Shown here: positions 1 to 64,000 of the stretch, one piece after another
Layout: each line of letters begins with the position of its first letter
How positions within the stretch are numbered: the stretch's first letter is position 1
NCBI GenBank assembly: GCA_946481315.1
Contig: CAMLMH010000001.1
Coordinates: forward strand, 186,001 to 250,000
Direction of reading: 5' to 3'
Length of the DNA: 64,000 nt
Source: an uncultured Bacteriovorax sp.
GTDB taxonomy: Bacteria; Bdellovibrionota; Bacteriovoracia; Bacteriovoracales; Bacteriovoracaceae
The notes under the pieces: model-generated
Database searches by the model: none
Seen by the model: the letters and a program-made list of their open reading frames with translations, nothing else
What the model was told of the DNA's origin: nothing
Made by a program: the position numbers and the translations under genes

Positions 1-1265
1 AAGTGATGTTTAACTTTCGCAATATTCTCATGCGCGATCTGGAAGAGATCTCCCATTTGAAAAGTTCAGAGTCTGGAAAAAGTTTCGAAGAAGGAAAGGC
101 TGGTCTTTTAAAAGGGATCGAAGTTTTAGAATTTGCCATCGCTCTACAGAATATGGATCTCGGTGGAAAAGTTGAAGTCTCCCGCGGAGTGAGCTGTGAA
201 TATCGTCGTGAACCAGTCGGTGTCGTTGCCAACATTACTCCTTTTAATTTCCCGGCCATGGTTCCAATGTGGACGATTCCTATTGCTCTTACTTTAGGTA
301 ATGCTTACATCTGGAAACCTTCAGAAAAAACACCACTGACTTCGATGAAAATTGCAGCTGCTCTAAAAGAAGCCGGTCTTCCTGATGGATTGTTTCAGGT
401 TTTGCAAGGTGGAAAGGAAACGGTTGAGGCGATTATCGATCACGAAGCAGTTAAAGCTATCGGGTTTGTTGGTTCAACAAAAATTGCCAAAATGGTTTAC
501 GACCGCGGAACTCTTTTAGGTAAACGTGTTCTTGCTCTTGGGGGAGCAAAAAATCATATCGTACTTCTTCCTGATGCTAATCCGGAAATAGCCGGAGTGG
601 GAATCAGCGATTCATTCACCGGTTGTGCCGGTCAGCGCTGTATGGCCGCTTCTGTTCTTCTGGCGGTTGGTGATAAAAAAGACACAGATAAACATATTGA
701 AAAAATTATTGAACGGGCCAAGTCGCTTCAGCTTGGAAAAGATATGGGAGCGATCATTACCAGCGCCCAGGTTAAGTTTTTAAAAGACGCTATCTCTAAA
801 GCAGAAGCGGCAGGAGCAAAAGTTCTGCTGGATGGGCGAACTGCTACTCCACCAAAAGGGATGGAAGAAGGTAACTGGATTGGGCCCACAGTTCTGGATA
901 ACGTTCAGCCTGGTTCAGAAGCAGCGACTGTTGAATTATTTGGACCGGTTCTTAGTATTGTTCGCTGTAAAGACATTACCGAAGCCATGAAAATTGAAAA
1001 CAGCGTGACTTATGGAAATGCCTGTTCCGTTTTCACTTCAAGCGGAGCACTCGCGGAAAAAGTTATTAAAATGGCTTCGACTGGGATGGTTGGTGTAAAT
1101 GTTGGTGTTCCTGTTCCACGTGAGCCGTTTTCGTTCGGTGGAGTCAATGCTTCTAAGTACGGTCATGGTGATATCACCGGAATTCACTCCCTGGATTTCT
1201 GGTCGAACATAAAGAAAGTCACGGTTAAATGGGAAAAACAAAACGACAACAACTGGATGTCTTAA
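1..1265 (+). CDS. mmsA: CoA-acylating (methyl)malonate-semialdehyde dehydrogenase, 5' partial
   Basis: Aldehyde dehydrogenase superfamily enzyme that converts (methyl)malonate semialdehyde, NAD+ and CoA to acetyl- or propionyl-CoA plus CO2. The frame is open to the window edge. About 420 residues are visible against roughly 490-500 in the family, so the N-terminal ~80 are missing; the GTG/ATG at 3-8 are internal codons. The nucleophile Cys lies in GQRCMA (visible residue ~213). The ELGGK motif of ordinary aldehyde dehydrogenases is LGGAKNH (~179-185), the form seen in CoA-acylating members, which lack the usual general-base Glu. It lies 18 bp upstream of the URC1-like gene. Malonate semialdehyde is an expected URC intermediate, so this enzyme probably feeds uracil carbon to acetyl-CoA. 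Family assignment is firm; substrate is inferred. Confidence 0.9.
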   Translation, partial: VMFNFRNILMRDLEEISHLKSSESGKSFEEGKAGLLKGIEVLEFAIALQNMDLGGKVEVSRGVSCEYRREPVGVVANITPFNFPAMVPMWTIPIALTLGNAYIWKPSEKTPLTSMKIAAALKEAGLPDGLFQVLQGGKETVEAIIDHEAVKAIGFVGSTKIAKMVYDRGTLLGKRVLALGGAKNHIVLLPDANPEIAGVGISDSFTGCAGQRCMAASVLLAVGDKKDTDKHIEKIIERAKSLQLGKDMGAIITSAQVKFLKDAISKAEAAGAKVLLDGRTATPPKGMEEGNWIGPTVLDNVQPGSEAATVELFGPVLSIVRCKDITEAMKIENSVTYGNACSVFTSSGALAEKVIKMASTGMVGVNVGVPVPREPFSFGGVNASKYGHGDITGIHSLDFWSNIKKVTVKWEKQNDNNWMS

Positions 1266-1283
1266 AATAGAGGTAGAGAGAGT

Positions 1284-2555
1284 ATGAGTACAGACACAGC
1301 AGATAAATTCAAAAGATCAGCGCACGTCATTCTTACGTCACATTCCAAGCAGGTTTATAAACACAGCCTGCCGATTCATTGGGGAGCAAAAAGTCCGGTT
1401 GAACGAGGACCAGTCATTGCTTCACTGACTGATGTAAAAGAAAGAAACGCGATCGGAACACATAGTGGATCTTATTCTGTCTATCGTGCCCTATCTATTG
1501 CTCAGGGGAAATACGACACTAACCATAAGCCAGATCTTCACAACACGGAAAGCCCGGTTGATATCGGGCCATATGAATCGTGGTTTGAGCCGGAGAAAAT
1601 GGTTTCAATCGATCCATGGGGATTAGATGTTCAGATTAATTTCAAAGATTATTTTGAAAAAGGATATGACATTCGCCCAACGATCTCGGTCACTCAAGCT
1701 CACTTGCAATTACCGGAAATCCATACAGCCATTGAAGCCGGTCGCTTGAAGGTTGATGGGAAGATCATTAAAGAAAACCGTGATATTAAAGTTACCAAAG
1801 TGGCCATAGAGCCAGTGTGGTACTTACCGGGAATCGCAAAACGTCTCGGCGTGGATGAGGGAGAGCTCAGAAAAATTTTATTCCAGGAAACTGGAGGAAT
1901 GTTTCCTGAACTGGTCACTAGACCTGATTTAAAAGTTCTCCTTCCACCTATCGGAAGCACGACTGTTTATATTTTCGGAAACCCTGCAGACCTGGCTAAA
2001 CCAGAAGTGGAACTGACTTGCCGTGTGCACGATGAATGTAATGGATCAGACGTTTTTGGATCTGACATTTGTACTTGTCGTCCTTATCTGATTTATGGAA
2101 TTGAAGATGCAGCAAGAACTGCTCAGCGTGGAGGAGTTGGCATCATCGCTTACTACCGTAAAGAAGGAAGAGCGCTGGGTGAAGTAACGAAGTTCCTTGT
2201 TTACAATGCCCGTAAACGTCAGGAAGGCGGCGATTCAGCTGCAACTTATTTCCGTCGTACTGAATGTGTCGCCGGTGTTGAAGATGCCCGCTTCCAGGAA
2301 CTCATGCCGGACGTTCTGCAATTTTTCGGCATCAAGAAAATTCATAATCTGCACTCAATGAGTAATATGAAATATAACGCTATCATTAAGAGCGGAATTG
2401 AAGTTGTTAACCGCATTCAAATACCACCAGAACTTATTCCCGCAGACGCACAAGTTGAAATTGAAGCAAAAAAAGCGGCTGGTTACTTCACACCAGGTGA
2501 AGTCAAAAAAGGTGAAGAACTACAAAAAGTGAAAGGGAGACCGATTGATGAGTAA
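1284..2555 (+). CDS. GTP cyclohydrolase II homologue, URC1 type (uracil catabolism)
   Basis: 423 aa. The C-terminal half has the GTP cyclohydrolase II (RibA) fold, with zinc-ligand cysteines at 252, 263 and 265 (HDEC...ICTC) and a KEGR motif (~293-296). The N-terminal ~200 residues are an extension absent from riboflavin RibA. This long form is typical of the URC1 family, which acts in the URC pyrimidine-degradation route known from the yeast Lachancea kluyveri and found in bacteria. The gene lies directly before a DUF1688 (URC4) gene and uracil phosphoribosyltransferase, and no riboflavin genes are nearby, which supports URC1 over RibA. ATG 1284 follows a purine-rich GAGGTAGAGAG stretch. The exact reaction of URC1 is not settled; ring opening of a uracil derivative is inferred. 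Confidence 0.88.
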   Translation: MSTDTADKFKRSAHVILTSHSKQVYKHSLPIHWGAKSPVERGPVIASLTDVKERNAIGTHSGSYSVYRALSIAQGKYDTNHKPDLHNTESPVDIGPYESWFEPEKMVSIDPWGLDVQINFKDYFEKGYDIRPTISVTQAHLQLPEIHTAIEAGRLKVDGKIIKENRDIKVTKVAIEPVWYLPGIAKRLGVDEGELRKILFQETGGMFPELVTRPDLKVLLPPIGSTTVYIFGNPADLAKPEVELTCRVHDECNGSDVFGSDICTCRPYLIYGIEDAARTAQRGGVGIIAYYRKEGRALGEVTKFLVYNARKRQEGGDSAATYFRRTECVAGVEDARFQELMPDVLQFFGIKKIHNLHSMSNMKYNAIIKSGIEVVNRIQIPPELIPADAQVEIEAKKAAGYFTPGEVKKGEELQKVKGRPIDE

Positions 2556-3762
2556 TCAAAGTAACTATTCAGAAAAAGATCTGGATTTCCTTTTATCACC
2601 AGCAGCGATTCGCCAGAGCGCTGAAGCTATTTTCAAATTAACTCAGGAAGGTAAAACCCATTTCACATACCATCCGGATAAATTTAATGAAGTGGTGGAT
2701 TATGTCGTTGAAGTGATCAACGAAAATTATCCTACTCACAATATTCCGTTTCACTCCCGCTGGGGACATTTCCGTGTAGGAAATAGTGACAGGGTAGGTA
2801 CACAGCTGGAACCAAAGCTGGCCGAGATGGATAAACTCGAAAAGGCCAGAGTTAAACTGGATCTGGTTATCACTTCAGTCCTGCTTGATGCCGGTGCTGG
2901 TAGCAGCTGGAAATATCTTGAAGCCTCATCTGGGAAAACTTTCAATCGCTCAGAAGGATTGGGAGTGGCAAGCTTTTATCTCTTTATGGACGGAAGCCTT
3001 TCACATGAAGCTAAACTTCAGGCAACGGCTGAAGGATTACAGAGTTTAACCCGCGAAAAATTGGCCTCAGCTTTCCAGGTTAGTGAATCAAATCCACTGA
3101 TCGGTGTTGATGGCCGCTTATCGCTGTTAAAAAATCTGGGCAAAACTATCGCAGAAAAGAAAAATCTTTTTCCGGGCGGGCGTCCGGGAAGTTTAGTGGA
3201 TTATCTTCACTCAAAGTATGGAATGAGTTTTACAGGGCCTCAATTACTTCGCGCTGTGCTTGATGGATTAGGGGAAATCTGGCCGGGCAGAATTAAGGTT
3301 GCCGGCGTAAACCTGGGAGACATTTGGGCCTATAACAAAGTTCCCGGCGGACTTGCGGCTTTCCACAAACTCTCTCAATGGATGTCTTATTCATTATGTG
3401 AGCCACTTATGGAAGCCGGTTTTACCATCACTGAAGTTGAAAAACTCACTGGTTTAGCAGAATACAGAAATGGCGGACTATTGCTGGACCGTGGACTGGT
3501 AACGCTTACGGATAAAAAGTTGATTGATATGGATCATAGACCTGAATCGGAATTGATCATAGAGTGGCGGGGATTAACCGTTGCGCTCCTCGATCGCATT
3601 GGTGAGGCTGTTCAGAAAAAACTTAATAAATCTCCCTCAGAGTTTCCGCTGGCGAAAGTACTGGAAGGTGGAACCTGGTGGGCAGGCCGTAAAGCGGCCA
3701 GAACTTTACGCCCTGACAGCTCTCCTCCTTTGAAAATTGTCAGTGACGGAACGGTTTTTTAA
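2548..3762 (+). CDS. DUF1688 family protein, URC4 type (uracil catabolism)
   Basis: 404 aa, about the usual length of the DUF1688 family, whose yeast member URC4 is required for growth on uracil as nitrogen source. I see no catalytic motif from a characterised enzyme class. Trp- and Gly-rich blocks such as SRWGHFRVG (~70) and GGTWWAGRKAARTLRPD near the C-terminus are family-like. ATG 2548 is preferred over the in-frame TTG at 2545 because AAAGGGAGA lies about 9 bases upstream. It overlaps the preceding gene by 8 bp, so the two are probably translationally coupled. The neighbours (URC1-like before, uracil phosphoribosyltransferase after) fix its likely role. Biochemical activity is unknown. 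Confidence 0.85.
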   Translation: MSNQSNYSEKDLDFLLSPAAIRQSAEAIFKLTQEGKTHFTYHPDKFNEVVDYVVEVINENYPTHNIPFHSRWGHFRVGNSDRVGTQLEPKLAEMDKLEKARVKLDLVITSVLLDAGAGSSWKYLEASSGKTFNRSEGLGVASFYLFMDGSLSHEAKLQATAEGLQSLTREKLASAFQVSESNPLIGVDGRLSLLKNLGKTIAEKKNLFPGGRPGSLVDYLHSKYGMSFTGPQLLRAVLDGLGEIWPGRIKVAGVNLGDIWAYNKVPGGLAAFHKLSQWMSYSLCEPLMEAGFTITEVEKLTGLAEYRNGGLLLDRGLVTLTDKKLIDMDHRPESELIIEWRGLTVALLDRIGEAVQKKLNKSPSEFPLAKVLEGGTWWAGRKAARTLRPDSSPPLKIVSDGTVF

Positions 3763-3785
3763 AAAAATATTGCAGGAGTTTAGAT

Positions 3786-4415
3786 ATGAAAAATGTAACC
3801 GTAATTGAACACCCTTTGCTAAAGCACAAATTAGGTTATCTACGTGATAAAAATACCAATTCTGCTGAATTCCGCGAAATCGTCAAAGAAATTTCTAAAA
3901 TCCTCGCTTACGAAGCAATGAAAGACTGGAAACAGGTTGAAACAATTGGCATCGAAACACCAATTGCCAAAACAACAACTGACAGGATAATTAATCCACC
4001 TGTCGTGGTCTCAATCATGCGAGCAGGTAACGGTATGCTGGACGCGGTATTGTCGATGATACCAATCTCCAGCGCCGGATATATTGGTATCTACCGCGAT
4101 AAATTTATACGTAATACGGTTGAGTATTATTTCAAAATGCCTGAGAATGTTAAAGGTAAAGATATTTTGTTATGCGATCCGCTCATTGCAACTGCTGATA
4201 CTATAATTGCAGCCATTGATCGTCTTAAAAACTACGAAGTGGGAAAAATTAAAGTTCTTTCCATCCTTGCGAGTCGCTATGGTCTTGAAAAAGTTTTAAA
4301 CTTTCATCCGGACGTGGAAATTTATACATTGAATATAGAGCAGGATATGAATGAACATGGTTACCTGGTTCCGGGGCTCGGCGATGCAGGCGACAGGTTA
4401 TTTCAGACAAAATGA
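3786..4415 (+). CDS. upp: Uracil phosphoribosyltransferase
   Basis: 209 aa cytoplasmic enzyme making UMP from uracil and PRPP. The PRPP-binding stretch is DPLIATADT (131-139), where most Upp proteins have DPMLATGGS, so the loop is variant. The C-terminal uracil-recognition segment GYLVPGLGDAGDR is well conserved. GCAGGAG lies upstream of ATG 3786. It sits inside the URC-type operon, where the yeast counterpart is URC6/FUR1. In the URC route uracil is first converted to its nucleotide form, so this may be the entry step rather than a salvage enzyme only. It overlaps the next gene by 4 bp (ATGA). Function is firm; the metabolic direction is inferred from context. Confidence 0.92.
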   Translation: MKNVTVIEHPLLKHKLGYLRDKNTNSAEFREIVKEISKILAYEAMKDWKQVETIGIETPIAKTTTDRIINPPVVVSIMRAGNGMLDAVLSMIPISSAGYIGIYRDKFIRNTVEYYFKMPENVKGKDILLCDPLIATADTIIAAIDRLKNYEVGKIKVLSILASRYGLEKVLNFHPDVEIYTLNIEQDMNEHGYLVPGLGDAGDRLFQTK

Positions 4416-5026
4416 TGCTTAAACCATATATCATTGGTGTTTCAGGTGGCAGTGGCTCTGGCAAGACTTATTTTGCCAGAGAACTGCAACGTATTTTGGG
4501 TAACGAGATCTGCACTATTCTTTATCAGGATAATTATTATATTGATCAATCACATCGTTTTGACGGTGATGGTGGCTCAGTTAATTTTGATCACCCCAGC
4601 AGCCTGGATTTTGACTTACTGGCGCGTGGACTCTCTGAATTAAAAGCGGGCCTTCCCATCCAGGTCCCATTATACGATTTTGCAACTCACACAAGAAAAA
4701 GTGAATCTATCCAATGTCTACCTACCAAAATTATTCTGGTTGATGGTATTCTTATTCTTGATTCTGCCGTTGTTCGATCTCAGCTTGATGAAGCCGTGTT
4801 TTTCGATACACCTGAAGAATTAAGATTTCAAAGAAGACTAGAGCGTGATGTTCAGGAGAGAGGTCGTACTCCCGAAGGAGTAAGAAAACAATTTGAGCGT
4901 CAGGTGAAGCCGATGCATGATCAATTTGTTGAGCCATCTAAATATCATGCCAAAACAATTGTTAAGGATTTTGGTGATTATCATGAAGCTTTGGAGTTTT
5001 TTGTTAAAAAACTTAGTGCTATTTAA
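4412..5026 (+). CDS. udk: Uridine kinase
   Basis: 204 aa P-loop kinase phosphorylating uridine/cytidine to UMP/CMP. The Walker A GGSGSGKT lies at 12-19. YQDNYY, the DHPSSLDFDLL substrate segment and the RRLERDVQERGRTPEGVRKQ lid are all typical of Udk. Two adjacent ATGs (4412, 4415) are possible starts; the first overlaps the upp stop as ATGA. It completes the pyrimidine operon by supplying UMP from nucleosides. The following lipase-like gene begins within its 3' end, so the transcript probably continues. Confidence 0.92.
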   Translation: MMLKPYIIGVSGGSGSGKTYFARELQRILGNEICTILYQDNYYIDQSHRFDGDGGSVNFDHPSSLDFDLLARGLSELKAGLPIQVPLYDFATHTRKSESIQCLPTKIILVDGILILDSAVVRSQLDEAVFFDTPEELRFQRRLERDVQERGRTPEGVRKQFERQVKPMHDQFVEPSKYHAKTIVKDFGDYHEALEFFVKKLSAI

Positions 5027-5618
5027 AAAAGTCCTGCTGATAAATTGTCTTTTATTTCCCCTTGTATCTCTTAGCTCAACTCACATCCTTTTTTTGGGTG
5101 ATTCTCTCTCCGAAGGTTACGGTCTGCCTGAAGAGCAGTCATTTCCCCGGCTGGTTGAAAAAAAATTAAAGGCGCGTAAAAAGGATGTCGTTATTACAAA
5201 CGGAGGTGTTAGCGGTTCAACTACGGCCAGTGGACTGACCAGACTGAAGTGGCATCTGAAAAAGAAAACGGATATTGTCGTTCTGGAGCTCGGAGCTAAT
5301 GATGGTTTACGAGGTCTGAACATACCGGCTTCTAAAAAAAATCTGGTTGAAATTATCCGCTATGCGCGGAATAAAAAAATAAAAGTTCTTTTACTGGGAT
5401 TGTTGTTGCCGCCCAATTATGGCAGCAAATACGTTGAGCAATTTCGCAATATGTATTCGAGTATCAGCAAGGAAGAAAAGGTTCCCATGTTGCCCTTTTT
5501 GTTGGAACCGGTTGCCGGAAAGCCGGAACTTAATCTTCCTGATGGCATCCATCCTAATGCCAAAGGACATGAACTGATCGCTGATCTGGTAGCCCCTTTC
5601 CTGGAGAAACATCTTTGA
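4983..5618 (+). CDS. GDSL-family lipase/arylesterase, TesA-like, secreted
   Basis: SGNH hydrolase of about 211 aa. Its N-terminal hydrophobic segment (~14-31) is a signal peptide. Catalytic Ser sits in LGDSLSEG (residue ~41), block III in GANDG, and the Asp/His pair in DGIHPNAKGH near the C-terminus. E. coli TesA, a periplasmic thioesterase/lysophospholipase, has the same architecture and is also next to ybbA-ybbP. I chose ATG 4983, which overlaps udk by 44 bp; GTG 5016 would also leave a complete signal peptide, and the ATG at 4917 is too far inside udk. The stop overlaps the TTG of the next gene (TTGA). Family and export are firm; substrate is unknown. Confidence 0.85.
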   Translation: MKLWSFLLKNLVLFKKVLLINCLLFPLVSLSSTHILFLGDSLSEGYGLPEEQSFPRLVEKKLKARKKDVVITNGGVSGSTTASGLTRLKWHLKKKTDIVVLELGANDGLRGLNIPASKKNLVEIIRYARNKKIKVLLLGLLLPPNYGSKYVEQFRNMYSSISKEEKVPMLPFLLEPVAGKPELNLPDGIHPNAKGHELIADLVAPFLEKHL

Positions 5619-6274
5619 AAATTGAGATTAAAAAAGTAGAAAAAAAATTCACTCAGGGGAAAAATGTCATTCGCGTACTAAATGACGTTAACCTGCAGAT
5701 AAATTCCGGAGAAATTATTGCCCTATTGGGAAAATCGGGAAGTGGAAAAACGACAATGCTTTCGCTGATTGCTGGTCTGGAAAAACCAGACAATGGTTCA
5801 ATCATTATGGGAGACACTGATATAACGAAGCTTTCAGAAGAAGCTTTATGTGACTGGCGTGCTAAAAATCTGGGAATTATTTTTCAGCAGTTCCATCTGA
5901 TACCTCATTTGAGTGCATGTGAGAATGTCCAATTGTCTCTGGAAATAAATAATCATCCGGACAAATCTTTAGCTTTAAGCTGGCTGCAGAAAGTTGGGTT
6001 GGAAAATAGACTGGATCATTTCCCTTCAATGCTGTCTGGAGGTGAGCAACAACGGGTAGCCATAGCCCGCGCTCTGGCCTTTAATCCTCAACTGGTACTT
6101 GCTGATGAACCAACCGGCAACCTGGACGTAGAAACCGGAAAAAATGTCATCGAGACTCTTTTCAACATGATCAGAACGAATAAAACAACTATGATCTTGG
6201 TAACTCACGATGAAGAACTTGCACAAAAAGCCGACCGAATTGTCAGGCTTTCGGGTGGTCAATGTCATTCATAA
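5615..6274 (+). CDS. ABC transporter ATP-binding protein, LolD/YbbA type
   Basis: 219 aa nucleotide-binding subunit of the MacB/LolD class. Walker A is GKSGSGKT (39-46), the Q-loop QQFHLIPHLSA, the signature LSGGEQQR, Walker B LVLADEPTGNLD and the H-loop VTHD. TTG 5615 is the best start: GGAGA lies about 8 bases upstream and no closer ATG exists. The start overlaps the TesA-like stop. It pairs with the large FtsX-type permease that follows, mirroring E. coli tesA-ybbA-ybbP. Such systems usually extract lipids or lipoproteins from the inner membrane or transmit a mechanical signal rather than import solutes; the cargo here is unknown. Confidence 0.9.
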   Translation: MKIEIKKVEKKFTQGKNVIRVLNDVNLQINSGEIIALLGKSGSGKTTMLSLIAGLEKPDNGSIIMGDTDITKLSEEALCDWRAKNLGIIFQQFHLIPHLSACENVQLSLEINNHPDKSLALSWLQKVGLENRLDHFPSMLSGGEQQRVAIARALAFNPQLVLADEPTGNLDVETGKNVIETLFNMIRTNKTTMILVTHDEELAQKADRIVRLSGGQCHS

Positions 6275-8805
6275 AATTTTTCTGGCGAGATTTCAAATCA
6301 GACCGTGCCTTTAACAGTTTTTTTATTCTTTGTTCCACGCTGGGGCTTTTAGGCCTTCTGCTGGTAGAAGCTTTTAAAAATGGAATTGACGAAAAGGTTT
6401 CCAGCAATGCAAAGAATTTTATTGCTTCGGATTTATCGGTATCCACCCGCAGAATGTTTACTGCGGATGAAGCCCAGAAGCTGGAAGCTTATCTCGAGAC
6501 CAACAATCATCCTTATGCCCTATGGATAGAAACATATTCACTGGTATCGAAAGTTTCATCCGATCCTTTATCCAAGCTCGCTAACCTCAATTTTGTTTCG
6601 GAACAATTTCCTTTTTATGGAGGAGTTGTGCTGGATACAAAAGAGAGTAAGGGACCTGGGCAGTGGAATGAATTACATTCACGTCCTGTGGTCTGGATCA
6701 GCCGGGACTTCGCCTGGGAGCTTAATCTAAAACCAGGTGATAAAGTTAAGATAGGAGAGATGGAAGCAACTGTCGGGGCTTTAATTATTGAAGATAAGTT
6801 TTCTTCTTTTCGTGGATTCAGCCTGGCACCAAAGATTTTTATCTCTGAAAAATTTCTCAAGCAGACAGATCTGATTAAGTTTGGCTCAACAGCAACTCAT
6901 GCTTATGCAGTCAAATTGCATGACGACTCACAACTTGAAAGAACTCAGCAGGATATCAAAACGATGCTCAATGATCGGAGTATCCGGGTGAACGGGCCAA
7001 CAGAATCCAGTCAGCAAATCTCCCGTTCGCTTCTGCTTCTTGCGGATTACCTGAGCCTGATTACGCTCTTAACATATTTGTTGAGTTTGATAGGACTCTA
7101 TTATTTTTCACAGCATTTTCTCTCTTCTAAGCTCAAAGTTTTTTCAATTTATAAAGCCATGGGAGTTAAGACTTCTTTTCTTTTCAGAGTCAATTTTTCT
7201 CATCTGGTCACCTTAACACTCCTGTCCGTAATTACGTCTACTTTAATTGTTTCTCTTGTTCTTCCTTTTTTAGAAACTTTTTTTTCCAGCCTGGTAGGTG
7301 AAGATCTTATTTTTCGCCTTTCATCTTCTTCCTTTGCCAGAATGCTGGGTCTATCTTTTGGTGGTAGTATGCTGGCACTGGGTCCTCTTTACTGGGGTGC
7401 CATGCAAACTCCTGTAGCAGTAGTTTTCCAGGATTTGCCGGCAGAACTTAAGAGACTGCGTTTTTATTATTTTTTTCCGCTCCTCATCTACATCATCTTT
7501 CTTTCAATCTTCCTGGCCAATTCCATAAAAGTAGGGGGATATTTTGTAGGTGCACTAGGAGCAATCATTCTTTTGGCAGCAGCTTGTTTTAAGCTCTTTA
7601 CGCTAGTTCTTGACCGCTATTCTGAAAGGTTTAGTTTTTCCAATAAACACGCTTCTAAAACTTTAAGCCGGTATTTTACGTCATCTTTTACTGTTTTTAT
7701 CTGTTTGCTTTTGGGAATGACACTTACGACTTTTATTTTTCAGCTGGAAACATCACTGCGTTCAGAGTTCACTCAAACCTATGGTGATCGCAGGCCGGAT
7801 CTGTTCATGTTTGATTTGCAGGATTCACAGCTGGAGGCCTTTAATGAGCTCATAAAAAAAGAAAACTGGAAGCAAACACTTGCAGCTCCTATGGTCAGAG
7901 CACGTCTCATAAAAATTAACGATGAATTGACGACTAACCGGGCCGAGCAAACCGATGTTCAGTTTAGTACCCGTGAAGACGAAAATGCGTCCCGTATGCG
8001 CAACCGGGGAGTCAATCTGAGTTATCGCCATAAGCTTTCCTGGTCAGAACGGATTGTTGCAGGAAAATTTAATGGTGAAACTTGTGACTCCAATAAAGGT
8101 CCATGCGCAATTTCGCTGGAGCAATCATATGCCCGTCGACTGGGCGTCAATATAGGTGACCAGCTGTTGTTTGATGTGAGCGGAATCGAAGTTTCTGGTG
8201 TTGTGACCAGTTTGCGTAGGGTGAAGTGGACAAGCTTCGAGCCTAATTTTTTCATTTTGTTTCAACCAGGTGTTCTGGAAGAAGCTCCTAAAACTTTTCT
8301 CTCATCTTTTAAAGCAGAGACGGATCAGGAAAAACGCAAAGTGTTTTCTGTTATAGCTAAAAATTTCCCCAATGTTTCAGTTCTGGACGTATCCGAAATA
8401 GTAAAAAAAATTACAAATATTTTTGACCTGATGGCCATTGCAATAAAATTTATATCCATTCTTTCGCTGGCACTGGCCATGGTCGTATTAGTCGCAGTCA
8501 GTTTTAACCATCTTGATCTGCGTAAGCGGGAAATGAATCTCTACCGCTTATTAGGCTTGAGAACGAATGTCGTGGCTTCTATTTATTCCAAAGAGTTTGG
8601 TCTGATTGTCATGATCTGTATTATTCTTTCACTGGGGTTCGGGTCCCTTCTTACGGCAGTATTGATGAATAATGTTTTTGACAGCGAAGCCTTTTTCCGG
8701 ATTGGCTTTGTTTCTACTGCGATCCTGATTCTGGGATTATTTCTGGCTTTGATTGTTCGCTGGAAAGTTGGCCGAATGCTAATGAATAAAGAATATTTCA
8801 GCTGA
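6262..8805 (+). CDS. FtsX-like ABC permease, YbbP type
   Basis: 847 aa inner-membrane protein with the YbbP layout. It has one N-terminal transmembrane helix, a large periplasmic MacB-like domain (~45-245), a block of helices (~255-480), a second periplasmic domain (~510-715) and three C-terminal helices (~725-840). It overlaps the ATPase gene by 13 bp and is plainly its partner. The neighbouring lipase-like gene suggests a link to lipids or lysophospholipids, as proposed for tesA-ybbAP. No substrate can be read from the sequence. Confidence 0.88.
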   Translation: MSFIKFFWRDFKSDRAFNSFFILCSTLGLLGLLLVEAFKNGIDEKVSSNAKNFIASDLSVSTRRMFTADEAQKLEAYLETNNHPYALWIETYSLVSKVSSDPLSKLANLNFVSEQFPFYGGVVLDTKESKGPGQWNELHSRPVVWISRDFAWELNLKPGDKVKIGEMEATVGALIIEDKFSSFRGFSLAPKIFISEKFLKQTDLIKFGSTATHAYAVKLHDDSQLERTQQDIKTMLNDRSIRVNGPTESSQQISRSLLLLADYLSLITLLTYLLSLIGLYYFSQHFLSSKLKVFSIYKAMGVKTSFLFRVNFSHLVTLTLLSVITSTLIVSLVLPFLETFFSSLVGEDLIFRLSSSSFARMLGLSFGGSMLALGPLYWGAMQTPVAVVFQDLPAELKRLRFYYFFPLLIYIIFLSIFLANSIKVGGYFVGALGAIILLAAACFKLFTLVLDRYSERFSFSNKHASKTLSRYFTSSFTVFICLLLGMTLTTFIFQLETSLRSEFTQTYGDRRPDLFMFDLQDSQLEAFNELIKKENWKQTLAAPMVRARLIKINDELTTNRAEQTDVQFSTREDENASRMRNRGVNLSYRHKLSWSERIVAGKFNGETCDSNKGPCAISLEQSYARRLGVNIGDQLLFDVSGIEVSGVVTSLRRVKWTSFEPNFFILFQPGVLEEAPKTFLSSFKAETDQEKRKVFSVIAKNFPNVSVLDVSEIVKKITNIFDLMAIAIKFISILSLALAMVVLVAVSFNHLDLRKREMNLYRLLGLRTNVVASIYSKEFGLIVMICIILSLGFGSLLTAVLMNNVFDSEAFFRIGFVSTAILILGLFLALIVRWKVGRMLMNKEYFS

Positions 8806-8875
8806 AATTTTGTGTTTTTGGTGAGCAAGCTATATTCTTAATGCAACTATAACATTAATGGATTAGTTGATTAAA

Positions 8876-9655
8876 ATGCTCGTTAATACCCGTAACTGGA
8901 AAAAGCAAGGTGAACTCATTGCGGCAATAACCTTTGCCCAGATGAAATCGCGCTATCGCAAGACTTTCGCCGGATTTGTCTGGGTAGTCCTAAATCCAGT
9001 TTTAACATTTGTCGTACAGGCGATTATCTTTAAGCACATTCTAAAAATAGAAATTGAAAATTATTTCGTGTTTCTCATGTCAGGTCTGGTGCCTTGGATT
9101 TTTATCATGAGCTCACTGACTATGACAGTTAACACTTTTATTACGAACCGCTCTACCTTAATGGCCTTTAAGATAGATCCCTGGGTATTCCTCATTTCTC
9201 AGATACTGGATAATTTCATCAATTTCATAGCTTCTTATCTGGTGATGATCTGTTTTATTGATTTCAGCCTATTTTTCAACCCGTGGCTTATCCCTTTATT
9301 TATACTGACTACACTCTTGTTGGTTATTTTTGTTTTTTTCCTCAGTTTGTTTCTGGCCACCTTAAATGTTTATTTCAGGGACACACAATACATCCTGCAG
9401 TTTGTTACTACGCTGGCTTTATTTATAACTCCTATTTTTTATCCACCAACATTGCTGCCTCTTAATTACCAACGACTGATTGAACTAAACCCATTCTATG
9501 TGATCATTAAACCTTTTCAAAATCTTATCTGGAAATATGACTTCACTGCTTACTGGCAATCCTTCGCCATTGCTGCCTCAATGACCTTTGGTGTTTGCAT
9601 ATTAGCATGTCTTTATTGGAGAAATAATCGAAATGGCCTATTCTTCAGAATCTGA
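8876..9655 (+). CDS. ABC-2 type polysaccharide/lipid export permease
   Basis: About 259 aa with six predicted transmembrane helices and the Wzm/TagG signature features: an N-terminal amphipathic segment followed by LRYRKTFAGFVW-like residues (ATFAQMKSRYRKTF), and NPFYVIIKPFQ before the last helices. Export permeases of this class move O-antigen, teichoic acid or capsule precursors across the inner membrane. ATG 8876 is preferred over TTG 8867, although neither has a convincing Shine-Dalgarno sequence. The downstream ATPase overlaps it by 23 bp and is the partner. No glycosyltransferases lie next to it, so the cargo is undefined. Confidence 0.85.
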   Translation: MLVNTRNWKKQGELIAAITFAQMKSRYRKTFAGFVWVVLNPVLTFVVQAIIFKHILKIEIENYFVFLMSGLVPWIFIMSSLTMTVNTFITNRSTLMAFKIDPWVFLISQILDNFINFIASYLVMICFIDFSLFFNPWLIPLFILTTLLLVIFVFFLSLFLATLNVYFRDTQYILQFVTTLALFITPIFYPPTLLPLNYQRLIELNPFYVIIKPFQNLIWKYDFTAYWQSFAIAASMTFGVCILACLYWRNNRNGLFFRI

Positions 9656-10427
9656 TAAAGATCTTATTCTGCAGGTTGATAAGTTCAGCCTTGCCTATCG
9701 TACACCATTTTATAAAGGTGATACCTTTCGGGATTATTTTATTAATCTCCTGCAGTCACCCTGGAAATTATTAACAAAAAGCGAAAACGTCCTTGTACTG
9801 GATGAAATTACCTTAAATATTAAAAAAGGTGAGAGACTGGGAATACTCGGGAATAATGGATCCGGAAAAACTTCACTATGCCGGTTTATCTGCGGTTTAT
9901 ATGGAGCTGTTCCCAATATTAAAGTTCATGGACTGGTAAGAGGAATTTTTGATACTGAAGTTATTGTACTTCCGGAATTGTCAGGCAGAGAAAACCTGGA
10001 AATCCTGGCTCATTTCTTCTTTCCGGAACTGGATAAAAAAGAGAGAGCAGAGATCATCTTAGATGCTGCAGAATTTTCCGAGCTGGATAAATATCTCGAC
10101 GTTCCATTTAAACTTTATAGTAAAGGTATGCGTGCCAGATTATTCTTATCTTTGATTTCCAGCAGACCTTCTGACTTGCTGGTTCTCGATGAAGTCTTTA
10201 ATGGAGCTGATCACTTTTTTAGTGAGAAGATCACTGCTCGGATAAAAAAGCTTATTCACGAATCAGGAGCTGTTATTTTTGTGTCTCATAGCCACGATCT
10301 GATTGCTGAAGTTTGCAATCGAGTTGCTGTATTTGACCAAAAGAAAATTATTTTTGATGGTGAACCCAAAGAAGGAATAAATTTTTATCGCGAACATTGC
10401 GAGAGAACTCATCTAACTCATGATTAA
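9633..10427 (+). CDS. ABC transporter ATP-binding protein, Wzt/TagH type
   Basis: 264 aa ATPase. Walker A is GNNGSGKT (73-80). The signature is the degenerate YSKGMRAR, characteristic of polysaccharide-export ATPases in place of LSGGQ. Walker B is LLVLDEVF and the H-loop VSHSHD. The ~50-residue N-terminal lead before the Walker A block is also typical of Wzt/TagH. It lacks the C-terminal carbohydrate-binding domain that gives some Wzt proteins O-antigen specificity. GGAGA lies upstream of ATG 9633 inside the permease gene. It overlaps the next gene by 8 bp. Confidence 0.88.
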   Translation: MAYSSESDKDLILQVDKFSLAYRTPFYKGDTFRDYFINLLQSPWKLLTKSENVLVLDEITLNIKKGERLGILGNNGSGKTSLCRFICGLYGAVPNIKVHGLVRGIFDTEVIVLPELSGRENLEILAHFFFPELDKKERAEIILDAAEFSELDKYLDVPFKLYSKGMRARLFLSLISSRPSDLLVLDEVFNGADHFFSEKITARIKKLIHESGAVIFVSHSHDLIAEVCNRVAVFDQKKIIFDGEPKEGINFYREHCERTHLTHD

Positions 10428-11355
10428 CTTTACTGTCATTTTTCTTTGTATTTTAGCCGGCCTCGTAGCCAGAAAAGTTAAAAAATTTCCGGCCAATACA
10501 GCAGTAGCTATAAATCAAATCATTATTCACTTGTCATTTCCGGCACTGGTTCTTTATCAATTTCCCAGACTATTGCTGTCACTTGATTTAAGCGGGTTCT
10601 GGTATGCACCGGTTACAATGGCCTGGATTGCATTTGTGTTCTCGTGGATTGTAATTTCTGCATTAGGAAAACACATGCAGTGGACCAAGGCTAAAACTGG
10701 TGCCTTAATTCTTACGGCAGGTCTGGGTAATACTTCTTTCGTAGGATTTCCGCTAATTGAAGCGATTGTTGGTGAGCAAGGAATTCCTACTGCTGTACTG
10801 GTGGATCAACCAGGGACCTTTTTAGTTTTATCGACACTCGGAATATTGGTCGCATCAAGCTACTCTGGCACTCAAAAGGTTACTGCTCGTGCGATTGCCC
10901 GACGTGTTTTTACATTTCCACCATTGATTGCCATGGTGTTGAGTATTTTGTGGTTTATAGTATTCGGTAAAAGAACTGATATTAACTGGACATATTTATT
11001 TATGCCACTGGAGAAAATTGGCTCTACATTGATTCCACTGGCCCTTTTTTCAGTTGGGTTTCAACTGGATTTTAATCCGTCTGTCTTGAAACGCCGGTGG
11101 TTAGCGCTGGCCATAGGATTAAATTTTAAATTATTGTTGATACCCGCTTTTTTTTCTTTTTTTTATCTTCTCTTGCTAGGAAACACACTGACCAGTCAGG
11201 TTATTATTCTTGAATCGGCAATGGCCACTATGATTACATCAGCAGTTGTAGCGCAAGAGTTTAATCTAGATACAGAACTTGCCAACCTTATGGTTGGTAT
11301 CAGTATTCCTGTTTCATTGATAACTGTACCATTGTGGAACTGGATTCTTTTTTAA
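10420..11355 (+). CDS. AEC family transporter (auxin efflux carrier fold)
   Basis: 311 aa polytopic protein with about ten transmembrane helices and the internal two-fold organisation of AEC transporters. The LGNTSFVGFPLIEAIVG region (~103-119) matches the discontinuous-helix motif of the first repeat. Members export or exchange organic acids such as malate, malonate or amino acids. It overlaps the ABC ATPase gene by 8 bp, so it is co-transcribed, but a functional link is not evident. Its stop overlaps by 4 bp the stop of the convergent M15 peptidase gene. Confidence 0.82.
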   Translation: MINFTVIFLCILAGLVARKVKKFPANTAVAINQIIIHLSFPALVLYQFPRLLLSLDLSGFWYAPVTMAWIAFVFSWIVISALGKHMQWTKAKTGALILTAGLGNTSFVGFPLIEAIVGEQGIPTAVLVDQPGTFLVLSTLGILVASSYSGTQKVTARAIARRVFTFPPLIAMVLSILWFIVFGKRTDINWTYLFMPLEKIGSTLIPLALFSVGFQLDFNPSVLKRRWLALAIGLNFKLLLIPAFFSFFYLLLLGNTLTSQVIILESAMATMITSAVVAQEFNLDTELANLMVGISIPVSLITVPLWNWILF

Positions 11356-12017
11356 ACGATGATGTAGCGCTGATAAATTTCAGGAAGTTCTTTTATTATA
11401 ATTTCTTTGAGCTCAATATCTGCATTGGTAATAGTTTCTGCGATAAGCTCATAACTTAAAAGTGATTCAAACTGTTCTGCAACAGGACGGTAACTTAAAT
11501 GCCATCGCTCCGGAGCAATTCCTCCCTTGTCATTGGAATATGGTCGATAAAAATCAAATTTTTCGAGATTGTCATCCAGCCATTGGTGAAGAGAGGCAAA
11601 AACACCTGTACCTTCTGTTTCTTCAGGGATGAGCTGAACTTTATAATCTGCTGATATGGCCTTCTGATCGTAGACATCGAAATCGCTTCCCCAGTGATGC
11701 CGGCTGGCTCCCGGGAGAGCAGACCAGCGAAGGATGGCATGAACAAGTTCAGTTTCTGTGAGGGATTTCGGATCCAGTGGAATTCCGTGTGAATCAAGAA
11801 TGATTCTTTCTCCTCGAACCTTGGCATTCCAGATAGAAAGTTGAGCTGAAAAACCCCGAAAACTACTTACGATGTCTATGGAGTGTCCGTCGAGTGCAGC
11901 GGCTTTGCGCATTTTTTCAAGCGCAGGAAGCATCTGAAGATGCACGAGTTTGTGACTCCTAATATCCAGAGTGAGATGTTCTTCGGTCTGACCGATAAGC
12001 TGATCGCGCAGGCTCAT
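11352..12017 (-). CDS. M15B-type D,D/L,D-carboxypeptidase (VanY/DdpX-like)
   Basis: 221 aa zinc peptidase of the D-Ala-D-Ala carboxypeptidase M15 family. The first zinc-binding motif is SRHHWGSDFD (His and Asp ligands) and the second is ERWHLSY near residue ~190 (catalytic Glu and last His). These enzymes trim peptidoglycan stem peptides. No signal peptide is seen, so it either acts in the cytoplasm on recycled peptides or is exported by another route. I chose ATG 12017, which has AAAGG eight bases upstream and begins two bases after the rlmN stop; the longer in-frame start at 12047 lies inside rlmN. Confidence 0.82.
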   Translation of the reverse strand: MSLRDQLIGQTEEHLTLDIRSHKLVHLQMLPALEKMRKAAALDGHSIDIVSSFRGFSAQLSIWNAKVRGERIILDSHGIPLDPKSLTETELVHAILRWSALPGASRHHWGSDFDVYDQKAISADYKVQLIPEETEGTGVFASLHQWLDDNLEKFDFYRPYSNDKGGIAPERWHLSYRPVAEQFESLLSYELIAETITNADIELKEIIIKELPEIYQRYIIV

Positions 12018-12019
12018 AA

Positions 12020-13054
12020 TTAAACCTTTGTATTGAGTTGTCCACAAGCTGCAAGTATATCATCGCCTTTTGTAGTCCGAATGAGAACTGGCAAGCGGTA
12101 TCTTTCTACAATTTTTTGAAATTTTTCAATCTGCTCATCTGTTGAGCGCTCAAATTCGCTGCCCGGAAAAGGATTGAAGGGGATGAGATTAATAATGGCC
12201 TGCCGATCTTTTAACAATTCACCTAATGCAATGGCATCGCTTTCTGTGTCGTTAAAATCACGGGCCATGAGGTATTCATAGGTCACATATTGTTTGCGTT
12301 TAAGCGGAATGTTCAGAATGATCGGCATAATTACTTTCAAAGGCCATTTTTGATTGATAGGAATAAGCCGGGATCTTTTATTATCATCAACAGCATGCAG
12401 AGACAGGGCCAGGTTTACCCCGGGAATTTCAGCATTCCATCGCTGAAGGCCGGGTAGATAACCGGCAGTGGAAATGGTAATTTTTTGAACACCAATACTC
12501 ATTCCATGCTGATCCAGAAAAATCTCGCACGCTTTTTTGACTGCGTCGAAGTTGTGTAAGGGTTCACCTTGTCCCATAAAAACAATGTTTTTAATCTGGT
12601 GGTCGCTCTTACGATTATTTTCCATCCACTTCCAGGCGACCAGATACTGACCTACGATTTCTTCTGTTGTGAGATGCCGCTTCAGACCTTGTGTGCCGGT
12701 ATAACAAAAAGAGCAGCTCATGGCACAGCCAACCTGAGATGAAAGGCAAAGAGTATATTTATTCTGAAAAGGAATTAAAACAGCCTCAATCGTTTTGCTG
12801 TCGGCTAATTTGAATAATAATTTTACAGTTTGATCAGTTGCCTCATGAACGTAGGCTATTTCAGGTAATGAAAAATCCATTTGTTCGCTGATAAGCTCCT
12901 GCGCTCTCAGCGCGAGGTTCTCTCTGCAAGGTTGTGTCTTCTTTAATTTGAGATGCCATTTGTACAGAAGAGAAGCCCCACTCAAAGACAGCTCGTGGGA
13001 AGCAAACCATTCTTCCAGTTCTTTAAACGTATATTGATAAAATGATTTTTTCAT
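12020..13054 (-). CDS. rlmN: Dual-specificity RNA methyltransferase RlmN (23S A2503 / tRNA A37)
   Basis: 344 aa radical SAM enzyme adding C2-methyl to A2503 of 23S rRNA and A37 of some tRNAs. The cluster motif CAMSCSFC supplies Cys110, 114 and 117. The two mechanistic cysteines are Cys103 and Cys337 (AACGQL), spaced as in E. coli Cys118/Cys355. The GQGEPLHN and ISTAGY segments are also RlmN-specific. The presence of the C-terminal Cys and the overall motifs favour RlmN over Cfr, though both share this chemistry. It overlaps the upstream HutD-like gene by 4 bp within a coupled minus-strand operon. Confidence 0.95.
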   Translation of the reverse strand: MKKSFYQYTFKELEEWFASHELSLSGASLLYKWHLKLKKTQPCRENLALRAQELISEQMDFSLPEIAYVHEATDQTVKLLFKLADSKTIEAVLIPFQNKYTLCLSSQVGCAMSCSFCYTGTQGLKRHLTTEEIVGQYLVAWKWMENNRKSDHQIKNIVFMGQGEPLHNFDAVKKACEIFLDQHGMSIGVQKITISTAGYLPGLQRWNAEIPGVNLALSLHAVDDNKRSRLIPINQKWPLKVIMPIILNIPLKRKQYVTYEYLMARDFNDTESDAIALGELLKDRQAIINLIPFNPFPGSEFERSTDEQIEKFQKIVERYRLPVLIRTTKGDDILAACGQLNTKV

Positions 13055-13557
13055 TTCAGCAAAACCGTAATGACAATTATAGTTCCGGCCATAACTGGAA
13101 CAATCTCACCTTTTTGAAGGATGTGAAGTTCATGCGAATCCGGCAGATACAGAAATGTTTCATTGCTTAGTACAAAAGGATTATTAATACCGTCGGAAAA
13201 GCTTTGAACCGAACAGCTGGCATATGAGCGGTCAGCCATGACATTAAAATCCTGGCATTCTCCACTGATAAGTGAACAGGAAACTTCCAATTCTCCCGGG
13301 AACTGAAACCATTTTAGTGCTGGGGTAAATATATTTTGAAAAGAGCTGCTGTTTAAAGTGAAACCATTTCCTTTGAGAAGGCAAATCCAGCGATCCATTC
13401 CGGGAAAAAGAGAGAACGGACCATCGCTGCTGATAGAGGCTTTAGAGAGACGAAATTTTAAATCACCGTTAATTTCACGGCGAAATAGCTCAGTGGTGAT
13501 TCCACCTCCATTTTTCCAGGGCATTTCAATAAAATCATTGGATGTTTTTTTGATCAT
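13051..13557 (-). CDS. HutD/Ves family protein
   Basis: About 168 aa, cupin-like HutD/Ves (DUF886) family. The diagnostic motif MPWKNGGGITTE lies ~11-22 residues after the chosen start, and the family's PGMDRWICLLKGNGF segment follows. HutD is usually found in histidine-utilisation operons and has been proposed as a ligand-sensing governor of Hut expression; Ves is a cold-related homologue. Here it is instead inside an operon with guanine deaminase. ATG 13557 overlaps the DUF1456 stop as ATGA; the longer start at 13620 would bury it in that gene. Function here is unknown. Confidence 0.85.
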   Translation of the reverse strand: MIKKTSNDFIEMPWKNGGGITTELFRREINGDLKFRLSKASISSDGPFSLFPGMDRWICLLKGNGFTLNSSSFQNIFTPALKWFQFPGELEVSCSLISGECQDFNVMADRSYASCSVQSFSDGINNPFVLSNETFLYLPDSHELHILQKGEIVPVMAGTIIVITVLLK

Positions 13558-14021
13558 CTTTTCTGATTTAACCACAGGCCTAGGCCTTTGAAGAAATTTC
13601 TTAAAAATTGATCTCCACATTCACGGTAGTTTTCATGTCCTTTTTTTCTAAGCAGGGCACTGAATTCCGACCTACCGATTTTAAATCCCGCCAGGCTCAT
13701 GGCTGCGTGCATGTCCTCTTCTTTAAGCGCAAATGCCACTTTGAGTTTTTTCAAAACCATATTGTTGTTTACCGGCGTCTCTATAGGAAGTGGGGGGCGC
13801 GATTCGTCTTTACCGCGTTTATAGATGATCATGCCGTCCAGAAAATGAGCCGCGGTCACATCCGGACATTTAATGAAACCTGATTCATCTTCTGCTTTCA
13901 AATAAGCATGCATCTTATCCGGATCGACTTTGTGGCCGGTCAGTGCGGTGATTTCTGCCATCTTGAAATCATCGACAGCTAACAGATAACGGACACTCCT
14001 TAAATAATCATTCGTCATCAT
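13554..14021 (-). CDS. DUF1456 family protein (YehS-like)
   Basis: 155 aa, made of two copies of the ~70-residue DUF1456 repeat. Both copies have a LRY/LKVA-F-L...M..I/M..L.G...D/R.E...L/F..LL/AYL pattern (~7-65 and ~88-150). E. coli YehS has the same two-repeat layout and no known function. Two adjacent ATGs are possible; the one at 14021 overlaps the guanine deaminase stop as TAATG, suggesting translational re-initiation. The conserved coupling with guaD and a HutD-like gene is the only clue to its role. Confidence 0.85.
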   Translation of the reverse strand: MMTNDYLRSVRYLLAVDDFKMAEITALTGHKVDPDKMHAYLKAEDESGFIKCPDVTAAHFLDGMIIYKRGKDESRPPLPIETPVNNNMVLKKLKVAFALKEEDMHAAMSLAGFKIGRSEFSALLRKKGHENYRECGDQFLRNFFKGLGLWLNQKR

Positions 14022-15343
14022 TATAGATTGCTCCGGTAAACTTGCTGTCCATTGATGTATGTTGCATGAACCGCGCGATCGTCTCCAATAGTCATCAGGA
14101 TAAACATTAATTCACTGATTGATTTTGCAGTTTCAGATCTCATTTTAAGTAAATCGGTTGCATGAGGATTAAGGACAACAAAATCCGCCTCGTGACCGGC
14201 CTTGAATGTTCCGATTTTATCTTCGAGCTGAAGGGCTTTTGCTCCGCCTAATGTCGCTAGATAAAAAGCTTTAAGTGCATCCAGCGGATAGGTATTTAAT
14301 TGAGCAACTTTGTAACTTTCATTCATGGTTTGCAGGAGAGAAAAACTGGTTCCAGCTCCAATATCTGTACCCAGGCCAACTTCAACCGGACGTTTTGAAT
14401 CTTTGGCTTTCGCCACTGAAAAGAGTCCGCTCCCCAAAAAAAGATTAGAAGTCGGACAATGAGCAATAGCAGTTCCTGTTTCATGACAGCGACAAAGCTC
14501 GGATTCATCTAAATGCACCCCGTGGGCCATGAGAGCTCTCTTGCCCAGCAAACCGAACTTTTCATACACATCAAGATAGCCTTTTGCTTTTGGGAAAAGT
14601 TCTTTCACCCATTCAATTTCTTTCAGGTTTTCTGAAACGTGAGATTGAACGTAAACGCCGGGATGTTCTTTCCATAATTGTCCGGCGAGTTCCAGTTGAG
14701 CTTCTGAACTTGTCGGAGCAAAACGAGGAGTAATGGCATAAAGATTACGTCCTTTGCCATGCCATTTTTTTATCAACGCTTTTGATTCTTCATACCCTTT
14801 TTCCGGTGTATCAAGTAATGCCTCCGGAGCGTGACGATCCATCAGCACCTTTCCACCAATAATCCGCATATTTAATTTTTCAGCTGCTTCAAACAAAGCA
14901 TCTACCGAAGAAGGGTGGACAGTACAAAAAACGAGCGCAGTGGTTGTTCCGTTTTTTGCCAGCTCATGACAAAAGAATTCTGCTTTTTTTGCAGCATAGT
15001 TTTTATCTGCGTATTTCTGCTCAACAACAAAAGTGTATTCATTCAGCCAATCGAGCAGTTGTTTTCCGTAAGCACCGATTATCTCTGTTTGAGGATAGTG
15101 AATATGGGTATCCACAAATCCCGGAGAAATAAGACAATCCGGAAAGTGATCGATGGTGCAACCAGTGGGTAATTGATATTTTATCTGCTGGTAAGGACCA
15201 ACGGCGGTAATGAGCCCGTCCTGAACAATGATGAGACCATCAGCTTCGTGAATAAATGAATGTTGATAATCATTAAAAAAGGGATCGGCTTTAAAATAAA
15301 TCAGCTGGCCCCTGACGGCCGCTATGGTTGGTGATTTCTGCAT
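14021..15343 (-). CDS. guaD: Guanine deaminase
   Basis: 440 aa amidohydrolase, near-identical in length to E. coli GuaD, converting guanine to xanthine and ammonia. The metal-binding start PGFVDTHIHYPQTEIIGAYG (~75-94) is the guanine deaminase signature. The HSSV/QSHVSEN His, the MAHGVHLDE His and the catalytic GLGTDIGAGTS Asp are present. AGGA precedes ATG 15343. It is the first gene of a five-gene coupled minus-strand operon. No xanthine dehydrogenase is nearby, so the enzyme probably serves purine salvage or nitrogen release. It is the second nucleobase-processing operon in the window after the uracil set. Confidence 0.93.
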   Translation of the reverse strand: MQKSPTIAAVRGQLIYFKADPFFNDYQHSFIHEADGLIIVQDGLITAVGPYQQIKYQLPTGCTIDHFPDCLISPGFVDTHIHYPQTEIIGAYGKQLLDWLNEYTFVVEQKYADKNYAAKKAEFFCHELAKNGTTTALVFCTVHPSSVDALFEAAEKLNMRIIGGKVLMDRHAPEALLDTPEKGYEESKALIKKWHGKGRNLYAITPRFAPTSSEAQLELAGQLWKEHPGVYVQSHVSENLKEIEWVKELFPKAKGYLDVYEKFGLLGKRALMAHGVHLDESELCRCHETGTAIAHCPTSNLFLGSGLFSVAKAKDSKRPVEVGLGTDIGAGTSFSLLQTMNESYKVAQLNTYPLDALKAFYLATLGGAKALQLEDKIGTFKAGHEADFVVLNPHATDLLKMRSETAKSISELMFILMTIGDDRAVHATYINGQQVYRSNL

Positions 15344-15371
15344 ATACTTCCTGGTTCTGAAAAAGCCCCTT

Positions 15372-15401
15372 AAAGTACCTAACTCGCAGGAACCTCGTCA
15401 A
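15372..15401 (-). promoter_or_regulatory. Predicted sigma70-type promoter of the guaD operon
   Basis: On the minus strand a -35 TTGACG (15396-15401) is followed after 18 bases by TACTTT (15372-15377), placing a start site about 20 bases upstream of the guaD Shine-Dalgarno. The -35 is strong and the -10 only moderate. Confidence 0.5.
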
Positions 15402-15518
15402 GAAAGCGACTAAAATTTGGACAGTTCAATGTACTTTTTACCCGAAAAAGCCTTCTAAATTGAAGATTTCCGGGGCTCTGGCAAACTAGCTCAAAACAAC
15501 AAGCACATGGAGACTCTC

Positions 15519-16637
15519 ATGTCCAAAAAATTACTGGTTTTAGCGGCTATCGGCTCAACGTTCACTTTCGCTACTTATGCTCAGGATAGCTCGGTCTGTA
15601 CTGATCCACTAAACCGGATTTGTACGAGTACCAGAGGTCAAAGACTGGTTCGAGACCAATACATCAATAAATTAAAAAAAGAAATCGCTGCTGAAGCTAA
15701 TCAAAATGCAGCTCCAAGAATCGATGAAATGAAAAAACGCATTTCAAAACTGCGTTTTATTAAACGGGCGATTGAATCTTATAAAATTCGTAATCAGGAA
15801 ATTATGAATTCGGCTAAGAAAAGAATTGGTGGTATCGAGGAAGTTGTCACCAGCAAAGAAAACATTGCATTGCTGAAAAGTTATATGATTCAGGCAATTA
15901 ACGAAAGTCTTTTTGATGAGGCTACAAAAGCCAATATGCGCTCAACTATCAACAGTATCGTTATTGGAAATTTCGGTGACTTTATCGAACGCGCCAATCT
16001 GGATGACAGCTTCCTGTCACAATTAATGATGAATGCCTGTGGGTCTGACGGTATGGTGGCAAATGCTTTTGCAACAACTTTGAATAACGATAAGTATGTT
16101 TTAATTTGTCCAGGTTTCCTGATTTCACTCAGCCAGACAGCTGATATGAATGAACGCTTCAACAGCATCCTGCATGCCATTTCTCATGAAATGGGTCACC
16201 ATATCGACAACAGCAAAATGGGGAATGAGATTTATAAACCTTTCTTAAGCTGTATTTCTAATAATTATTCTTCACAGTTTAATAAAACAGCAGATGACGA
16301 AAAATTCTGTAAGAAAAATGAAAAAGATCCACAAGCTTGCAAAGATAAAGTAACAATAAGCCACGCCGGAGAACTGGTGGCAGACGCCTGGGGTGTAAAA
16401 GTCACAAATATCCATGCTCGCAGAATGAACTACTCATTCGCGGAAACGGACACAATGCTTACCAACTCATGGTTGAATCTATGTGAAACAGGTGATGAAG
16501 GAATCCATCCATCCGGTGACTTCCGCATGCAAATTATTCTGGGAAGAGACCCGGGATTCAATGATTTGATGGCCTGTAACAACGCTTCAAACCTGGGTAA
16601 ACCTGCTTGCACACTTGAAGGCGAGAAAAGACTATAA
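15519..16637 (+). CDS. Secreted zinc metalloprotease-like protein (gluzincin, HExxH...ExxAD)
   Basis: About 372 aa with a signal peptide ending at TYA. The catalytic helix SHEMGHHID carries HExxH (His ~223/227, catalytic Glu). A third ligand motif ELVADAWG lies ~60 residues later (~285). The spacing plus the C-terminal HPSGDFRMQII and cysteine positions recall M13 (neprilysin-like) and M48 gluzincins, but the protein is much shorter than M13. The ~120-residue N-terminal part is Lys/Glu-rich and probably helical. ATG 15519 follows GGAG with 7-base spacing; ATG 15507 lacks one. It may act in the periplasm or outside the cell, possibly on prey or envelope proteins. Peptidase class is likely; substrate unknown. 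Confidence 0.75.
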   Translation: MSKKLLVLAAIGSTFTFATYAQDSSVCTDPLNRICTSTRGQRLVRDQYINKLKKEIAAEANQNAAPRIDEMKKRISKLRFIKRAIESYKIRNQEIMNSAKKRIGGIEEVVTSKENIALLKSYMIQAINESLFDEATKANMRSTINSIVIGNFGDFIERANLDDSFLSQLMMNACGSDGMVANAFATTLNNDKYVLICPGFLISLSQTADMNERFNSILHAISHEMGHHIDNSKMGNEIYKPFLSCISNNYSSQFNKTADDEKFCKKNEKDPQACKDKVTISHAGELVADAWGVKVTNIHARRMNYSFAETDTMLTNSWLNLCETGDEGIHPSGDFRMQIILGRDPGFNDLMACNNASNLGKPACTLEGEKRL

Positions 16638-16649
16638 TTTGGACAAAAG

Positions 16650-16674
16650 AGGCCCGGTGTAATACACTGGGCCT
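16650..16674. repeat. Strong hairpin 5 bp before a start codon
   Basis: An 11-bp inverted repeat (16650-16660 with 16664-16674, one G-U wobble, loop AAT) ends 5 bp before ATG 16680. Read on + it has no U-run after it (TTATCT). Read on - it is followed by TCTTTT. It may terminate the protease transcript or hide the start of the next gene. Confidence 0.7.
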
Positions 16675-16679
16675 TATCT

Positions 16680-17087
16680 ATGAAAGTAACTACAACTACC
16701 TTTATCTGTTTCTTATTCATTCTTTTTGCGGCATGCTCGCAAAAACCTGATAAACCAGTTGTGTCAGTTCAAAAATTTGCATTACAAAAAATTCAAATGA
16801 ATGAAGTCATTAATAAATTAATGGCGGAACCAAATATTAAAACGATGTATGCAATGGCCGATGGAGTTGAGAGTACCCGTGCTGTGGACTGTTCACCTAT
16901 TGGCGAAGAATGTAATTTATATTACGAATTGATTAATAAAATCGTCAACGTAACCCGGGACGGTGACCTGAGTACAGATGACCGACAAGTGCTGGCCCAG
17001 TTGAGGGCAAAGTTTGACCGCGAAATGCTCTCCAGCGAAGCTAAGCTTAAAAAGCAATGGAAAGACTTTATCAATAATAAATCCTGA
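16680..17087 (+). CDS. Small lipoprotein, unknown function
   Basis: 135 aa with a classic type II signal: positively charged start, hydrophobic core and lipobox FAAC (Cys ~20). The mature part has two further cysteines (CSPIGEEC) and is otherwise charged and helical. No family recognised. There is no Shine-Dalgarno; a stable hairpin lies immediately upstream, so translation may be conditional. It sits between the metalloprotease and the YkgJ-like gene. Confidence 0.7.
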   Translation: MKVTTTTFICFLFILFAACSQKPDKPVVSVQKFALQKIQMNEVINKLMAEPNIKTMYAMADGVESTRAVDCSPIGEECNLYYELINKIVNVTRDGDLSTDDRQVLAQLRAKFDREMLSSEAKLKKQWKDFINNKS

Positions 17088-17097
17088 TTTCTTCCTC

Positions 17098-17127
17098 TTG
17101 AAAGTTTTTAAAATTTTAATGTAAGAT
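17098..17127 (+). promoter_or_regulatory. Promoter for a leaderless transcript
   Basis: TTGAAA (17098-17103), an 18-base spacer, then TAAGAT (17122-17127). The -10 ends exactly 6 bases before ATG 17134, so the expected start site is the A of the ATG. No Shine-Dalgarno is present. Confidence 0.6.
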
Positions 17128-17133
17128 TCCTCT

Positions 17134-17712
17134 ATGGATCATCGCTTATCACAAAGTCTTCAACAGGAATACTCAGATGTCTCTCTGGTTTTTAGCCATT
17201 TTCAAAAAGAGACCGGATTAATCTGTCGGGAAGGTTGTGGGAAGTGCTGCTTTAAAACTGACATAGTTTGTTCACCAATTGAACTTCTTCCTCTGGGACT
17301 TAGTCTGATTAGCCGTAACCAGGCTGAATCAATGCTTGAAAAATGTCTGTCTAACTTGCAGAACCACTGCGTACTGCTGGAAGTACAGGATGCTGATCGC
17401 GGTCTTGCCAGATGTTCTGAATATTCTTTCCGACCTTACATATGCCGCGCTTTTGGTGTATCTGCCCGCAAAAATAAATATGGAAAACCTGACTTTTCAA
17501 TATGTAAATTTATTAAAGAAGACTGGCCGGAAGAATTAACAACAATGCTTCAGAATGAATTTGCCGAAAAAGACCTCCCCTATATTGAGTTATGGCGCAA
17601 GAAAATAGAATCACTTGATCCCGCTTTTTTGGAACAACAGTTGCCCATTAATCAGTCCCTTGCCATAATGCTGGAAAAGCTTCTATTCATTGAAGCGCTT
17701 AAGCAGGATTAA
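17134..17712 (+). CDS. YkgJ-family cysteine cluster protein
   Basis: 192 aa. Cysteines lie in C-x3-CGKCC near residue 30, a further Cys before SPIE, then CSEYSFRPYICRAFG (~88-102) and a late C. This CxxxCxxCC...C...RP..CR pattern defines the YkgJ/UPF0153 zinc- or iron-chelating family, which is thought to bind a metal or Fe-S centre. The function is unknown. ATG 17134 is preceded by a -10 box at the leaderless spacing rather than by a Shine-Dalgarno. The response-regulator gene follows after two bases, so the two are co-transcribed. Confidence 0.82.
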   Translation: MDHRLSQSLQQEYSDVSLVFSHFQKETGLICREGCGKCCFKTDIVCSPIELLPLGLSLISRNQAESMLEKCLSNLQNHCVLLEVQDADRGLARCSEYSFRPYICRAFGVSARKNKYGKPDFSICKFIKEDWPEELTTMLQNEFAEKDLPYIELWRKKIESLDPAFLEQQLPINQSLAIMLEKLLFIEALKQD

Positions 17713-17714
17713 AT

Positions 17715-18077
17715 ATGAGTGCTTATATTCTAGTAGCCGAAGATTCTGAAGATGCAGCAGTACTAATTAAATTTTCACTTGAAAAAGCTGGCTATCGAGT
17801 TCGTGTGGTAAGTGATGGCCTTGAAGCACTCAAGGCACTAGATGAAGAAAGGCCGGATTTACTAATCACTGATATTCTGATGCCAGGGATGAATGGCTTT
17901 GAATTAATGGAAGAAGTCAAAAAGAAAAATATTAATGTTAAAACGGTTGTGCTGGCATTGCAAAAATCCGACGAAGACATAGTTCGCGGGCTGGGATTTG
18001 GAGCAATGGATTTCATTCAGAAACCATTCAATCCTCGGGATTTAGTTTCAAGGGTGAAAGAAATCATTTCACGTTAA
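17715..18077 (+). CDS. Single-domain response regulator (REC only)
   Basis: 120 aa, a receiver domain with no output domain (CheY-like). Acidic residues E9/D10, the phospho-acceptor D53 (ITDILMPG) and K103 (QKPF) are in place. The conserved Thr/Ser after beta-4, which reads the phosphoryl group, is not found: the segment is VVLALQKS, with Leu at about position 82. It may therefore switch differently or act by binding. No histidine kinase lies nearby. It follows the YkgJ-like gene by 2 bp. Confidence 0.88.
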   Translation: MSAYILVAEDSEDAAVLIKFSLEKAGYRVRVVSDGLEALKALDEERPDLLITDILMPGMNGFELMEEVKKKNINVKTVVLALQKSDEDIVRGLGFGAMDFIQKPFNPRDLVSRVKEIISR

Positions 18078-18081
18078 CAGA

Positions 18082-18570
18082 TCAAAATACTCCAAACATT
18101 CTCTCGTGCCATTTTGCTATGGACTCTTTCGGATAGCGTTTAAATTTCTTATCTTTAGGACCTTTATTTATTTTCACCCAAGAGGCTTTGAACTCCAGCA
18201 TCAGGTGGGTTTGTTCGGGAGCACTCGGAATTGGAGTATCAATCGCTGAAGCAAATGGATGAATGAGCTCTGGCCACTCCGGAGAGTAAATCCATAATCC
18301 AGAGCCGCAGATTTTGCAAAAATTTCTCTCGGCTGAACTTTGGGAAGCTCTTTTATCTTCAGGATTTTTAATTTTTGCTTTGTAGATTTTAATAAATTTT
18401 TTACCTTTGACTTTCAGGCTTTCAGCTTCGGCACTCAGGTTTATAGCGAATCCACCACCTCCCTGTGTTTTGCGACATATACTGCAATAGCACAATTGAT
18501 AGGGATAATAGTTATCTGAATTAACAGTGAAAGTTACCGCCTGGCAATGACATGAACCTTTTAATTTCAT
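18082..18570 (-). CDS. GFA/CENP-V domain zinc protein
   Basis: About 162 aa. The GFA (glutathione-dependent formaldehyde-activating enzyme-like) fold is shown by GSCHCQAV at the N-terminus, CYCSICRK (~30) and the later FCKICGSGLW (~88-97): the cysteines of two zinc sites. Despite the family name most members are not formaldehyde enzymes, so no reaction is assigned. ATG 18570 has a strong GGAGGG upstream; the longer start at 18585 lacks one. It ends 5 bp from the convergent response regulator. Confidence 0.85.
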   Translation of the reverse strand: MKLKGSCHCQAVTFTVNSDNYYPYQLCYCSICRKTQGGGGFAINLSAEAESLKVKGKKFIKIYKAKIKNPEDKRASQSSAERNFCKICGSGLWIYSPEWPELIHPFASAIDTPIPSAPEQTHLMLEFKASWVKINKGPKDKKFKRYPKESIAKWHERMFGVF

Positions 18571-18626
18571 AGTCCCTCCATGCACTGTTTAGTGCAATTT
18601 GAATTCCGTCACGATATTTTTTAAAA

Positions 18627-19142
18627 ATGCGACTCTTCATTGGAATTGATTTACCGGCCATTCTTAAAAAGCAGATTAGCCATTCAGTTTTATCCCTCAA
18701 AACATTCACGAAGGGCTGGGAGACAGCTCATGATCTGCACATAACGTTACTTTTTATAGGAGAAGTTTCAGAGTTGACCGCTGACACTATAGCTTGTCAG
18801 TTAAAAGAAATCCGGTTTGAACCTTTTCTCCTGCAAACGAAGGCAGTTGAGTTTTTTAGCCGGCGTATAATGTATCTTGGTTTTGAACACTCACAGAATC
18901 TCTATAACCTCAAAGAACAAATTTACCGGCATTTTCCTGAGCATGTTCGCCCCGAAGAAAAAGCGTTTGTTCCCCATATCACATTAAAGCGCTGGCAAAG
19001 ATATGAGTACAACGCATTGGAAAATGGATTGCATTCTCTGCCACCTCCCCGTTTTGAGTTCATCGTTAATCAGGTTGCCTTATTTGAATCCAGACGCGAT
19101 GAGGAAAACCACAAATATCACGTCATTGCCACTTCGCCTTAA
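18627..19142 (+). CDS. thpR: RNA 2',3'-cyclic phosphodiesterase (ThpR/LigT)
   Basis: 171 aa 2H phosphoesterase. Two HxTx motifs, HITL at ~38-41 and PHITL at ~117, form the active site; length and the N-terminal RLFIGIDLP are typical of ThpR/LigT. It opens 2',3'-cyclic phosphates on RNA ends. Upstream lies TATTTT 6 bases before the ATG and no Shine-Dalgarno, weakly resembling the leaderless pattern seen elsewhere here. It is divergent from the GFA gene. Confidence 0.9.
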   Translation: MRLFIGIDLPAILKKQISHSVLSLKTFTKGWETAHDLHITLLFIGEVSELTADTIACQLKEIRFEPFLLQTKAVEFFSRRIMYLGFEHSQNLYNLKEQIYRHFPEHVRPEEKAFVPHITLKRWQRYEYNALENGLHSLPPPRFEFIVNQVALFESRRDEENHKYHVIATSP

Positions 19143-19226
19143 GAAAAATTAAAACATGCTCCTCATTTACAGTTTTATGCGAGTGTTCTAAATAGACTCG
19201 TCACGTTTTTTAAAAGGAGAATAGAA

Positions 19227-19598
19227 GTGAAAAAAATAATGTTGGCCCTAGCATTAGTCACATGTTCAGCTTTTGCTCAGGATGAATTAACTGAGGAAAA
19301 AAAAGACCGCAAAGCCATTAACTCTTTAATGGAGGTAACCCGGACCCTCGCTAATCATGATTTATCCTGTCAGTCCTCGCTGGACTGTCTGCGTCTTCCA
19401 GTGGGGAGCCGCGCTTGTGGTGGACCAAATGGTTACGTCATCACTTCGACACATAATCCACTTTTAGAAGAAGTAAAATTTCTTGCTGAGCAAACTGAAT
19501 CAAGAGAGTCAGCTTACAATATGAAGTATGGAGTTTTTTCGATTTGTTCAATCGTTCCAATGCCTCAGGCAAGTTGTATTAATAACATCTGTAAATAA
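19227..19598 (+). CDS. Small secreted cysteine-containing protein, unknown
   Basis: 123 aa with a clear Sec signal peptide (cleavage near AFA-QDE). The mature part has six cysteines, likely disulfides, in a pattern CQSSLDC...SRAC...FSIC...ASCINNIC. No family recognised. AAGGAG precedes the ATG by the proper spacing, and a U-rich terminator follows, so it is transcribed alone. Confidence 0.75.
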   Translation: MKKIMLALALVTCSAFAQDELTEEKKDRKAINSLMEVTRTLANHDLSCQSSLDCLRLPVGSRACGGPNGYVITSTHNPLLEEVKFLAEQTESRESAYNMKYGVFSICSIVPMPQASCINNICK

Positions 19599-19611
19599 AT
19601 GCATAAAGAGC

Positions 19612-19634
19612 CCGGTTTGATACCGGTTTTTTTT
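19612..19634 (+). terminator. Rho-independent terminator
   Basis: Short stem CCGGT (19612-19616) and ACCGG (19622-19626) followed by eight T (19627-19634), just after the small secreted protein gene. Confidence 0.7.
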
Positions 19635-19728
19635 GTGTCCGGATTTTAACTGGTTAATGATGATCGTCATGTTTTAGGAACGCTCTGTGTGTTTAAATTA
19701 AAAAATAATCACGGCTAAGGATAATACT

Positions 19729-21249
19729 ATGGCTTCATACGAACAGTTAAAAACACACATAAACCTTATCAGCAATGTTTCTGTTCCCGTCTGGATTGAA
19801 AATTCAATTATTAAGGGAGAGGGAAGTCTTGGGCCGAATGGTGAGTTGGTCGTCCTGACCGGAAAACAAACTGGCCGCTCGGCTAATGATAAGTATGTTG
19901 TTGATAATGAAACCTCCCACACCAAAGCCTGGTGGGAAAATAACCTTAATCGGATGAGTGATGAGGATTTTGCTCAACTTGAAAGTGATGTCTGTGATTA
20001 TCTCTTAAATCAGGAAAAACTTTTTCATACCACACGATCCATAGGATCAAAAAATCACTTTGCATTGGGAATTGATTTAGTTAGCAGCGAAGCATCAGCT
20101 GCGTTATTTTCGACTTATATGTTTAAAGAATCAGTTGATTATGTTCAGGACAATTTTCGCATTATTCATGCACCAAATTTTCAGGCTAATCCTCAAAAAT
20201 ATAACACTCGTAGTGAAATCATTGTTGTTACTTGCTTTCAGAAAAAAATGACAATCATCACTGGAACACGTTATGCCGGTGAAATTAAAAAAAGCATGTT
20301 CTCAATTATGAACTTTCTCCTTCCCGATGTTGGTATTTTACCAATGCACTCTGGTGCAAATCAAAATGCCAAGGATGAAAGCTTTGTCTTTTTTGGATTA
20401 TCCGGCACCGGAAAAACGACCCTCTCCACGGATGAAGGTCTACTTTTAATAGGGGATGATGAACATGGTTTGTCAGGTAGAGGCCTGTTTAACTTTGAAG
20501 GTGGCTGTTACGCAAAGACATTTAAACTGGCTCTAGAGACAGAGCCGGGAATTTTTAAAGCTTCTTCCCGTTTTGCATCTTTTCTTGAAAACGTGAAACT
20601 TTCCCGGGAAGAGAATTTGATTGATTTTTTTAATGACTCTATCACAGAAAACGGTCGCTCCAGTTATCCATTAAGCTTTATTGAGGAACGTGTACCCAGC
20701 GGTGAAGGGAAAGTTCCCGGTGATATGTTTTATCTCACAGCTGATGCATTTGGAGTTTTACCTCCAGTAAGTCTTCTGACTGCTGAACAGGCCATGGATT
20801 ACTTTAAGCTTGGCTATTCTGCCAAACTGGCCGGAACTGAAGTGGGAGTCAAAACTCCGGTAGCAACCTTTTCTCCGTGTTTTGGTGCTCCGTTCATGCT
20901 TCGTCACCCGGAAGTCTATTCAGCTTTATTAAAAAAGTTAATCGAAGACCATAATATTCGCATTTGGCTGATTAATACCGGCTGGACAGGAGGGGGGTAT
21001 GGAAAAGGAAAGCGTTTTCCAATAAGTGTAACCAGATCTATTATTCGGGGTATACAATCCGGAAATGTTAGCTTGCAAGACTTACTAACTGAGCCTTTTT
21101 TCAGCCTTAGGATTCCAAAATCAATTTCAGGAGTTGATGAATATTTCCTAAATCCGGTAAAAGCATGGAGAAATGAAGAGGACTATGCTCAGGAAGCAAG
21201 TAAACTGGCTGAAAATTTCAAAATTCAGCTGCAAAAACTTAAGAATTAA
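19729..21249 (+). CDS. pckA: Phosphoenolpyruvate carboxykinase (ATP)
   Basis: 506 aa enzyme converting oxaloacetate and ATP to PEP, CO2 and ADP; the first step of gluconeogenesis. The kinase-1a loop GLSGTGKTTLSTD (~222-234), the metal/ATP segment IGDDEHG and the NFEGGCYAKT block are diagnostic of the ATP-dependent class. It is slightly shorter than E. coli PckA (540 aa) but complete. AAGGAT lies before ATG 19729. Its stop overlaps by 4 bp that of the convergent nuclease gene. Its presence fits growth on amino acids. Confidence 0.96.
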   Translation: MASYEQLKTHINLISNVSVPVWIENSIIKGEGSLGPNGELVVLTGKQTGRSANDKYVVDNETSHTKAWWENNLNRMSDEDFAQLESDVCDYLLNQEKLFHTTRSIGSKNHFALGIDLVSSEASAALFSTYMFKESVDYVQDNFRIIHAPNFQANPQKYNTRSEIIVVTCFQKKMTIITGTRYAGEIKKSMFSIMNFLLPDVGILPMHSGANQNAKDESFVFFGLSGTGKTTLSTDEGLLLIGDDEHGLSGRGLFNFEGGCYAKTFKLALETEPGIFKASSRFASFLENVKLSREENLIDFFNDSITENGRSSYPLSFIEERVPSGEGKVPGDMFYLTADAFGVLPPVSLLTAEQAMDYFKLGYSAKLAGTEVGVKTPVATFSPCFGAPFMLRHPEVYSALLKKLIEDHNIRIWLINTGWTGGGYGKGKRFPISVTRSIIRGIQSGNVSLQDLLTEPFFSLRIPKSISGVDEYFLNPVKAWRNEEDYAQEASKLAENFKIQLQKLKN

Positions 21250-22547
21250 ACATCAATTCCGGCAACACTGATCTTTGAAAAACCCAGTGTTTCAAGTTTT
21301 TCTTTCAATTTTGTTTTGGAATCTTTTTCACCATGATTGAGATAAATGTGAGCGTCTTTTCTCACATTCTGCAGCCAGTGAATAAGATCATTTTGATCTG
21401 CATGAGAAGAAAAAGCACTGGAAAAAAGAACTTCCCCACGCCAGTTAATTTTATGTTCATTGATACGTACGGTTTTTTGGCCTTCAGCCAGGGCCCGGCC
21501 GGGGGTACCTTCGGCTTGATAACCGGGTAAAAACAGCATAGCTTCTTCGTTGTCCTGCCAGTTTTCCAGGTAGCGCCAGATTCTTCCTCCCGTCACCATG
21601 CCACTAGAGGAAATAACAATCATAGGGCCTTCAAGTTTTCGGATAATTTCCCATTCATAAAGTCTGTCGATGATCTCTACATGAGCAAGAGATTTTTTCA
21701 GCTCATCTGGTATGAGTGTCTCATCAGCATACTGAGTATATATTTTATTGGCTTCAGACATCATAGGTCCATCTATAACCAGACGGACTTTGTCTTCAGG
21801 ATGATGCAAAAAATGCTGGGTGAGCAGAGTAATGAGTAGCTGAGCACGAGCGACAGCAAAGCTTGCGATTATTCCAATTTTTTTGCCTTCTTTAATTTTA
21901 TGGACGAAAGAGAGTAGCTCTTGCTGAATATTTCCCTCTCGATTTTTACCGCCATAGGTTGATTCCATGACAATGGAATCGGCATCGGGACAAAGAGCCG
22001 GAGGTTTGATCAGAATATCATCGAACCGTCCGAGGTCGCCGGAGAATACAATTTTTTTCTCTCCCTGAATGACGACAGAAGCTGCTCCCAAAATATGCCC
22101 AGCTGGCTGCAAGTAAATTTTTAGTCCGAGGACTTCAAATTCTTCATTATATGGCTTGGGTTTAAAAAATGAAGTACACATGATGACGTCGCTTTTATCA
22201 TAAAAATCATTCAGCAAATGTTCAGTTTCCTTCTCCTGTATTTCAGCGCTGTCATTCAAGATAATCATGGCCAGTTTTAAGGTTGGCTTGGTCGCAATAA
22301 TCTGTCCCCTGAAACCTAATCGCGCAAGTCGAGGGAGAAATCCAGAATGGTCGAGATGGGCATGAGTTAAGATTATGGCTTTAATTTCCTTAGGATCAAA
22401 TGAAAGTGGATTAAGGTTCTGTCTGACGACTTCATCTGTTCCCTGATAGAGTCCACAGTCGATAAGAATTTTACCCTTGTCATTTTCCAGCAATGTCATG
22501 GAACCGGTCACGCCGAATTTAGATCCGATAAATCTCATCTTCATCAT
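21246..22547 (-). CDS. Beta-CASP metallo-beta-lactamase RNA nuclease-like protein
   Basis: 433 aa. The metallo-beta-lactamase motif THAHLDHSG (His62, 64, Asp66, His67) and the beta-CASP features SSSGMVTGGR and FSSHADQNDL, plus a late LNHGE, place it with CPSF73/RNase J-like exo/endonucleases of the KH-less Ysh1/TTHA0252 type. Such enzymes process or degrade RNA. Three possible starts (MMKMRF) lie together; the first is used. It follows the ATP-cone nuclease gene by 9 bp on the same strand, so the two form an operon. Confidence 0.88.
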   Translation of the reverse strand: MMKMRFIGSKFGVTGSMTLLENDKGKILIDCGLYQGTDEVVRQNLNPLSFDPKEIKAIILTHAHLDHSGFLPRLARLGFRGQIIATKPTLKLAMIILNDSAEIQEKETEHLLNDFYDKSDVIMCTSFFKPKPYNEEFEVLGLKIYLQPAGHILGAASVVIQGEKKIVFSGDLGRFDDILIKPPALCPDADSIVMESTYGGKNREGNIQQELLSFVHKIKEGKKIGIIASFAVARAQLLITLLTQHFLHHPEDKVRLVIDGPMMSEANKIYTQYADETLIPDELKKSLAHVEIIDRLYEWEIIRKLEGPMIVISSSGMVTGGRIWRYLENWQDNEEAMLFLPGYQAEGTPGRALAEGQKTVRINEHKINWRGEVLFSSAFSSHADQNDLIHWLQNVRKDAHIYLNHGEKDSKTKLKEKLETLGFSKISVAGIDV

Positions 22548-22556
22548 AAAAATAGC

Positions 22557-23378
22557 CTACTTCAGCAACAGGTTGATATCGGCAAAGATCAGTTCAATCT
22601 CTTCATCAGTTAATCCCAGCGAAAGTAACAGATGGCGTTCACGAAGCAGCTCTTTACAGAGAATAATTTTTTTAAAGAGCAATTCTTTGCATATACTTTT
22701 TTTAAGTCGTTTTAAAGAGGTAATAGGATAAAGCTTATGCTTAATGATTTTGTCCAGAAAAGATTCTTCTGGCGGAGCATTTACCCCCAGCAGGTTTAAT
22801 CCAACACCCGAGGCATAAAGAATAGCGTCCTTGGTGAAAGCCGTGTTCGTACAAACATAATATTCCCGCAGATATTTACCATCAGGACCATTTTTTAAAT
22901 CATCCCAACGAGCTTTTACATACAAAACGGTTTTGATATCGTTTTTTCGTCCTGTGTTGTTGTGAAATTTACATTCAACATAAATTTGATAATTAGGTCT
23001 ACTGGCGACAATATCCACTTCATGAGTTACGAATTGTCCCTGCATGACGATTCCAGTATAAGTATCAAAACCTATTTCACGAAAATATCGTGAAGCAAAA
23101 TGTTCAAATTCGTAACCAGTCGGTCCAAGCTCCAGCAGTGAGGCTTTTAAAGAATAGTGTATGGCCGCTATCTTTGAATGTTGTTTAACCAGCTTAAAAG
23201 TGCGTTTGAAAATATCTTTTGTTGTAGCACCAGGTTTAATCGTATGCGCAATTTCATCACTGATTTGATGACAATACTTCGGTCTTAAACCAGTGCGTTC
23301 AAGCGAGCGTCGTAATTTTCTTGCCGAAAACAGTTCGACTTCACCAGAGGATTTTAAGATATGTTGTTTTTGCTTCAT
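22557..23378 (-). CDS. ATP-cone domain fused to PD-(D/E)XK (Mrr-like) nuclease
   Basis: 273 aa, two recognisable parts. Residues ~5-85 are an ATP-cone, the nucleotide-sensing module of NrdR and ribonucleotide reductases. Residues ~88-195 form a restriction-endonuclease-like core with Asp122 and E135-x-K137 (YVECKFHN), the PD-(D/E)XK catalytic set of Mrr-type DNases. The ~75-residue Leu/Lys-rich tail is helical. The fusion suggests a nuclease whose action depends on nucleotide level. It is the first gene of a pair with the beta-CASP nuclease. TACACT lies 7 bases before the ATG without a Shine-Dalgarno, so a leaderless start is possible. Specific target unknown. Confidence 0.82.
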   Translation of the reverse strand: MKQKQHILKSSGEVELFSARKLRRSLERTGLRPKYCHQISDEIAHTIKPGATTKDIFKRTFKLVKQHSKIAAIHYSLKASLLELGPTGYEFEHFASRYFREIGFDTYTGIVMQGQFVTHEVDIVASRPNYQIYVECKFHNNTGRKNDIKTVLYVKARWDDLKNGPDGKYLREYYVCTNTAFTKDAILYASGVGLNLLGVNAPPEESFLDKIIKHKLYPITSLKRLKKSICKELLFKKIILCKELLRERHLLLSLGLTDEEIELIFADINLLLK

Positions 23379-23482
23379 TACAGTAAGTGTACAATCAATA
23401 TGTGGTTCAAAACCTGAGCTTTATCAGCTTAATTAGGTTCTTTTTAAGTATAATCGACCGCAACTGTAGATCAAGGAAATAT

Positions 23483-24760
23483 ATGAGCTTAGACAATACT
23501 GCCAGACAATGTGTAGAAATAATAAATTCCGGAGACAACGTCTTTATTCATTCAGGCGTGTCAGCTCCTCAGCAACTTATCCGGGCCATGATTGAAAGGG
23601 CTAAAGAGTTACGTGGTGTTAAAATTTATCAGATCCATACCGAAGGTAATTGTGATTATGTGAAGTCGCAGTACCAGGAAAGTTTTTACGTTCATAATTT
23701 TTTTAATGGCCCCAATATGCGTAAAGCATGTGAGGATCTTACAGCCCATTACATTCCAATTTTTTTAAGTGAAATTCCGCTGCTCTTTTATAATGGCGCA
23801 ATAAAACTAGACGTGGCCATGATTCAGGTGTCACCACCTGATCGCCATGGAATGTGTAGCCTAGGGCCATCGGTTGATGTGACAATCTCTGCAGTCCGTA
23901 CTGCGAAGATAGTTATCGCTCAGGTAAACAGGCAAATGCCGCGTACATTTGGAGACTCGCTTATCCATATTTCCAAAATTGACCGGCTGGTTGAAGTCGA
24001 CGAACCAATACATGCAACATCAGTACTCGCGCTTTCTGAAAAAGAACTGCAAATTGGAAAAAACATTGCCGAGTTAGTGGAAGACGGAGCTACCTTGCAA
24101 ATGGGAATCGGGGCAATTCCCAATGCAACTTTACAGTGTCTGACCAATCATAAAGATCTGGGAATTCATACAGAAATGTTTTCTGACGGGGTCATTAGCT
24201 TATACGAGAAAGGTGTAATTAATGGTAAACATAAAGTTAAACACCGGGGAAAAATTGTTTCCAGTTTCGTGATCGGTTCAAAAAAAGTTTATGACTTTAT
24301 TGATGATAACCCGGCGGTTTTGTTATTAGACTGCAGTTATACTAATAGTGCTCATATCATTTCTCAAAATCCTAAAGTGACGGCCATTAATTCAGGTATT
24401 GAAGTAGATCTCACAGGACAAGTGTGTTCGGACTCCATTGGCTCACGTATTTATTCCGGAGTCGGGGGACAAATGGACTTTATTCGAGGTGCAGCCTTAT
24501 CCAAAGGGGGGAAACCCATCATCGCTTTACCAGCAACCACGAAAGACGGTACAAGTAAAATCGTTTGCCAGTTAAAGCCGGGGGCGGGAGTGGTAACCAC
24601 CCGGGCCCATGTGCATTATGTAGTGACTGAATATGGTGTTGCTTATCTTTACGGTAAAACCATAAACGAAAGAGTTAAGGCTCTCATTGAAGTGGCAGCA
24701 CCTGAGCATCGTGATGGCTTAAAAAGGGATGCTCAGAAACTTTTTCAGTCCCGGTTTTAA
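23483..24760 (+). CDS. Acetyl-CoA hydrolase/transferase family protein (CoA-transferase)
   Basis: About 425 aa of the class that includes 4-hydroxybutyrate and acetate CoA-transferases. The catalytic Glu is in HTEMFSDGV, and glycine loops GIGAIPNA and GVGGQMDF are in place. The family moves CoA between acetyl-CoA and a carboxylic acid, or hydrolyses it. ATG 23483 has AAGGA eight bases upstream; the longer frame from 23387 would start inside the divergent promoter region. It is not clustered with a pathway that would tell the acceptor. Confidence 0.88.
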   Translation: MSLDNTARQCVEIINSGDNVFIHSGVSAPQQLIRAMIERAKELRGVKIYQIHTEGNCDYVKSQYQESFYVHNFFNGPNMRKACEDLTAHYIPIFLSEIPLLFYNGAIKLDVAMIQVSPPDRHGMCSLGPSVDVTISAVRTAKIVIAQVNRQMPRTFGDSLIHISKIDRLVEVDEPIHATSVLALSEKELQIGKNIAELVEDGATLQMGIGAIPNATLQCLTNHKDLGIHTEMFSDGVISLYEKGVINGKHKVKHRGKIVSSFVIGSKKVYDFIDDNPAVLLLDCSYTNSAHIISQNPKVTAINSGIEVDLTGQVCSDSIGSRIYSGVGGQMDFIRGAALSKGGKPIIALPATTKDGTSKIVCQLKPGAGVVTTRAHVHYVVTEYGVAYLYGKTINERVKALIEVAAPEHRDGLKRDAQKLFQSRF

Positions 24761-24796
24761 GACGAAATGTCCGACCAAAAATGACGAGTAAAAAAA

Positions 24797-24826
24797 TTGT
24801 CCACAAATGAAAGATGTTGCTAAAAT
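24797..24826 (+). promoter_or_regulatory. Sigma70-type promoter
   Basis: TTGTCC (24797-24802), 18-base spacer, TAAAAT (24821-24826). The transcript would start near 24833 and give a ~28-base leader with AAAGGA before ATG 24861. Confidence 0.65.
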
Positions 24827-24860
24827 AAAGACAACAAAAACATTTTTCAAAGGATTGAAT

Positions 24861-25142
24861 ATGCAAATGGAAAAGCAAATCGTCGATTTTTTAAGAGCAA
24901 CTGACCCTGATATGGAAATCAGTGGACCAGTTTCTATGCAGGATTGTGTAGAGATGATGATGGATAAAATCACAGAAATGGAACTGGATTATTCAATTCT
25001 TTCCACAGCTTTCGTAAATGGAGTAAACCCAAATCGTTTCGATGATTTCTATGAAGCCGTAATGGCCCAATATGAGACAATCAGAGAAGGGGATGAAATT
25101 CCTGAATCAATCCTTGACCGCATTGCCGCTCAATACAGATAA
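24861..25142 (+). CDS. Small acidic cytoplasmic protein, unknown
   Basis: 93 aa, rich in Asp, Glu and Met, with no signal peptide or membrane segment. It looks all-helical. No family recognised. ATG 24861 has AAAGGA at proper spacing; the upstream in-frame ATG 24807 lies inside the predicted promoter. With its own promoter and a strong terminator it is a single-gene unit, the organisation of an abundant or regulated small protein. Confidence 0.75.
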   Translation: MQMEKQIVDFLRATDPDMEISGPVSMQDCVEMMMDKITEMELDYSILSTAFVNGVNPNRFDDFYEAVMAQYETIREGDEIPESILDRIAAQYR

Positions 25143-25148
25143 AAAAAG

Positions 25149-25173
25149 AAAGCCCGGTTGTACCGGGCTTTTT
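25149..25173. terminator. Bidirectional rho-independent terminator
   Basis: Perfect 10-bp stem (25149-25158 with 25162-25171), 3-base loop. T-rich on + and, read on -, followed by CTTTCTTTTTTT. It serves both the small protein gene and the convergent GH25 operon. Confidence 0.88.
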
Positions 25174-25993
25174 AATTATGCCATTGTTGTTTTAACTCTT
25201 CAGCGGTTCCATAAAAGACATTAATATCCATATCAAACTTTGTTCCCGGTACATTATAAAGACATGAACCTGTACTCGTGCAGTTTAATTCGCTGGAAAA
25301 TTGCCAGAGAAAATAATCTTTCCACAGGCCGAAGGGGAAATCGGTAACAGTCGATTTAAATCTGGCATACCAAAGTTTTGACTGTTGAAATAGGGGATGT
25401 ATTGCCACCTTTGTATTTAAAGCTTTTGTTGTGGAGTGATTGGCGTAGATTACAGGAATTCTCCCTGTCTTTTCAAAAATGTATTCTATGAACACAATCG
25501 CTTCTTCAACTGTCATGAAAGTATCCGATGTCGTGTTTTCCAGATCAAGAATCATCAGCGTATCAGTTTCATTTCCGATGAGAGAAAGAAACAAATCAGC
25601 CTGGGCAATCGTATTTCCTTTTTTTCCCAGGTGATAAGCACCCCAGAGATATCCGCGTTCTTTAGCTATCGCCTTGCGTGCGCGATACTGAGCATCGACT
25701 CTTGAGCCAATACTTGAACGATGAATGACCCCGACCATTTTTTTATCATTTGCCATCTCATCCCAGTCAATGGAATTGCCTTCGTAAGCATCAATAACAA
25801 TGGAGGCATCAGATTTTACCCAGGCACATCTTAGAGGGGCTACATCAGTATCAGTTAAGCCGGTACAGGGTGTTGCTGCAGTTATTTCTGTTTGCTCTGG
25901 TGGATCTATGATATCTGAAAGGGCGTCCATTCGTTTGCACGAAGACGCCATTCCCAGAATTATCATTATTAGTAGATAATTTATTTTTTCCAT
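25172..25993 (-). CDS. GH25-family muramidase, lipoprotein form
   Basis: 273 aa. A lipoprotein signal (lipobox ASSC, Cys ~19) is followed by a short linker and a GH25 lysozyme domain (~63-273). Active-site positions are visible: Asp68 (IDAYEG), GAYHLG on the barrel, and Asp150/Glu152 (LDLEN), the D-x-E pair of GH25. GH25 enzymes cut the MurNAc-GlcNAc bond of peptidoglycan. It is about 60-70% similar over the domain to the gene before it and overlaps it as TAATG. In Bdellovibrio a lysozyme (DslA) acts on deacetylated prey wall; a comparable predation or wall-remodelling role is an inference. Confidence 0.88.
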   Translation of the reverse strand: MEKINYLLIMIILGMASSCKRMDALSDIIDPPEQTEITAATPCTGLTDTDVAPLRCAWVKSDASIVIDAYEGNSIDWDEMANDKKMVGVIHRSSIGSRVDAQYRARKAIAKERGYLWGAYHLGKKGNTIAQADLFLSLIGNETDTLMILDLENTTSDTFMTVEEAIVFIEYIFEKTGRIPVIYANHSTTKALNTKVAIHPLFQQSKLWYARFKSTVTDFPFGLWKDYFLWQFSSELNCTSTGSCLYNVPGTKFDMDINVFYGTAEELKQQWHN

Positions 25994-26943
25994 TAATTGT
26001 TATTCCATGCAGCCTCTAACTCTGCCGGAGTACCATCAAATACATTGACGTCCATATCGAATTTAGTTCCCGGAACATTATAGAGACATGAACCGGTTGT
26101 GGTGCAGTTTAGCTCTGAAGAGAACTGCCATAAGAAGTAACCTTTCCAGATACCATTGGGAAAGTCGGATACAGTTGCCTTGAATCTTGCATACCACAGC
26201 TTGGACTGTTGAAATCTTGGATTGTTTTTAACTTTGGAATTAAGGGCAATAGTTGTTGCCTGATTGGCATACACAGTGGGAATAGAGCCAGTTTTTTCGT
26301 AAACATATTCCATAAAAGTCACTGCTTCATCAACCGACATGAATTTACCGTTTCCAGTATCTTCCAGATCCAGAACCATCAGAGTGTTAGGTTCGTCTTT
26401 GACTAGTGATAAAAAGAGTTCAGCCTGAGCAATGGTATTTCCCGGCAAACCTAAGTGATAAGCCCCCCAAAGATAGCCACGGCTTAAAGCTATAGCTTTA
26501 CGTGATTTATATAGACTATCGACCCTAGAACCAATACTTGAACGATGAATGACTCCTACAACTTTTTTATCAGTTGCCATTTTATCCCAGTCGATTGAAT
26601 TACCTTCATAAGCATCAATAACAATGGCGCTGTTCGCATTTTTCCATGGACTACTAAAATCTGTTCCATATGGAGCAGAACCGCCTCCACCTGTCGATGT
26701 TCCCCCGCCTGCAGTGGTGTCACCACCAGTTGAAGGGGCGTTGTCACCTGTCTGGTCAGTTGTACCGTCAATGACCGAATCTCCTAGGTCTGGCCTTGAA
26801 GCTCCTGAGGCATAAACGTTGTTTGTGAAAGAAAAGACTATTAAAAGAAGGACAAGAAAAGAGTAAAGATGAGGAAATGATTTAGAGAGAGTTGTGCACT
26901 TTGAGACCTTCCTGGGTCTTCGGGCTTCTGAGAGTAGCTTCAT
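25993..26943 (-). CDS. GH25-family muramidase with Gly/Thr-rich linker
   Basis: 316 aa, first gene of the tandem. It has an N-terminal basic stretch and hydrophobic signal segment (~28-46, cleavage near YAS), then a low-complexity Gly/Ser/Thr/Asp linker (~50-95), then the GH25 domain with Asp110, Asp192 and Glu194 as the probable active-site residues. Unlike its paralogue it has no lipobox, so it is likely secreted or periplasmic, while the second is membrane-anchored. AGGAG lies about 9 bases before ATG 26943. The pair arose by tandem duplication, with divergence chiefly in the N-terminal targeting region. Confidence 0.88.
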   Translation of the reverse strand: MKLLSEARRPRKVSKCTTLSKSFPHLYSFLVLLLIVFSFTNNVYASGASRPDLGDSVIDGTTDQTGDNAPSTGGDTTAGGGTSTGGGGSAPYGTDFSSPWKNANSAIVIDAYEGNSIDWDKMATDKKVVGVIHRSSIGSRVDSLYKSRKAIALSRGYLWGAYHLGLPGNTIAQAELFLSLVKDEPNTLMVLDLEDTGNGKFMSVDEAVTFMEYVYEKTGSIPTVYANQATTIALNSKVKNNPRFQQSKLWYARFKATVSDFPNGIWKGYFLWQFSSELNCTTTGSCLYNVPGTKFDMDVNVFDGTPAELEAAWNNN

Positions 26944-26973
26944 CCTGAACGCTCCTGTTTTAGAAGAATTTTA

Positions 26974-26991
26974 TTGACTCAAAAGAATCAA
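26974..26991. repeat. Dyad upstream of the GH25 operon
   Basis: TTGACTC (26974-26980) and GAATCAA (26985-26991), a 7-bp inverted repeat with one mismatch and a 4-base centre, ~30 bp before the first GH25 start codon. It is positioned like an operator. The 27000-27173 stretch holds no gene I can support. Confidence 0.45.
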
Positions 26992-27173
26992 TTATTAATG
27001 TGTGAAGTTTCCAGTGCAAAACCACCGTGCCAAAAATGACAAGCTAAGCAATTGATTGTGATTTAAACTCCAAAGAAATTTTTTTGTAATCGGTGTCGCA
27101 TGAATGTGTATAACGATCCTGAGTTAATTCTTCGGTGAAACATTTTCACTGATCGATTTCATCAGCTCCGGCA

Positions 27174-28016
27174 CTACTTTTGAGATTTTTTATAGAATGG
27201 ATATTTAATTTGTCCCCAGAATTGGTGGGGAACCGGACGACCGCCGGGAAGACCGACTTTTAATGTTTCTCTTTTAAATTTTGGTTTGTGATAAGTACCA
27301 AAAACTATATCCCAGAAAGACAAAATCTTTCCATAATTACTGTTACACTCAGAGAGTTTGGTTGAGTGATGAATTCGGTGCAACTCGGCTGTGTTAAAAA
27401 TTTTACTCATGATAATTGTTTTAAAATCAATATTGGCATGTTCTAGTGTTCCGGTAATGGCGTTCAATGTAAGAAAGAGCGCCGCCACCTCTTCATTGGG
27501 GCTGATCAGATAAACCGGAATGAAATAAAGAAAGAACTGGAAAAATAAATCAACGAAATGAAAACGTCCAGCATTCCCCCAATACACGCGAAGGGCGCCG
27601 TGATGGACGGCATGATATTTCAGCAAAAATTTGTTTTTATGAGAAATGCGGTGATACCAATAAAATAAAAATTCCGCAGATATGATAATGACGACAGCTT
27701 GAACAATGAATGGCAATCCTGCCAGCAATGGTTTAAAACCCAGTTTGGTATGCAGATAATAAAAAGAAAGTTCAACAAATTTTGCCACAAAGGGAAGCAC
27801 AATTAACGTCTGAATGATATCGGCTTTAAAGTCCCCCAGATCTTCATTCCAGTCATTGCGATAAGGAGTCATGCGCTCCAGAGCAATCATGACAATGACC
27901 ATGATTCCGAAAACTAGACTGGGAACAGCGGCCAGAGGAAAACCCGCCTGCAATAAAGTAAAATGTAATAATAGACTGACGACAATGAAGAAGGGATAAA
28001 CCAATAATTTTCTCAT
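27174..28016 (-). CDS. Fatty acid hydroxylase superfamily membrane protein
   Basis: 280 aa with four to five transmembrane helices. The eight-histidine di-iron signature is complete: HRISH (~142), HAVHH (~155) and HRIHH (~217), with HAN...(~193). Members hydroxylate or desaturate sterols, fatty acids or related lipids, or cleave ether lipids. Bacterial versions often have no proven substrate. No Shine-Dalgarno is visible before ATG 28016; GATAAA lies 6 bases upstream, a weak hint of a leaderless start. It is the last gene before the GH25 operon and shares its direction. Confidence 0.88.
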   Translation of the reverse strand: MRKLLVYPFFIVVSLLLHFTLLQAGFPLAAVPSLVFGIMVIVMIALERMTPYRNDWNEDLGDFKADIIQTLIVLPFVAKFVELSFYYLHTKLGFKPLLAGLPFIVQAVVIIISAEFLFYWYHRISHKNKFLLKYHAVHHGALRVYWGNAGRFHFVDLFFQFFLYFIPVYLISPNEEVAALFLTLNAITGTLEHANIDFKTIIMSKIFNTAELHRIHHSTKLSECNSNYGKILSFWDIVFGTYHKPKFKRETLKVGLPGGRPVPHQFWGQIKYPFYKKSQK

Positions 28017-28100
28017 AGGAGTTTATCGGCTTACTTCCCTCTTTATTTAGAAATGACAATTACCAGGCCATTTTTCTCAACAATATATAACTCTGCAGAC

Positions 28101-28583
28101 TTATACTTCCGCGCCGTCAAAATGACAGCGGCCTGACCACGCAAAAGTCTCATGGCAGGTATATTCTTTATCCATTTTTTCATCATATTGCTGAACAGAA
28201 CCTTTGATTTTGTAAGTTGAGGTTGAGTAACCCGGACCGTGGCTTCCACTATCTCCAGGAGGACATTCCGTGTTTTCTTCTACTGTTGAATCAGAAAGAA
28301 TCTGACCAAAAGTAATTACAACATCTCCTGGGTTGTTTTCAAGAAGATCATCTTTAAATCGAAAAGAGGCACCTGCTTTAAATGCACCATTGTAATCATC
28401 ATTAAATTTTTTGGTCACGATTTCGCGGATAGATCCATCATTTTCTTTTTTAATATAGGCCAGTTCATCTCGAGTAAAATTAACTTCGCCATCCGAGCTT
28501 TGACAGCTATATGTCCAGCTTCCAGCTTGGGCATTGGAGATAGAAACAATTAATGTCAGTGCGCAAAGAGTAATACTTTTCAT
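28101..28583 (-). CDS. Secreted protein, unknown function
   Basis: 160 aa with a Sec signal peptide (cleavage after AQA). The mature part has four cysteines (SCQSSD, ECPPGD, TCHETF, RCHFDG) and looks beta-rich, a possible small periplasmic or outer-membrane-associated protein. No family recognised. AAGGGGG precedes the ATG. Confidence 0.75.
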   Translation of the reverse strand: MKSITLCALTLIVSISNAQAGSWTYSCQSSDGEVNFTRDELAYIKKENDGSIREIVTKKFNDDYNGAFKAGASFRFKDDLLENNPGDVVITFGQILSDSTVEENTECPPGDSGSHGPGYSTSTYKIKGSVQQYDEKMDKEYTCHETFAWSGRCHFDGAEV

Positions 28584-28706
28584 TTTTCCCCCTTAATTTA
28601 AAGCGCTTATAGCATATTACTGACCCTGGGCACGGGGAGGGCTGTCATAAATGGATAAAATTTACACGTTTCAACATTTTAGCATTCAAAATGATACCCT
28701 CCTCCC

Positions 28707-29321
28707 ATGAGAAAGAATCAACTTCTGGCCATTATGTTAATAACTTTAGCTACTAGCTATGGCTGTAAAGATGTTCTTAAAAAAACTTCCGGTGATCCTG
28801 GTTTAAGTACCATCAGTTCTGGTCGTGCCGAAGTTGTGGATCTCTCCTCACTCAAGTCAGATCTCGCTATTATCAGTACACGGTATGTAAAGCTTTCTCT
28901 GGACTGTGCTTATGTAACGAAGGCAGTAAAATTAAAATTTCTGCGCAAATCAGAAAAGAAACTATTAAATGGTGTTACTTCGTGGGATATATTGAAAGAG
29001 CCGGCACTCAAAAGGAAACTGGACATTAAGCACACCAATCTGAATATGGAATTAACGGCAGCCTTGCAACTGGATCTCTCGCTTAATTCCAGTTATGAAG
29101 CCGTAATCAATGTTACACCACAAGTTGCCATCAAAACGATAAAATCAAATGGAAAAACATCTTCATCAATAGTTTATAATCCAAATCCTGCAGATATTTA
29201 TGAGCAGGAATCTCAAGTCATTATCGATACCACCCTGGAAGAAAAAGAAATGGTAAACGACAGTCACGCCAAGCTGGAGTGCACGCTTAATTCAGTTGTC
29301 AAAAACGCTTACAAAAAATAG
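28707..29321 (+). CDS. Lipoprotein, unknown function
   Basis: 204 aa with a lipoprotein signal (lipobox SYGC, Cys ~20). The mature region has charged and beta-prone parts and two cysteines; no family recognised. There is no Shine-Dalgarno before ATG 28707. TACCCT lies 6 bases before it, a weak -10 at the leaderless spacing seen in other genes here. Confidence 0.7.
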   Translation: MRKNQLLAIMLITLATSYGCKDVLKKTSGDPGLSTISSGRAEVVDLSSLKSDLAIISTRYVKLSLDCAYVTKAVKLKFLRKSEKKLLNGVTSWDILKEPALKRKLDIKHTNLNMELTAALQLDLSLNSSYEAVINVTPQVAIKTIKSNGKTSSSIVYNPNPADIYEQESQVIIDTTLEEKEMVNDSHAKLECTLNSVVKNAYKK

Positions 29322-29337
29322 TGAATAAAACTAAAAA

Positions 29338-30687
29338 CTAGTTCAATGTATCGAGAACGAGCTGGCCGCGCACAACGAGTTTAAACTTTCCTCTTCCGGA
29401 GGGCACAATTGAAATGCCGTTATTTTTAGCTTCCAATCGTTTGCGCAGAAGAATTAGTCTTGTTTCAAGGTTATCTTTATAATCAGGCAATTGAAGTGAT
29501 TTATCCATGCGCAGTTCTCGATTGCTGAATTCGTTTTTTCCTTCAGCAAGATGGGCATGCAGGAGTCTCCACAGTATTTTGGCAGGTATATTTCTGATGA
29601 GATATTCGCCGTCTATAAAAATACATTCGTCCTCGACGTAATATGTGACATTGATTCTGTTTGAATCTGCTGGTTTCTGAATGAAAGAGACGGGATCATC
29701 ATTTAATAAAGGTTCAGATTCGGAGCACAGTTGCAGGTATTCAATGGCCATGGCGACATAACTTCCGAATGTCATCATGAGCGCTTCGTCCGATTCTTTG
29801 AAGTCAAGAGATGCTAAACTTTGCACCTCAATGACACCTATGAGCTTGTCGCGATTCAGGAGAGGAACAACAATAATGCTGGCTGCATTTGTTAGTTTGG
29901 GAAGTTGGATAGCCTCTGAAAAAAACTTCTCCTTATTATGTGAGTCCCATTTGTGTAGAGCAGTCTGCGCATAGATAAACTCACGTTTTAATCCCATGAA
30001 GGCCATTGTTTTTTTGGATTTTGCAACATTTCCTATTATCCCTTCTCCAACTTTAATTTCTGCGCCTACACCATTCAGATTAAAGCCATGCGTATTTATG
30101 GTGATGAGTTTATCTGTTTCTGCCTCGGGAATGAGGAGCAGACTGTGTTTGAATCCAAAAGCGCTATCCAATGATTGCAGAATTTGGTCATAAAGTTCAT
30201 CCAGATTTTTTGCAGATTGTATTTGAGCAATAGCATTCTGAAGATTGATAAGTGAAAACGGCTGAGCACCATTCTCTGTTGTCAATAAGTGATGAAACTC
30301 ATCAGGGACTGTTATTTTTTTTACTTCAAATATTTCAACAGAATCCAGACAGAATTCACCCGGGGAACCCATCTGAGAATGAATGGCCATAATACGTTCA
30401 TTAATAATATTGAATATGGTTCCGGACTTCTGCGACTCAATCCAATAAAGTTCCAGTTCGATATGGCAGACTGAAACTGGATTGATCAGCATTGCAGTTG
30501 CTTTACGGTTTTCAGCTAGATTCTTACGTGATTTATTGAGGAACTGTCCTGAGATCGCAACATGATAGTCATCCAGATAATGGATATGACTGATGTAATT
30601 TACATTGGGAGTGCCGTCTAATGAGCATGTATAAAACGTTGATGGATATATGCCTTGCAGGCAACTTTTTAAATCAGCAAGTTTCAT
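29338..30687 (-). CDS. PNPOx-like / GAF / winged-helix regulator
   Basis: 449 aa with an unusual domain order. Residues ~1-125 have the pyridoxamine 5'-phosphate oxidase-like split-barrel pattern (YTCSLDGTPNVNYISHI...ISGQFLNKSRKNLAENRKATAMLINP). Residues ~155-325 form a GAF domain. Residues ~345-449 resemble an OmpR-type winged helix (ILWRLL...FSNRELR...LETRLILLRKRLE...GRGKFKL). Nothing marks a phospho-receiver. A flavin-linked sensor with a GAF ligand site and DNA-binding output is inferred. It overlaps by 4 bp the smaller PNPOx-like gene upstream and is divergent from an NmrA/cytochrome c pair, which it may control. Confidence 0.72.
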   Translation of the reverse strand: MKLADLKSCLQGIYPSTFYTCSLDGTPNVNYISHIHYLDDYHVAISGQFLNKSRKNLAENRKATAMLINPVSVCHIELELYWIESQKSGTIFNIINERIMAIHSQMGSPGEFCLDSVEIFEVKKITVPDEFHHLLTTENGAQPFSLINLQNAIAQIQSAKNLDELYDQILQSLDSAFGFKHSLLLIPEAETDKLITINTHGFNLNGVGAEIKVGEGIIGNVAKSKKTMAFMGLKREFIYAQTALHKWDSHNKEKFFSEAIQLPKLTNAASIIVVPLLNRDKLIGVIEVQSLASLDFKESDEALMMTFGSYVAMAIEYLQLCSESEPLLNDDPVSFIQKPADSNRINVTYYVEDECIFIDGEYLIRNIPAKILWRLLHAHLAEGKNEFSNRELRMDKSLQLPDYKDNLETRLILLRKRLEAKNNGISIVPSGRGKFKLVVRGQLVLDTLN

Positions 30688-31142
30688 ATGATTCTTGCTC
30701 CGGTTGATTTGCCTGGTGTCTGTTGAAAAACCGCTTCAATTTTCATGGTCACTGCTATTGCAGGCTTTACTGGCAGAACTCTGTAAGGTTCTCCTTTACC
30801 GCCTAACTTTTCGACTATTTCAGCAAACATCATGAGATATCTTTCAATGACTAAATCATCCCGTGCATCTGTTTTTTTGTGCGAGATATATCTACCCTTA
30901 ACCTGAATTGCAAGATAATCAGTCGGACGGGCAAAAGCTAAAGCCAGTTGACCATTTTCCATTAAGCTCGTATGCATTTTTTCAAAGGCTGTTTGATGAA
31001 CGTAGAAGGTAAGCTCTGTGCCTTCTTGATTGGAGAAAGCCCCGTATGCCCTGGTTCCATGGGCTATTAAGTTTGCATCCCGTGAAGCCACCATTATAGC
31101 AACGACTTCCTGGACAAAATCTTTTAAATCATTGGTCAACAT
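30684..31142 (-). CDS. Pyridoxamine 5'-phosphate oxidase family protein
   Basis: 152 aa split-barrel flavin-binding fold (FYVHQTAFEKMHTSLMENGQLALAF is the family core). Such small proteins bind FMN, F420 or heme and act as oxidoreductases or sensors. It is the first gene of a two-gene operon with the PNPOx-GAF regulator. Its start is leaderless-like: a perfect TATAAT (minus strand, 31149-31154) lies 6 bases before ATG 31142, with no Shine-Dalgarno. Confidence 0.8.
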   Translation of the reverse strand: MLTNDLKDFVQEVVAIMVASRDANLIAHGTRAYGAFSNQEGTELTFYVHQTAFEKMHTSLMENGQLALAFARPTDYLAIQVKGRYISHKKTDARDDLVIERYLMMFAEIVEKLGGKGEPYRVLPVKPAIAVTMKIEAVFQQTPGKSTGARII

Positions 31143-31148
31143 GATGAG

Positions 31149-31177
31149 ATTATATCCTATTAGTGAATATTTCAGAA
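31149..31177 (-). promoter_or_regulatory. Promoter for a leaderless transcript
   Basis: On the minus strand TATAAT (31149-31154), with a poor -35 near 31172-31177. Spacing to ATG 31142 is 6 bases. The weak -35 suggests that an activator is needed; the direct repeats at 31182-31201 lie just upstream. Confidence 0.6.
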
Positions 31178-31181
31178 TAAC

Positions 31182-31201
31182 TTAGGAAACTTTTAGGAAA
31201 C
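31182..31201. promoter_or_regulatory. Direct repeat, candidate regulator site
   Basis: TTAGGAAAC occurs at 31182-31190 and again at 31193-31201, an 11-bp period (about one helical turn), in the divergent control region. The arrangement suits a tandem-binding winged-helix protein. Confidence 0.6.
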
Positions 31202-31244
31202 CTATGCCTGATTTTGTCGTAACTTAGACATATTGGAGGCAGAT

Positions 31245-32093
31245 ATGAAAGTTTTAATAACATCAGGTACAGGCAAAGTAGCACAGGAGCTCTTAAAAAT
31301 CCTTCTTCTCAGAGGTTTAGAGCCCATCATTATGACTCATACCAAAGATAATCTTCAGAATTTAATTCCGGGGACTAAAGGTATCTATGGTGATTTTAGC
31401 AATCCTTCAACATGGGAAGAGGCACTTAGAGGAGTAGATAAATTATGCCTGATCACACCTCCTCTTCAAAATGAAGCAGACGTCGGAAGCGCTTTCGCAT
31501 CTAAAGCTTATGAGCTTGGAGTCAATCACATTGTCTTTTTAGGTGTTCATGATTGTGAATTAGCACCTCATATTCCCCATATTGGTGCCAAGACAACGAT
31601 TAAAAGAGCTCTCATGTCGTCAGGAAGAGCTTTTACTGTTGTTGAGCCTAACAATTTCTATCAAAACGATTTGTGGTTTTTCGAAACTGCCAAATCCAAA
31701 GGTGAATATTTGCAACCGATAGGTCAAGTGGGTTTAAATCGAGTTGATGTGCGAGATATCGCCGAAGCTATGGCAAACGCCTTAGGAGATGATCGTCATC
31801 AATTTAAAGTTTATCCTTTAGTGGGCCCTGAATCTCTGACTGGTGATAAAACGGCAAAAATTTTATCAGATATATATCGGCAGGAAATAGTTTATCCGAA
31901 AGATTGTCTGATGAAATGGGAAATAATGCTGAAATCAATGATACCTGAGTGGCTGCTGAAGGATTGGAAAGAAATGTATCTTTTCTTCATGGATCAGGGA
32001 CTTCGGGCTAATTCGCATCAACTTTTATTGCAAGAAAAGATTTTAAATCGCGTACCGAGGAAATATGAAGATTTTGTAAAGGAGAATGTATGA
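31245..32093 (+). CDS. NmrA/NAD(P)-binding Rossmann protein
   Basis: About 282 aa, atypical short-chain dehydrogenase of the NmrA group. The N-terminal loop TSGTGKVA (~6-13) replaces the usual TGATG nucleotide-binding motif, with a downstream hydrophobic core. Such proteins are NADPH-binding quinone reductases or redox sensors without the catalytic Tyr. ATG 31245 follows GGAGG at six bases. It overlaps the cytochrome c gene by 4 bp and is divergent from the PNPOx regulator operon, so it may be its target. Confidence 0.8.
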   Translation: MKVLITSGTGKVAQELLKILLLRGLEPIIMTHTKDNLQNLIPGTKGIYGDFSNPSTWEEALRGVDKLCLITPPLQNEADVGSAFASKAYELGVNHIVFLGVHDCELAPHIPHIGAKTTIKRALMSSGRAFTVVEPNNFYQNDLWFFETAKSKGEYLQPIGQVGLNRVDVRDIAEAMANALGDDRHQFKVYPLVGPESLTGDKTAKILSDIYRQEIVYPKDCLMKWEIMLKSMIPEWLLKDWKEMYLFFMDQGLRANSHQLLLQEKILNRVPRKYEDFVKENV

Positions 32094-32569
32094 AATTTTT
32101 TTTAGTATCTGGCATAATTTTATGCTCATTAACTGTTCAGGCCGGTGAAAATAAAGTGTGGGAGAACGATAAAATTGAACGAGGGAGACGTTTGGTTAAA
32201 ATTTCTGGCTGTAACGATTGTCATACTCCGATGTACGGTCAGATGAATGGGGATGTCCCGGAAAAAGACTGGTTAATTGGAAGTGAAATTGGCTTCAGAG
32301 GACCATGGGGTACAACATATCCGACGAATTTGAGATTAACTGTTGCAGCTTATCAGGAAAAGAGTTTCGTATCTTACATACGACAGAAAAAATATCTTCC
32401 GCCAATGCCGGGATTTGTATTTAAACATATGACTGATGAAGAAATTGCTTCAATTCACGCTTACATCAAGCACCTGGGAGTTGCCGGAAAAAAAGCGCCT
32501 TTGAATCTTCCTCCGAATCAAAAGTCTAAGAATCCATTTATTGTCTTTGTTCCGCAGTTTGATAAGTAA
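32090..32569 (+). CDS. Secreted c-type cytochrome
   Basis: 159 aa with a signal peptide (cleavage near VQA) and one heme site, CNDCH (Cys41, Cys44, His45). A Met in LPPMPGF (~104) is a likely axial ligand. It is a class I monoheme cytochrome with YIKHL near the end. Electron donor and acceptor are unknown. It forms a pair with the NmrA-type oxidoreductase (ATGA overlap), followed by a terminator. Confidence 0.88.
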   Translation: MKFFLVSGIILCSLTVQAGENKVWENDKIERGRRLVKISGCNDCHTPMYGQMNGDVPEKDWLIGSEIGFRGPWGTTYPTNLRLTVAAYQEKSFVSYIRQKKYLPPMPGFVFKHMTDEEIASIHAYIKHLGVAGKKAPLNLPPNQKSKNPFIVFVPQFDK

Positions 32570-32602
32570 CTTATCTGTACTTTAACTTTTTCCAATAGAG
32601 GG

Positions 32603-32627
32603 GCCCTTCTTCAAGAAGGGCTTTTTT
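32603..32627 (+). terminator. Rho-independent terminator
   Basis: Stem GCCCTTC (32603-32609) with GAAGGGC (32615-32621), loop TTCAA, then six T. Ends the NmrA-cytochrome transcript. Confidence 0.85.
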
Positions 32628-32662
32628 ATTAGATTGAAATCAAGATATTTAGAATTTCGGAC

Positions 32663-32691
32663 AAAAAAAAGCCCAGAGGGTTAACCTGGGC
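32663..32691 (-). terminator. Terminator of the tRNA-His gene
   Basis: Stem GCCCAG/CTGGGC (32671-32676 with 32686-32691) followed, read on the minus strand, by a run of eight T (32663-32670). It lies ~55 bp beyond the tRNA 3' end. Confidence 0.8.
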
Positions 32692-32746
32692 CTTAATATG
32701 ATCGACTTCTTGCGAAGGTTTTCACGCGAATTTTTATACAAAAATA

Positions 32747-32823
32747 TGGGGTGGCTGATGGGGCTCGAACCCACGACACCTAGAATCACAATCTAGTGCT
32801 CTACCGACTGAACTACAGCCACC
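32747..32823 (-). tRNA. tRNA-His (anticodon GTG)
   Basis: The minus strand folds as a full cloverleaf of 77 nt including CCA. The acceptor stem GTGGCTG/CAGCCAC is preceded by the encoded G-1, which pairs with C73, the identity element of tRNA-His. The anticodon loop is TTGTGAT (GTG, His) on stem CTAGA/TCTAG, and the T arm contains GGTTCGAGCC. The CCA end is encoded. A promoter and terminator flank it, so it is transcribed alone. Confidence 0.97.
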
Positions 32824-32840
32824 ATATTTTTGTAAGCACA

Positions 32841-32869
32841 TTTATAGGGGGTTCAGGCGCTCTAGTCAA
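32841..32869 (-). promoter_or_regulatory. Promoter of tRNA-His
   Basis: On the minus strand TTGACT (32864-32869), a 17-base spacer and TATAAA (32841-32846), ending 17 bases before the tRNA 5' end. A G/C-rich stretch, CGCCTGAACCCCC, lies within the spacer. Confidence 0.8.
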
Positions 32870-32920
32870 TGAAAAGTTTGGTTAAATTGCTGCTTATAGT
32901 AGCTTTTACATTGTTTATTT

Positions 32921-32949
32921 TTGACTCTTTATTAATTGTGCTATCTAAT
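32921..32949 (+). promoter_or_regulatory. Promoter of the following outer-membrane-type gene
   Basis: TTGACT (32921-32926), 17-base spacer, TCTAAT (32944-32949). The gene starts at 32987 with TAGGAAGG upstream. Confidence 0.65.
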
Positions 32950-32986
32950 AAAAGTGACGACATATTGCTAAGTTAGGAAGGTTTAC

Positions 32987-33628
32987 ATGAAAAGATTAAA
33001 TGGATTATCTGCGTTAGCCGTCTCTTTATTGGCCGTAACACTGGGTGCTGGCAACAATGCCCATGCTTATGGAATCGGTATTTCATCATTTCCTTTGGAA
33101 TCAGAAAAGAAAGTTATCTCAGCTGAAGCGACAGGAATCGTATCAAGCGGTGGGGGAGTCGGTCTGCAGGCCCGTTTTACCCAAAAATTGAACGAAGATG
33201 CGACAGTGGATGCAGGCCTTGGTATTTCAGGCGGAGAGCGCTCAGCTCGTCTGTTTGCCGGTTATGATTTCCAGCTCCTGCCGGATTACGACAGTCAGCC
33301 ACGCACTTCTGTTAAAGCATTTATTGAAAATTCTAAAGAATTTGGAACAAGAAGAAATATCCTGGGCCTGGCGCCAACATTGTCTAAGGGGTTCAGCTTT
33401 TGGGATAACGAAGCATTCCCATATATTTCTCTTCCTTACGGGATCAGTCTTGAAGGAAGACAAAATTCATACAAGACTACTTTGAGCGCAAACGTAGGTA
33501 TTGCCGGAATTATTCCCGGTGACGTTCTGAGCACATCCAAACCAATCACTGCGAACGCTGAAGCCATCATTGGATTGAAAGATAGCTTCTCCGGAGTGTT
33601 TGTAGGATTTGGTTACCCAATCGAATAA
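32987..33628 (+). CDS. Secreted beta-rich protein, possible outer-membrane barrel
   Basis: 213 aa with a signal peptide ending at AHA-YGIG. The rest alternates hydrophobic and polar residues with many Gly and aromatic residues, as in small beta-barrels (e.g. GVGLQARF, GERSARLFAGYDF, GVFVGFGYPIE), though it ends in Glu rather than the usual aromatic. No family recognised. It has its own promoter and a Shine-Dalgarno. The HAD gene follows after 5 bp. Confidence 0.65.
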   Translation: MKRLNGLSALAVSLLAVTLGAGNNAHAYGIGISSFPLESEKKVISAEATGIVSSGGGVGLQARFTQKLNEDATVDAGLGISGGERSARLFAGYDFQLLPDYDSQPRTSVKAFIENSKEFGTRRNILGLAPTLSKGFSFWDNEAFPYISLPYGISLEGRQNSYKTTLSANVGIAGIIPGDVLSTSKPITANAEAIIGLKDSFSGVFVGFGYPIE

Positions 33629-33633
33629 TTGAT

Positions 33634-34350
33634 ATGACGAAAATTGTTTTTTCCGATTTTGACGGGACTCTGACTTATAAAGAAAGTTTGAGTCCCGTTT
33701 TTTTTGAAATCATGGATTATCTGAAGTCTAAAAAAGTCCCCCTCGTTATTGTTACCGGTCGCTCACTTTCTTGGGGCCATTTTCTGCTGACCCATTTTCC
33801 TTTCTTAAACGATGTCATCGTCGAAGGGGGAGGAGCAATCGTTTCACGTAATGGAAAATTTATCACTGAAGAGTGTATGGTCAGTGAAGCGGAAGTTCTA
33901 AGGCTAGCGAACTTCTGTCATGATTTTAAATTTCGCTTCCCGAAAATCCCCCTTTCCGTTGATTCTTTCGGCAGAAAAACAGATCGGGCCATCGAGTTAC
34001 ATGATTTAACAGACGGAACGTTATTCAAGCATATAGAAGATTACCTGCGCGAAAAAGACATCAATTTTTCTACGTCGAATGTGCACTTGAATTTCTGGTG
34101 CGGTGAAATTTCCAAATATCTTGCAGTCAAGCATTACCTTCAGGGTAAAGGAATCGAGGAACAAGATTGTTTATTCTTTGGCGATTCGCTCAATGATCAG
34201 ACCATGTTTAAAAGTTTTAAAAACTCCATCGGAGTTTCAAATATCTCCCAGGTTCTGGACCGGATGACATATAAACCTGCTACTATTTTGCAGGGAGCGG
34301 ATAATGCAGGGCCTTTCGGTGTTTTAAAGTACCTGAAAAATCATCTTTAA
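33634..34350 (+). CDS. HAD-superfamily hydrolase (Cof/SPP type)
   Basis: 238 aa phosphatase. Motif I is FSDFDGTLT (DxDGT), motif II IVTGRS, motif III Lys in SKYLAVKHYL (~170) and motif IV FGDSLNDQ (~190). A C2-type cap lies between II and III. Substrates of this group are sugar or nucleotide phosphates; none can be assigned. The start at 33634 has no Shine-Dalgarno and lies 5 bp after the preceding stop, so translation is probably coupled. Confidence 0.88.
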   Translation: MTKIVFSDFDGTLTYKESLSPVFFEIMDYLKSKKVPLVIVTGRSLSWGHFLLTHFPFLNDVIVEGGGAIVSRNGKFITEECMVSEAEVLRLANFCHDFKFRFPKIPLSVDSFGRKTDRAIELHDLTDGTLFKHIEDYLREKDINFSTSNVHLNFWCGEISKYLAVKHYLQGKGIEEQDCLFFGDSLNDQTMFKSFKNSIGVSNISQVLDRMTYKPATILQGADNAGPFGVLKYLKNHL

Positions 34351-34372
34351 TTTCCAGATTTCTAAAAAATGA

Positions 34373-34404
34373 TTGACCACGTACATAGGTACGGGGTTTA
34401 TAAT
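34373..34404 (+). promoter_or_regulatory. MerR-type promoter-operator
   Basis: TTGACC (34373-34378) and TATAAT (34399-34404) are 20 bases apart, the overlong spacing that MerR regulators untwist. Between them lies a dyad of CGTAC (34380-34384) and GTACG (34389-34393) around ATAG, flanked by CC and GG as in mer and zinc/cadmium operators. The -10 ends 6 bases before ATG 34411. Confidence 0.85.
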
Positions 34405-34410
34405 GAATCA

Positions 34411-34851
34411 ATGGAAAAAGAAATCAACACTCAAAAATTATCTGAATTAACAATTGGAAAACTCGCCGATCTAGTCGGAGTGAATCTGGAAACGATTCGG
34501 TTTTACCATCGGGAAGGAATACTGAAAGAGCCCCCTAAGCGCAGTAACGGATATCGTTATTACAATGAAGATCACATCCTGCGATTAACATTCATTAAGC
34601 GCGCTAAAGAACTCGGATTTACTTTGAAGGAAATTAAGGATTTGTTTGAAATGAACACCAAGACCCGTGCGACTTGCAGTTTTGTCAAAAAGAAAGCGGA
34701 AGATAAAATTTCTGAGATTGATCAAAAAATAGATGATCTTAAAAGAATCAAAAACTCTTTGAAGGAACTTGCTAAGGCTTGCGATACAGGAAGCGAAGAA
34801 ATGAAGCAATACCGCGTAATGGATTGCTTCGATACAGGCTGTGAGTGTTAA
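34411..34851 (+). CDS. MerR-family metal-responsive regulator
   Basis: 146 aa from the start chosen by the promoter. The N-terminal winged helix is TIGKLADLVGVNLETIRFYHREG (~14-36), then a long dimerisation helix. Cys89 and Cys124 are 35 residues apart, as are MerR Cys82/117 and ZntR Cys79/114, and Cys139, 144 and 146 add a tail (DCFDTGCEC) like those of CadR/PbrR. A soft or borderline metal ion (Zn, Cd, Pb, Hg) is the likely signal. The in-frame ATG 34369 lies within the promoter and is rejected. The gene starts without a leader. A membrane-protein gene follows after one base. Confidence 0.85.
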   Translation: MEKEINTQKLSELTIGKLADLVGVNLETIRFYHREGILKEPPKRSNGYRYYNEDHILRLTFIKRAKELGFTLKEIKDLFEMNTKTRATCSFVKKKAEDKISEIDQKIDDLKRIKNSLKELAKACDTGSEEMKQYRVMDCFDTGCEC

Positions 34852-34852
34852 C

Positions 34853-35395
34853 ATGACTGCTTTAATAGCTCATTATTCATCAATTGTTTTATTAATAATA
34901 TTTTCTCTATTGTCCCTTGTTGATGGATTATATCTCCATTTAATAAAATATCGATTACATGAAAGAGCTGACAGCAGGCAAGAACATCTCCTACACAGTC
35001 TTCGCTCACTGTTATTTCTTTTGATGTTTGTGGCTTTTTATTATTTTAAAGCTCAAGGTGTCTGGTTATTTATAGGCTTGCTTTTTTTACTGGCAGATAT
35101 TTATGTAGAATCCAGAGATATGCTGATCGAAGCAAAGAGTCGAGAATTTCAGGGGGGATTACCAAGTTTCGAATACGCTCTTCATGGCAATTTGATCCTG
35201 GCCAGGAATTTAGGTTTAGGACTTTGGTTAGCTTCCATATCTTTAGTGCGAGTAAACTGGATAACAGAATTACTCTTTAAGCAGATAATAATATCCTCAT
35301 TTTTGATGTTAATGATTCATCTTGTACTTTATGCCAGACCAAACATTTTGAGTGATTTAAAAATTAACTGTTGTGGCGCGAATAATAAATATTAA
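34853..35395 (+). CDS. Polytopic membrane protein downstream of MerR, unknown
   Basis: About 180 aa with five or six hydrophobic segments (~8-28, ~45-62, ~65-80, ~115-135, ~145-165). Between them lie several His and Glu residues (HLIKYRLHERADSRQEHLLH, YALHGN), and the tail is NCCGANN. No transporter family is recognised. ATG 34853 begins one base after the merR stop; GTG 34841 is an alternative. Co-transcription under the MerR promoter implies a role in the metal response. It overlaps by 32 bp the 3' end of the convergent pseudouridine synthase gene. Confidence 0.75.
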   Translation: MTALIAHYSSIVLLIIFSLLSLVDGLYLHLIKYRLHERADSRQEHLLHSLRSLLFLLMFVAFYYFKAQGVWLFIGLLFLLADIYVESRDMLIEAKSREFQGGLPSFEYALHGNLILARNLGLGLWLASISLVRVNWITELLFKQIIISSFLMLMIHLVLYARPNILSDLKINCCGANNKY

Positions 35396-36443
35396 CAGTC
35401 TTAAGGACTTTTTGTTCTAGCTCAGCAAGATTGATTGTCGATTTTGCCCTGATCCATTCCGCCAGATCCTTAGGGATTTTGGTGATAAAAAGTCTTTCTT
35501 CTTTTTTATAAGGAATTTTAAGAGCAATGGCGTGCAGGGCATGCCGAGGGAGTTCCATAAAATCGTGGTCTTCAATTGTCGCTTCATGATCTTTAAAGCG
35601 CTGAAAAGTTTCATAGGATCCAAGATAGAGCTTATCACCTACCAGTGGAACTCCATGCGCTTTGGCGTGTACCCGAATCTGATGTTGACGGCCCGTCTGC
35701 GGACAAGCAATCCCGATGACATACTCCGGAGTTTTTTCCAGAATGTAAAAATAAGTTCGGGCATGCTTTCCCTGTGAAGAATTCTCTGGAAAGCATTCAA
35801 CAACCACACGCTTGAGACCTTCTTCTAATGATCCCATTCTCTCATTGGCTATAAAAAAATCTTCATGCTTAAAGTGAGGCTGAATTCGGCCAATAAAGAG
35901 ATAACATTTTTTTACATCATCTTTTTCAAAACGTTCCATCATTTCCGTGGCCATCGCAGGATTTTTTCCCAACATAAGAATGCCTGAGGTTTCTCGGTCT
36001 ATACGGTGGAGTGAATGAATTGTTTTGTTATATTTCTTTTCGAAGAAAACAGTTGCAGCATTGAAGAGATGCCGGCCTGCCGGGTGGGTGGACATAAATG
36101 CAGGTTTGGAAATGACCAGTAGATCGTCATCTTCATACACAACTTCAGGCTCGAGCTGCAGCTCCAGTTTTTCGCCACGCCAATACTCGTCTTCATGATG
36201 GCTTTTGAAGAATTTTATAATGACTTCATCTTTATGATGAACAATGGTGGACGGTTTATGTGTTCCGGGACGACCGGTTATAATAATTTCTTTGTCCTTT
36301 ATTTTCTTTTTAATGATTTCTCGGGAAAAAGACTCCAGATAAAGTGCCAGAAATTGATCTAATCGCATCCCATGATGTTCTTCATCCACCATCTGAATGA
36401 CCTCATAAATATCGTCTCTGTATCTTTTATCAATAATTGTCAT
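35364..36443 (-). CDS. RluA-family pseudouridine synthase
   Basis: 359 aa. An S4-like RNA-binding segment (~20-65) precedes the catalytic domain with HRIDRETSG (catalytic Asp ~147). GRQHQIRVHAKAHGVPLVGD matches the C-terminal substrate-binding block of the RluA/RluC/RluD group. It isomerises uridine in rRNA or tRNA; which position cannot be told. No Shine-Dalgarno is visible before 36443. Its 3' end overlaps the membrane-protein gene. Confidence 0.92.
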   Translation of the reverse strand: MTIIDKRYRDDIYEVIQMVDEEHHGMRLDQFLALYLESFSREIIKKKIKDKEIIITGRPGTHKPSTIVHHKDEVIIKFFKSHHEDEYWRGEKLELQLEPEVVYEDDDLLVISKPAFMSTHPAGRHLFNAATVFFEKKYNKTIHSLHRIDRETSGILMLGKNPAMATEMMERFEKDDVKKCYLFIGRIQPHFKHEDFFIANERMGSLEEGLKRVVVECFPENSSQGKHARTYFYILEKTPEYVIGIACPQTGRQHQIRVHAKAHGVPLVGDKLYLGSYETFQRFKDHEATIEDHDFMELPRHALHAIALKIPYKKEERLFITKIPKDLAEWIRAKSTINLAELEQKVLKTVNIYYSRHNS

Positions 36444-36479
36444 ATAATTTAGTAAATTCAGTATAACAGAGGTTTATAA

Positions 36480-37244
36480 ATGAGTCTCATTCAAGTTTCT
36501 CTGAAAGATTCAGTGCAAATCATCACGCTCAATCATAGCAGTTCGTTAAATGCGCTCTCAACAGGAATGCTGGAAGAAATCGCCATTACCCTGGCAAATG
36601 CAGAAAATGATGAACAAATCGGTTGTTCAGTGCTTTACGGTGGCAATAAAGCGTTTTCTTGTGGTTCCGATATTAGAGAAATGGAGGGGAAAACTCCGAT
36701 TCAAGTATATTACGATAAGCGTACAAAATTCTGGGAAATAATATTTAATTATAAAAAACCTTTAATCGCAGCAGTTAACCGAATGGCCCTGGGCTCAGGT
36801 TTTGAACTAGCCTTGATGTGTGATGCTATTATTTCGGACAAGAATGCTGTTTTCGGAAATCCTGAAATTAATTTAGGTTTAATTCCTGGCGCCTATGGAT
36901 CTGTTCTTTTACCTGAACTATTAGGCCACAGACTGGCTTTTGAATGGATGGCAACTGGAGCACATATTAATGCTGATGAAATTATGAAGGCAGGATTGAT
37001 TAACAAACTGGTTGTGCCTGAGCAGACATTGGCCACTGCCATTTTGTTAGCCGGAGAGTTGAATGAAAAGCCCCGGCAGGCCCTCTGGTTTGTCAAAGAA
37101 CTTACGCGACAAAAATATAAAAGTGAATTGGCAAATGCCCGCAAAATGGAACGCATGATGTTTTCATTACTGTTTTCTACTGAAAATACTCAGGAAGGAA
37201 TTGCAGCTTATATTGAAAAACGAAAGGCAAAATTCATACTATAA
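36480..37244 (+). CDS. Enoyl-CoA hydratase/isomerase family protein
   Basis: 254 aa crotonase fold. The oxyanion-hole segments SCGSDI (~63-68) and ALGSGFELALMCD (~104-116) are present, with catalytic Glu in GFELA (~111) and NPEINLG (~131). Crotonases hydrate or isomerise acyl-CoA/ACP double bonds. AGAGG lies 8 bases before the ATG. It is the outermost member of the divergent lipid-like cluster and could serve as its dehydratase; a separate beta-oxidation role is equally possible. It overlaps the SDR 3' end by 6 bp. Confidence 0.88.
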   Translation: MSLIQVSLKDSVQIITLNHSSSLNALSTGMLEEIAITLANAENDEQIGCSVLYGGNKAFSCGSDIREMEGKTPIQVYYDKRTKFWEIIFNYKKPLIAAVNRMALGSGFELALMCDAIISDKNAVFGNPEINLGLIPGAYGSVLLPELLGHRLAFEWMATGAHINADEIMKAGLINKLVVPEQTLATAILLAGELNEKPRQALWFVKELTRQKYKSELANARKMERMMFSLLFSTENTQEGIAAYIEKRKAKFIL

Positions 37245-37934
37245 AATTGTGAATATTTCTCCGGTTGTCGGATTAGTTTGTTCATTGATCAGGTATTGTA
37301 TCTGTGCACAGATTTTATAAGGCTCCACTAGAATTTTATCTTTATATTTTTCCAGGTTTTCACCAGGAAGTTTAACGACAGCAGGTCTGATACAATTCAC
37401 ACTAATATTTCGGTGAATAAGTTCCCGGGCAATGGATTTAGTGAAACCTTCAACTGCACTTTTAGCAGAACAATACAGACTGTATCCCGCCTCATTTCCT
37501 TCACTGGCAATAGAGCTAAAAGTAATAATTCTCCCGTATTTCTGAGCATACATATCCTCAGTAACTTTGCGGGTCAGGGCGATAACTCCATAAACGTGAG
37601 AGCTGAAAATCTCTATCGTATCCTGATGTGTAGTATTTAAAAAAAGATCCATTTTGGTATCACCGGCACAATTAATCAGCACGTGAGGAATTTGCTGGAA
37701 ATCTTCTTTGATTTTTTGGTAAACCCGAGATGCAGATTCGTCATCAACCACGAATTGTTGATAACTTTTTACAAGTGCGCCAGGGTGATGCAAATCCATT
37801 TCTGAGCGAGTGGCTTTCTCAATATTGCTTTTATACACCAAAGCGAGATTAAATTCCTTGATGAAGAAATGCGCTAGCTGAAAACCTATGCCGGAAGTTC
37901 CTCCGGTGATTATCATCAACGGTTTATTTTCCAA
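37239..37934 (-). CDS. Short-chain dehydrogenase/reductase, FabG-like
   Basis: 231 aa. NAD(P)-binding TGGTSGIG (~11-18), NCAG motif and the catalytic Ser in ITFSSIASEG with YSLYCSAK (Tyr and Lys four apart) are all present. FabG-like ketoreductases reduce beta-ketoacyl-ACP; this one is adjacent to ketosynthase and ACP genes, so that role is the natural reading. The start overlaps the radical SAM 3' end by 11 bp, and the two are co-transcribed. Confidence 0.88.
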   Translation of the reverse strand: MENKPLMIITGGTSGIGFQLAHFFIKEFNLALVYKSNIEKATRSEMDLHHPGALVKSYQQFVVDDESASRVYQKIKEDFQQIPHVLINCAGDTKMDLFLNTTHQDTIEIFSSHVYGVIALTRKVTEDMYAQKYGRIITFSSIASEGNEAGYSLYCSAKSAVEGFTKSIARELIHRNISVNCIRPAVVKLPGENLEKYKDKILVEPYKICAQIQYLINEQTNPTTGEIFTIL

Positions 37935-39531
37935 GGTTATTCTCCTTTAAAGTTTTCCAGTAATTTTCTAAAAATAAAACATATCTTTTATTGGCTTCCA
38001 TTCCCCAGGAAGCTGCAGTCGATTCATTGCGGGCCATGTCCCATATCTCTGAGATCGAAAAGCCGAGTGTCCGTAGAATGGGGTATGTGAAAATATTTCT
38101 CAATATAGTATTTTTTCCTTCTAAAGACCAAAGCTTAAGAAATTTTTCACTCAAAGCTGAAGCTTCCTGACTGGTCATGGCAGCATGAGACCACTGTGGA
38201 TTCTGGGTGTTTTCAGGAGACTCAATTGTGATTCCGTAATCAAGCGGAGAGCGCGAATATTCAGAATAGTCCATTGAGGTTTTATCCAGGGTCGATGAGT
38301 AGGGTTGCAGGTAAAGTCTAGCAACACTGATAAAGTCCAGCGGTTTGTTCTGGGCCATCCAGTGTATTGTCTCAATTATGCTTTCTTCATTTTCACCCGG
38401 TAAGCCAACTATAAATGAACCTTCAAACAAACAATGTTCCTGATATCGTTGATATGTATTGAGCAAAAATTCTTTAACTTCATCTGACGGAATTTTTTTT
38501 CCTGCTTTTTTGAGTGCCTGATCGTTGAAAGATTCGATTCCGAAGAAGAGTCCTTTCGCTCCTGACTTAATCATTATATCCATCGTTTCCGGGAATTTTA
38601 CTGCAACATCTACACGAGCATATGATATCCATTCAATCTGGAAAGGAAGGGTGAGAAACATAGAACATGTTTCCAGAACTTTCGCTCTTGAATCATTAAA
38701 GCAATCATCACAAAATTGATAGACGTTGGTTCCATGCGTTTCATAATTACGAATAATTTCTTCTTTTAAAAGATGAAGGTTTTTGCGGTTACTTCCACGT
38801 TTCTCGTAATGACAAAATTTACAGTTAAAGGAGCAGCCACGACTGATTTCCAGAGGAAGGGATTCATTTTTTGCGATTGCGTTTTTATCAGTGAATATAA
38901 CGGGAAGAATGATTTCATTTTTTAGAGATTGAGATTCTGTTATTACTTTATAATTTCGAAATAATTGGTGTTCCGGTGGTCTTTTATCTTTTAAGGAACG
39001 TGCGAATTCGACGATTGAGAAATTAGCAGTACCTAATACTACATAGTCAAAAGGACTTAAAACAGTCTGATTCAACAATAAGGATGTTTTGGCTCCGCCA
39101 ATAATCAGTTGGCCATCAGGGTTTCTGGCCCGAAGAATTTGTTTTACCGATTCAGCCCAGCAGCTAAGTTCGCTTTCATCATCAAACCACAAACCTTTTT
39201 TACGATATAGATGATGATATTCGTCACGGTTATTTCCGTCTCTGGACAGCGTACTTTCAATTAAAATTTTTCTGTAATCTTCATCGGCCAGTTTATTCCA
39301 TGAAACAGGCCTGGAGAGAAAAGTAGAACTCACACCAATGAAAAGTGTTTCATTGCTGATAAACTCTTTCAGATAGTTAAAAAAATCCGGATGTCGTAAA
39401 AAATAGTCAATAACAATAACTTTAAAACCTGCCTTTTCCAGTGAGGTTGCAAGCGAGTAAGAACCAATATAACGGCTGTCTCCGAGTGCAGAGTTAGTCA
39501 CTGTATCAGTTAATAAAATTACATCTGCCAT
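37924..39531 (-). CDS. Radical SAM protein with N-terminal B12-binding-like domain
   Basis: 535 aa. The cluster motif CSFNCKFC (~233-240) lies after an N-terminal Rossmann-like region (~1-200) that matches the position of a cobalamin-binding domain, though the DxHxxG histidine motif is not seen. The family (P-methylase/BchE-like) methylates, cyclises or rearranges unreactive carbons. It is transcribed with the SDR and divergent from the ligase-ACP-ketosynthase genes. Known relatives act in lipid or polyketide tailoring. Substrate is unknown. Confidence 0.85.
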   Translation of the reverse strand: MADVILLTDTVTNSALGDSRYIGSYSLATSLEKAGFKVIVIDYFLRHPDFFNYLKEFISNETLFIGVSSTFLSRPVSWNKLADEDYRKILIESTLSRDGNNRDEYHHLYRKKGLWFDDESELSCWAESVKQILRARNPDGQLIIGGAKTSLLLNQTVLSPFDYVVLGTANFSIVEFARSLKDKRPPEHQLFRNYKVITESQSLKNEIILPVIFTDKNAIAKNESLPLEISRGCSFNCKFCHYEKRGSNRKNLHLLKEEIIRNYETHGTNVYQFCDDCFNDSRAKVLETCSMFLTLPFQIEWISYARVDVAVKFPETMDIMIKSGAKGLFFGIESFNDQALKKAGKKIPSDEVKEFLLNTYQRYQEHCLFEGSFIVGLPGENEESIIETIHWMAQNKPLDFISVARLYLQPYSSTLDKTSMDYSEYSRSPLDYGITIESPENTQNPQWSHAAMTSQEASALSEKFLKLWSLEGKNTILRNIFTYPILRTLGFSISEIWDMARNESTAASWGMEANKRYVLFLENYWKTLKENNLGK

Positions 39532-39544
39532 CTTTTTCTGGTAC

Positions 39545-39559
39545 TTGCTTCTTAAGCAA
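39545..39559. promoter_or_regulatory. Dyad in the divergent promoter
   Basis: TTGCTT (39545-39550) and AAGCAA (39554-39559) with a 3-base centre form a perfect 6-bp inverted repeat between the radical SAM gene and the ligase gene. It is placed like an operator for both. Confidence 0.45.
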
Positions 39560-39597
39560 AAGATCCTGATAATGAGTTCATGCTACTCTGTAAGTAT

Positions 39598-40914
39598 ATG
39601 CTCAAAATTAAATCTCAGTCACAGGATAGTTTCAGAGTCCTAAGCATGGTGCAGGTTATACTTTTGGAAATTCGCAGACATGATATTAATCATGTGATAA
39701 TTCAAGATAGCAATGATCTAAGACAAGCTTTGCTCTTTTTAGCAGTGATTGATGAGGGAAGAGTTCCGGTCATCATTCCAAAGAGCTGGACAGAAAAAGA
39801 CATTAGAAAATTCTTAAGTGATCAACCCCGCCGTTGGATTTTTTTACAAAATGGGAATTTAATTACGACCAAAGAAGATGGAAGTAGTGAGCTAGGCCAG
39901 TTGCCAACATATGGAGTCTTCAGTTCGGGATCCAGTGCCTGCCCCAGGTTGTATTATTTTTCTGTCGAACAAGCGCGTTTGAATGCCAGAGCACACGCCA
40001 GTTCACAGAAGCTTTCTGCTGCTACCACCATTGTCAAAGTTCTCAACACTGATCATGCCTTTGGTATATGTGCCTATATCTGGACACCATTGGAATTAGA
40101 TTGTGAAGTGGTGTTTTCTGATATCGTTGATGAATTTGTTAATTATAGAGAGTTTTCCCTCGACAGTATTTTGTATCTAACTCCCCGCCAGACGGAGAGT
40201 CTTATATTAAAACGTCCTTCAATCCTGAGTCGATTTCATAAAATCAGCATTGGTTCTGACTGGCTGGCATCAGAGCATCTGAAATATTTATCGCAGCAAA
40301 CAGGAGCTGAGATTTATATCACTTATGGTCTGACTGAAGCTGGCCCACGCGTGAGCACTTACAGATATTATCCGCAGAGCAATTCCGATAATTATCCATT
40401 GGGATTTCCTCTTGATTTCGTCAGATGTAAGGTTCTGAATTCAACAGGGAAGATTACGGATTATGGTGAAGGTTTATTGCTGATAAAAAGTCCTTACCTA
40501 GCAACGGATCTATCTCCTGATCAACAAGTCGGACAGTATCTTAAAACCAGAGACAAGGTAAAAATCAATACCGATGGATTTATTGAGTTGATTCTGAATG
40601 AGAATGCTCACTTTAAATTTAATGGACATTTGATTGATTTAAATGAATTAAAAAGAAAATATTGTCCGGAATCCTCTATGCTCTATGCCGTTACTTGGAG
40701 TAAGGATTTAAGAAAATTCTGGGCCTTAATCATATACTCCCCCTTAGAATCTTTTATAACTCCGGAATTTGATTTCAACGTAGCCAGCAGACCGGAAAAA
40801 ATAGTTCAATTAAAAGAACTTAACGAAGGTCTGAACAAGCTTACAGTGAAAACAGTAAAGAATATGTTCAATACTGACGCAGATGATTTTCAAATGTACA
40901 GGAGCAGTATGTGA
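39598..40914 (+). CDS. AMP-dependent acyl-ACP/CoA ligase-like protein
   Basis: About 438 aa, adenylate-forming fold. The phosphate-binding loop is SSGSSACPR (~109-117), altered from the usual SSGTTGxPK; YGLTEAGPR (~242-250) is the acyl/AMP motif, followed by TRDKVKINTDGF and FKFNGHLIDLNELK (hinge). The A10 Lys segment is not obvious at the short C-terminus. The changed loop could mean weaker or altered catalysis. It overlaps the next gene by 4 bp, and begins the ACP-ketosynthase operon, so loading of a starter acid onto the ACP is inferred. Confidence 0.8.
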   Translation: MLKIKSQSQDSFRVLSMVQVILLEIRRHDINHVIIQDSNDLRQALLFLAVIDEGRVPVIIPKSWTEKDIRKFLSDQPRRWIFLQNGNLITTKEDGSSELGQLPTYGVFSSGSSACPRLYYFSVEQARLNARAHASSQKLSAATTIVKVLNTDHAFGICAYIWTPLELDCEVVFSDIVDEFVNYREFSLDSILYLTPRQTESLILKRPSILSRFHKISIGSDWLASEHLKYLSQQTGAEIYITYGLTEAGPRVSTYRYYPQSNSDNYPLGFPLDFVRCKVLNSTGKITDYGEGLLLIKSPYLATDLSPDQQVGQYLKTRDKVKINTDGFIELILNENAHFKFNGHLIDLNELKRKYCPESSMLYAVTWSKDLRKFWALIIYSPLESFITPEFDFNVASRPEKIVQLKELNEGLNKLTVKTVKNMFNTDADDFQMYRSSM

Positions 40915-41621
40915 GAGAGCTGGTTGAGTTTCAATTTTTCGAAGAGGCCTTAATTCAAGAAAGCTTCTCTTTTGAAAGCTGGAATGAAATATCGACTTGT
41001 TTTGAAGTTGCATTATTTCCGGATGAGACTTTTGTACGGATTGAAATTGATCGGGCGCAGTTGAGACAAATGGGGCGAATAGCAAGGATGCTGATCTGGT
41101 TTGCTGATAAAAATAAAATTAAAAGAATACTGACAGATAATAATATTTCTCCAGATAGAACTGGTCTTTACGGAGCTATTTATAGCAGTGAGTTTCCTTA
41201 CGGTGTTTATCGAAAAACATTAAAGACAAATGACTATGCAGATGCTATTAATAATGATCTCCATCCATTCAGTCTAATCTTTCGCTCTAATGCCCTAACT
41301 AGTGCCCACTTAAGTCATTTTCTTTCCATAACCGGACCAACTCAGACATTCACTCATAAGAAATGGGCACTGGTTCATGCGCTGGAGCAAGCAAAGTTCG
41401 ATTTGGAAAATAATAAAATTAATTTTGCAGTAATTTTCACGGCTCACGCGATAAAAGATGATCCTTTGCGATTTTCAACGTCAAAACAAAATCTCAATAG
41501 CGAATGTGTATTAATTGCAGGATTTGAGAGCATTAATAATTCAACCATAGAAAACATAAAGAGAGAAAATTGGAATGCGGAGTCTTTTATAGAAATATTA
41601 TTAAAAAATAAAGGAGTGTAG
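40911..41621 (+). CDS. Ketosynthase-like N-terminal domain protein, active-site Cys not evident
   Basis: 236 aa resembling the thiolase-fold N-terminal half of beta-ketoacyl synthases (short 'ketoacyl-synt_2'-type). RQMGRIARM (~51), GLYGAIYSSEFP (~84) and SITGPTQTFTHKKWALVHALEQAKFDL (~140-166) align with the fold, but there is no Cys at the nucleophile position and no His/HGTGT half. It could be a chain-length-factor-like partner of the downstream ketosynthase. Similar short proteins occur in aryl-polyene-type clusters. Confidence 0.7.
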   Translation: MRELVEFQFFEEALIQESFSFESWNEISTCFEVALFPDETFVRIEIDRAQLRQMGRIARMLIWFADKNKIKRILTDNNISPDRTGLYGAIYSSEFPYGVYRKTLKTNDYADAINNDLHPFSLIFRSNALTSAHLSHFLSITGPTQTFTHKKWALVHALEQAKFDLENNKINFAVIFTAHAIKDDPLRFSTSKQNLNSECVLIAGFESINNSTIENIKRENWNAESFIEILLKNKGV

Positions 41622-41624
41622 TAG

Positions 41625-41900
41625 ATGAATATGCAACCAGACTGGCAAGTCATAGCTGATGCAGTTTTATTGATTAAATCAATTGAGCCAGAAAGAATTA
41701 AGCCTGACTGTTATGTGGGGCGCGACCTGGGAATTGATTCGATTGGTGTTGTGGATTTATGGTTTGAATTAAAGAAACTTACCAGAACTGATTCTAACCT
41801 TAATCAGTTCTACAAACATATCCGTTCGGATACGAACAGAGAGTTTTACAATGACTTTACTATACGGGAATTAGCAGATTATCTGCGATTGAAAGTATGA
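41625..41900 (+). CDS. Acyl carrier protein
   Basis: 91 aa four-helix ACP. The phosphopantetheine site is Ser39 in LGIDSIG. It is more basic and longer after helix 2 than FabD-pathway AcpP, with an insertion (HIRSDTNREFY). It sits between the KS-like gene and the ketosynthase, overlapping the latter by 4 bp, so it is a dedicated carrier. Confidence 0.9.
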   Translation: MNMQPDWQVIADAVLLIKSIEPERIKPDCYVGRDLGIDSIGVVDLWFELKKLTRTDSNLNQFYKHIRSDTNREFYNDFTIRELADYLRLKV

Positions 41901-43072
41901 AAAAATGTGTTATCAGCGGTCGCTCATTACTTAGCTCGCAGGGAGCCGGAGTAAAAGCAATAAGCTTGGCACTTCGTAGTCAAAAAAGTGCTTTATATTC
42001 TTCTGGTAAATATTTTGACGAAGATATTGGAGTTTCTTCTGTTGCCATAGTTCCGCCCGGATTATTTGCTCAAAAGACTTACAGTGATTTTCAACTACGC
42101 AATAAAATTGAAACTTCACTTATGCTTTTGTTTACTGAGTTGAAACCTTCACTGCAAGGTTTGACAACAATAGATGCTGTTTATCTAAATGTTGGAACAT
42201 CAGAATTCAGGGCTGCCATAGATGATAAGGGATTCATCTGCGAGCAGGAAGTATGGATCAATTGTATTCAGCAAGAACTGAAAAAACTTTCGATGGATGT
42301 AGACGAAAGAAGAATTTATCTAACCGATAATGTTTGCTCCAGCTCAACCGTCTCAATTGGTGTCGCCAGCGAAAAAATCCGAAAAGGCATGTTTAAAAAT
42401 TCTTTGATCATAGCAATGGATCTGGTGACTCTTCCAATATTGTCGGGACTTAATTCATTGGGAGCCCTTTCCCGCCTGCAGCCTGCAGAAAAAGCATGCC
42501 GGCCATTTTCTCGTTCGCGCAGCGGTTTTGTTCGTGCAGAGGCCCTCGGGATGCTGCTACTGGAAGAAGAGGAATCTGCCAGGACACGCAATGCAGATTT
42601 TCAGAATGCAATTACAGGTTTTGGCCAATCTTCAGATGCCAGACACATCACAGCTGGTTGCGAGTTCTCACTTGGTATTAAAAAAGCTATTTCCGAGGCT
42701 TTAATCTCAGCAGAACTTAATGCGAGTTTGATTCAGGTCGTAAAGGCGCACGGGACGGGTACAAAAATCAATGATCAAAACGAAGCGAGAGCTATTAAAG
42801 AGCTACTGCCTGGTATACCAGTAATCTCTTTTAAAGGACAGTTTGGACATTCGGCTGCTTCTTCAGGATTGTTCGAAACAATTCTTTGCGAAATTATGCT
42901 TAACGATCAGATTATTTATCCTTCTTTAAACTGTGAAGACAGAGACCCGGAGCTGGAGATTAATATTATTGATAGTCAAAAGCCTGCCCGAATCTCAAAC
43001 ATTCTGATGAATGCATTTGGTTTTGGCGGAAATAATGCTGTTCTGGTTATGAGCAAATGTAAAAATGAATAA
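41897..43072 (+). CDS. Beta-ketoacyl-ACP synthase (KAS II/type II PKS-like)
   Basis: 391 aa with the complete Cys-His-His triad: Cys147 (NVCSSS), His285 (KAHGTGT) and His318 (QFGHSAA), plus Lys313. The gatekeeping segment RPFSRSRSGFV has Ser where most FabF have Asp. It condenses malonyl-ACP with acyl chains. Together with the KS-like partner it may form a heterodimer. It overlaps the preceding ACP and the following membrane-protein gene. Confidence 0.92.
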   Translation: MKKCVISGRSLLSSQGAGVKAISLALRSQKSALYSSGKYFDEDIGVSSVAIVPPGLFAQKTYSDFQLRNKIETSLMLLFTELKPSLQGLTTIDAVYLNVGTSEFRAAIDDKGFICEQEVWINCIQQELKKLSMDVDERRIYLTDNVCSSSTVSIGVASEKIRKGMFKNSLIIAMDLVTLPILSGLNSLGALSRLQPAEKACRPFSRSRSGFVRAEALGMLLLEEEESARTRNADFQNAITGFGQSSDARHITAGCEFSLGIKKAISEALISAELNASLIQVVKAHGTGTKINDQNEARAIKELLPGIPVISFKGQFGHSAASSGLFETILCEIMLNDQIIYPSLNCEDRDPELEINIIDSQKPARISNILMNAFGFGGNNAVLVMSKCKNE

Positions 43073-44528
43073 AATATCAGCAACAGACATTCTTTCTTTT
43101 GTAAGAACCGTGGTTATTGTTATGGTGATGGGCTTTTGCCTTTTCTTGGGTCAGTATCAGCACTATTTTTTACTTCCTGCTTTTGCTCTATTCTTTTTAC
43201 AGATCAAAAAAGAGAAATCTACTCACCTGGTGGTGATCAGCTTTATTTTTCTTTTTTTAATGGATTCATTTTTTTATTCACTGGACTTCAGCTCTCTCAA
43301 GTATTTTGGAGAGAACAAAAATCTGGCATTTTTTATTCTGAGCGAAGGGCAAAGTTACTTTGATCTTAAGATTATGACTCTTGGCGGACTAATATTTTTA
43401 CTGTCCTTAACCTTTGTTTATTATCGCTTAAAAGTTCTCAATCCGCTTGTCTATCTCATTGGGAGTTTTTTCCTGCTGACGACATTGCTGTCAACACTGG
43501 GTAAAATGACCTTCCTCTACCAGTTAATTATTGCAACCCTTCTCATATTGGCCAAGTCCTTTTGGTATATCGGACTTAATCTGCAGATGATCCGTTTTAG
43601 TCCAGTTTCTCCCGGACTGGCCCAGCTTTCAGAATCGATAATACCTTTCTGGTCTTATGGGCTGGTTCGCAGTCATAGTGTTCCGAATGGCTGGCGAGAG
43701 ATTAAGTTTAAATTAAATCAAAATCCTGAAATTTATCAAATTCAGTTATCAGGCATACGGCTGGCCATACTTTCATTAAGTTTAAAATACCTTTCTGCTC
43801 TCTTGTACAAAGCTTTATTTGGAATGAATTTAAATTTACCTCTCTGGGGAGAATTTCATTTTCCTTCTCTGGAACTTCCTAATCCTTTCAGTATGGGATT
43901 TAATCACTACAATGCCCTGAGCCGACCAGCCTGGGAGTGTTTTTTTGTAACCTTAATTAATCCGCTTCTATATATTCTTCGAGAACCTGTCGGTGATGGA
44001 GGCGTGTTGATTGGCTTTATCCGTATTCTGGGAATTAGCGCTCCTGCTCAGGTAGACCGTCCTTATCTGGCAAAAAATTTCAACGATTTTTTTAAAAGAA
44101 TTTATTTCTACTACAACTATTTATTGATCGAATTTTTTGTCGTTCCTCTTTATCACCTGATGAGCCATCTTGATTTGACAAGAAAACTGCGTTTGTTTTT
44201 AAGTGTTCTGATTGCTGTTTATACCGGAGGGGTGTTGCTTAATTATTTCCGGCATGATTTATGGCTGGTGAAATATGGCCCTTTTGAAGCCTTTAGCATG
44301 ATGCTTGGACGATCTTATTATTTTGCCGGTGTCGCTTTCCTCTCGGCGATCTCAGCAGTCAGGTCAAAAAATGAGAGAGAGCTAATCGGCTTTAAAAAAT
44401 GGGCAATCCCTCTAGCCGTTTATATAAGTTATGCTCTGGTATTCAGCATGCAGACAAGTTATAAAGAAGATGATTTAAGTGACCGGATAGAATTTCTTAT
44501 ACGTCTATCCGGTCTTCAGTTGAATTAA
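43065..44528 (+). CDS. Polytopic membrane protein, MBOAT-like
   Basis: 487 aa with ten or more transmembrane helices. The FNDFFKRIYFYYNYLLIEFF segment (~342-361) resembles the central motif of MBOAT O-acyltransferases, and a LMSHLDL region follows with a His (~368) that could be catalytic. It overlaps the ketosynthase gene and ends the cluster. An acyltransferase moving the cluster's product to a lipid or wall component is an inference. It overlaps the PrkA stop by 4 bp. Confidence 0.7.
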   Translation: MNKISATDILSFVRTVVIVMVMGFCLFLGQYQHYFLLPAFALFFLQIKKEKSTHLVVISFIFLFLMDSFFYSLDFSSLKYFGENKNLAFFILSEGQSYFDLKIMTLGGLIFLLSLTFVYYRLKVLNPLVYLIGSFFLLTTLLSTLGKMTFLYQLIIATLLILAKSFWYIGLNLQMIRFSPVSPGLAQLSESIIPFWSYGLVRSHSVPNGWREIKFKLNQNPEIYQIQLSGIRLAILSLSLKYLSALLYKALFGMNLNLPLWGEFHFPSLELPNPFSMGFNHYNALSRPAWECFFVTLINPLLYILREPVGDGGVLIGFIRILGISAPAQVDRPYLAKNFNDFFKRIYFYYNYLLIEFFVVPLYHLMSHLDLTRKLRLFLSVLIAVYTGGVLLNYFRHDLWLVKYGPFEAFSMMLGRSYYFAGVAFLSAISAVRSKNERELIGFKKWAIPLAVYISYALVFSMQTSYKEDDLSDRIEFLIRLSGLQLN

Positions 44529-46726
44529 TAGCGTTCTTTAATTAGATACTTTACAAGTTGCATTGCCGCACTTTCAGTGTAACCAAACCTTGTTTCCAGA
44601 TTCTTCAGCACTGAGCGAATTAACTTTCTGTTCTCATCTGTAAGTGGGGAACTCTGGCCTGGTTCAAGAGTTTTCGAATACTCTGCTTCGAAGAACATAA
44701 TGTTTTTTGAAATGTTCAGAATGACTTTCTTTTGTTCAATTCGGAAAGATTCCTGCAGGCGATCAACCAGATCAGGAAAAACTGTCGTGTATACGATCTG
44801 TGTTTTAGGATTATCCAGATAATATGCACCTAGTTTGGAAATAAGCAGAGAGCGATAAGTTTTCGGATCTTCTTTTAAAGCAATCGCTTGCTCGAATTCC
44901 TTAATAAAAAAATCATCGGGTTCGACAAACTTACCAGTAGTCGTGTTTTTAATTTTCTCACCTTTAATAAGAGCGTTTACATTCTCAATGTATCGGCGAA
45001 TGTAATCTTCATATGATCTGTCATCAACTAATCCTAGAGAATTTCTAAGCTCACGATCAAAGATATTGAGATTGTATTCTTTAATCAGCTCCAGAAAACG
45101 GCTTGGATTATGATAATCAGCTTGTGGTGCCATATTTAGAAAATCATATTCATTCTTTTTCTGGATGAGGTGGTGAAGATAATCCAGAACCTCAACAAAA
45201 GTTACATTGGTGTGCAAAGATGATAAACGATAAATAATATGTTTAAGGTCTCTCGGTGAAAGTCCAAATTTCCCTTCATATAAACTGTCGTTGACGTATT
45301 CACAGACAATTTCTTCGAATCCTTGCTTTAAAATCTGACGAGACTCAATGTCTAGCCTTTCCGGCATTTCTATTCCTGCAATGTATAGGGCCTTCTCCAT
45401 CGGATTCATGTTTGTCGCAATGTTTGCCAGCTTCTTGTCATTGTAATTTTTGGTCTGACAAACACGCAGCCGGGACATAACCGCAAATAGACACAGACTG
45501 GTCAATGCATGTGGAGAAAAACGAGAGCGGTCGGATATGCCCGCCACTTGTTCCTGATATATTTTTTCTTCATGACGAACATCGGTCAGATAAGGGACAG
45601 TAATAAAATTAAATCTTCCTTTGAATGAATTGAAATCAGGATGCTGCTTGAAAGCCGCCAGGTGAATTTCATTAGAAGTTCCGATGAAGAAGATATCCAG
45701 TTCAGTCAGAATACCCTGCAAGTTGATTGATCCTGTTTCCATAGTCATCAGCAAATATTTAAAAGCGTCCAATGGGCGTTTTAATAAATCGGAATATTCA
45801 AGGACACCACGATTAGCAAGCACAGCTTCACCTTGCAGTGAGAATAAATTCAGTGACTGCAGGCTTGGCGGTAAACTGGCTAGACGTTTGTCCATGGTAA
45901 TTTGCTGCATACGTGCGTCTACGTGTATTTGGGGTTCAATTGTCACCGCAGCAGTGGAGTAGCGCTTGCTGATCGTGAAACGCTCAATTCGTATGTGCTT
46001 AAGAACGTCCTGATGTTTTCCTTTATAATTTTTTAAAAGAGCATCATAAATCATTCGGTTTCGTTTAGAGAGATCTCCACGATATAAGTATGACTTTCGA
46101 ACTGCATGCAGCTGCCTTTCATCTTCTTTTAGTGCTTCATCAATTAATTGCTGACGATACTCACGGGGAATGAGCAGGAGCGGGTGATCCTTTAACTCAG
46201 ACGGCATAATCGCAGAAATTTCTTTATCTTCCAGATAAGCGAAACTTCCGTGGGTATTTTCGCGCACAGTGGAGTTTAGTCCCAGAGTGCCCTTAACATA
46301 ATTTTCCAGCGGAAAGATCCAGCTGAAGCTGTATAGTTTTCCAGCTTCAGTTTCTGAATAATCTTCCAGACCTTTGATCATTTTATTAACCAGTGACGTT
46401 TTGGAAGAGCCATTAGGGCCAATGAGCAAAATAAATTTATTATTAAATCCTTCTTCGCTAAAGTTCACCAGGTTTTGATAAAGCGCTTGCTGAACTTTTG
46501 CCTGGCCGTGAACCGCCGGTGCTTCAGGGTGCTGCATGTGGAAGAGTTTAAAAGAACCATCACTTTCAACACCGTAATGGTTAAGCATATCCCGAATATA
46601 TTCAAAGGTTGGCCGGCATTCAGCTTTTGCATTTTTCTCAAAAACCTGCATGTAATCTGCAAAAGATAAAACTTCGTGATTATCAATTTGTTGTGATGCT
46701 TGTGAAATCCAATCCTGAGAGTTCAT
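44525..46726 (-). CDS. prkA: PrkA-family serine protein kinase/AAA protein
   Basis: About 733 aa. AAA region with Walker A GPNGSSKT (~106-113) and the long PrkA architecture; the C-terminal kinase-like domain follows. PrkA is usually followed by YeaH and SpoVR genes, absent here. In other bacteria it links stress or nitrogen signals to ribosome or hibernation control. ATG 46726 with AAAGGGA upstream is preferred over the upstream frame start at 46795, which would overlap the divergent gene. Confidence 0.88.
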   Translation of the reverse strand: MNSQDWISQASQQIDNHEVLSFADYMQVFEKNAKAECRPTFEYIRDMLNHYGVESDGSFKLFHMQHPEAPAVHGQAKVQQALYQNLVNFSEEGFNNKFILLIGPNGSSKTSLVNKMIKGLEDYSETEAGKLYSFSWIFPLENYVKGTLGLNSTVRENTHGSFAYLEDKEISAIMPSELKDHPLLLIPREYRQQLIDEALKEDERQLHAVRKSYLYRGDLSKRNRMIYDALLKNYKGKHQDVLKHIRIERFTISKRYSTAAVTIEPQIHVDARMQQITMDKRLASLPPSLQSLNLFSLQGEAVLANRGVLEYSDLLKRPLDAFKYLLMTMETGSINLQGILTELDIFFIGTSNEIHLAAFKQHPDFNSFKGRFNFITVPYLTDVRHEEKIYQEQVAGISDRSRFSPHALTSLCLFAVMSRLRVCQTKNYNDKKLANIATNMNPMEKALYIAGIEMPERLDIESRQILKQGFEEIVCEYVNDSLYEGKFGLSPRDLKHIIYRLSSLHTNVTFVEVLDYLHHLIQKKNEYDFLNMAPQADYHNPSRFLELIKEYNLNIFDRELRNSLGLVDDRSYEDYIRRYIENVNALIKGEKIKNTTTGKFVEPDDFFIKEFEQAIALKEDPKTYRSLLISKLGAYYLDNPKTQIVYTTVFPDLVDRLQESFRIEQKKVILNISKNIMFFEAEYSKTLEPGQSSPLTDENRKLIRSVLKNLETRFGYTESAAMQLVKYLIKERY

Positions 46727-46755
46727 GATTTGTTCCCTTTTCCCGCTATTGTTAA

Positions 46756-46761
46756 TATAAT
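46756..46761 (+). promoter_or_regulatory. Consensus -10 box
   Basis: TATAAT, 11 bases before ATG 46773, without a good -35. It drives the FGE-like gene in a 46-bp divergent gap. Confidence 0.5.
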
Positions 46762-46772
46762 TGTAAACTCTT

Positions 46773-47957
46773 ATGAGACATTTCAAAAGGATCATTGCGG
46801 GAGTAGCGTTTTGTGCCGTTGTTTTTACGGTCTGGCTAATGGTCAGAGAAGTTAAAACCGACGATAACGCTCAAATGATGGCAAAACGTCATTCACTACT
46901 TAAGCTTCTTGCAAATTCTGCTGAGATTCAAAAAGCCTGGAGAGAAGGAGAAGATTCGCGTTTGTGGCTAAAACACCGCGACCAATGTCTGCAGGACTGG
47001 AATATTAAGAAATCTTTTGATGAATCTCTGCTCCGTTGTTCACCAATGCTGATCGAATGCATAGCGAAGTATAATGACCGGGAACTTATGCTTAAAAAAG
47101 ATGTACGCAGTGGAAAATGGTATCGCTATCTGACTAAATCAAATGTATCGCACGCTGGGCTCAAATCTTCAGGAATTTCATTACAATTACAGCATCCGGA
47201 AACGAAGGAAGAACTCTCTATCTTTCTGGAAGATAATTGTCAGGAAGTTTACCTTGAACAAAGGGCTTATGCTTATGGAGAACCACCGGTTTCACCCGAT
47301 CAGGAGGATTATCGTTTCGATAATTTTAACCAGCTTCTGTATCTGGATCGTCATTTAGTGACAAATGCAGAAGTGAATGACTGGATACATTTCGGCAATT
47401 CTGATTTTACTAAAAACCTCTCAACTAAAAGCGGAGAGGACCTCTTCAATCCGGCCATAAGTCTGACGATTAATCAAATGCGGGATTATTGCTCTTTTCG
47501 GGGAAAACAGTTGATGATGGCACATTATTTTGATGCCGCGACTTTTTTGCCAATGGATCTAAGTGAAAAAATTCCGGAAATAAATAGGCGTTCACCTTAT
47601 TATTGGACGAAGAAAAAAAGTGAATACAAAAATGATTGTTCAAAAATTTTTGCGCGCGAATGCCTGTCGGAAAGACCTTTTAGCCTAAACCGTTCTGAGC
47701 CCACCTGGGCAGGTATGATGGATTCAATGGGGGGAGTATTTGAGGCCTTTCATAACCCCATTGATCCGGAAAGTAATCTCAAAGCATCCTCATTTTATTT
47801 TCCATTTAATTCACCCTGGCACAAGCTGGGCTTCCGTGCGGGATGGGATGGTGAAGGCCACGCTCTCAGAAATTTTGATTTTCGCGGATTGAATCCCGAA
47901 GAAAAAATGGATAAGTTCCAGGTTGGTTTCCGCTGTATGCGCGGAGTTTTACCATGA
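46773..47957 (+). CDS. Formylglycine-generating enzyme-like (SUMF1) membrane-anchored protein
   Basis: 394 aa. An N-terminal transmembrane helix (~7-27) precedes a ~220-residue segment and then a SUMF1-type domain (~190-394) with the typical VTNAEVNDWI, FRGKQLMMAHYFDAA, MGGVFEAFHNP and VGFRCMRG motifs. The active-site cysteines of true formylglycine-generating enzymes are not conserved in the expected place, so it is more likely a non-catalytic fold. The lipoprotein gene that follows overlaps by 4 bp. Confidence 0.75.
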   Translation: MRHFKRIIAGVAFCAVVFTVWLMVREVKTDDNAQMMAKRHSLLKLLANSAEIQKAWREGEDSRLWLKHRDQCLQDWNIKKSFDESLLRCSPMLIECIAKYNDRELMLKKDVRSGKWYRYLTKSNVSHAGLKSSGISLQLQHPETKEELSIFLEDNCQEVYLEQRAYAYGEPPVSPDQEDYRFDNFNQLLYLDRHLVTNAEVNDWIHFGNSDFTKNLSTKSGEDLFNPAISLTINQMRDYCSFRGKQLMMAHYFDAATFLPMDLSEKIPEINRRSPYYWTKKKSEYKNDCSKIFARECLSERPFSLNRSEPTWAGMMDSMGGVFEAFHNPIDPESNLKASSFYFPFNSPWHKLGFRAGWDGEGHALRNFDFRGLNPEEKMDKFQVGFRCMRGVLP

Positions 47958-48808
47958 TAAAATTTTTGCTGCTTCTACTTTTATGCTTTAGCTGTAAATC
48001 GCAAAATGAGAACTTTGAATCCATCTACTATCAATTAACAAAAGAATGGATGCATTCGTTCGTTTTGGAAAATATAAAAATTGAAAAACAGGAAATCACC
48101 CGCCCTCCGGGTGTTGAGCAACTTATCTTTAGTCTCTTAATCCCAGAGGATGGAGGGGCCATCATTCGTCGACATTGTGTTTACTACCGGATTCCTTATA
48201 AGCAGACACAGGGCAAACTGACTGTAGAAAAAAGAGAAGGAAAAAATCCCTGCCCCGAGAGTTCCGAAGGAAACAGTTACGCAACGATCAGCGAAGTGTC
48301 GAAACTTTCCATTGATTCATCAGATTTTCAATTGCGGATAAGTTTTCTACAAAAATCATTGAATAGAGAAATGGTAATTCCTTTGCCAAATCTCAGCTCG
48401 GGCTTTATCCATCAGAAATTTCAGCCACTGAGGGAGCGAAAAAAATATGAGGGAATGAGCTTGCTGCGACTTAATGACGACAGCTTCGATTATTCAATCA
48501 ATCGCTATCTGGGGAAAAATTCGGATAAATTTTCCAATGGAACTGCGATTCGCTGTCATCAAGTGACGAAAAACTGTGAAACCGTTGGAGAAAATCGTTG
48601 CAATGAATGCCGATATGGCTGGTATGAAGTGGTCGATTTTCAATGTCCTCAGGGAGGATCCAAATTCTGTGGTCAGAATCTTTGCGGAGAAAAGAATGAG
48701 CCTGCATGTCCTAGAGGAACTAAAGTTGTCGACATAGAAGAAGCGGGAATTTGCCAGAATGATCTTGAGCCTGTACCAAATGCGGACAAGATTTTAGTTT
48801 GCCAGTGA
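47954..48808 (+). CDS. Cysteine-rich lipoprotein, unknown
   Basis: 284 aa with a type II signal (lipobox CFSC; Cys ~14). The C-terminal third holds about 12 cysteines in CxxC-like spacing (NRCNECRYGWYEVVDFQCP, CGQNLCGEKN), suggesting a disulfide-rich or metal-binding domain. No family recognised. It is coupled to the FGE-like gene, so the two may work together at the envelope. Confidence 0.7.
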   Translation: MIKFLLLLLLCFSCKSQNENFESIYYQLTKEWMHSFVLENIKIEKQEITRPPGVEQLIFSLLIPEDGGAIIRRHCVYYRIPYKQTQGKLTVEKREGKNPCPESSEGNSYATISEVSKLSIDSSDFQLRISFLQKSLNREMVIPLPNLSSGFIHQKFQPLRERKKYEGMSLLRLNDDSFDYSINRYLGKNSDKFSNGTAIRCHQVTKNCETVGENRCNECRYGWYEVVDFQCPQGGSKFCGQNLCGEKNEPACPRGTKVVDIEEAGICQNDLEPVPNADKILVCQ

Positions 48809-49492
48809 GTTGATAAAATTTGGTGGCAACCTCTCAAGCACACCTTGTATTTCTTCGTTTGAAATATTGTGAACCAAAACAAAAGATTTTAAGGGATATT
48901 CGGGGTCTGGATTTCCCTGACTTTCCTTTAGAGCGGCTTTGCGGGCCCTTAAAACAGCAAGTACATAATCACTCACCAGATAACGATCACCATTTAGCAG
49001 CTTATCAATATTTCTGTCGGATAAACCAATTACAGCAACACCCTTGTGAATAACATAGGGTGAGATATTATTCCGGCTAACAATATTATCTTCATTGAGA
49101 TCGACGACAGAACTATTCAGAAATTTGTATGGATATTTTTCGAAATGAATTTCCTGAGAGTCTGCTACAATAAAATCTTCCATGGTTAGGTTAATAGCAT
49201 TGATCCCCTTACCTTCAAATGAAGCGAGGATAGCTTCATTCTCCTGCTTAGACAGGTTTGGTTTAAGGAAATGTCCGGTATGGACAATGAAGACATTGGA
49301 ACTGGTTTTTCTTTCGACATCCGGACGTGATTCAATTTTGTCTGTAAGATAAAGTGAAAAAGGAATCGAATTGTTTTTGACCACTCCCAGGCTGGCTGGC
49401 GTAATGGATACACTAGTGTCTTTTTTAGCGGAAGAACAAGAATTGAGCAAAAGCAACACAAAGACAATCGTAAGTATGGATAGTTTCTTCAT
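48794..49492 (-). CDS. Lipoprotein, unknown
   Basis: 232 aa with lipobox NSCS (Cys ~19). The mature part has a Rossmann-like feel (FIVHTGHFL, GVAVIGLSDR) but no assigned family. It overlaps the cysteine-rich lipoprotein by 15 bp in convergent orientation and follows the cysteine desulfurase by 3 bp. Confidence 0.7.
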   Translation of the reverse strand: MKKLSILTIVFVLLLLNSCSSAKKDTSVSITPASLGVVKNNSIPFSLYLTDKIESRPDVERKTSSNVFIVHTGHFLKPNLSKQENEAILASFEGKGINAINLTMEDFIVADSQEIHFEKYPYKFLNSSVVDLNEDNIVSRNNISPYVIHKGVAVIGLSDRNIDKLLNGDRYLVSDYVLAVLRARKAALKESQGNPDPEYPLKSFVLVHNISNEEIQGVLERLPPNFINSLAN

Positions 49493-49495
49493 TGT

Positions 49496-50662
49496 TTAAA
49501 AGCTTTTTACCTTAGTCAGTTTGCTGTATGCCTTAGTTAGAGCATCAGCCAGCTGATCGTAATATTCCAGAGGCGAATTGAAACAGAGACTGATGCGAAC
49601 CACTCCGCGGCCAACATCATCACTTACTCCCATGGCCTTTAATACTTTGGAAGTCACAGGCATATTGTCTGAGCAAGCAGAGGAAGTTGTGACAAAAATA
49701 TCCTGAGATTCAAGTTCTATTTGCACTGCCTGACCGTGAATTCCCGGATAGGAAATATAAGTCGTGGTTGCCAGTCGAGGAGCACCTTCTCCGATGATAA
49801 CTACTTCCGGAAAAGCTTTTTTAATTTTGGATTCAAATTCTTCGCGTTTAGCTTTTAATTCCGGCAGCCGGGTAAATCCTTTCTCAAGATTAGAAAGAGC
49901 TACAGCAAGAGTTTCGTTGCCGATATAGTTCTGAGTTCCGCCGCGATGACCTTTTTCCTGACCACCACCAATGATAAGTGGCTGCAGGTTTTCAGGGTTT
50001 TTCACCAAAAGAATTCCTGTACCGGTCATTGCTCCCAACTTGTGTCCTGAGCATACAGCATAGTCAAATTCAGATTCTTTAAAGTTAAACGGTGTTTTAC
50101 CAATGAACTGGGTCGTATCGCAGAAATAGGGAACATCGAAGTTCTTACAAAGCGAAGCGATTTCTTTAAACGGTTGAATAACTCCGGTTTCGTTATTCGC
50201 GGCCATCACAGACACCAGGGCGATTGAACCTTTGTGATCCATCATCCAGGTTTGCAGCGTCTCGAAGCTGACCTCTCCGCGGCCGTTAACCGGAAGAGCC
50301 ATGACTTTAAAGCCGCGAGTTTCCGCATAGTAGTTTGCAGTGTTCACCACCGCTGAATGTTCAATTCCTGATGTGATAATAATTTTTTTAGAATCAGTTG
50401 CAGGATTAATTTTCCCCAGGACGCTGTGGAAAACAGTCGCGATACCTTCAGTCGCGCCTGAATTAAAAATGACCTGATCATAATCGGCGCCAAGAACTTT
50501 AGCACAAACTGACCTCGCATTTTCCATCCCCATCAGAGTTTTTGCTCCCAGGTGATGAATTGCATTTGGATTGGCGAAAGGGCCTTTCTCAAAACGTTTT
50601 AACAGATAAGAGCGAACTTCCTGACAAAGAGGGGCAGATCCGTTGTAATCAGCATAAATCAT
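49496..50662 (-). CDS. Cysteine desulfurase (NifS/IscS family)
   Basis: 388 aa class V PLP aminotransferase. The PLP Lys is in SGHKLGAMTG (~208) and the persulfide Cys in TSSACSD (~330). It delivers sulfur from Cys for Fe-S assembly. The NadA gene directly precedes it, a pairing known from Bacillus nifS-nad operons where the desulfurase matures the NadA cluster. No iscU-type scaffold is nearby, so a dedicated role is inferred. Confidence 0.9.
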   Translation of the reverse strand: MIYADYNGSAPLCQEVRSYLLKRFEKGPFANPNAIHHLGAKTLMGMENARSVCAKVLGADYDQVIFNSGATEGIATVFHSVLGKINPATDSKKIIITSGIEHSAVVNTANYYAETRGFKVMALPVNGRGEVSFETLQTWMMDHKGSIALVSVMAANNETGVIQPFKEIASLCKNFDVPYFCDTTQFIGKTPFNFKESEFDYAVCSGHKLGAMTGTGILLVKNPENLQPLIIGGGQEKGHRGGTQNYIGNETLAVALSNLEKGFTRLPELKAKREEFESKIKKAFPEVVIIGEGAPRLATTTYISYPGIHGQAVQIELESQDIFVTTSSACSDNMPVTSKVLKAMGVSDDVGRGVVRISLCFNSPLEYYDQLADALTKAYSKLTKVKSF

Positions 50663-50673
50663 TTCTTTCGTCC

Positions 50674-51783
50674 TTATTTAATGGCCAGCATGCGATCAAG
50701 TGCGAGCAGTGAGGATCTTTTTGTATCCTCAGGCACACTGATGATATTAATCGGTTTATGATCCTTGATCGCGCGGAAACTGGCAAGTAGCCAGCGTGGT
50801 CTTACGCGATACATAGTTGTGCACAGGCACTGGTAAGGTGACAATGACACGATCGTTTTATCCGGATATTGCTGAGCTAATCTATTGACAAGGTTAATTT
50901 CAGTTCCGACTGCAAACTTACTTCCCGCAGGAGCTTTGGCGATTTTTTCGATGATGTAAGAGGTTGATCCATTGTCATCAGCTGCACTCACTACTTCATA
51001 TGGACATTCCGGATGCACAATAACAGTTGTATCAGGCTCACGTTTTTTTATCGCTAAAACCTGATCTTTTGTGAAACCCTGATGAACTGAACAGAAGCCA
51101 TACCAGAGAATGACTTTGGCCTTTGCAACTTGCTCAGCTGTCAGACCGCCATTGAGCATGTGCGGATTATAAATAACCATGTCTTCAAGCGGAATACCCA
51201 TTTTAAAACAGGTGTTGCGCCCCAAATGCTGGTCCGGAAAAAATAACAATTTCTCTCCCTGGCCCAGGGCCCAGCGAATGACTTTTTCAGCATTGGAAGA
51301 TGTACAGATACTTCCGCCATTTTCGCCGACAAATGCTTTTAAAGCTGCTGCACAATTAATATAAGTTACAGGAACAACTTTTTCTTTCGTTGAGCCAGTG
51401 ATGAATTTCCAGGCGCGGTCGATTTCGCTTCGACGGGCCATGTCTGCCATTGAACAACCCGCTTTTAAATCCGGCAGAATGACTTTTTGATGAGGGCCAG
51501 TCAGCATGTCGGCCGTCTCGGCCATAAAGTGAACGCCACAGAAAATGATATAAGGCTTATCGAGCTTAGCTGCTTCACGTGCAAGTTGAAGTGAGTCACC
51601 TGTTATATCGGCAAAGCTGATGACATCATCTTGTTGATAATGATGACCCAAAACGACCACCTGGTCTTTCAGTTCACTTTTTAATTTTCGCAATTCGACC
51701 AGGACATCATCATCTGAAAGCTCTGCTTCTGAGATGGTTGGTTTATACGTGTCCTGTTCTTCGTCTCCAAATAAATCTAACAT
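50674..51783 (-). CDS. nadA: Quinolinate synthase A
   Basis: About 369 aa, the NAD pathway enzyme making quinolinate from iminoaspartate and dihydroxyacetone phosphate with a [4Fe-4S] cluster. The three ligand cysteines lie in YINCAAALKAF, HPECPYEV and CLCTTMYR. GHHYQQDDVISFADI is the N-terminal active-site block. ATG 51783 has AAGGAAAC upstream; the frame start at 51816 lies in the rhodanese gene. No nadB or nadC is visible here. Confidence 0.95.
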   Translation of the reverse strand: MLDLFGDEEQDTYKPTISEAELSDDDVLVELRKLKSELKDQVVVLGHHYQQDDVISFADITGDSLQLAREAAKLDKPYIIFCGVHFMAETADMLTGPHQKVILPDLKAGCSMADMARRSEIDRAWKFITGSTKEKVVPVTYINCAAALKAFVGENGGSICTSSNAEKVIRWALGQGEKLLFFPDQHLGRNTCFKMGIPLEDMVIYNPHMLNGGLTAEQVAKAKVILWYGFCSVHQGFTKDQVLAIKKREPDTTVIVHPECPYEVVSAADDNGSTSYIIEKIAKAPAGSKFAVGTEINLVNRLAQQYPDKTIVSLSPYQCLCTTMYRVRPRWLLASFRAIKDHKPINIISVPEDTKRSSLLALDRMLAIK

Positions 51784-51784
51784 T

Positions 51785-52111
51785 TTAGTTTCCTTGTTTA
51801 ACTGGAAATCCTTCATTCATCCAGCCCATGATCCCGCCTTCAACGTTGACCAGATTGGAGTATCCCTTGGACATTAAAAACATACAGGCATTGAGACTGC
51901 GTTTTCCGCTACGGCATTGAATGACGATCTCAGCATTTTTGTCCGGAAGAACTGATTCATATTTTGCTTCAAATTCAGAAAGCGGAAGAAGAGTCGCCCC
52001 CTCAATCCGTGCTTCATTCCATTCCGGAATTTCGCGACAATCAATAAAATGCATAGCGGTTTGATTTTCAATTTTTTCTTTCAATTCGCGGGCATCGATT
52101 TCTTTGATCAT
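51785..52111 (-). CDS. Rhodanese-like sulfurtransferase
   Basis: 108 aa single rhodanese domain with the active-site loop CRSGKRS (Cys ~66). It transfers sulfane sulfur or handles persulfides. It is the first gene of the NadA-cysteine desulfurase operon, stopping 2 bp before nadA, so sulfur delivery to NadA or to its cofactor is the natural inference. Confidence 0.9.
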   Translation of the reverse strand: MIKEIDARELKEKIENQTAMHFIDCREIPEWNEARIEGATLLPLSEFEAKYESVLPDKNAEIVIQCRSGKRSLNACMFLMSKGYSNLVNVEGGIMGWMNEGFPVKQGN

Positions 52112-52171
52112 ATTATTTTTCCTCGCTCAAAAGCAGGTTCTTTTTGTCATGGTTTAAGAATGGTTTTCAGA

Positions 52172-52184
52172 GGGTAAATTACCC
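52172..52184. repeat. Dyad between rhodanese operon and mscL
   Basis: GGGTAA (52172-52177) and TTACCC (52179-52184) around one base, a perfect 6-bp palindromic site. It is in a 206-bp divergent gap and may be an operator. Confidence 0.4.
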
Positions 52185-52317
52185 CTTTAATCATCAAAAT
52201 GCATCTTCCATTTACACTTCACATAAGCAACTTTGCCGCTGTGCTTTATAGCTAATGGAAATGACATCCGCCTAAATTTAAGTGTACCGTTTAAGACAGT
52301 TACAATAGGAGAATCAA

Positions 52318-52743
52318 ATGCTTAAGGAATTCAAACAATTTGCAGTTAAGGGAAACGTGGTCGATCTGGCCGTCGGGGTGATCATTGGAGCTGCTTTTGG
52401 CAATATTGTTAAGTCACTGGTTGATGACATTATCATGCCTCCCATTGGCTTTATTATGGGGAATGTGGATTTTCAAAACCTCTTCATTGTTATTAAAAGT
52501 GGTGTGAAAAATCCCGGTCCTTATGAAACACTGAAAGAAGCAACGGAAGCCGGAGCGGTCATGATTAAATACGGAACATTTGCCAATACGGTGGTGAGTT
52601 TTTTAATAGTTTCGTTTGCTGTTTTTGTGCTCGTTCAGCAACTGATGAAGTTACAGAAGTCGACGCCGGTGCCTAATCCGCCGCCAACTCCTGATCAGAA
52701 ATTATTAACTGAAATCAGAGATCTCTTAAAGGAACGTTTTTAA
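52318..52743 (+). CDS. mscL: Large-conductance mechanosensitive channel
   Basis: 141 aa with two transmembrane helices (~17-42, ~78-102). The N-terminal [27 protein letters not shown] and the loop region are textbook MscL, which opens under hypo-osmotic stress in the inner membrane. AGGAGAATCAA precedes the ATG. It is transcribed alone. Confidence 0.96.
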
Positions 52744-52756
52744 TACTAATTACTGA

Positions 52757-53044
52757 TTAATTTATTGTTTCTTCAATAATCAGTTCCAAAGCTTCTTCGC
52801 TTGAAATATTTTCAGTTTTTTGAAGATCACTGATCTTTTGCTGAAGAAGGACGGATAAATTACCAGTCAGATTATATTCTTCCAGATCTGCTATTACAGC
52901 TGCAGACTGGGCTTCAGCTTGCTTACATCCACTAATGGCCACACATCCGGATACAATTGAACTAACTGCTGTCGCATTAAAGACCTCTGCAGCGTAAATA
53001 TTAGATGCAAAAATTAGCAGTGTTACAATGATTGTCTTTTTCAT
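52757..53044 (-). CDS. Small secreted protein, unknown
   Basis: About 95 aa with a signal peptide (cleavage near IYA-AEV), then two cysteines (SGCVAISGCKQ) and an acidic helical tail. No family recognised. ATG 53044 with GAGGAG upstream is chosen over 53059. Confidence 0.7.
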   Translation of the reverse strand: MKKTIIVTLLIFASNIYAAEVFNATAVSSIVSGCVAISGCKQAEAQSAAVIADLEEYNLTGNLSVLLQQKISDLQKTENISSEEALELIIEETIN

Positions 53045-53116
53045 TTTTAAGCTCCTCAAAAGTTCTTTTTGAAAAGCTTAAATGAAAATAGATAATTTCG
53101 AAGTGTTTTGAAAAAG

Positions 53117-54223
53117 TTACAATAGACTGTCTAAATTTAAGTCAATGATCATTAGTTGGTTGGTTTCATCATTCAGCGGAGTTTTCCCCGTCTTGAAATC
53201 GGTAGCTCCTTCAATTTGGAAATCATTGTCATATGTTAATGCTATTCCGCGACCGGGAATGTAAGCCAGACCTTCGATTTTTTCTTTCGATTTAAAATCT
53301 GTCTTGGCGAGATCGGCAATAAGCGTTTTTTTGACTGGCTGATCGGATAGACCGATTTCAATCAGATAAACTGCTTTTTGAGCCATATCGTCGCTTCGGC
53401 CGTTTTGCTCGATGACCAGCAGTTTGTTATCTTTTAAATGAACAGCGTCGCCAATTTTATCGTTCCCTTTTTCAAAGACGTAGTGATACTCAGCGCTGGT
53501 ACGGGAATCATTAAGATCTATTTCAACAATCAGCGAGTAATTAACATCTTTTGAGATGGGACTTTGCAGGAATCCATAAAGTTTGGAACCGTTCTTGGCA
53601 ATGGCCTCGAAGCCACGATTGGGCCGGCGATATTTGTACTGACGGGGGATCTCATTGTCCGGGGTCAGGCGGCGTTGAAGTTTTCCTGTCCCGTCAAAAT
53701 AAGCGAGAGATGGAGCGTATTCTTCAGCAACCCACCAGCCCCCTTCATCTGAAGGAACGAATCCCTCCGTGTCCATTCCGTCGGGATCAATGGAATTGAT
53801 AAGGCCGAAGATGTCCAGAGGATTTTCTTCGGATCTGGTGTTGGGAAGACCGCTGAGTTTTCCGGCCTTCCCTTTATTGAGTGCGAGCATATTGATAATA
53901 TTCATCGTTCCGGTTTTTTCATTAATACTAAAAGTAATGATGGAAGGAGAGTATTCCGGAATTAAAAAAGGCCGGTCATTATTTTGGGTTGGGCTGTTGG
54001 GACCGCGGTCGGTGATAGTCTGAAACTGGAGCTCATCGCCCTGATTGCCAATGAATGCTAGACCGGAGAAACCTCCAAGTTTAATTTCGTCACCGGACAA
54101 TGTTTTCCCAATTACCGGAGGTGCCTCCATCGTAAAAACACGAGTGCGGGTCAAAGTAATTTTAGGAGCCGAAGAACATCCGGTAACCGTTATCAAAAAA
54201 AACATTGCGAAGATTTTTTTCAT
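53117..54223 (-). CDS. Phytase-like esterase domain lipoprotein
   Basis: About 368 aa. Lipobox TGCS (Cys ~15) is followed by the 'esterase-like activity of phytase' beta-propeller fold (~40-365): FSGLAFIG, DRGPNS, MDTEGFVPSDEGGWWVAEEYAPS and RPNRGFEAIA are the family signature. Phosphatase or esterase function has been seen in relatives, with substrate unassigned. ATG 54223 has GGGAAA upstream; the frame upstream of it is not used. Confidence 0.82.
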   Translation of the reverse strand: MKKIFAMFFLITVTGCSSAPKITLTRTRVFTMEAPPVIGKTLSGDEIKLGGFSGLAFIGNQGDELQFQTITDRGPNSPTQNNDRPFLIPEYSPSIITFSINEKTGTMNIINMLALNKGKAGKLSGLPNTRSEENPLDIFGLINSIDPDGMDTEGFVPSDEGGWWVAEEYAPSLAYFDGTGKLQRRLTPDNEIPRQYKYRRPNRGFEAIAKNGSKLYGFLQSPISKDVNYSLIVEIDLNDSRTSAEYHYVFEKGNDKIGDAVHLKDNKLLVIEQNGRSDDMAQKAVYLIEIGLSDQPVKKTLIADLAKTDFKSKEKIEGLAYIPGRGIALTYDNDFQIEGATDFKTGKTPLNDETNQLMIIDLNLDSLL

Positions 54224-54284
54224 TATATTTCCCATAAAAGAATGAGCTTTAACGATAGCTGATGATGAGTTCTTTATCAAAGCC

Positions 54285-54316
54285 GCCCCTACGATTTTTG
54301 ATAGGGGCATTTTTTC
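54285..54316 (+). terminator. Orphan rho-independent terminator
   Basis: Stem GCCCCTA (54285-54291) with TAGGGGC (54302-54308), then A and six T. Oriented + but no + gene precedes it after the convergent lipoprotein start at 54223; a small transcript may end here. Confidence 0.7.
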
Positions 54317-54381
54317 TTTGACATCTGGTTTTCATTGCCTGAACATTTTAGATAAGTATCAAAAAAAAGAGGGAGTGATTC

Positions 54382-55155
54382 ATGGAAGTTATCACGATCG
54401 GCAATAACAAAGGTGGCGTTGGTAAAACAATGCAGTGCTACCAATTAGCTTGTTATCTCGCCAACAAAGGCAATAAAGTTCTGGTCATCGACCTGGACTC
54501 TCAGGCCAATTTAAGTTCAACATTTGGTGTGCAAATCCAGCGCACATTAGTTCCTGAGTGGCTTATCGGCGACGTGGGAATTGAAGACGTCATTGTTTCT
54601 CCGGAAATGTCAGGCAAGCTTTATAAAAACATCAAGCTTATTCCGGCCAGTAGACATCTTTCCAACCTTTCAAAACTTCTGATCCTTTCAGAAGGAGAAA
54701 TCCGAAAAGAAGCGGGAAGAAAAGAGCGTCTTTTAAGAAAGCGTCTGCAGGATGCCAAGCTGGAATTTGATTACGTCATTATCGATACTCCTCCAATGTT
54801 AGGAGATGAGTTGATCATGTCACTTGTCGCTTCTAACCGCGTTCTTATTCCGACTCAGGCCCAGGATTATTCAATCGATGGTCTGGAAGAGTTAATGGAC
54901 ACGTTTGAGATCATTAAAGAAACGGAAAATCCAGGACTGGAATTTTCAATAATCCCATCAATGGTTAACCCACGCCGAAAAATTGAAAAAGTTCGTATGG
55001 AAGAACTGGCTCAGTCTTTTCATATCACACCGATGGTAAGAAACATGGTTCAGCTGCAGGAGTCGATCTCCACCAGAAGACCGGTTTGTATCATGGGGGC
55101 GAAGTCAGCCGGACGTCGTGACTATGAAGAGCTGTGGAAAGCATTGAATCTCTAA
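54382..55155 (+). CDS. parA: Chromosome partitioning ATPase ParA
   Basis: 257 aa deviant Walker A ATPase (KGGVGKT ~10-16), with VIDLDSQANLSS and VIIDTPPM for Walker B and switch II. It moves ParB-bound origin DNA. GGGAGTG lies before the ATG. ParB follows after 54 bp. No parS was found within the window by eye. It may be chromosomal or plasmid-derived; the chromosomal setting favours the former. Confidence 0.9.
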   Translation: MEVITIGNNKGGVGKTMQCYQLACYLANKGNKVLVIDLDSQANLSSTFGVQIQRTLVPEWLIGDVGIEDVIVSPEMSGKLYKNIKLIPASRHLSNLSKLLILSEGEIRKEAGRKERLLRKRLQDAKLEFDYVIIDTPPMLGDELIMSLVASNRVLIPTQAQDYSIDGLEELMDTFEIIKETENPGLEFSIIPSMVNPRRKIEKVRMEELAQSFHITPMVRNMVQLQESISTRRPVCIMGAKSAGRRDYEELWKALNL

Positions 55156-55209
55156 TTTTTAATTTTTAATTTTGCTTCATTATAATCCCAAGGATGTGGA
55201 GAATAAAAT

Positions 55210-56091
55210 ATGTCTAAGACATTTGCCGCGCGTGTATCAAAAAAAGAGCGTACAACTATAGACCTGTCTGAAAAAGTAGGTCGGGATATTTTTAAAGTTT
55301 CTGATGATCGTCTACTTCAGGGAGCTAAACTCACTGAAATTCAAATTAAAGAAATCGTCGTTAAAGAACAGGTTCGTACAAAATTCAATGATGATTCCAT
55401 CAAAGATTTAGCTAAGAACATTGAAGTGAACGGATTGATTCAGCCACTGGTTCTGCATCAGGATAAAAACGGTAAATATCGCCTGATTTGTGGTGAGCGC
55501 CGTTATCGCGCTCTTTCCTATAACAAAGCAGTAAGTGCACCTTGTTTCGTTCTGGAAAATAAAACTGAAGAAGAATTAATGGCCATTCAGTTTTCAGAGA
55601 ACTCCAGCCGTGAAGAACTGCACTACGTGGATAAAGCAGATGGTATTTTAAATTACCAGATTGCCACTGAAGCCAGTGAGAGAAAAATTCAGGCAGCATT
55701 GGGTATTTCCAAGTCAGAAGTTCACCGTTCTCTTTTAATTGCCAAAATGCCTCGCAATTTAAAAGAAGCAGCGAAAAAGTATGACATTGAAAAATACGTG
55801 TTGCTTGAATGGGATGCGCTTCCAAAAAGTCCCACAAAAAATGATATTGAAAAGAAAATCTTAGCAGGAGAAATCACAAAGCGTGCTGAGTTAGCCCGGA
55901 TCATTAAGGGCGGCGGATTAGTTAAGGCTGGCCGAAAGACTCCTCTGAAGGCAGCACTTCCAAAAGGAATAAGCGCTAACGCTTTTCTTAAGGCCATGAG
56001 CTCAAAAACCAAGGATCTGAACCTGGACAAAAAAACCCAGGAATTACTGCGGACTTTAGTAGAAGAAACCAAAGAGATCCTGGATCAGTAA
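55210..56091 (+). CDS. parB: ParB-family partition protein
   Basis: 293 aa. The ParB/Noc N-terminal box (IQPLVLHQ, GERRYRAL ~97-104) is the CTP-binding core; the ENSSREELHYVDKADGI segment and a KorB-like HTH (~160-180) follow. It binds parS and clamps around DNA. The C-terminal dimer tail is Lys-rich. TGTGGAG precedes ATG 55210. Confidence 0.9.
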   Translation: MSKTFAARVSKKERTTIDLSEKVGRDIFKVSDDRLLQGAKLTEIQIKEIVVKEQVRTKFNDDSIKDLAKNIEVNGLIQPLVLHQDKNGKYRLICGERRYRALSYNKAVSAPCFVLENKTEEELMAIQFSENSSREELHYVDKADGILNYQIATEASERKIQAALGISKSEVHRSLLIAKMPRNLKEAAKKYDIEKYVLLEWDALPKSPTKNDIEKKILAGEITKRAELARIIKGGGLVKAGRKTPLKAALPKGISANAFLKAMSSKTKDLNLDKKTQELLRTLVEETKEILDQ

Positions 56092-56124
56092 TAAACTCAC
56101 GGAAATTCCCGAAATCTATTACCT

Positions 56125-56157
56125 GAAAGTGCGGCATTTGCCGCACTTTCTTTATTT
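56125..56157 (+). terminator. Strong rho-independent terminator after parB
   Basis: Perfect 11-bp stem (56125-56135 with 56140-56150), loop ATTT, then TTTATTT. It ends the parAB transcript. Confidence 0.88.
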
Positions 56158-56229
56158 ACTACTTTGGCATCACACTTGCGATTAATCATAAGTAATAGAC
56201 CTAAACGTTCTTTGAACAAGGCACAACTT

Positions 56230-57039
56230 ATGAAAATGACTAACTGTAAAGCTTCTGGAATTAATGAAAAATGTCGAAAGTTTAGACAGCTGTCAATGTT
56301 CACATTTTTTACAATTCTAAGCCTCAATGTCGGGGCTGAACCCGTACAGAATGTTTCCCGTCATCCGGCTGCAGTGGAAGAAGAAGTATTAACAGTTCCA
56401 TTTGAAAAAGAAGTCCCGACTGTGGAATTTCTTTTTGCTGAAGATGATGCCGGTATTATGAAAGAAATGAAAGCAACAGTTGCTCAGTGGGAACGTACTG
56501 AAGAGTTTGCCAGTATCTGGGATCTGGAATCAACAAATCTATACAATACTCCGGATAGTTCGGATAAGGCGAGGTACCTCACTAAACGTTTATTTCGATA
56601 CGCTGATAAACGTTTTTCCGGTGAAATGAAGAAGGCAGAAAGCGGGTCGACTCTGCATAAAATGAGTAAAGTGGAACGCAACCTGCGCCCCAACGCTTCG
56701 GTGCCTGTAAATAAATATATAGCTATTAAGTTCAAAGCGCGTGTTCTGCAGGGAAAAGCTATCGTTGAAGTCCGCAACCCATGGGTGGATACTAACGCCA
56801 CGATTGCGGCAAATGGACAGGCCAAGGTTTCTGCCAAAAAAGACTTTAAAGAAATCGGCTTAACTTCAGGAGCTGAATTCAATATCAGCGATTCTGAATG
56901 GATTGCTTATGTCGATCAGGCCATCAGTGAAAACATTAAGGCGCGTGTTTCTTCAACTCAAGAAAGTAGCGAAGGAATATTCTCAAATGACGCAGATGCA
57001 AGGGCCGAAATCAACGCAAGTTTCCCTTTTAATCTGTAA
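56230..57039 (+). CDS. Secreted protein, unknown
   Basis: About 269 aa with a hydrophobic N-terminal segment (~22-36, cleavage near GAEP). The mature part is acidic with helices near ~90-150 and a beta-rich C-terminal half. No family recognised. ATG 56230 has AAGG about 9 bases upstream; the longer frame start (56164) lies in untranslated sequence near the terminator. Possible periplasmic or cell-surface protein. Confidence 0.65.
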   Translation: MKMTNCKASGINEKCRKFRQLSMFTFFTILSLNVGAEPVQNVSRHPAAVEEEVLTVPFEKEVPTVEFLFAEDDAGIMKEMKATVAQWERTEEFASIWDLESTNLYNTPDSSDKARYLTKRLFRYADKRFSGEMKKAESGSTLHKMSKVERNLRPNASVPVNKYIAIKFKARVLQGKAIVEVRNPWVDTNATIAANGQAKVSAKKDFKEIGLTSGAEFNISDSEWIAYVDQAISENIKARVSSTQESSEGIFSNDADARAEINASFPFNL

Positions 57040-57076
57040 AGATTGAGGGAGGAACCCTAGTCATCATTTAAAATAA

Positions 57077-57086
57077 AGAGTACTCT
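57077..57086. repeat. Palindrome AGAGTACTCT upstream of gdhA
   Basis: A perfect 10-bp palindrome 36 bp before the gdhA start. Weak operator candidate only. Confidence 0.3.
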
Positions 57087-57121
57087 CTACAGCACTTATT
57101 GTTATGAATCGGAGGTCGTAG

Positions 57122-58381
57122 ATGAGTCTGTTTGACAGTCCTTTATTTCAGGATGCTATTAAGCAATTAGAGGACGCTTCTCGCATTATGGGTTTAGACC
57201 CAAACGTTGCTGAAAGATTAAAATACCCAAAAAGAGCCTTACAAGTTTCTGTTCCAATTCGTTGTGACGATGGGACAGTTAAAGTATTCATGGGCTACCG
57301 AGTTCAACACAACCTTTCTCTAGGCCCAGGTAAAGGTGGAATTCGTTTTCACCCAGGTGTAGACCTTTCTGAGACCGCAGGTCTAGCAATGCTAATGACA
57401 TTTAAATGTGCCCTTGTTGGTCTTCCATACGGTGGAGCAAAAGGTGGGATTTGTGTTGATCCAACACAATTATCTCGTCAAGAGCTGCAAGCACTTACTC
57501 GCCGTTATGCAACTGAAATTAACATGATCATCGGCCCTCAAGTTGATATTCCAGCTCCAGATATTGGAACTGACGGACAAACTATGGCGTGGTTCATGGA
57601 CACATATTCACAAATTAAAGGTTACACAGTTCCGGCGGTGGTAACTGGTAAACCAATTGAGATCGGTGGATCACTTGGACGTGCTGAATCGACAGGTAAA
57701 GGAGTTGCCTTCTGTGTAAACTTCGCTGCTGAACGAATCGGTATGACAATCAACCAAAACACGACTGTTGCAATCCACGGTTTCGGTAAAGTTGCGATCC
57801 CGGCTGCATACGATCTAAAAGCTCAGGGAGCAAAAATCGTAGCCGTATCAGATATCTCTGGTGGTGTTTACGATCCAAACGGACTCGACATTGAAAAATG
57901 TGAGAAGTGGGTAAAAGAAAACCGCGTTTTAAAAGGAATGCCGGGAACCACACACATCACAAACGAAGAGCTATTCGGTCTGAACGTAGACGTTCTGATC
58001 CCGGCAGCTATCGATGGTGTTATCACTAAAGACAACGCCCACAATGTAAAAGCAAAAATCATCGCTGAAGGTGCCAACGGTCCACTTACAAAAGAAGCTG
58101 TTGATATCGTCACTGAAAAAGGTGCTTTCCTTATTCCGGACATTCTTTGTAATGCTGGTGGGGTTGTTGTTTCTTACTTTGAATGGGTTCAGGGTCTTCA
58201 GTCATTCTTCTGGGATGTTGATGATATCAATAAGAAGCTTCACACAACACTTAAAAACGCTTTTGAAAACGTTTACATTACTTCAAAAGAGTTTAACGTT
58301 AACATGAAGTCAGCGGCATTAATCGCTGCTATCAGACGTCTGGAAAAAGCAATGAAGCTTCGTGGTCTTTGGCCATCTTAG
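57122..58381 (+). CDS. gdhA: Glutamate dehydrogenase
   Basis: 419 aa Glu/Leu/Phe/Val dehydrogenase. The catalytic Lys is in PYGGAKGGI (~104-112), and the NAD(P) fold includes AIHGFGKVAIPAA (~217-229). It interconverts glutamate and 2-oxoglutarate plus ammonia. GGAGG precedes the ATG. Codon choice is more uniform than in its neighbours (many AAC, GGT, CGT), as in highly expressed genes. It is followed by a UUCG terminator. Confidence 0.95.
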   Translation: MSLFDSPLFQDAIKQLEDASRIMGLDPNVAERLKYPKRALQVSVPIRCDDGTVKVFMGYRVQHNLSLGPGKGGIRFHPGVDLSETAGLAMLMTFKCALVGLPYGGAKGGICVDPTQLSRQELQALTRRYATEINMIIGPQVDIPAPDIGTDGQTMAWFMDTYSQIKGYTVPAVVTGKPIEIGGSLGRAESTGKGVAFCVNFAAERIGMTINQNTTVAIHGFGKVAIPAAYDLKAQGAKIVAVSDISGGVYDPNGLDIEKCEKWVKENRVLKGMPGTTHITNEELFGLNVDVLIPAAIDGVITKDNAHNVKAKIIAEGANGPLTKEAVDIVTEKGAFLIPDILCNAGGVVVSYFEWVQGLQSFFWDVDDINKKLHTTLKNAFENVYITSKEFNVNMKSAALIAAIRRLEKAMKLRGLWPS

Positions 58382-58408
58382 GTTACATTTTTTTATAGAA
58401 TTTAACAG

Positions 58409-58436
58409 AAGCCACCTTCGGGTGGCTTTTTTTTTG
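58409..58436 (+). terminator. Rho-independent terminator with UUCG tetraloop
   Basis: Stem AAGCCACC (58409-58416) with GGTGGCTT (58421-58428), loop TTCG, then T-run. It ends the gdhA transcript. Confidence 0.9.
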
Positions 58437-58461
58437 TCAATTTTTCTAAATGCTCTATACT
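58434..58461 (+). promoter_or_regulatory. Promoter for a leaderless transcript
   Basis: TTGTCA (58434-58439), 16-base spacer, TATACT (58456-58461), ending 6 bases before ATG 58468. It overlaps the T-run of the gdhA terminator. Confidence 0.7.
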
Positions 58462-58467
58462 TTAGAC

Positions 58468-58941
58468 ATGAAGTTTATAATTTTATTTTTTCTTGCTTCT
58501 AATCTCCAGGCAGCACTCATTAAAAATGAGGTGACCAGTATGCGTTCAAAAAGTTTTTCTCTCGTCAGTGTTTGTCAGGAGATGAACGGAAAGCACGCTG
58601 AACTAATTTCAGGTCATACAATGAATGAGGTTGATTGCATGGGAAAAATTACCAACGGCACCGATTTCTGTCTGAAGATTTTAGGAAAAGAATCAAAATA
58701 TATTCGAGCTGAGGTGATGGAACAGACAAAAAATTTGCTTTGTTTCACTGGCGAAGCTGTCAGCTTAAGTATTAGTTGTGAGGGTAGTCACACAAAGTTT
58801 TGTCTTAATGCCAAGGTCAGTTGTTCGGAACTTAGAACTAAATACGCTTACTCTCTAGATCTGGCCCATCAGTCTGTTGTGGATAAAACCCTTAACTGCC
58901 ATTTTGTATCGGCAGAAGAAAATCCGCTGGATGAACTCTAG
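58468..58941 (+). CDS. Secreted cysteine-rich protein, unknown
   Basis: About 157 aa with a signal peptide (cleavage after LQA). The mature part has eight or more cysteines spread along its length, suggesting a disulfide-stabilised periplasmic or secreted protein. No family recognised. It begins at a leaderless promoter without a Shine-Dalgarno and ends 3 bp from the convergent aspA stop. Confidence 0.72.
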   Translation: MKFIILFFLASNLQAALIKNEVTSMRSKSFSLVSVCQEMNGKHAELISGHTMNEVDCMGKITNGTDFCLKILGKESKYIRAEVMEQTKNLLCFTGEAVSLSISCEGSHTKFCLNAKVSCSELRTKYAYSLDLAHQSVVDKTLNCHFVSAEENPLDEL

Positions 58942-58944
58942 GTT

Positions 58945-60363
58945 TTAGTATTTATGACCGTAGTATTCCGGATTCAGCAGATTCTCTACTGAGAAGATGC
59001 GGTCAAGATCCGCCTGAGTTAATAATCCTTTTTCCAGAACAATTGCACTGACACTTTTTCCGGTCACAATACTTTCTTTTCCGATTTTATCACACATTTC
59101 GTGGCCCAAGAGTGGATCGAGGAAAGTGACGATGGCCACTGAATTTAAAACATTGTTACGGCAAATATCCGGATTGGCAGTAATGCCATCGATACATTTG
59201 TCCTTTAAATTTTTTGCTGCATTTTCCAGCAATTCGAGAGATTCAAATAGAGATGAAGCAATCACCGGTTCCATAACGTTCAGTTGAAGCTGTCCTGCTT
59301 CTGCGGCCATGGTGACGGTGAGATCGTTGCCGATGATCTTAAAACACACCTGATTTACAACTTCAGGAATGACTGGATTCACTTTTGCCGGCATGATACT
59401 TGATCCCGCTTGCAAAGCAGGGAGATTGATCTCGCGTAAACCTGCTCGCGGTCCCGAACTTAATAACCGTAAATCATTGCAGATCTTGGAGAGTTTAACG
59501 GCCGTTCTCTTCAGAGCGCCGGAAATCATGACATAGGCTCCGCAATCTGAAGTAGCCTCAATCAAATCTTCCGACAAAACGAAATCATGTCCGGTGACCT
59601 CGCGTAATTTTGCAACAGCTAGTGGAGCATACTCTCTGGGGGCATTGATGCCTGTGCCGATTGCAGTAGCGCCAAGGTTTACTTCCAGCAAAAGCTCTTT
59701 GAGTTGTTTATGCAGTTTAATGTCTTCACGAATTAATGTTGCGAATGCGTGAAACTCTTGCCCTAGTGACATTGGAACAGCATCCTGAAGTTGGGTTCGG
59801 CCCATTTTAAGGACTGACTTGAACTCAACAGCTTTTCGTTCGAAAGCCGCAGACAATTCTTCCAGGGTTCCGATTAAAACGATGAGATGTTTATAAAGCG
59901 CCACTCTGAAAGCCGTGGGATAAGCATCATTAGTCGACTGACATTTGTTTACGTGATCGTTGGGGTGAACATATTCATATTCACCTTTATTTTTATGAAT
60001 TAGTTCCAGCGCAATATTGGCAATGACTTCATTTGCATTCATATTGACTGAAGTACCGGCGCCACCTTGATAAATATCGCTGGGGAACTGATCCAGGCAT
60101 TTATTATGCTTGATGATCTGATCACAGGCTTCCACAATAACTTTGGCTACATCTGCAGGAATAGTCCCCAGTTCACCGTTAGCTAGGGCACAGGCTTTTT
60201 TTGTTAATGCCAGGGCCTTAACCATTATTTTATTGTCGCTGATTTTGTGGCCGGATATTTTGAAATTGTCCATAGCACGAAGAGTGTGAATCCCATAATA
60301 AGCTTCGGCCGGTACTTCCAGGGTGCCTAGCAAATCGCGTTCTAATCGTGTTTTATTTGTCAT
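58945..60363 (-). CDS. aspA: Aspartate ammonia-lyase
   Basis: About 472 aa. The fumarase/aspartase signature [11 protein letters not shown] (~320-330) includes the catalytic Ser loop, with [13 protein letters not shown] and [12 protein letters not shown] blocks typical of AspA. It converts aspartate to fumarate and ammonia. ATG 60363 with GAGGA upstream is preferred over the in-frame ATG 60369. With GdhA it supplies nitrogen and TCA carbon from amino acids. Confidence 0.93.
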
Positions 60364-60483
60364 GTTCATCCTCAGATTTTGAGAGGTTTTTTAATTTTAG
60401 TTCAATATTTTAAGGACTAAGAATGTTCCGACTTTATCTCTTTTGCAAGGGGAGAGGCGCCAGAAAATACAATGGGGGGTCCG

Positions 60484-61002
60484 ATGAACATGCGTACAAA
60501 AAGCCTTTATCCCTTTGGGGGTACCCACTATCCTGTCGATATTTTCGGTTATGCCTCTAACGGCATACCGGGAATTGAGATAGTGGGTATGGGCAAATAT
60601 TCGCGTTCAATGAAGGAAAAATTCGTCTACCTGTCACGGGAAAAAAAACTAAAATTTCCCCTAAAACGCTTCGTTTTATGTGTTGAAGGTGAACTGGAGA
60701 GTAAAAAATTTAAACAGGAAGAATATCGATATCTGGAATTACCTTTATTGCTGATGTTGTGGAGCCTGACGGGACATTTGCCACTTGGAAAACTGGAAGA
60801 TTGTTTCGCTGCCGGAAAAATTTCCATTGAAGGTCAGGTGAGTGCGCTTTTTCTTTCAGAAAGAGAGCAGGCACAACTGAATGATATTTTCAATCTGGAT
60901 GAAGATCAGGCGCTAAAAATCATTGCTCCCGGTTCAATGGCCATTCATGAAGATTTTTATCATCTTCCGGTGGAAGGTTTAATGGATTCTCTGCTTGCTT
61001 AA
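60484..61002 (+). CDS. Standalone ChlI/ComM N-terminal-like domain protein
   Basis: About 172 aa. The VDIFGYASNGIPGIEIVGMGKYSRSMKEKF...LPLLLMLWSL...GKISIEGQVSAL pattern matches the N-terminal domain of ComM/YifB Mg-chelatase-like proteins (lobed fold before the AAA ring), but the AAA ATPase and C-terminal parts are missing. It is not a fragment at a frameshift: a stop follows naturally and no downstream ATPase remains. A lone regulatory partner or degenerate remnant is possible. ATG 60484 has a G-rich stretch upstream; ATG 60472 is an alternative. Confidence 0.68.
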   Translation: MNMRTKSLYPFGGTHYPVDIFGYASNGIPGIEIVGMGKYSRSMKEKFVYLSREKKLKFPLKRFVLCVEGELESKKFKQEEYRYLELPLLLMLWSLTGHLPLGKLEDCFAAGKISIEGQVSALFLSEREQAQLNDIFNLDEDQALKIIAPGSMAIHEDFYHLPVEGLMDSLLA

Positions 61003-61982
61003 ATAGACAATGAATTCAGTAAATCAACTTCGCTGATATCATATTCATTTTTTTTGCGCAGACAATTTTTCAAATCGGTCATAACGACCTTTCCTTCCAG
61101 GTAAGCCGCCGCTTTAGCCGTTTCACCTTTAATCAAGCTCAACACAGCGAGATTTCCCATTTGCGAGGCAATCAGACGATCAGTAGGAGTGGGATTTCCT
61201 CCTCGTTGAATATGTCCTAAAATACAAACGTGAGCATCCAGTTTGAATTTTTCCTTAAGATTCTTCTGAATAATATATCCAATCCCTTCTTTTTCACCTT
61301 CAGCGGCAATAATAATGGATGAAGTCTTTCCTCTTTTTATCCCGCGGGCAATGTCATTGGAAATTTTATTGTAATCAATCTCAGCAGTCGGAAGAACAAC
61401 GTTTTCTGCCCCAGTGCAAATGCCCACTTTAAGCGCAATGGCCGGTGATCGACGTCCCATTACTTCTACTATGAACGTCCGGGCATGGGAATTGGCCGTG
61501 TCGCGGATTTTATCAACAGCATCAACAGCATTCTGAACTGCCGTATCAAACCCAATTGTATAATCAGTTCCACTTATATCATTATCAATGGTGCCCGGAA
61601 TTCCCACCACGGCAATGTTATGTTCCAGGTAAAGTGCCATAGCACCGTTATAAGAGCCGTCTCCGCCAATGACGATCAAAGCCTCAATTCCGTTTTGCTT
61701 GAGGATTTCAGCGGCTCTCTTACGTCCCTCAGGTGTTTTGAATTCCGGACTACGCGAAGTCTGCAGGATTGTTCCGCCATGTTGTAATATATTTCCTACA
61801 GAGGATACGTCCAGCAGCCGCATATTGTTTTCCAGTAATCCGGAATAACCTTTCTGAATCCCCATGACTTCCAGGCCTTCACCAATCGCAGTACGGACCA
61901 CTGCCCTGATTGCGCAGTTCATACCAGGTGAATCTCCACCGCTGCATAGAATTCCAATTCTTTTAATTTTAGCTTTTGCCAT
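60999..61982 (-). CDS. pfkA: 6-phosphofructokinase
   Basis: 327 aa ATP-type PFK. GGDSPGMNCAIRAVVR (~14), GGDGSYNGA (~104-112) and GIPGTIDNDI (~126) hold the ATP and metal residues; the Gly in GGDGS is the ATP-specific form. It phosphorylates fructose-6-phosphate. It overlaps the ComM-like stop by 4 bp and follows GpmI by 9 bp. Confidence 0.94.
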   Translation of the reverse strand: MAKAKIKRIGILCSGGDSPGMNCAIRAVVRTAIGEGLEVMGIQKGYSGLLENNMRLLDVSSVGNILQHGGTILQTSRSPEFKTPEGRKRAAEILKQNGIEALIVIGGDGSYNGAMALYLEHNIAVVGIPGTIDNDISGTDYTIGFDTAVQNAVDAVDKIRDTANSHARTFIVEVMGRRSPAIALKVGICTGAENVVLPTAEIDYNKISNDIARGIKRGKTSSIIIAAEGEKEGIGYIIQKNLKEKFKLDAHVCILGHIQRGGNPTPTDRLIASQMGNLAVLSLIKGETAKAAAYLEGKVVMTDLKNCLRKKNEYDISEVDLLNSLSI

Positions 61983-61991
61983 ATGATGATC

Positions 61992-63524
61992 CTATTTGAA
62001 GACACTTTCACCGTCAAAAAGCGGTGCTTGTGGTAATCCCATTATATTGAGTATAGTAGGTGCAACATTCCGAAGGGCCATAGGCCCCGGATTTAGCTCC
62101 AGCTTTGAATCTTTTAGGCGAGAATCAAAAACTATAAAAGGTACGGGTGAGTCTGAGTGTGATGTATGGACATCACCATTTTCATATGTCATGACGTCTG
62201 AATTGCCATGATCAGCAGTTACCAGCATAGTGACATTTTCAGTTTCACATTTTTTCATCAGTCGCCCCATGACGATGTCCAGGGTTTCGATCGCTTTTAC
62301 AGATGCTTCAAAATTACCGGTATGTCCAACCATGTCTGCATTGGCAAAGTTTACAACATACAATTCGTACTTATGATCGGCCAGTGCCTGCTCCAGACGT
62401 TCACAGACAGCCAGTGCACTCATTTCCGGTTTCTGATCATAAGTGGCAACGTCTTTTGGTGAGGGGATGAGAACCTGATCTTCCCCGGGAAATGGTTTTT
62501 TATCGCCACCGTTAAAAAAGAAAGTGACGTGAGCATATTTTTCGGTTTCAGCAATTTTAAATTGTTTTTTTCCCATCTGAGAAAGATACTCGCAGAGAGT
62601 TCCTTGCAGTTTTTCTTTATCAAACAGAATCGGCAACTCCATGTAGTCAGTTACATAAGGAGTCATACAGAGAAAATAACCGGGCTTCACCGGCACAGGA
62701 AACTCTGTAAACTTGGGATAGTTTAGTGCCAGCGTAATCTGAATCGCACGATCCGGACGATAATTAAAAAATAATACTGCATCGTCATTTCTCATGGCCA
62801 GTTTTTCATCGAACAAAACGGGAGTTATAAACTCATCATACCTTCCTTCTTTATATTCGTTTTGCAAATAAGCCAGGGGAGTGAGTGTGGTGGTTTTTCC
62901 CTGCCCGATAAAAGTTTGATAACAAGCTTCAATTTTATTCCAGCGACGGTCGCGGTCCATTCCAATTGAACGCCCTTGCATGGACCCGAATTTAATATGG
63001 GGAATCTGATCAATCTGGCTGACATAGGTATGTCCTATATCCTGAGCCGTATCTCTTCCGTCCATAAACGCATGCAGAATAATTTCAATTTCATGAGCTG
63101 CAAAGATTTCTGCAAGAGCTTTGAGATGATTGATATGGGAGTGGACTCCGCCGTCCGATAAAAGTCCCATCAGATGAATGCGGTTCGAATGAGTTCGGGC
63201 AAAGTGAATAATATTTTTAATTTCGTCCATATCTTTAAGCGTGTTGTTTGCGACCGCTTCATTGATACGAACCAAATCCTGGCGAACTGACCTTCCTGCC
63301 CCCAGATTCATATGGCCTACTTCCGAATTTCCCGCTACTCCCTTCGGCAAACCTACCAGCACGCCTCCGGGCTCAATCGTCGTCATTGGATAATGAGACA
63401 TTAAAAAATCGATATTGGGTTTATGTGCAGCCTTAACTGCATTTTTTTGAGATCCCTCATTTACGCCGAAGCCATCCAGGATACACAAGAGAACTCTTTT
63501 ATTTAAACCTTGCAGTTTTTTCAT
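61992..63524 (-). CDS. gpmI: 2,3-bisphosphoglycerate-independent phosphoglycerate mutase
   Basis: 510 aa alkaline phosphatase-superfamily enzyme. CILDGFG (~14-20) and catalytic Ser in GNSEVGHMNLGAGR (~65) match GpmI, with DGRDT and DHGNSD metal sites. It interconverts 2- and 3-phosphoglycerate. It is co-transcribed with PfkA downstream and overlaps the TrmH-family gene by 26 bp. Confidence 0.95.
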   Translation of the reverse strand: MKKLQGLNKRVLLCILDGFGVNEGSQKNAVKAAHKPNIDFLMSHYPMTTIEPGGVLVGLPKGVAGNSEVGHMNLGAGRSVRQDLVRINEAVANNTLKDMDEIKNIIHFARTHSNRIHLMGLLSDGGVHSHINHLKALAEIFAAHEIEIILHAFMDGRDTAQDIGHTYVSQIDQIPHIKFGSMQGRSIGMDRDRRWNKIEACYQTFIGQGKTTTLTPLAYLQNEYKEGRYDEFITPVLFDEKLAMRNDDAVLFFNYRPDRAIQITLALNYPKFTEFPVPVKPGYFLCMTPYVTDYMELPILFDKEKLQGTLCEYLSQMGKKQFKIAETEKYAHVTFFFNGGDKKPFPGEDQVLIPSPKDVATYDQKPEMSALAVCERLEQALADHKYELYVVNFANADMVGHTGNFEASVKAIETLDIVMGRLMKKCETENVTMLVTADHGNSDVMTYENGDVHTSHSDSPVPFIVFDSRLKDSKLELNPGPMALRNVAPTILNIMGLPQAPLFDGESVFK

Positions 63525-64000
63525 TTTTTTTCACCTTTTGAAAATGATCCGAAAGAATAACGGCCGAGGCAATAGAAACATTCAGACTCTCAACCGTGTC
63601 TGTTCCGGGAATGGTAATTAAAGTTCCTAATTCGATCATCTCTTTACTTAAACCGCTGGCTTCTTCCCCGAATACAACGACTGAGCGATTTTCCCATTTT
63701 AAGTCATAGAGTGAGAGACGGGCATGTGAAGAGGTCGTAATAATCTGAAATTTATTTTTTTGTAACAATAAAAGAGTTTTTTTAAAATCTTTCGCTTCAA
63801 ATATTTCAACAAACTCTGAGCCACCTTCACTGGTACGAATGCAGCTTGCGGCTTCCGCGACTGAACGGTCACTTATAATTATTCCCTGAGCACCGAAATG
63901 AGCTGCACTTCTCAAAATAGCACCTACGTTGTGCGGATTGGAGACATTTTCAAGCGCGATCAACAGTGCTTTTTCTGGTTTGGTATTCAGAAACTGCTCC
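63499..64000 (-). CDS. TrmH-family RNA 2'-O-methyltransferase, 5' partial
   Basis: The frame is open to the window edge; about 167 residues are seen, so the N-terminus is outside. ALENVSNPHNVGAILRSAAHFG (SPOUT motif I), GEEASGLSKEM (motif II) and IPGTDTVESLNVSIASAV (motif III) define the knotted SpoU methyltransferases acting on rRNA or tRNA. The apparent start at 63963 is an internal TTG. Confidence 0.9.
   Translation of the reverse strand, partial: EQFLNTKPEKALLIALENVSNPHNVGAILRSAAHFGAQGIIISDRSVAEAASCIRTSEGGSEFVEIFEAKDFKKTLLLLQKNKFQIITTSSHARLSLYDLKWENRSVVVFGEEASGLSKEMIELGTLITIPGTDTVESLNVSIASAVILSDHFQKVKKNEKTARFK

Follow-up and report, generated by a model that had tools for sequence, protein, structure and literature searches.

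A probable type II polyketide synthase-like gene cluster recurring in Bdellovibrionota

Eight open reading frames within 8 kb of an uncultured Bacteriovorax genome raise the question of whether they form one dedicated pathway and, if so, of what kind. The sequence-only reading had taken them for an undescribed fatty-acid- or polyketide-like cluster. In the window, by which we mean the whole stretch of 64,000 nucleotides analyzed, all eight were found at the positions and in the order claimed:

36480..37244, + strand: crotonase (enoyl-CoA hydratase family; PF00378, 213.6 bits)
37239..37934, - strand: SDR, FabG-like ketoreductase (PF00106; nucleotide motif TGGTSGIG and YxxxK motif, YCSAK, both intact)
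37924..39531, - strand: radical SAM protein, candidate methylase (PF04055, 56.2 bits, over cut-off; C233-C237-C240 motif)
39580..40914, + strand: AMP-forming acid ligase (PF00501)
40911..41621, + strand: apparent half-size ketosynthase (KS) partner, earlier called KS-like (236 aa; profile comparison)
41625..41900, + strand: acyl carrier protein (ACP; D38-S39 motif, the ACP serine being intact; NCBIfam ACP models under cut-off)
41897..43072, + strand: ketosynthase (KS; PF00109 and PF02801; intact triad Cys147, His285, His318)
43065..44528, + strand: membrane protein, divergent MBOAT relative (20-row alignment)

At E 0.001, Pfam recognizes the crotonase, SDR, radical SAM, AMP-binding and ketosynthase families among the eight and gives no match for the KS-like protein, the ACP or the membrane protein. 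At E 10, weak matches appear for the KS-like protein (PF00109, E 0.014) and the ACP (PF00550, E 0.026), and still none, MBOAT included, for the membrane protein.

Operon structure

The five plus-strand genes from the ligase to the membrane protein run end to end, as had been proposed, their four junctions being, in order, a 4-base overlap, a 3-base gap, and overlaps of 4 and 8 bases; such tight junctions across 39580-44528 are compatible with a single transcript. On the minus strand, the radical SAM and SDR genes overlap by 11 bases. The divergent promoter suggested to serve both operons has its 48-base gap, but a consensus scan places no site in it. The scan did return a 9-of-12 site on the minus strand (39622-39593), just inside the start of the ligase gene; as a whole it gave 17 sites against 27.9 in shuffles, fewer than by chance. 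The crotonase gene is convergent with the SDR gene, and 36 bases separate its start from a divergent pseudouridine synthase gene, which sets it outside both operons. The G+C content of the 8 kb (0.384) is a little low for 8-kb stretches of the window (mean 0.403, sd 0.011, range 0.380-0.425), with no clear sign of foreign origin.

Recurrence of the core in Bdellovibrionota

We examined recurrence in 368 genomes of the phylum to which a Bdellovibrio sp. genome (G001, carrying L001) belongs, here called Bdellovibrionota. The window partner has matches in 10 of the 368, and all ten regions were scored by one procedure that accepted any FabF-like KS; some are short contigs, which limits the counts (L095: 3.6 kb). 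The KS gene is adjacent to the partner gene, or separated from it by the ACP gene only, in 10/10 regions; an ACP is present in nine, a ligase in eight, an SDR (E 1e-20) in seven, an MBOAT-like gene in two, and a radical SAM protein or a crotonase in none (0/10 each). Several of these clusters additionally carry a second SDR, hotdog proteins, an asparagine synthase and a hydrolase. Matches to the membrane protein lie at 17 places, spread over 16 of the 368 genomes. Their regions, all examined, hold a KS in 8/17, including all six matches with E <1e-9, together with a partner in 6, an SDR (E 1e-20) in 3, a ligase in 9 and an ACP in 11. Among the nine KS-free regions, the three that were scanned all match MBOAT, L199 also having a DltD match in a neighboring protein, and ligase and ACP occur together in 4/9, as in the Dlt pathway.

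All six core genes (KS, partner, ACP, reductase, ligase and MBOAT-like protein) occur in two loci, L155 and L205, where the SDR and membrane protein genes overlap; this completeness indicates that the core is a cluster family and not a chance row. A dedicated pathway had been proposed for all eight genes, and scattering in relatives would have spoken against it: the KS, partner, ACP, ligase and SDR genes do stay together and the core, membrane protein included, recurs, but neither the radical SAM protein nor the crotonase is conserved with it. The core is thus a real, recurring cluster family of Bdellovibrio relatives, undescribed in the literature searched, with a logic known from type II polyketide synthase (PKS)-like systems. 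No paper on this cluster family was found in the open-licence literature, and the word Bdellovibrio does not occur in the main text of PMC10132072, which catalogues type II KS-CLF pairs. Single members may already have been counted among the polyketide-type clusters that, according to PMC8067016, antiSMASH detects in Bdellovibrionota. Model-based mining can miss the family, since the partner has no Pfam or NCBIfam match at E 0.001 and the KS scores well below the cut-off for fabF.

As a yardstick of relatedness we used NadA, whose identity to the window protein is 83% and 81% in the genomes of L155 and L205 (G014 and G021), 63% in G129 and 55% in the Streptomyces genome carrying L059; G231, G210 and G238 gave nothing beyond partial matches of 29-39%, which makes it an imperfect one. 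The window KS and SDR are 30-34% identical to their L155/L205 counterparts; set against 83% and 81% for NadA, these values mean that the cluster changes far faster than NadA or was exchanged. Relatives in metagenomes reach 55% (ligase), 59% (partner) and 47% (membrane protein), a search of plasmids returned KSs of <60% identity, and a search of viral contigs confirmed no carrier.

The radical SAM protein has both the CX3CX2C motif and the Radical_SAM family match, and a weak match to the B12-binding family PF02310 (25.5 bits, below the cut-off of 32.1). Its best NCBIfam match is PhpK, a B12 radical SAM methyltransferase type that it resembles to this extent (116.9 bits); unlike that type, it misses the 600-bit cut-off, and its Bdellovibrionota relatives (at most 43% identity) lie in other surroundings. 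Such relatives occur at E 1e-12 in 72 of the 368 genomes, three candidates per genome having been scored in the first look. The 15 regions examined cover 16 of the 17 best places, some in <9 kb; no KS, partner or MBOAT-like gene lies in any of them, and one has an ACP (L142) and one a ligase (L152). The tie of the radical SAM gene to the cluster is the operon it shares with the SDR gene, whose relatives do belong to clusters. The crotonase carries Glu109 and Glu129 at the positions of the two catalytic Glu of hydratases. Similar proteins at E 1e-40 are present in 69 of the 368 genomes, and a crotonase was found at E 1e-15 in 0/40 regions of relatives, leaving its membership of the pathway doubtful. 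Conserved membership of the cluster is ruled out for both proteins (0/15 and 0/40 regions).

Ketosynthase, partner and ligase beside known systems

The sequence-only reading had held that the locus matches no standard FabDHGF locus, and this is borne out by the KS: it scores 187.2 bits against fabF TIGR03150 (cut-off 493.75), as compared with 131 bits against AmcF (cut-off 325), and the FabF clade is separate in trees. In two KS trees (46 and 47 rows), the window KS falls within a clade (100/100; 12 and 11 rows) made up entirely of KSs from Bdellovibrionota clusters of this kind, with L155 (and L205) nearest at 100/98. Eight Bdellovibrionota FabFs, the AmcF-type KSs (20 rows hand-picked from KS-bearing loci of the ligase scan described below) and three KSs encoded next to PF13723 proteins all lie outside this clade. 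In both trees the window KS sits on a long branch (1.45 and 1.58). For the 47-row tree, L154, L158 and L021 were removed as long branches, and L205 and three KSs were added. The KSs of L095 and L099 are absent from both trees, and those of L156 and L157 belong to other clades.

The 236-aa protein earlier described as KS-like looks like a half-size KS partner, similar to a chain-length factor (CLF) or cyclization factor and lacking the active-site cysteine; AmcG of cispentacin synthesis and ApeC of aryl polyene synthesis are likewise half-size partners without an active site. NCBIfam at E 0.001 reports no model for it, including the AmcG model NF058659 (cut-off 80), which does report L037, L049 and L041 above that cut-off. 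A ten-row partner profile, built without L154, L155, L157 and L158, matched 30 AmcG-type proteins of 160-205 aa at 87.4% and a score of 45.5 (70.5% and 39.1 in reverse), against a maximum of 14.4 in 20 column-shuffled controls. It scored 26.5 against KSs, 19.1 against five PF13723 proteins (the set after removal of an AmcG-type row, L164, whose gene was also seen in L033) and 26.6-40.3 against five AmcG subsets of five rows each; the AmcG set scored 35.7 against the same PF13723 proteins. By these profiles the partner is nearer to AmcG than to the PF13723 proteins, and all three are remote kin, given the AmcG-PF13723 score and the near equality of the weakest AmcG subset with the partner-KS comparison. 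The window partner and its one close relative alone reached only 8.7% against AmcG. The partner profile found no match in five genomes, of which those of L047 and L059 hold AmcG-type ORFs, so that it does not reach AmcG; in Myxococcota, it gave weak matches in 7 of 107 genomes, every one in an open frame of at least 416 aa.

For the window ligase, NCBIfam ranks AmcH first (72.5 bits, cut-off 370), and the alignment shows an altered P-loop (residues 115-123, SSGSSACPR). In a 54-row tree, which lacks P0005 and others as well as the ligase ORFs of L097, L099 and L158, it is separate from 15 ligases of other clusters and Dlt-like loci and groups with P0002-P0008 at 100/99. Its wider grouping contains ligases of another cluster type (L001, L003-L006), and the whole group is sister to the AmcH clade, a position that depends on the rooting chosen. 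We read the position of the window ligase off its relatives' clade as a sign that the starter ligase was exchanged. Ligase relatives were collected by scanning genome contigs with a 23-row alignment; among the best 80 of 114 loci, 62 have a short ORF between KS and ligase (by a profile seeded with eight ORFs), and the window partner scores 4.3 bits against the profile of these short ORFs. The AmcF, AmcG and AmcH labels were assigned by position for most rows, and five loci were checked by NCBIfam: L037, L049 and L041 pass all cut-offs tried; L060, checked for KS and ligase only, passes AmcH (394.3) and falls 1.5 bits short of AmcF (323.5); and L014 passes none (227.4, none, 217).

AmcH is the 2-oxoglutaryl-ACP ligase in the synthesis of cispentacin, an antifungal amino acid. 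The window could therefore be a minimal cispentacin- or coronafacate-like cluster, in which 2-oxoglutarate would be loaded, extended by one malonyl unit and closed to a cyclopentenone ring that is then reduced and methylated. As described in PMC10698177, AmcH loads the ACP, AmcF and its short partner AmcG extend and cyclize, and the minimal-type cluster has ACP, KS, half-size partner and ligase genes only. The window has the same four kinds of gene side by side, corresponding in kind only to AmcB, AmcF, AmcG and AmcH, and this alternative also draws on the top NCBIfam match and sister position of the ligase and on the closeness of the partner profile to AmcG. Yet the gene order differs, none of the AmcF, AmcG and AmcH models is matched at its cut-off, and the window KS and ligase fall outside the AmcF and AmcH clades. 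In addition, the eight genes include no AmcE-like hotdog gene and add SDR, radical SAM and MBOAT-like genes. The ligases of the KS clade's other clusters fall in other clades, which excludes 2-oxoglutarate as a starter that the family inherited from its ancestor. We consider this alternative unlikely. The cluster is by these profiles and trees distantly related to the cispentacin enzymes; no characterized cluster proved to be a match, the nearest being the amc/cfa family, which it matches below every NCBIfam cut-off.

About equally improbable is a pathway of the highly reducing type II or aryl polyene kind that would make a polyene or fatty acid by repeated rounds of extension, reduction and dehydration. 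According to PMC8358021, the aryl polyene KS ApeO also pairs with a half-size CLF, ApeC; the window has a FabG-like SDR and a crotonase, and several relatives add FabZ-like proteins. Against this, Pfam finds no FabZ-like gene among the eight, the window partner lacks PF13723 even at E 10, this family, which marks half-size CLFs, is found in 0/8 genomes holding these clusters or their kin, and both the partner profile score against PF13723 proteins and the position of the KSs beside such proteins, outside the KS clade, separate the two. Taken together, these comparisons weaken membership of the window cluster in both the amc/cfa and the aryl polyene groups.

The membrane protein and a proposed pathway

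By BLAST, the membrane protein finds the L199 and L200 proteins (E 3.5e-6 and 4.1e-6), both of which match PF03062. Three aligned relatives match this family, a 20-row alignment shows an alignable MBOAT core, and the relative in L096 reaches MBOAT_2 at E 0.013, under cut-off. The MBOAT-like label thus stands as far as alignment goes, but the canonical histidines are absent: the signature DFWRRWH is replaced by DFFKRIY (from residue 341) and the GLWHG region by GGVLLN (from 388), with N393 and H397 nearby. Visual inspection shows a histidine near the GLWHG point in several relatives, but in neither L155 nor L205. In our own mapping, the altered motifs would correspond to His289 and His336 of DltB, which, as PMC11035591 describes, uses both residues and takes its acyl group from DltC. 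The protein is, by this alignment, a divergent MBOAT relative without canonical histidines, for which transfer is putative. The window encodes a ligase, a carrier and an MBOAT relative together, as the Dlt pathway does (DltA, DltC, DltB, DltD); it differs in adding a KS pair and a reductase and in the lost histidines, and none of its eight proteins matches DltD in Pfam.

Decay to a cluster that no longer works in this genome would fit the altered P-loop, the missing histidines and the long KS branch, and is very unlikely given that all ORFs are open, that the KS triad and ACP serine are intact, and that metagenomic relatives persist at the identities given above, one of them sharing the lost histidines.

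Based on these results, the window probably holds a type II PKS-like cluster of separate enzymes that belongs to a family found in Bdellovibrionota. The adjacency of partner and KS in 10/10 regions, the complete core in L155 and L205, the KS in 8/17 MBOAT-like regions, the 100/100 KS clade, the partner profile's closeness to AmcG and the intact KS, ACP and SDR motifs argue for this reading; the MBOAT-like gene in only 2/10 partner regions, the partner in only 6/17 and the SDR in 3/17 MBOAT-like regions, the absent histidines, the altered P-loop, the unconserved radical SAM and crotonase genes, the 8.7% of the window pair and the long KS branch argue against it. We infer the reactions, starter acid, chain length, methylation and acceptor from sequence, as follows. 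The AMP-ligase would activate a carboxylic acid and pass it to the dedicated ACP; the KS and its half-size partner would join the ACP-bound acid to malonyl units, supplied through host FabD as has been proposed for AmcB; the SDR would reduce the beta-ketone; the crotonase or host FabZ may dehydrate; and methylation may fall to the radical SAM enzyme. At the membrane, the ACP would then give up its acyl group to the MBOAT relative, much as DltC does to DltB.

More tentatively, PKS and Dlt-type logic could be joined here. A short, possibly ring-closed acyl group, made by the KS and its half-size partner and methylated by the radical SAM enzyme, might be handed over directly from the ACP to a re-wired MBOAT relative and placed on an envelope molecule.

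If the type II PKS-like cluster works as inferred, it would supply another type of KS pair alongside AmcF-AmcG and ApeO-ApeC, from a phylum about whose small molecules little is known. One could then test directly whether chain length or ring closure is determined by short KS partners. Were the joined PKS and Dlt logic also true, starter ligases exchanged between clusters would lead to lineage-specific envelope decorations in predatory bacteria.

Relatives of the cluster in Bdellovibrionota

In the fetched Bdellovibrionota regions L091, L092, L093, L094, L097 and L098 the cluster takes a second form, in which a FabZ-like protein accompanies two SDRs and the MBOAT-like gene is absent. L092 additionally encodes an asparagine synthase and a hydrolase, together with a C92-type amidase and a thioesterase-like protein. 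Three of the KS clusters with an MBOAT-like gene (L100, L154 and L155) have genes for DctP-type solute-binding proteins nearby, with one copy confirmed as PF03480 in each region and a second similar ORF in L100.

DctP-type solute-binding proteins
L100:5454-7672
L154:4187-5212
L155:3021-4049

Dlt-like sets are also present in Bdellovibrionota, in regions with MBOAT-like relatives and no KS.

Dlt-like sets
L199:5704-9856, ligase, ACP, MBOAT and a DltD match
L200:1268-5372, ligase, ACP, MBOAT and an ORF that resembles the DltD-matching one of L199

Regions found through the ligase and the radical SAM protein

The regions L001, L004, L005 and L006, found through the ligase, share an unnamed cluster type (about 8600-14600) whose ligase is kin of the window ligase and which, by eye, comprises two FabH-like proteins, an ACP, the ligase, an epimerase-like protein and mostly an SDR. 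In L142:5106-16468, as read by eye, the radical SAM protein has a pair of relatives, which flank an ACP and an SDR along with desaturase-like proteins and two ORFs of transketolase-like type.

Other genes of the window

Genes elsewhere in the window
27174-28016, membrane protein of the fatty acid hydroxylase family (PF04116), at a distance of 8 kb from the cluster
25172-26943, two similar family 25 glycoside hydrolases side by side, lysozyme-like (PF01183)
1284-5026, run of GTP cyclohydrolase II-like, DUF1688, uracil phosphoribosyltransferase and uridine kinase-like genes

The last of these is reminiscent of the URC route of pyrimidine degradation.
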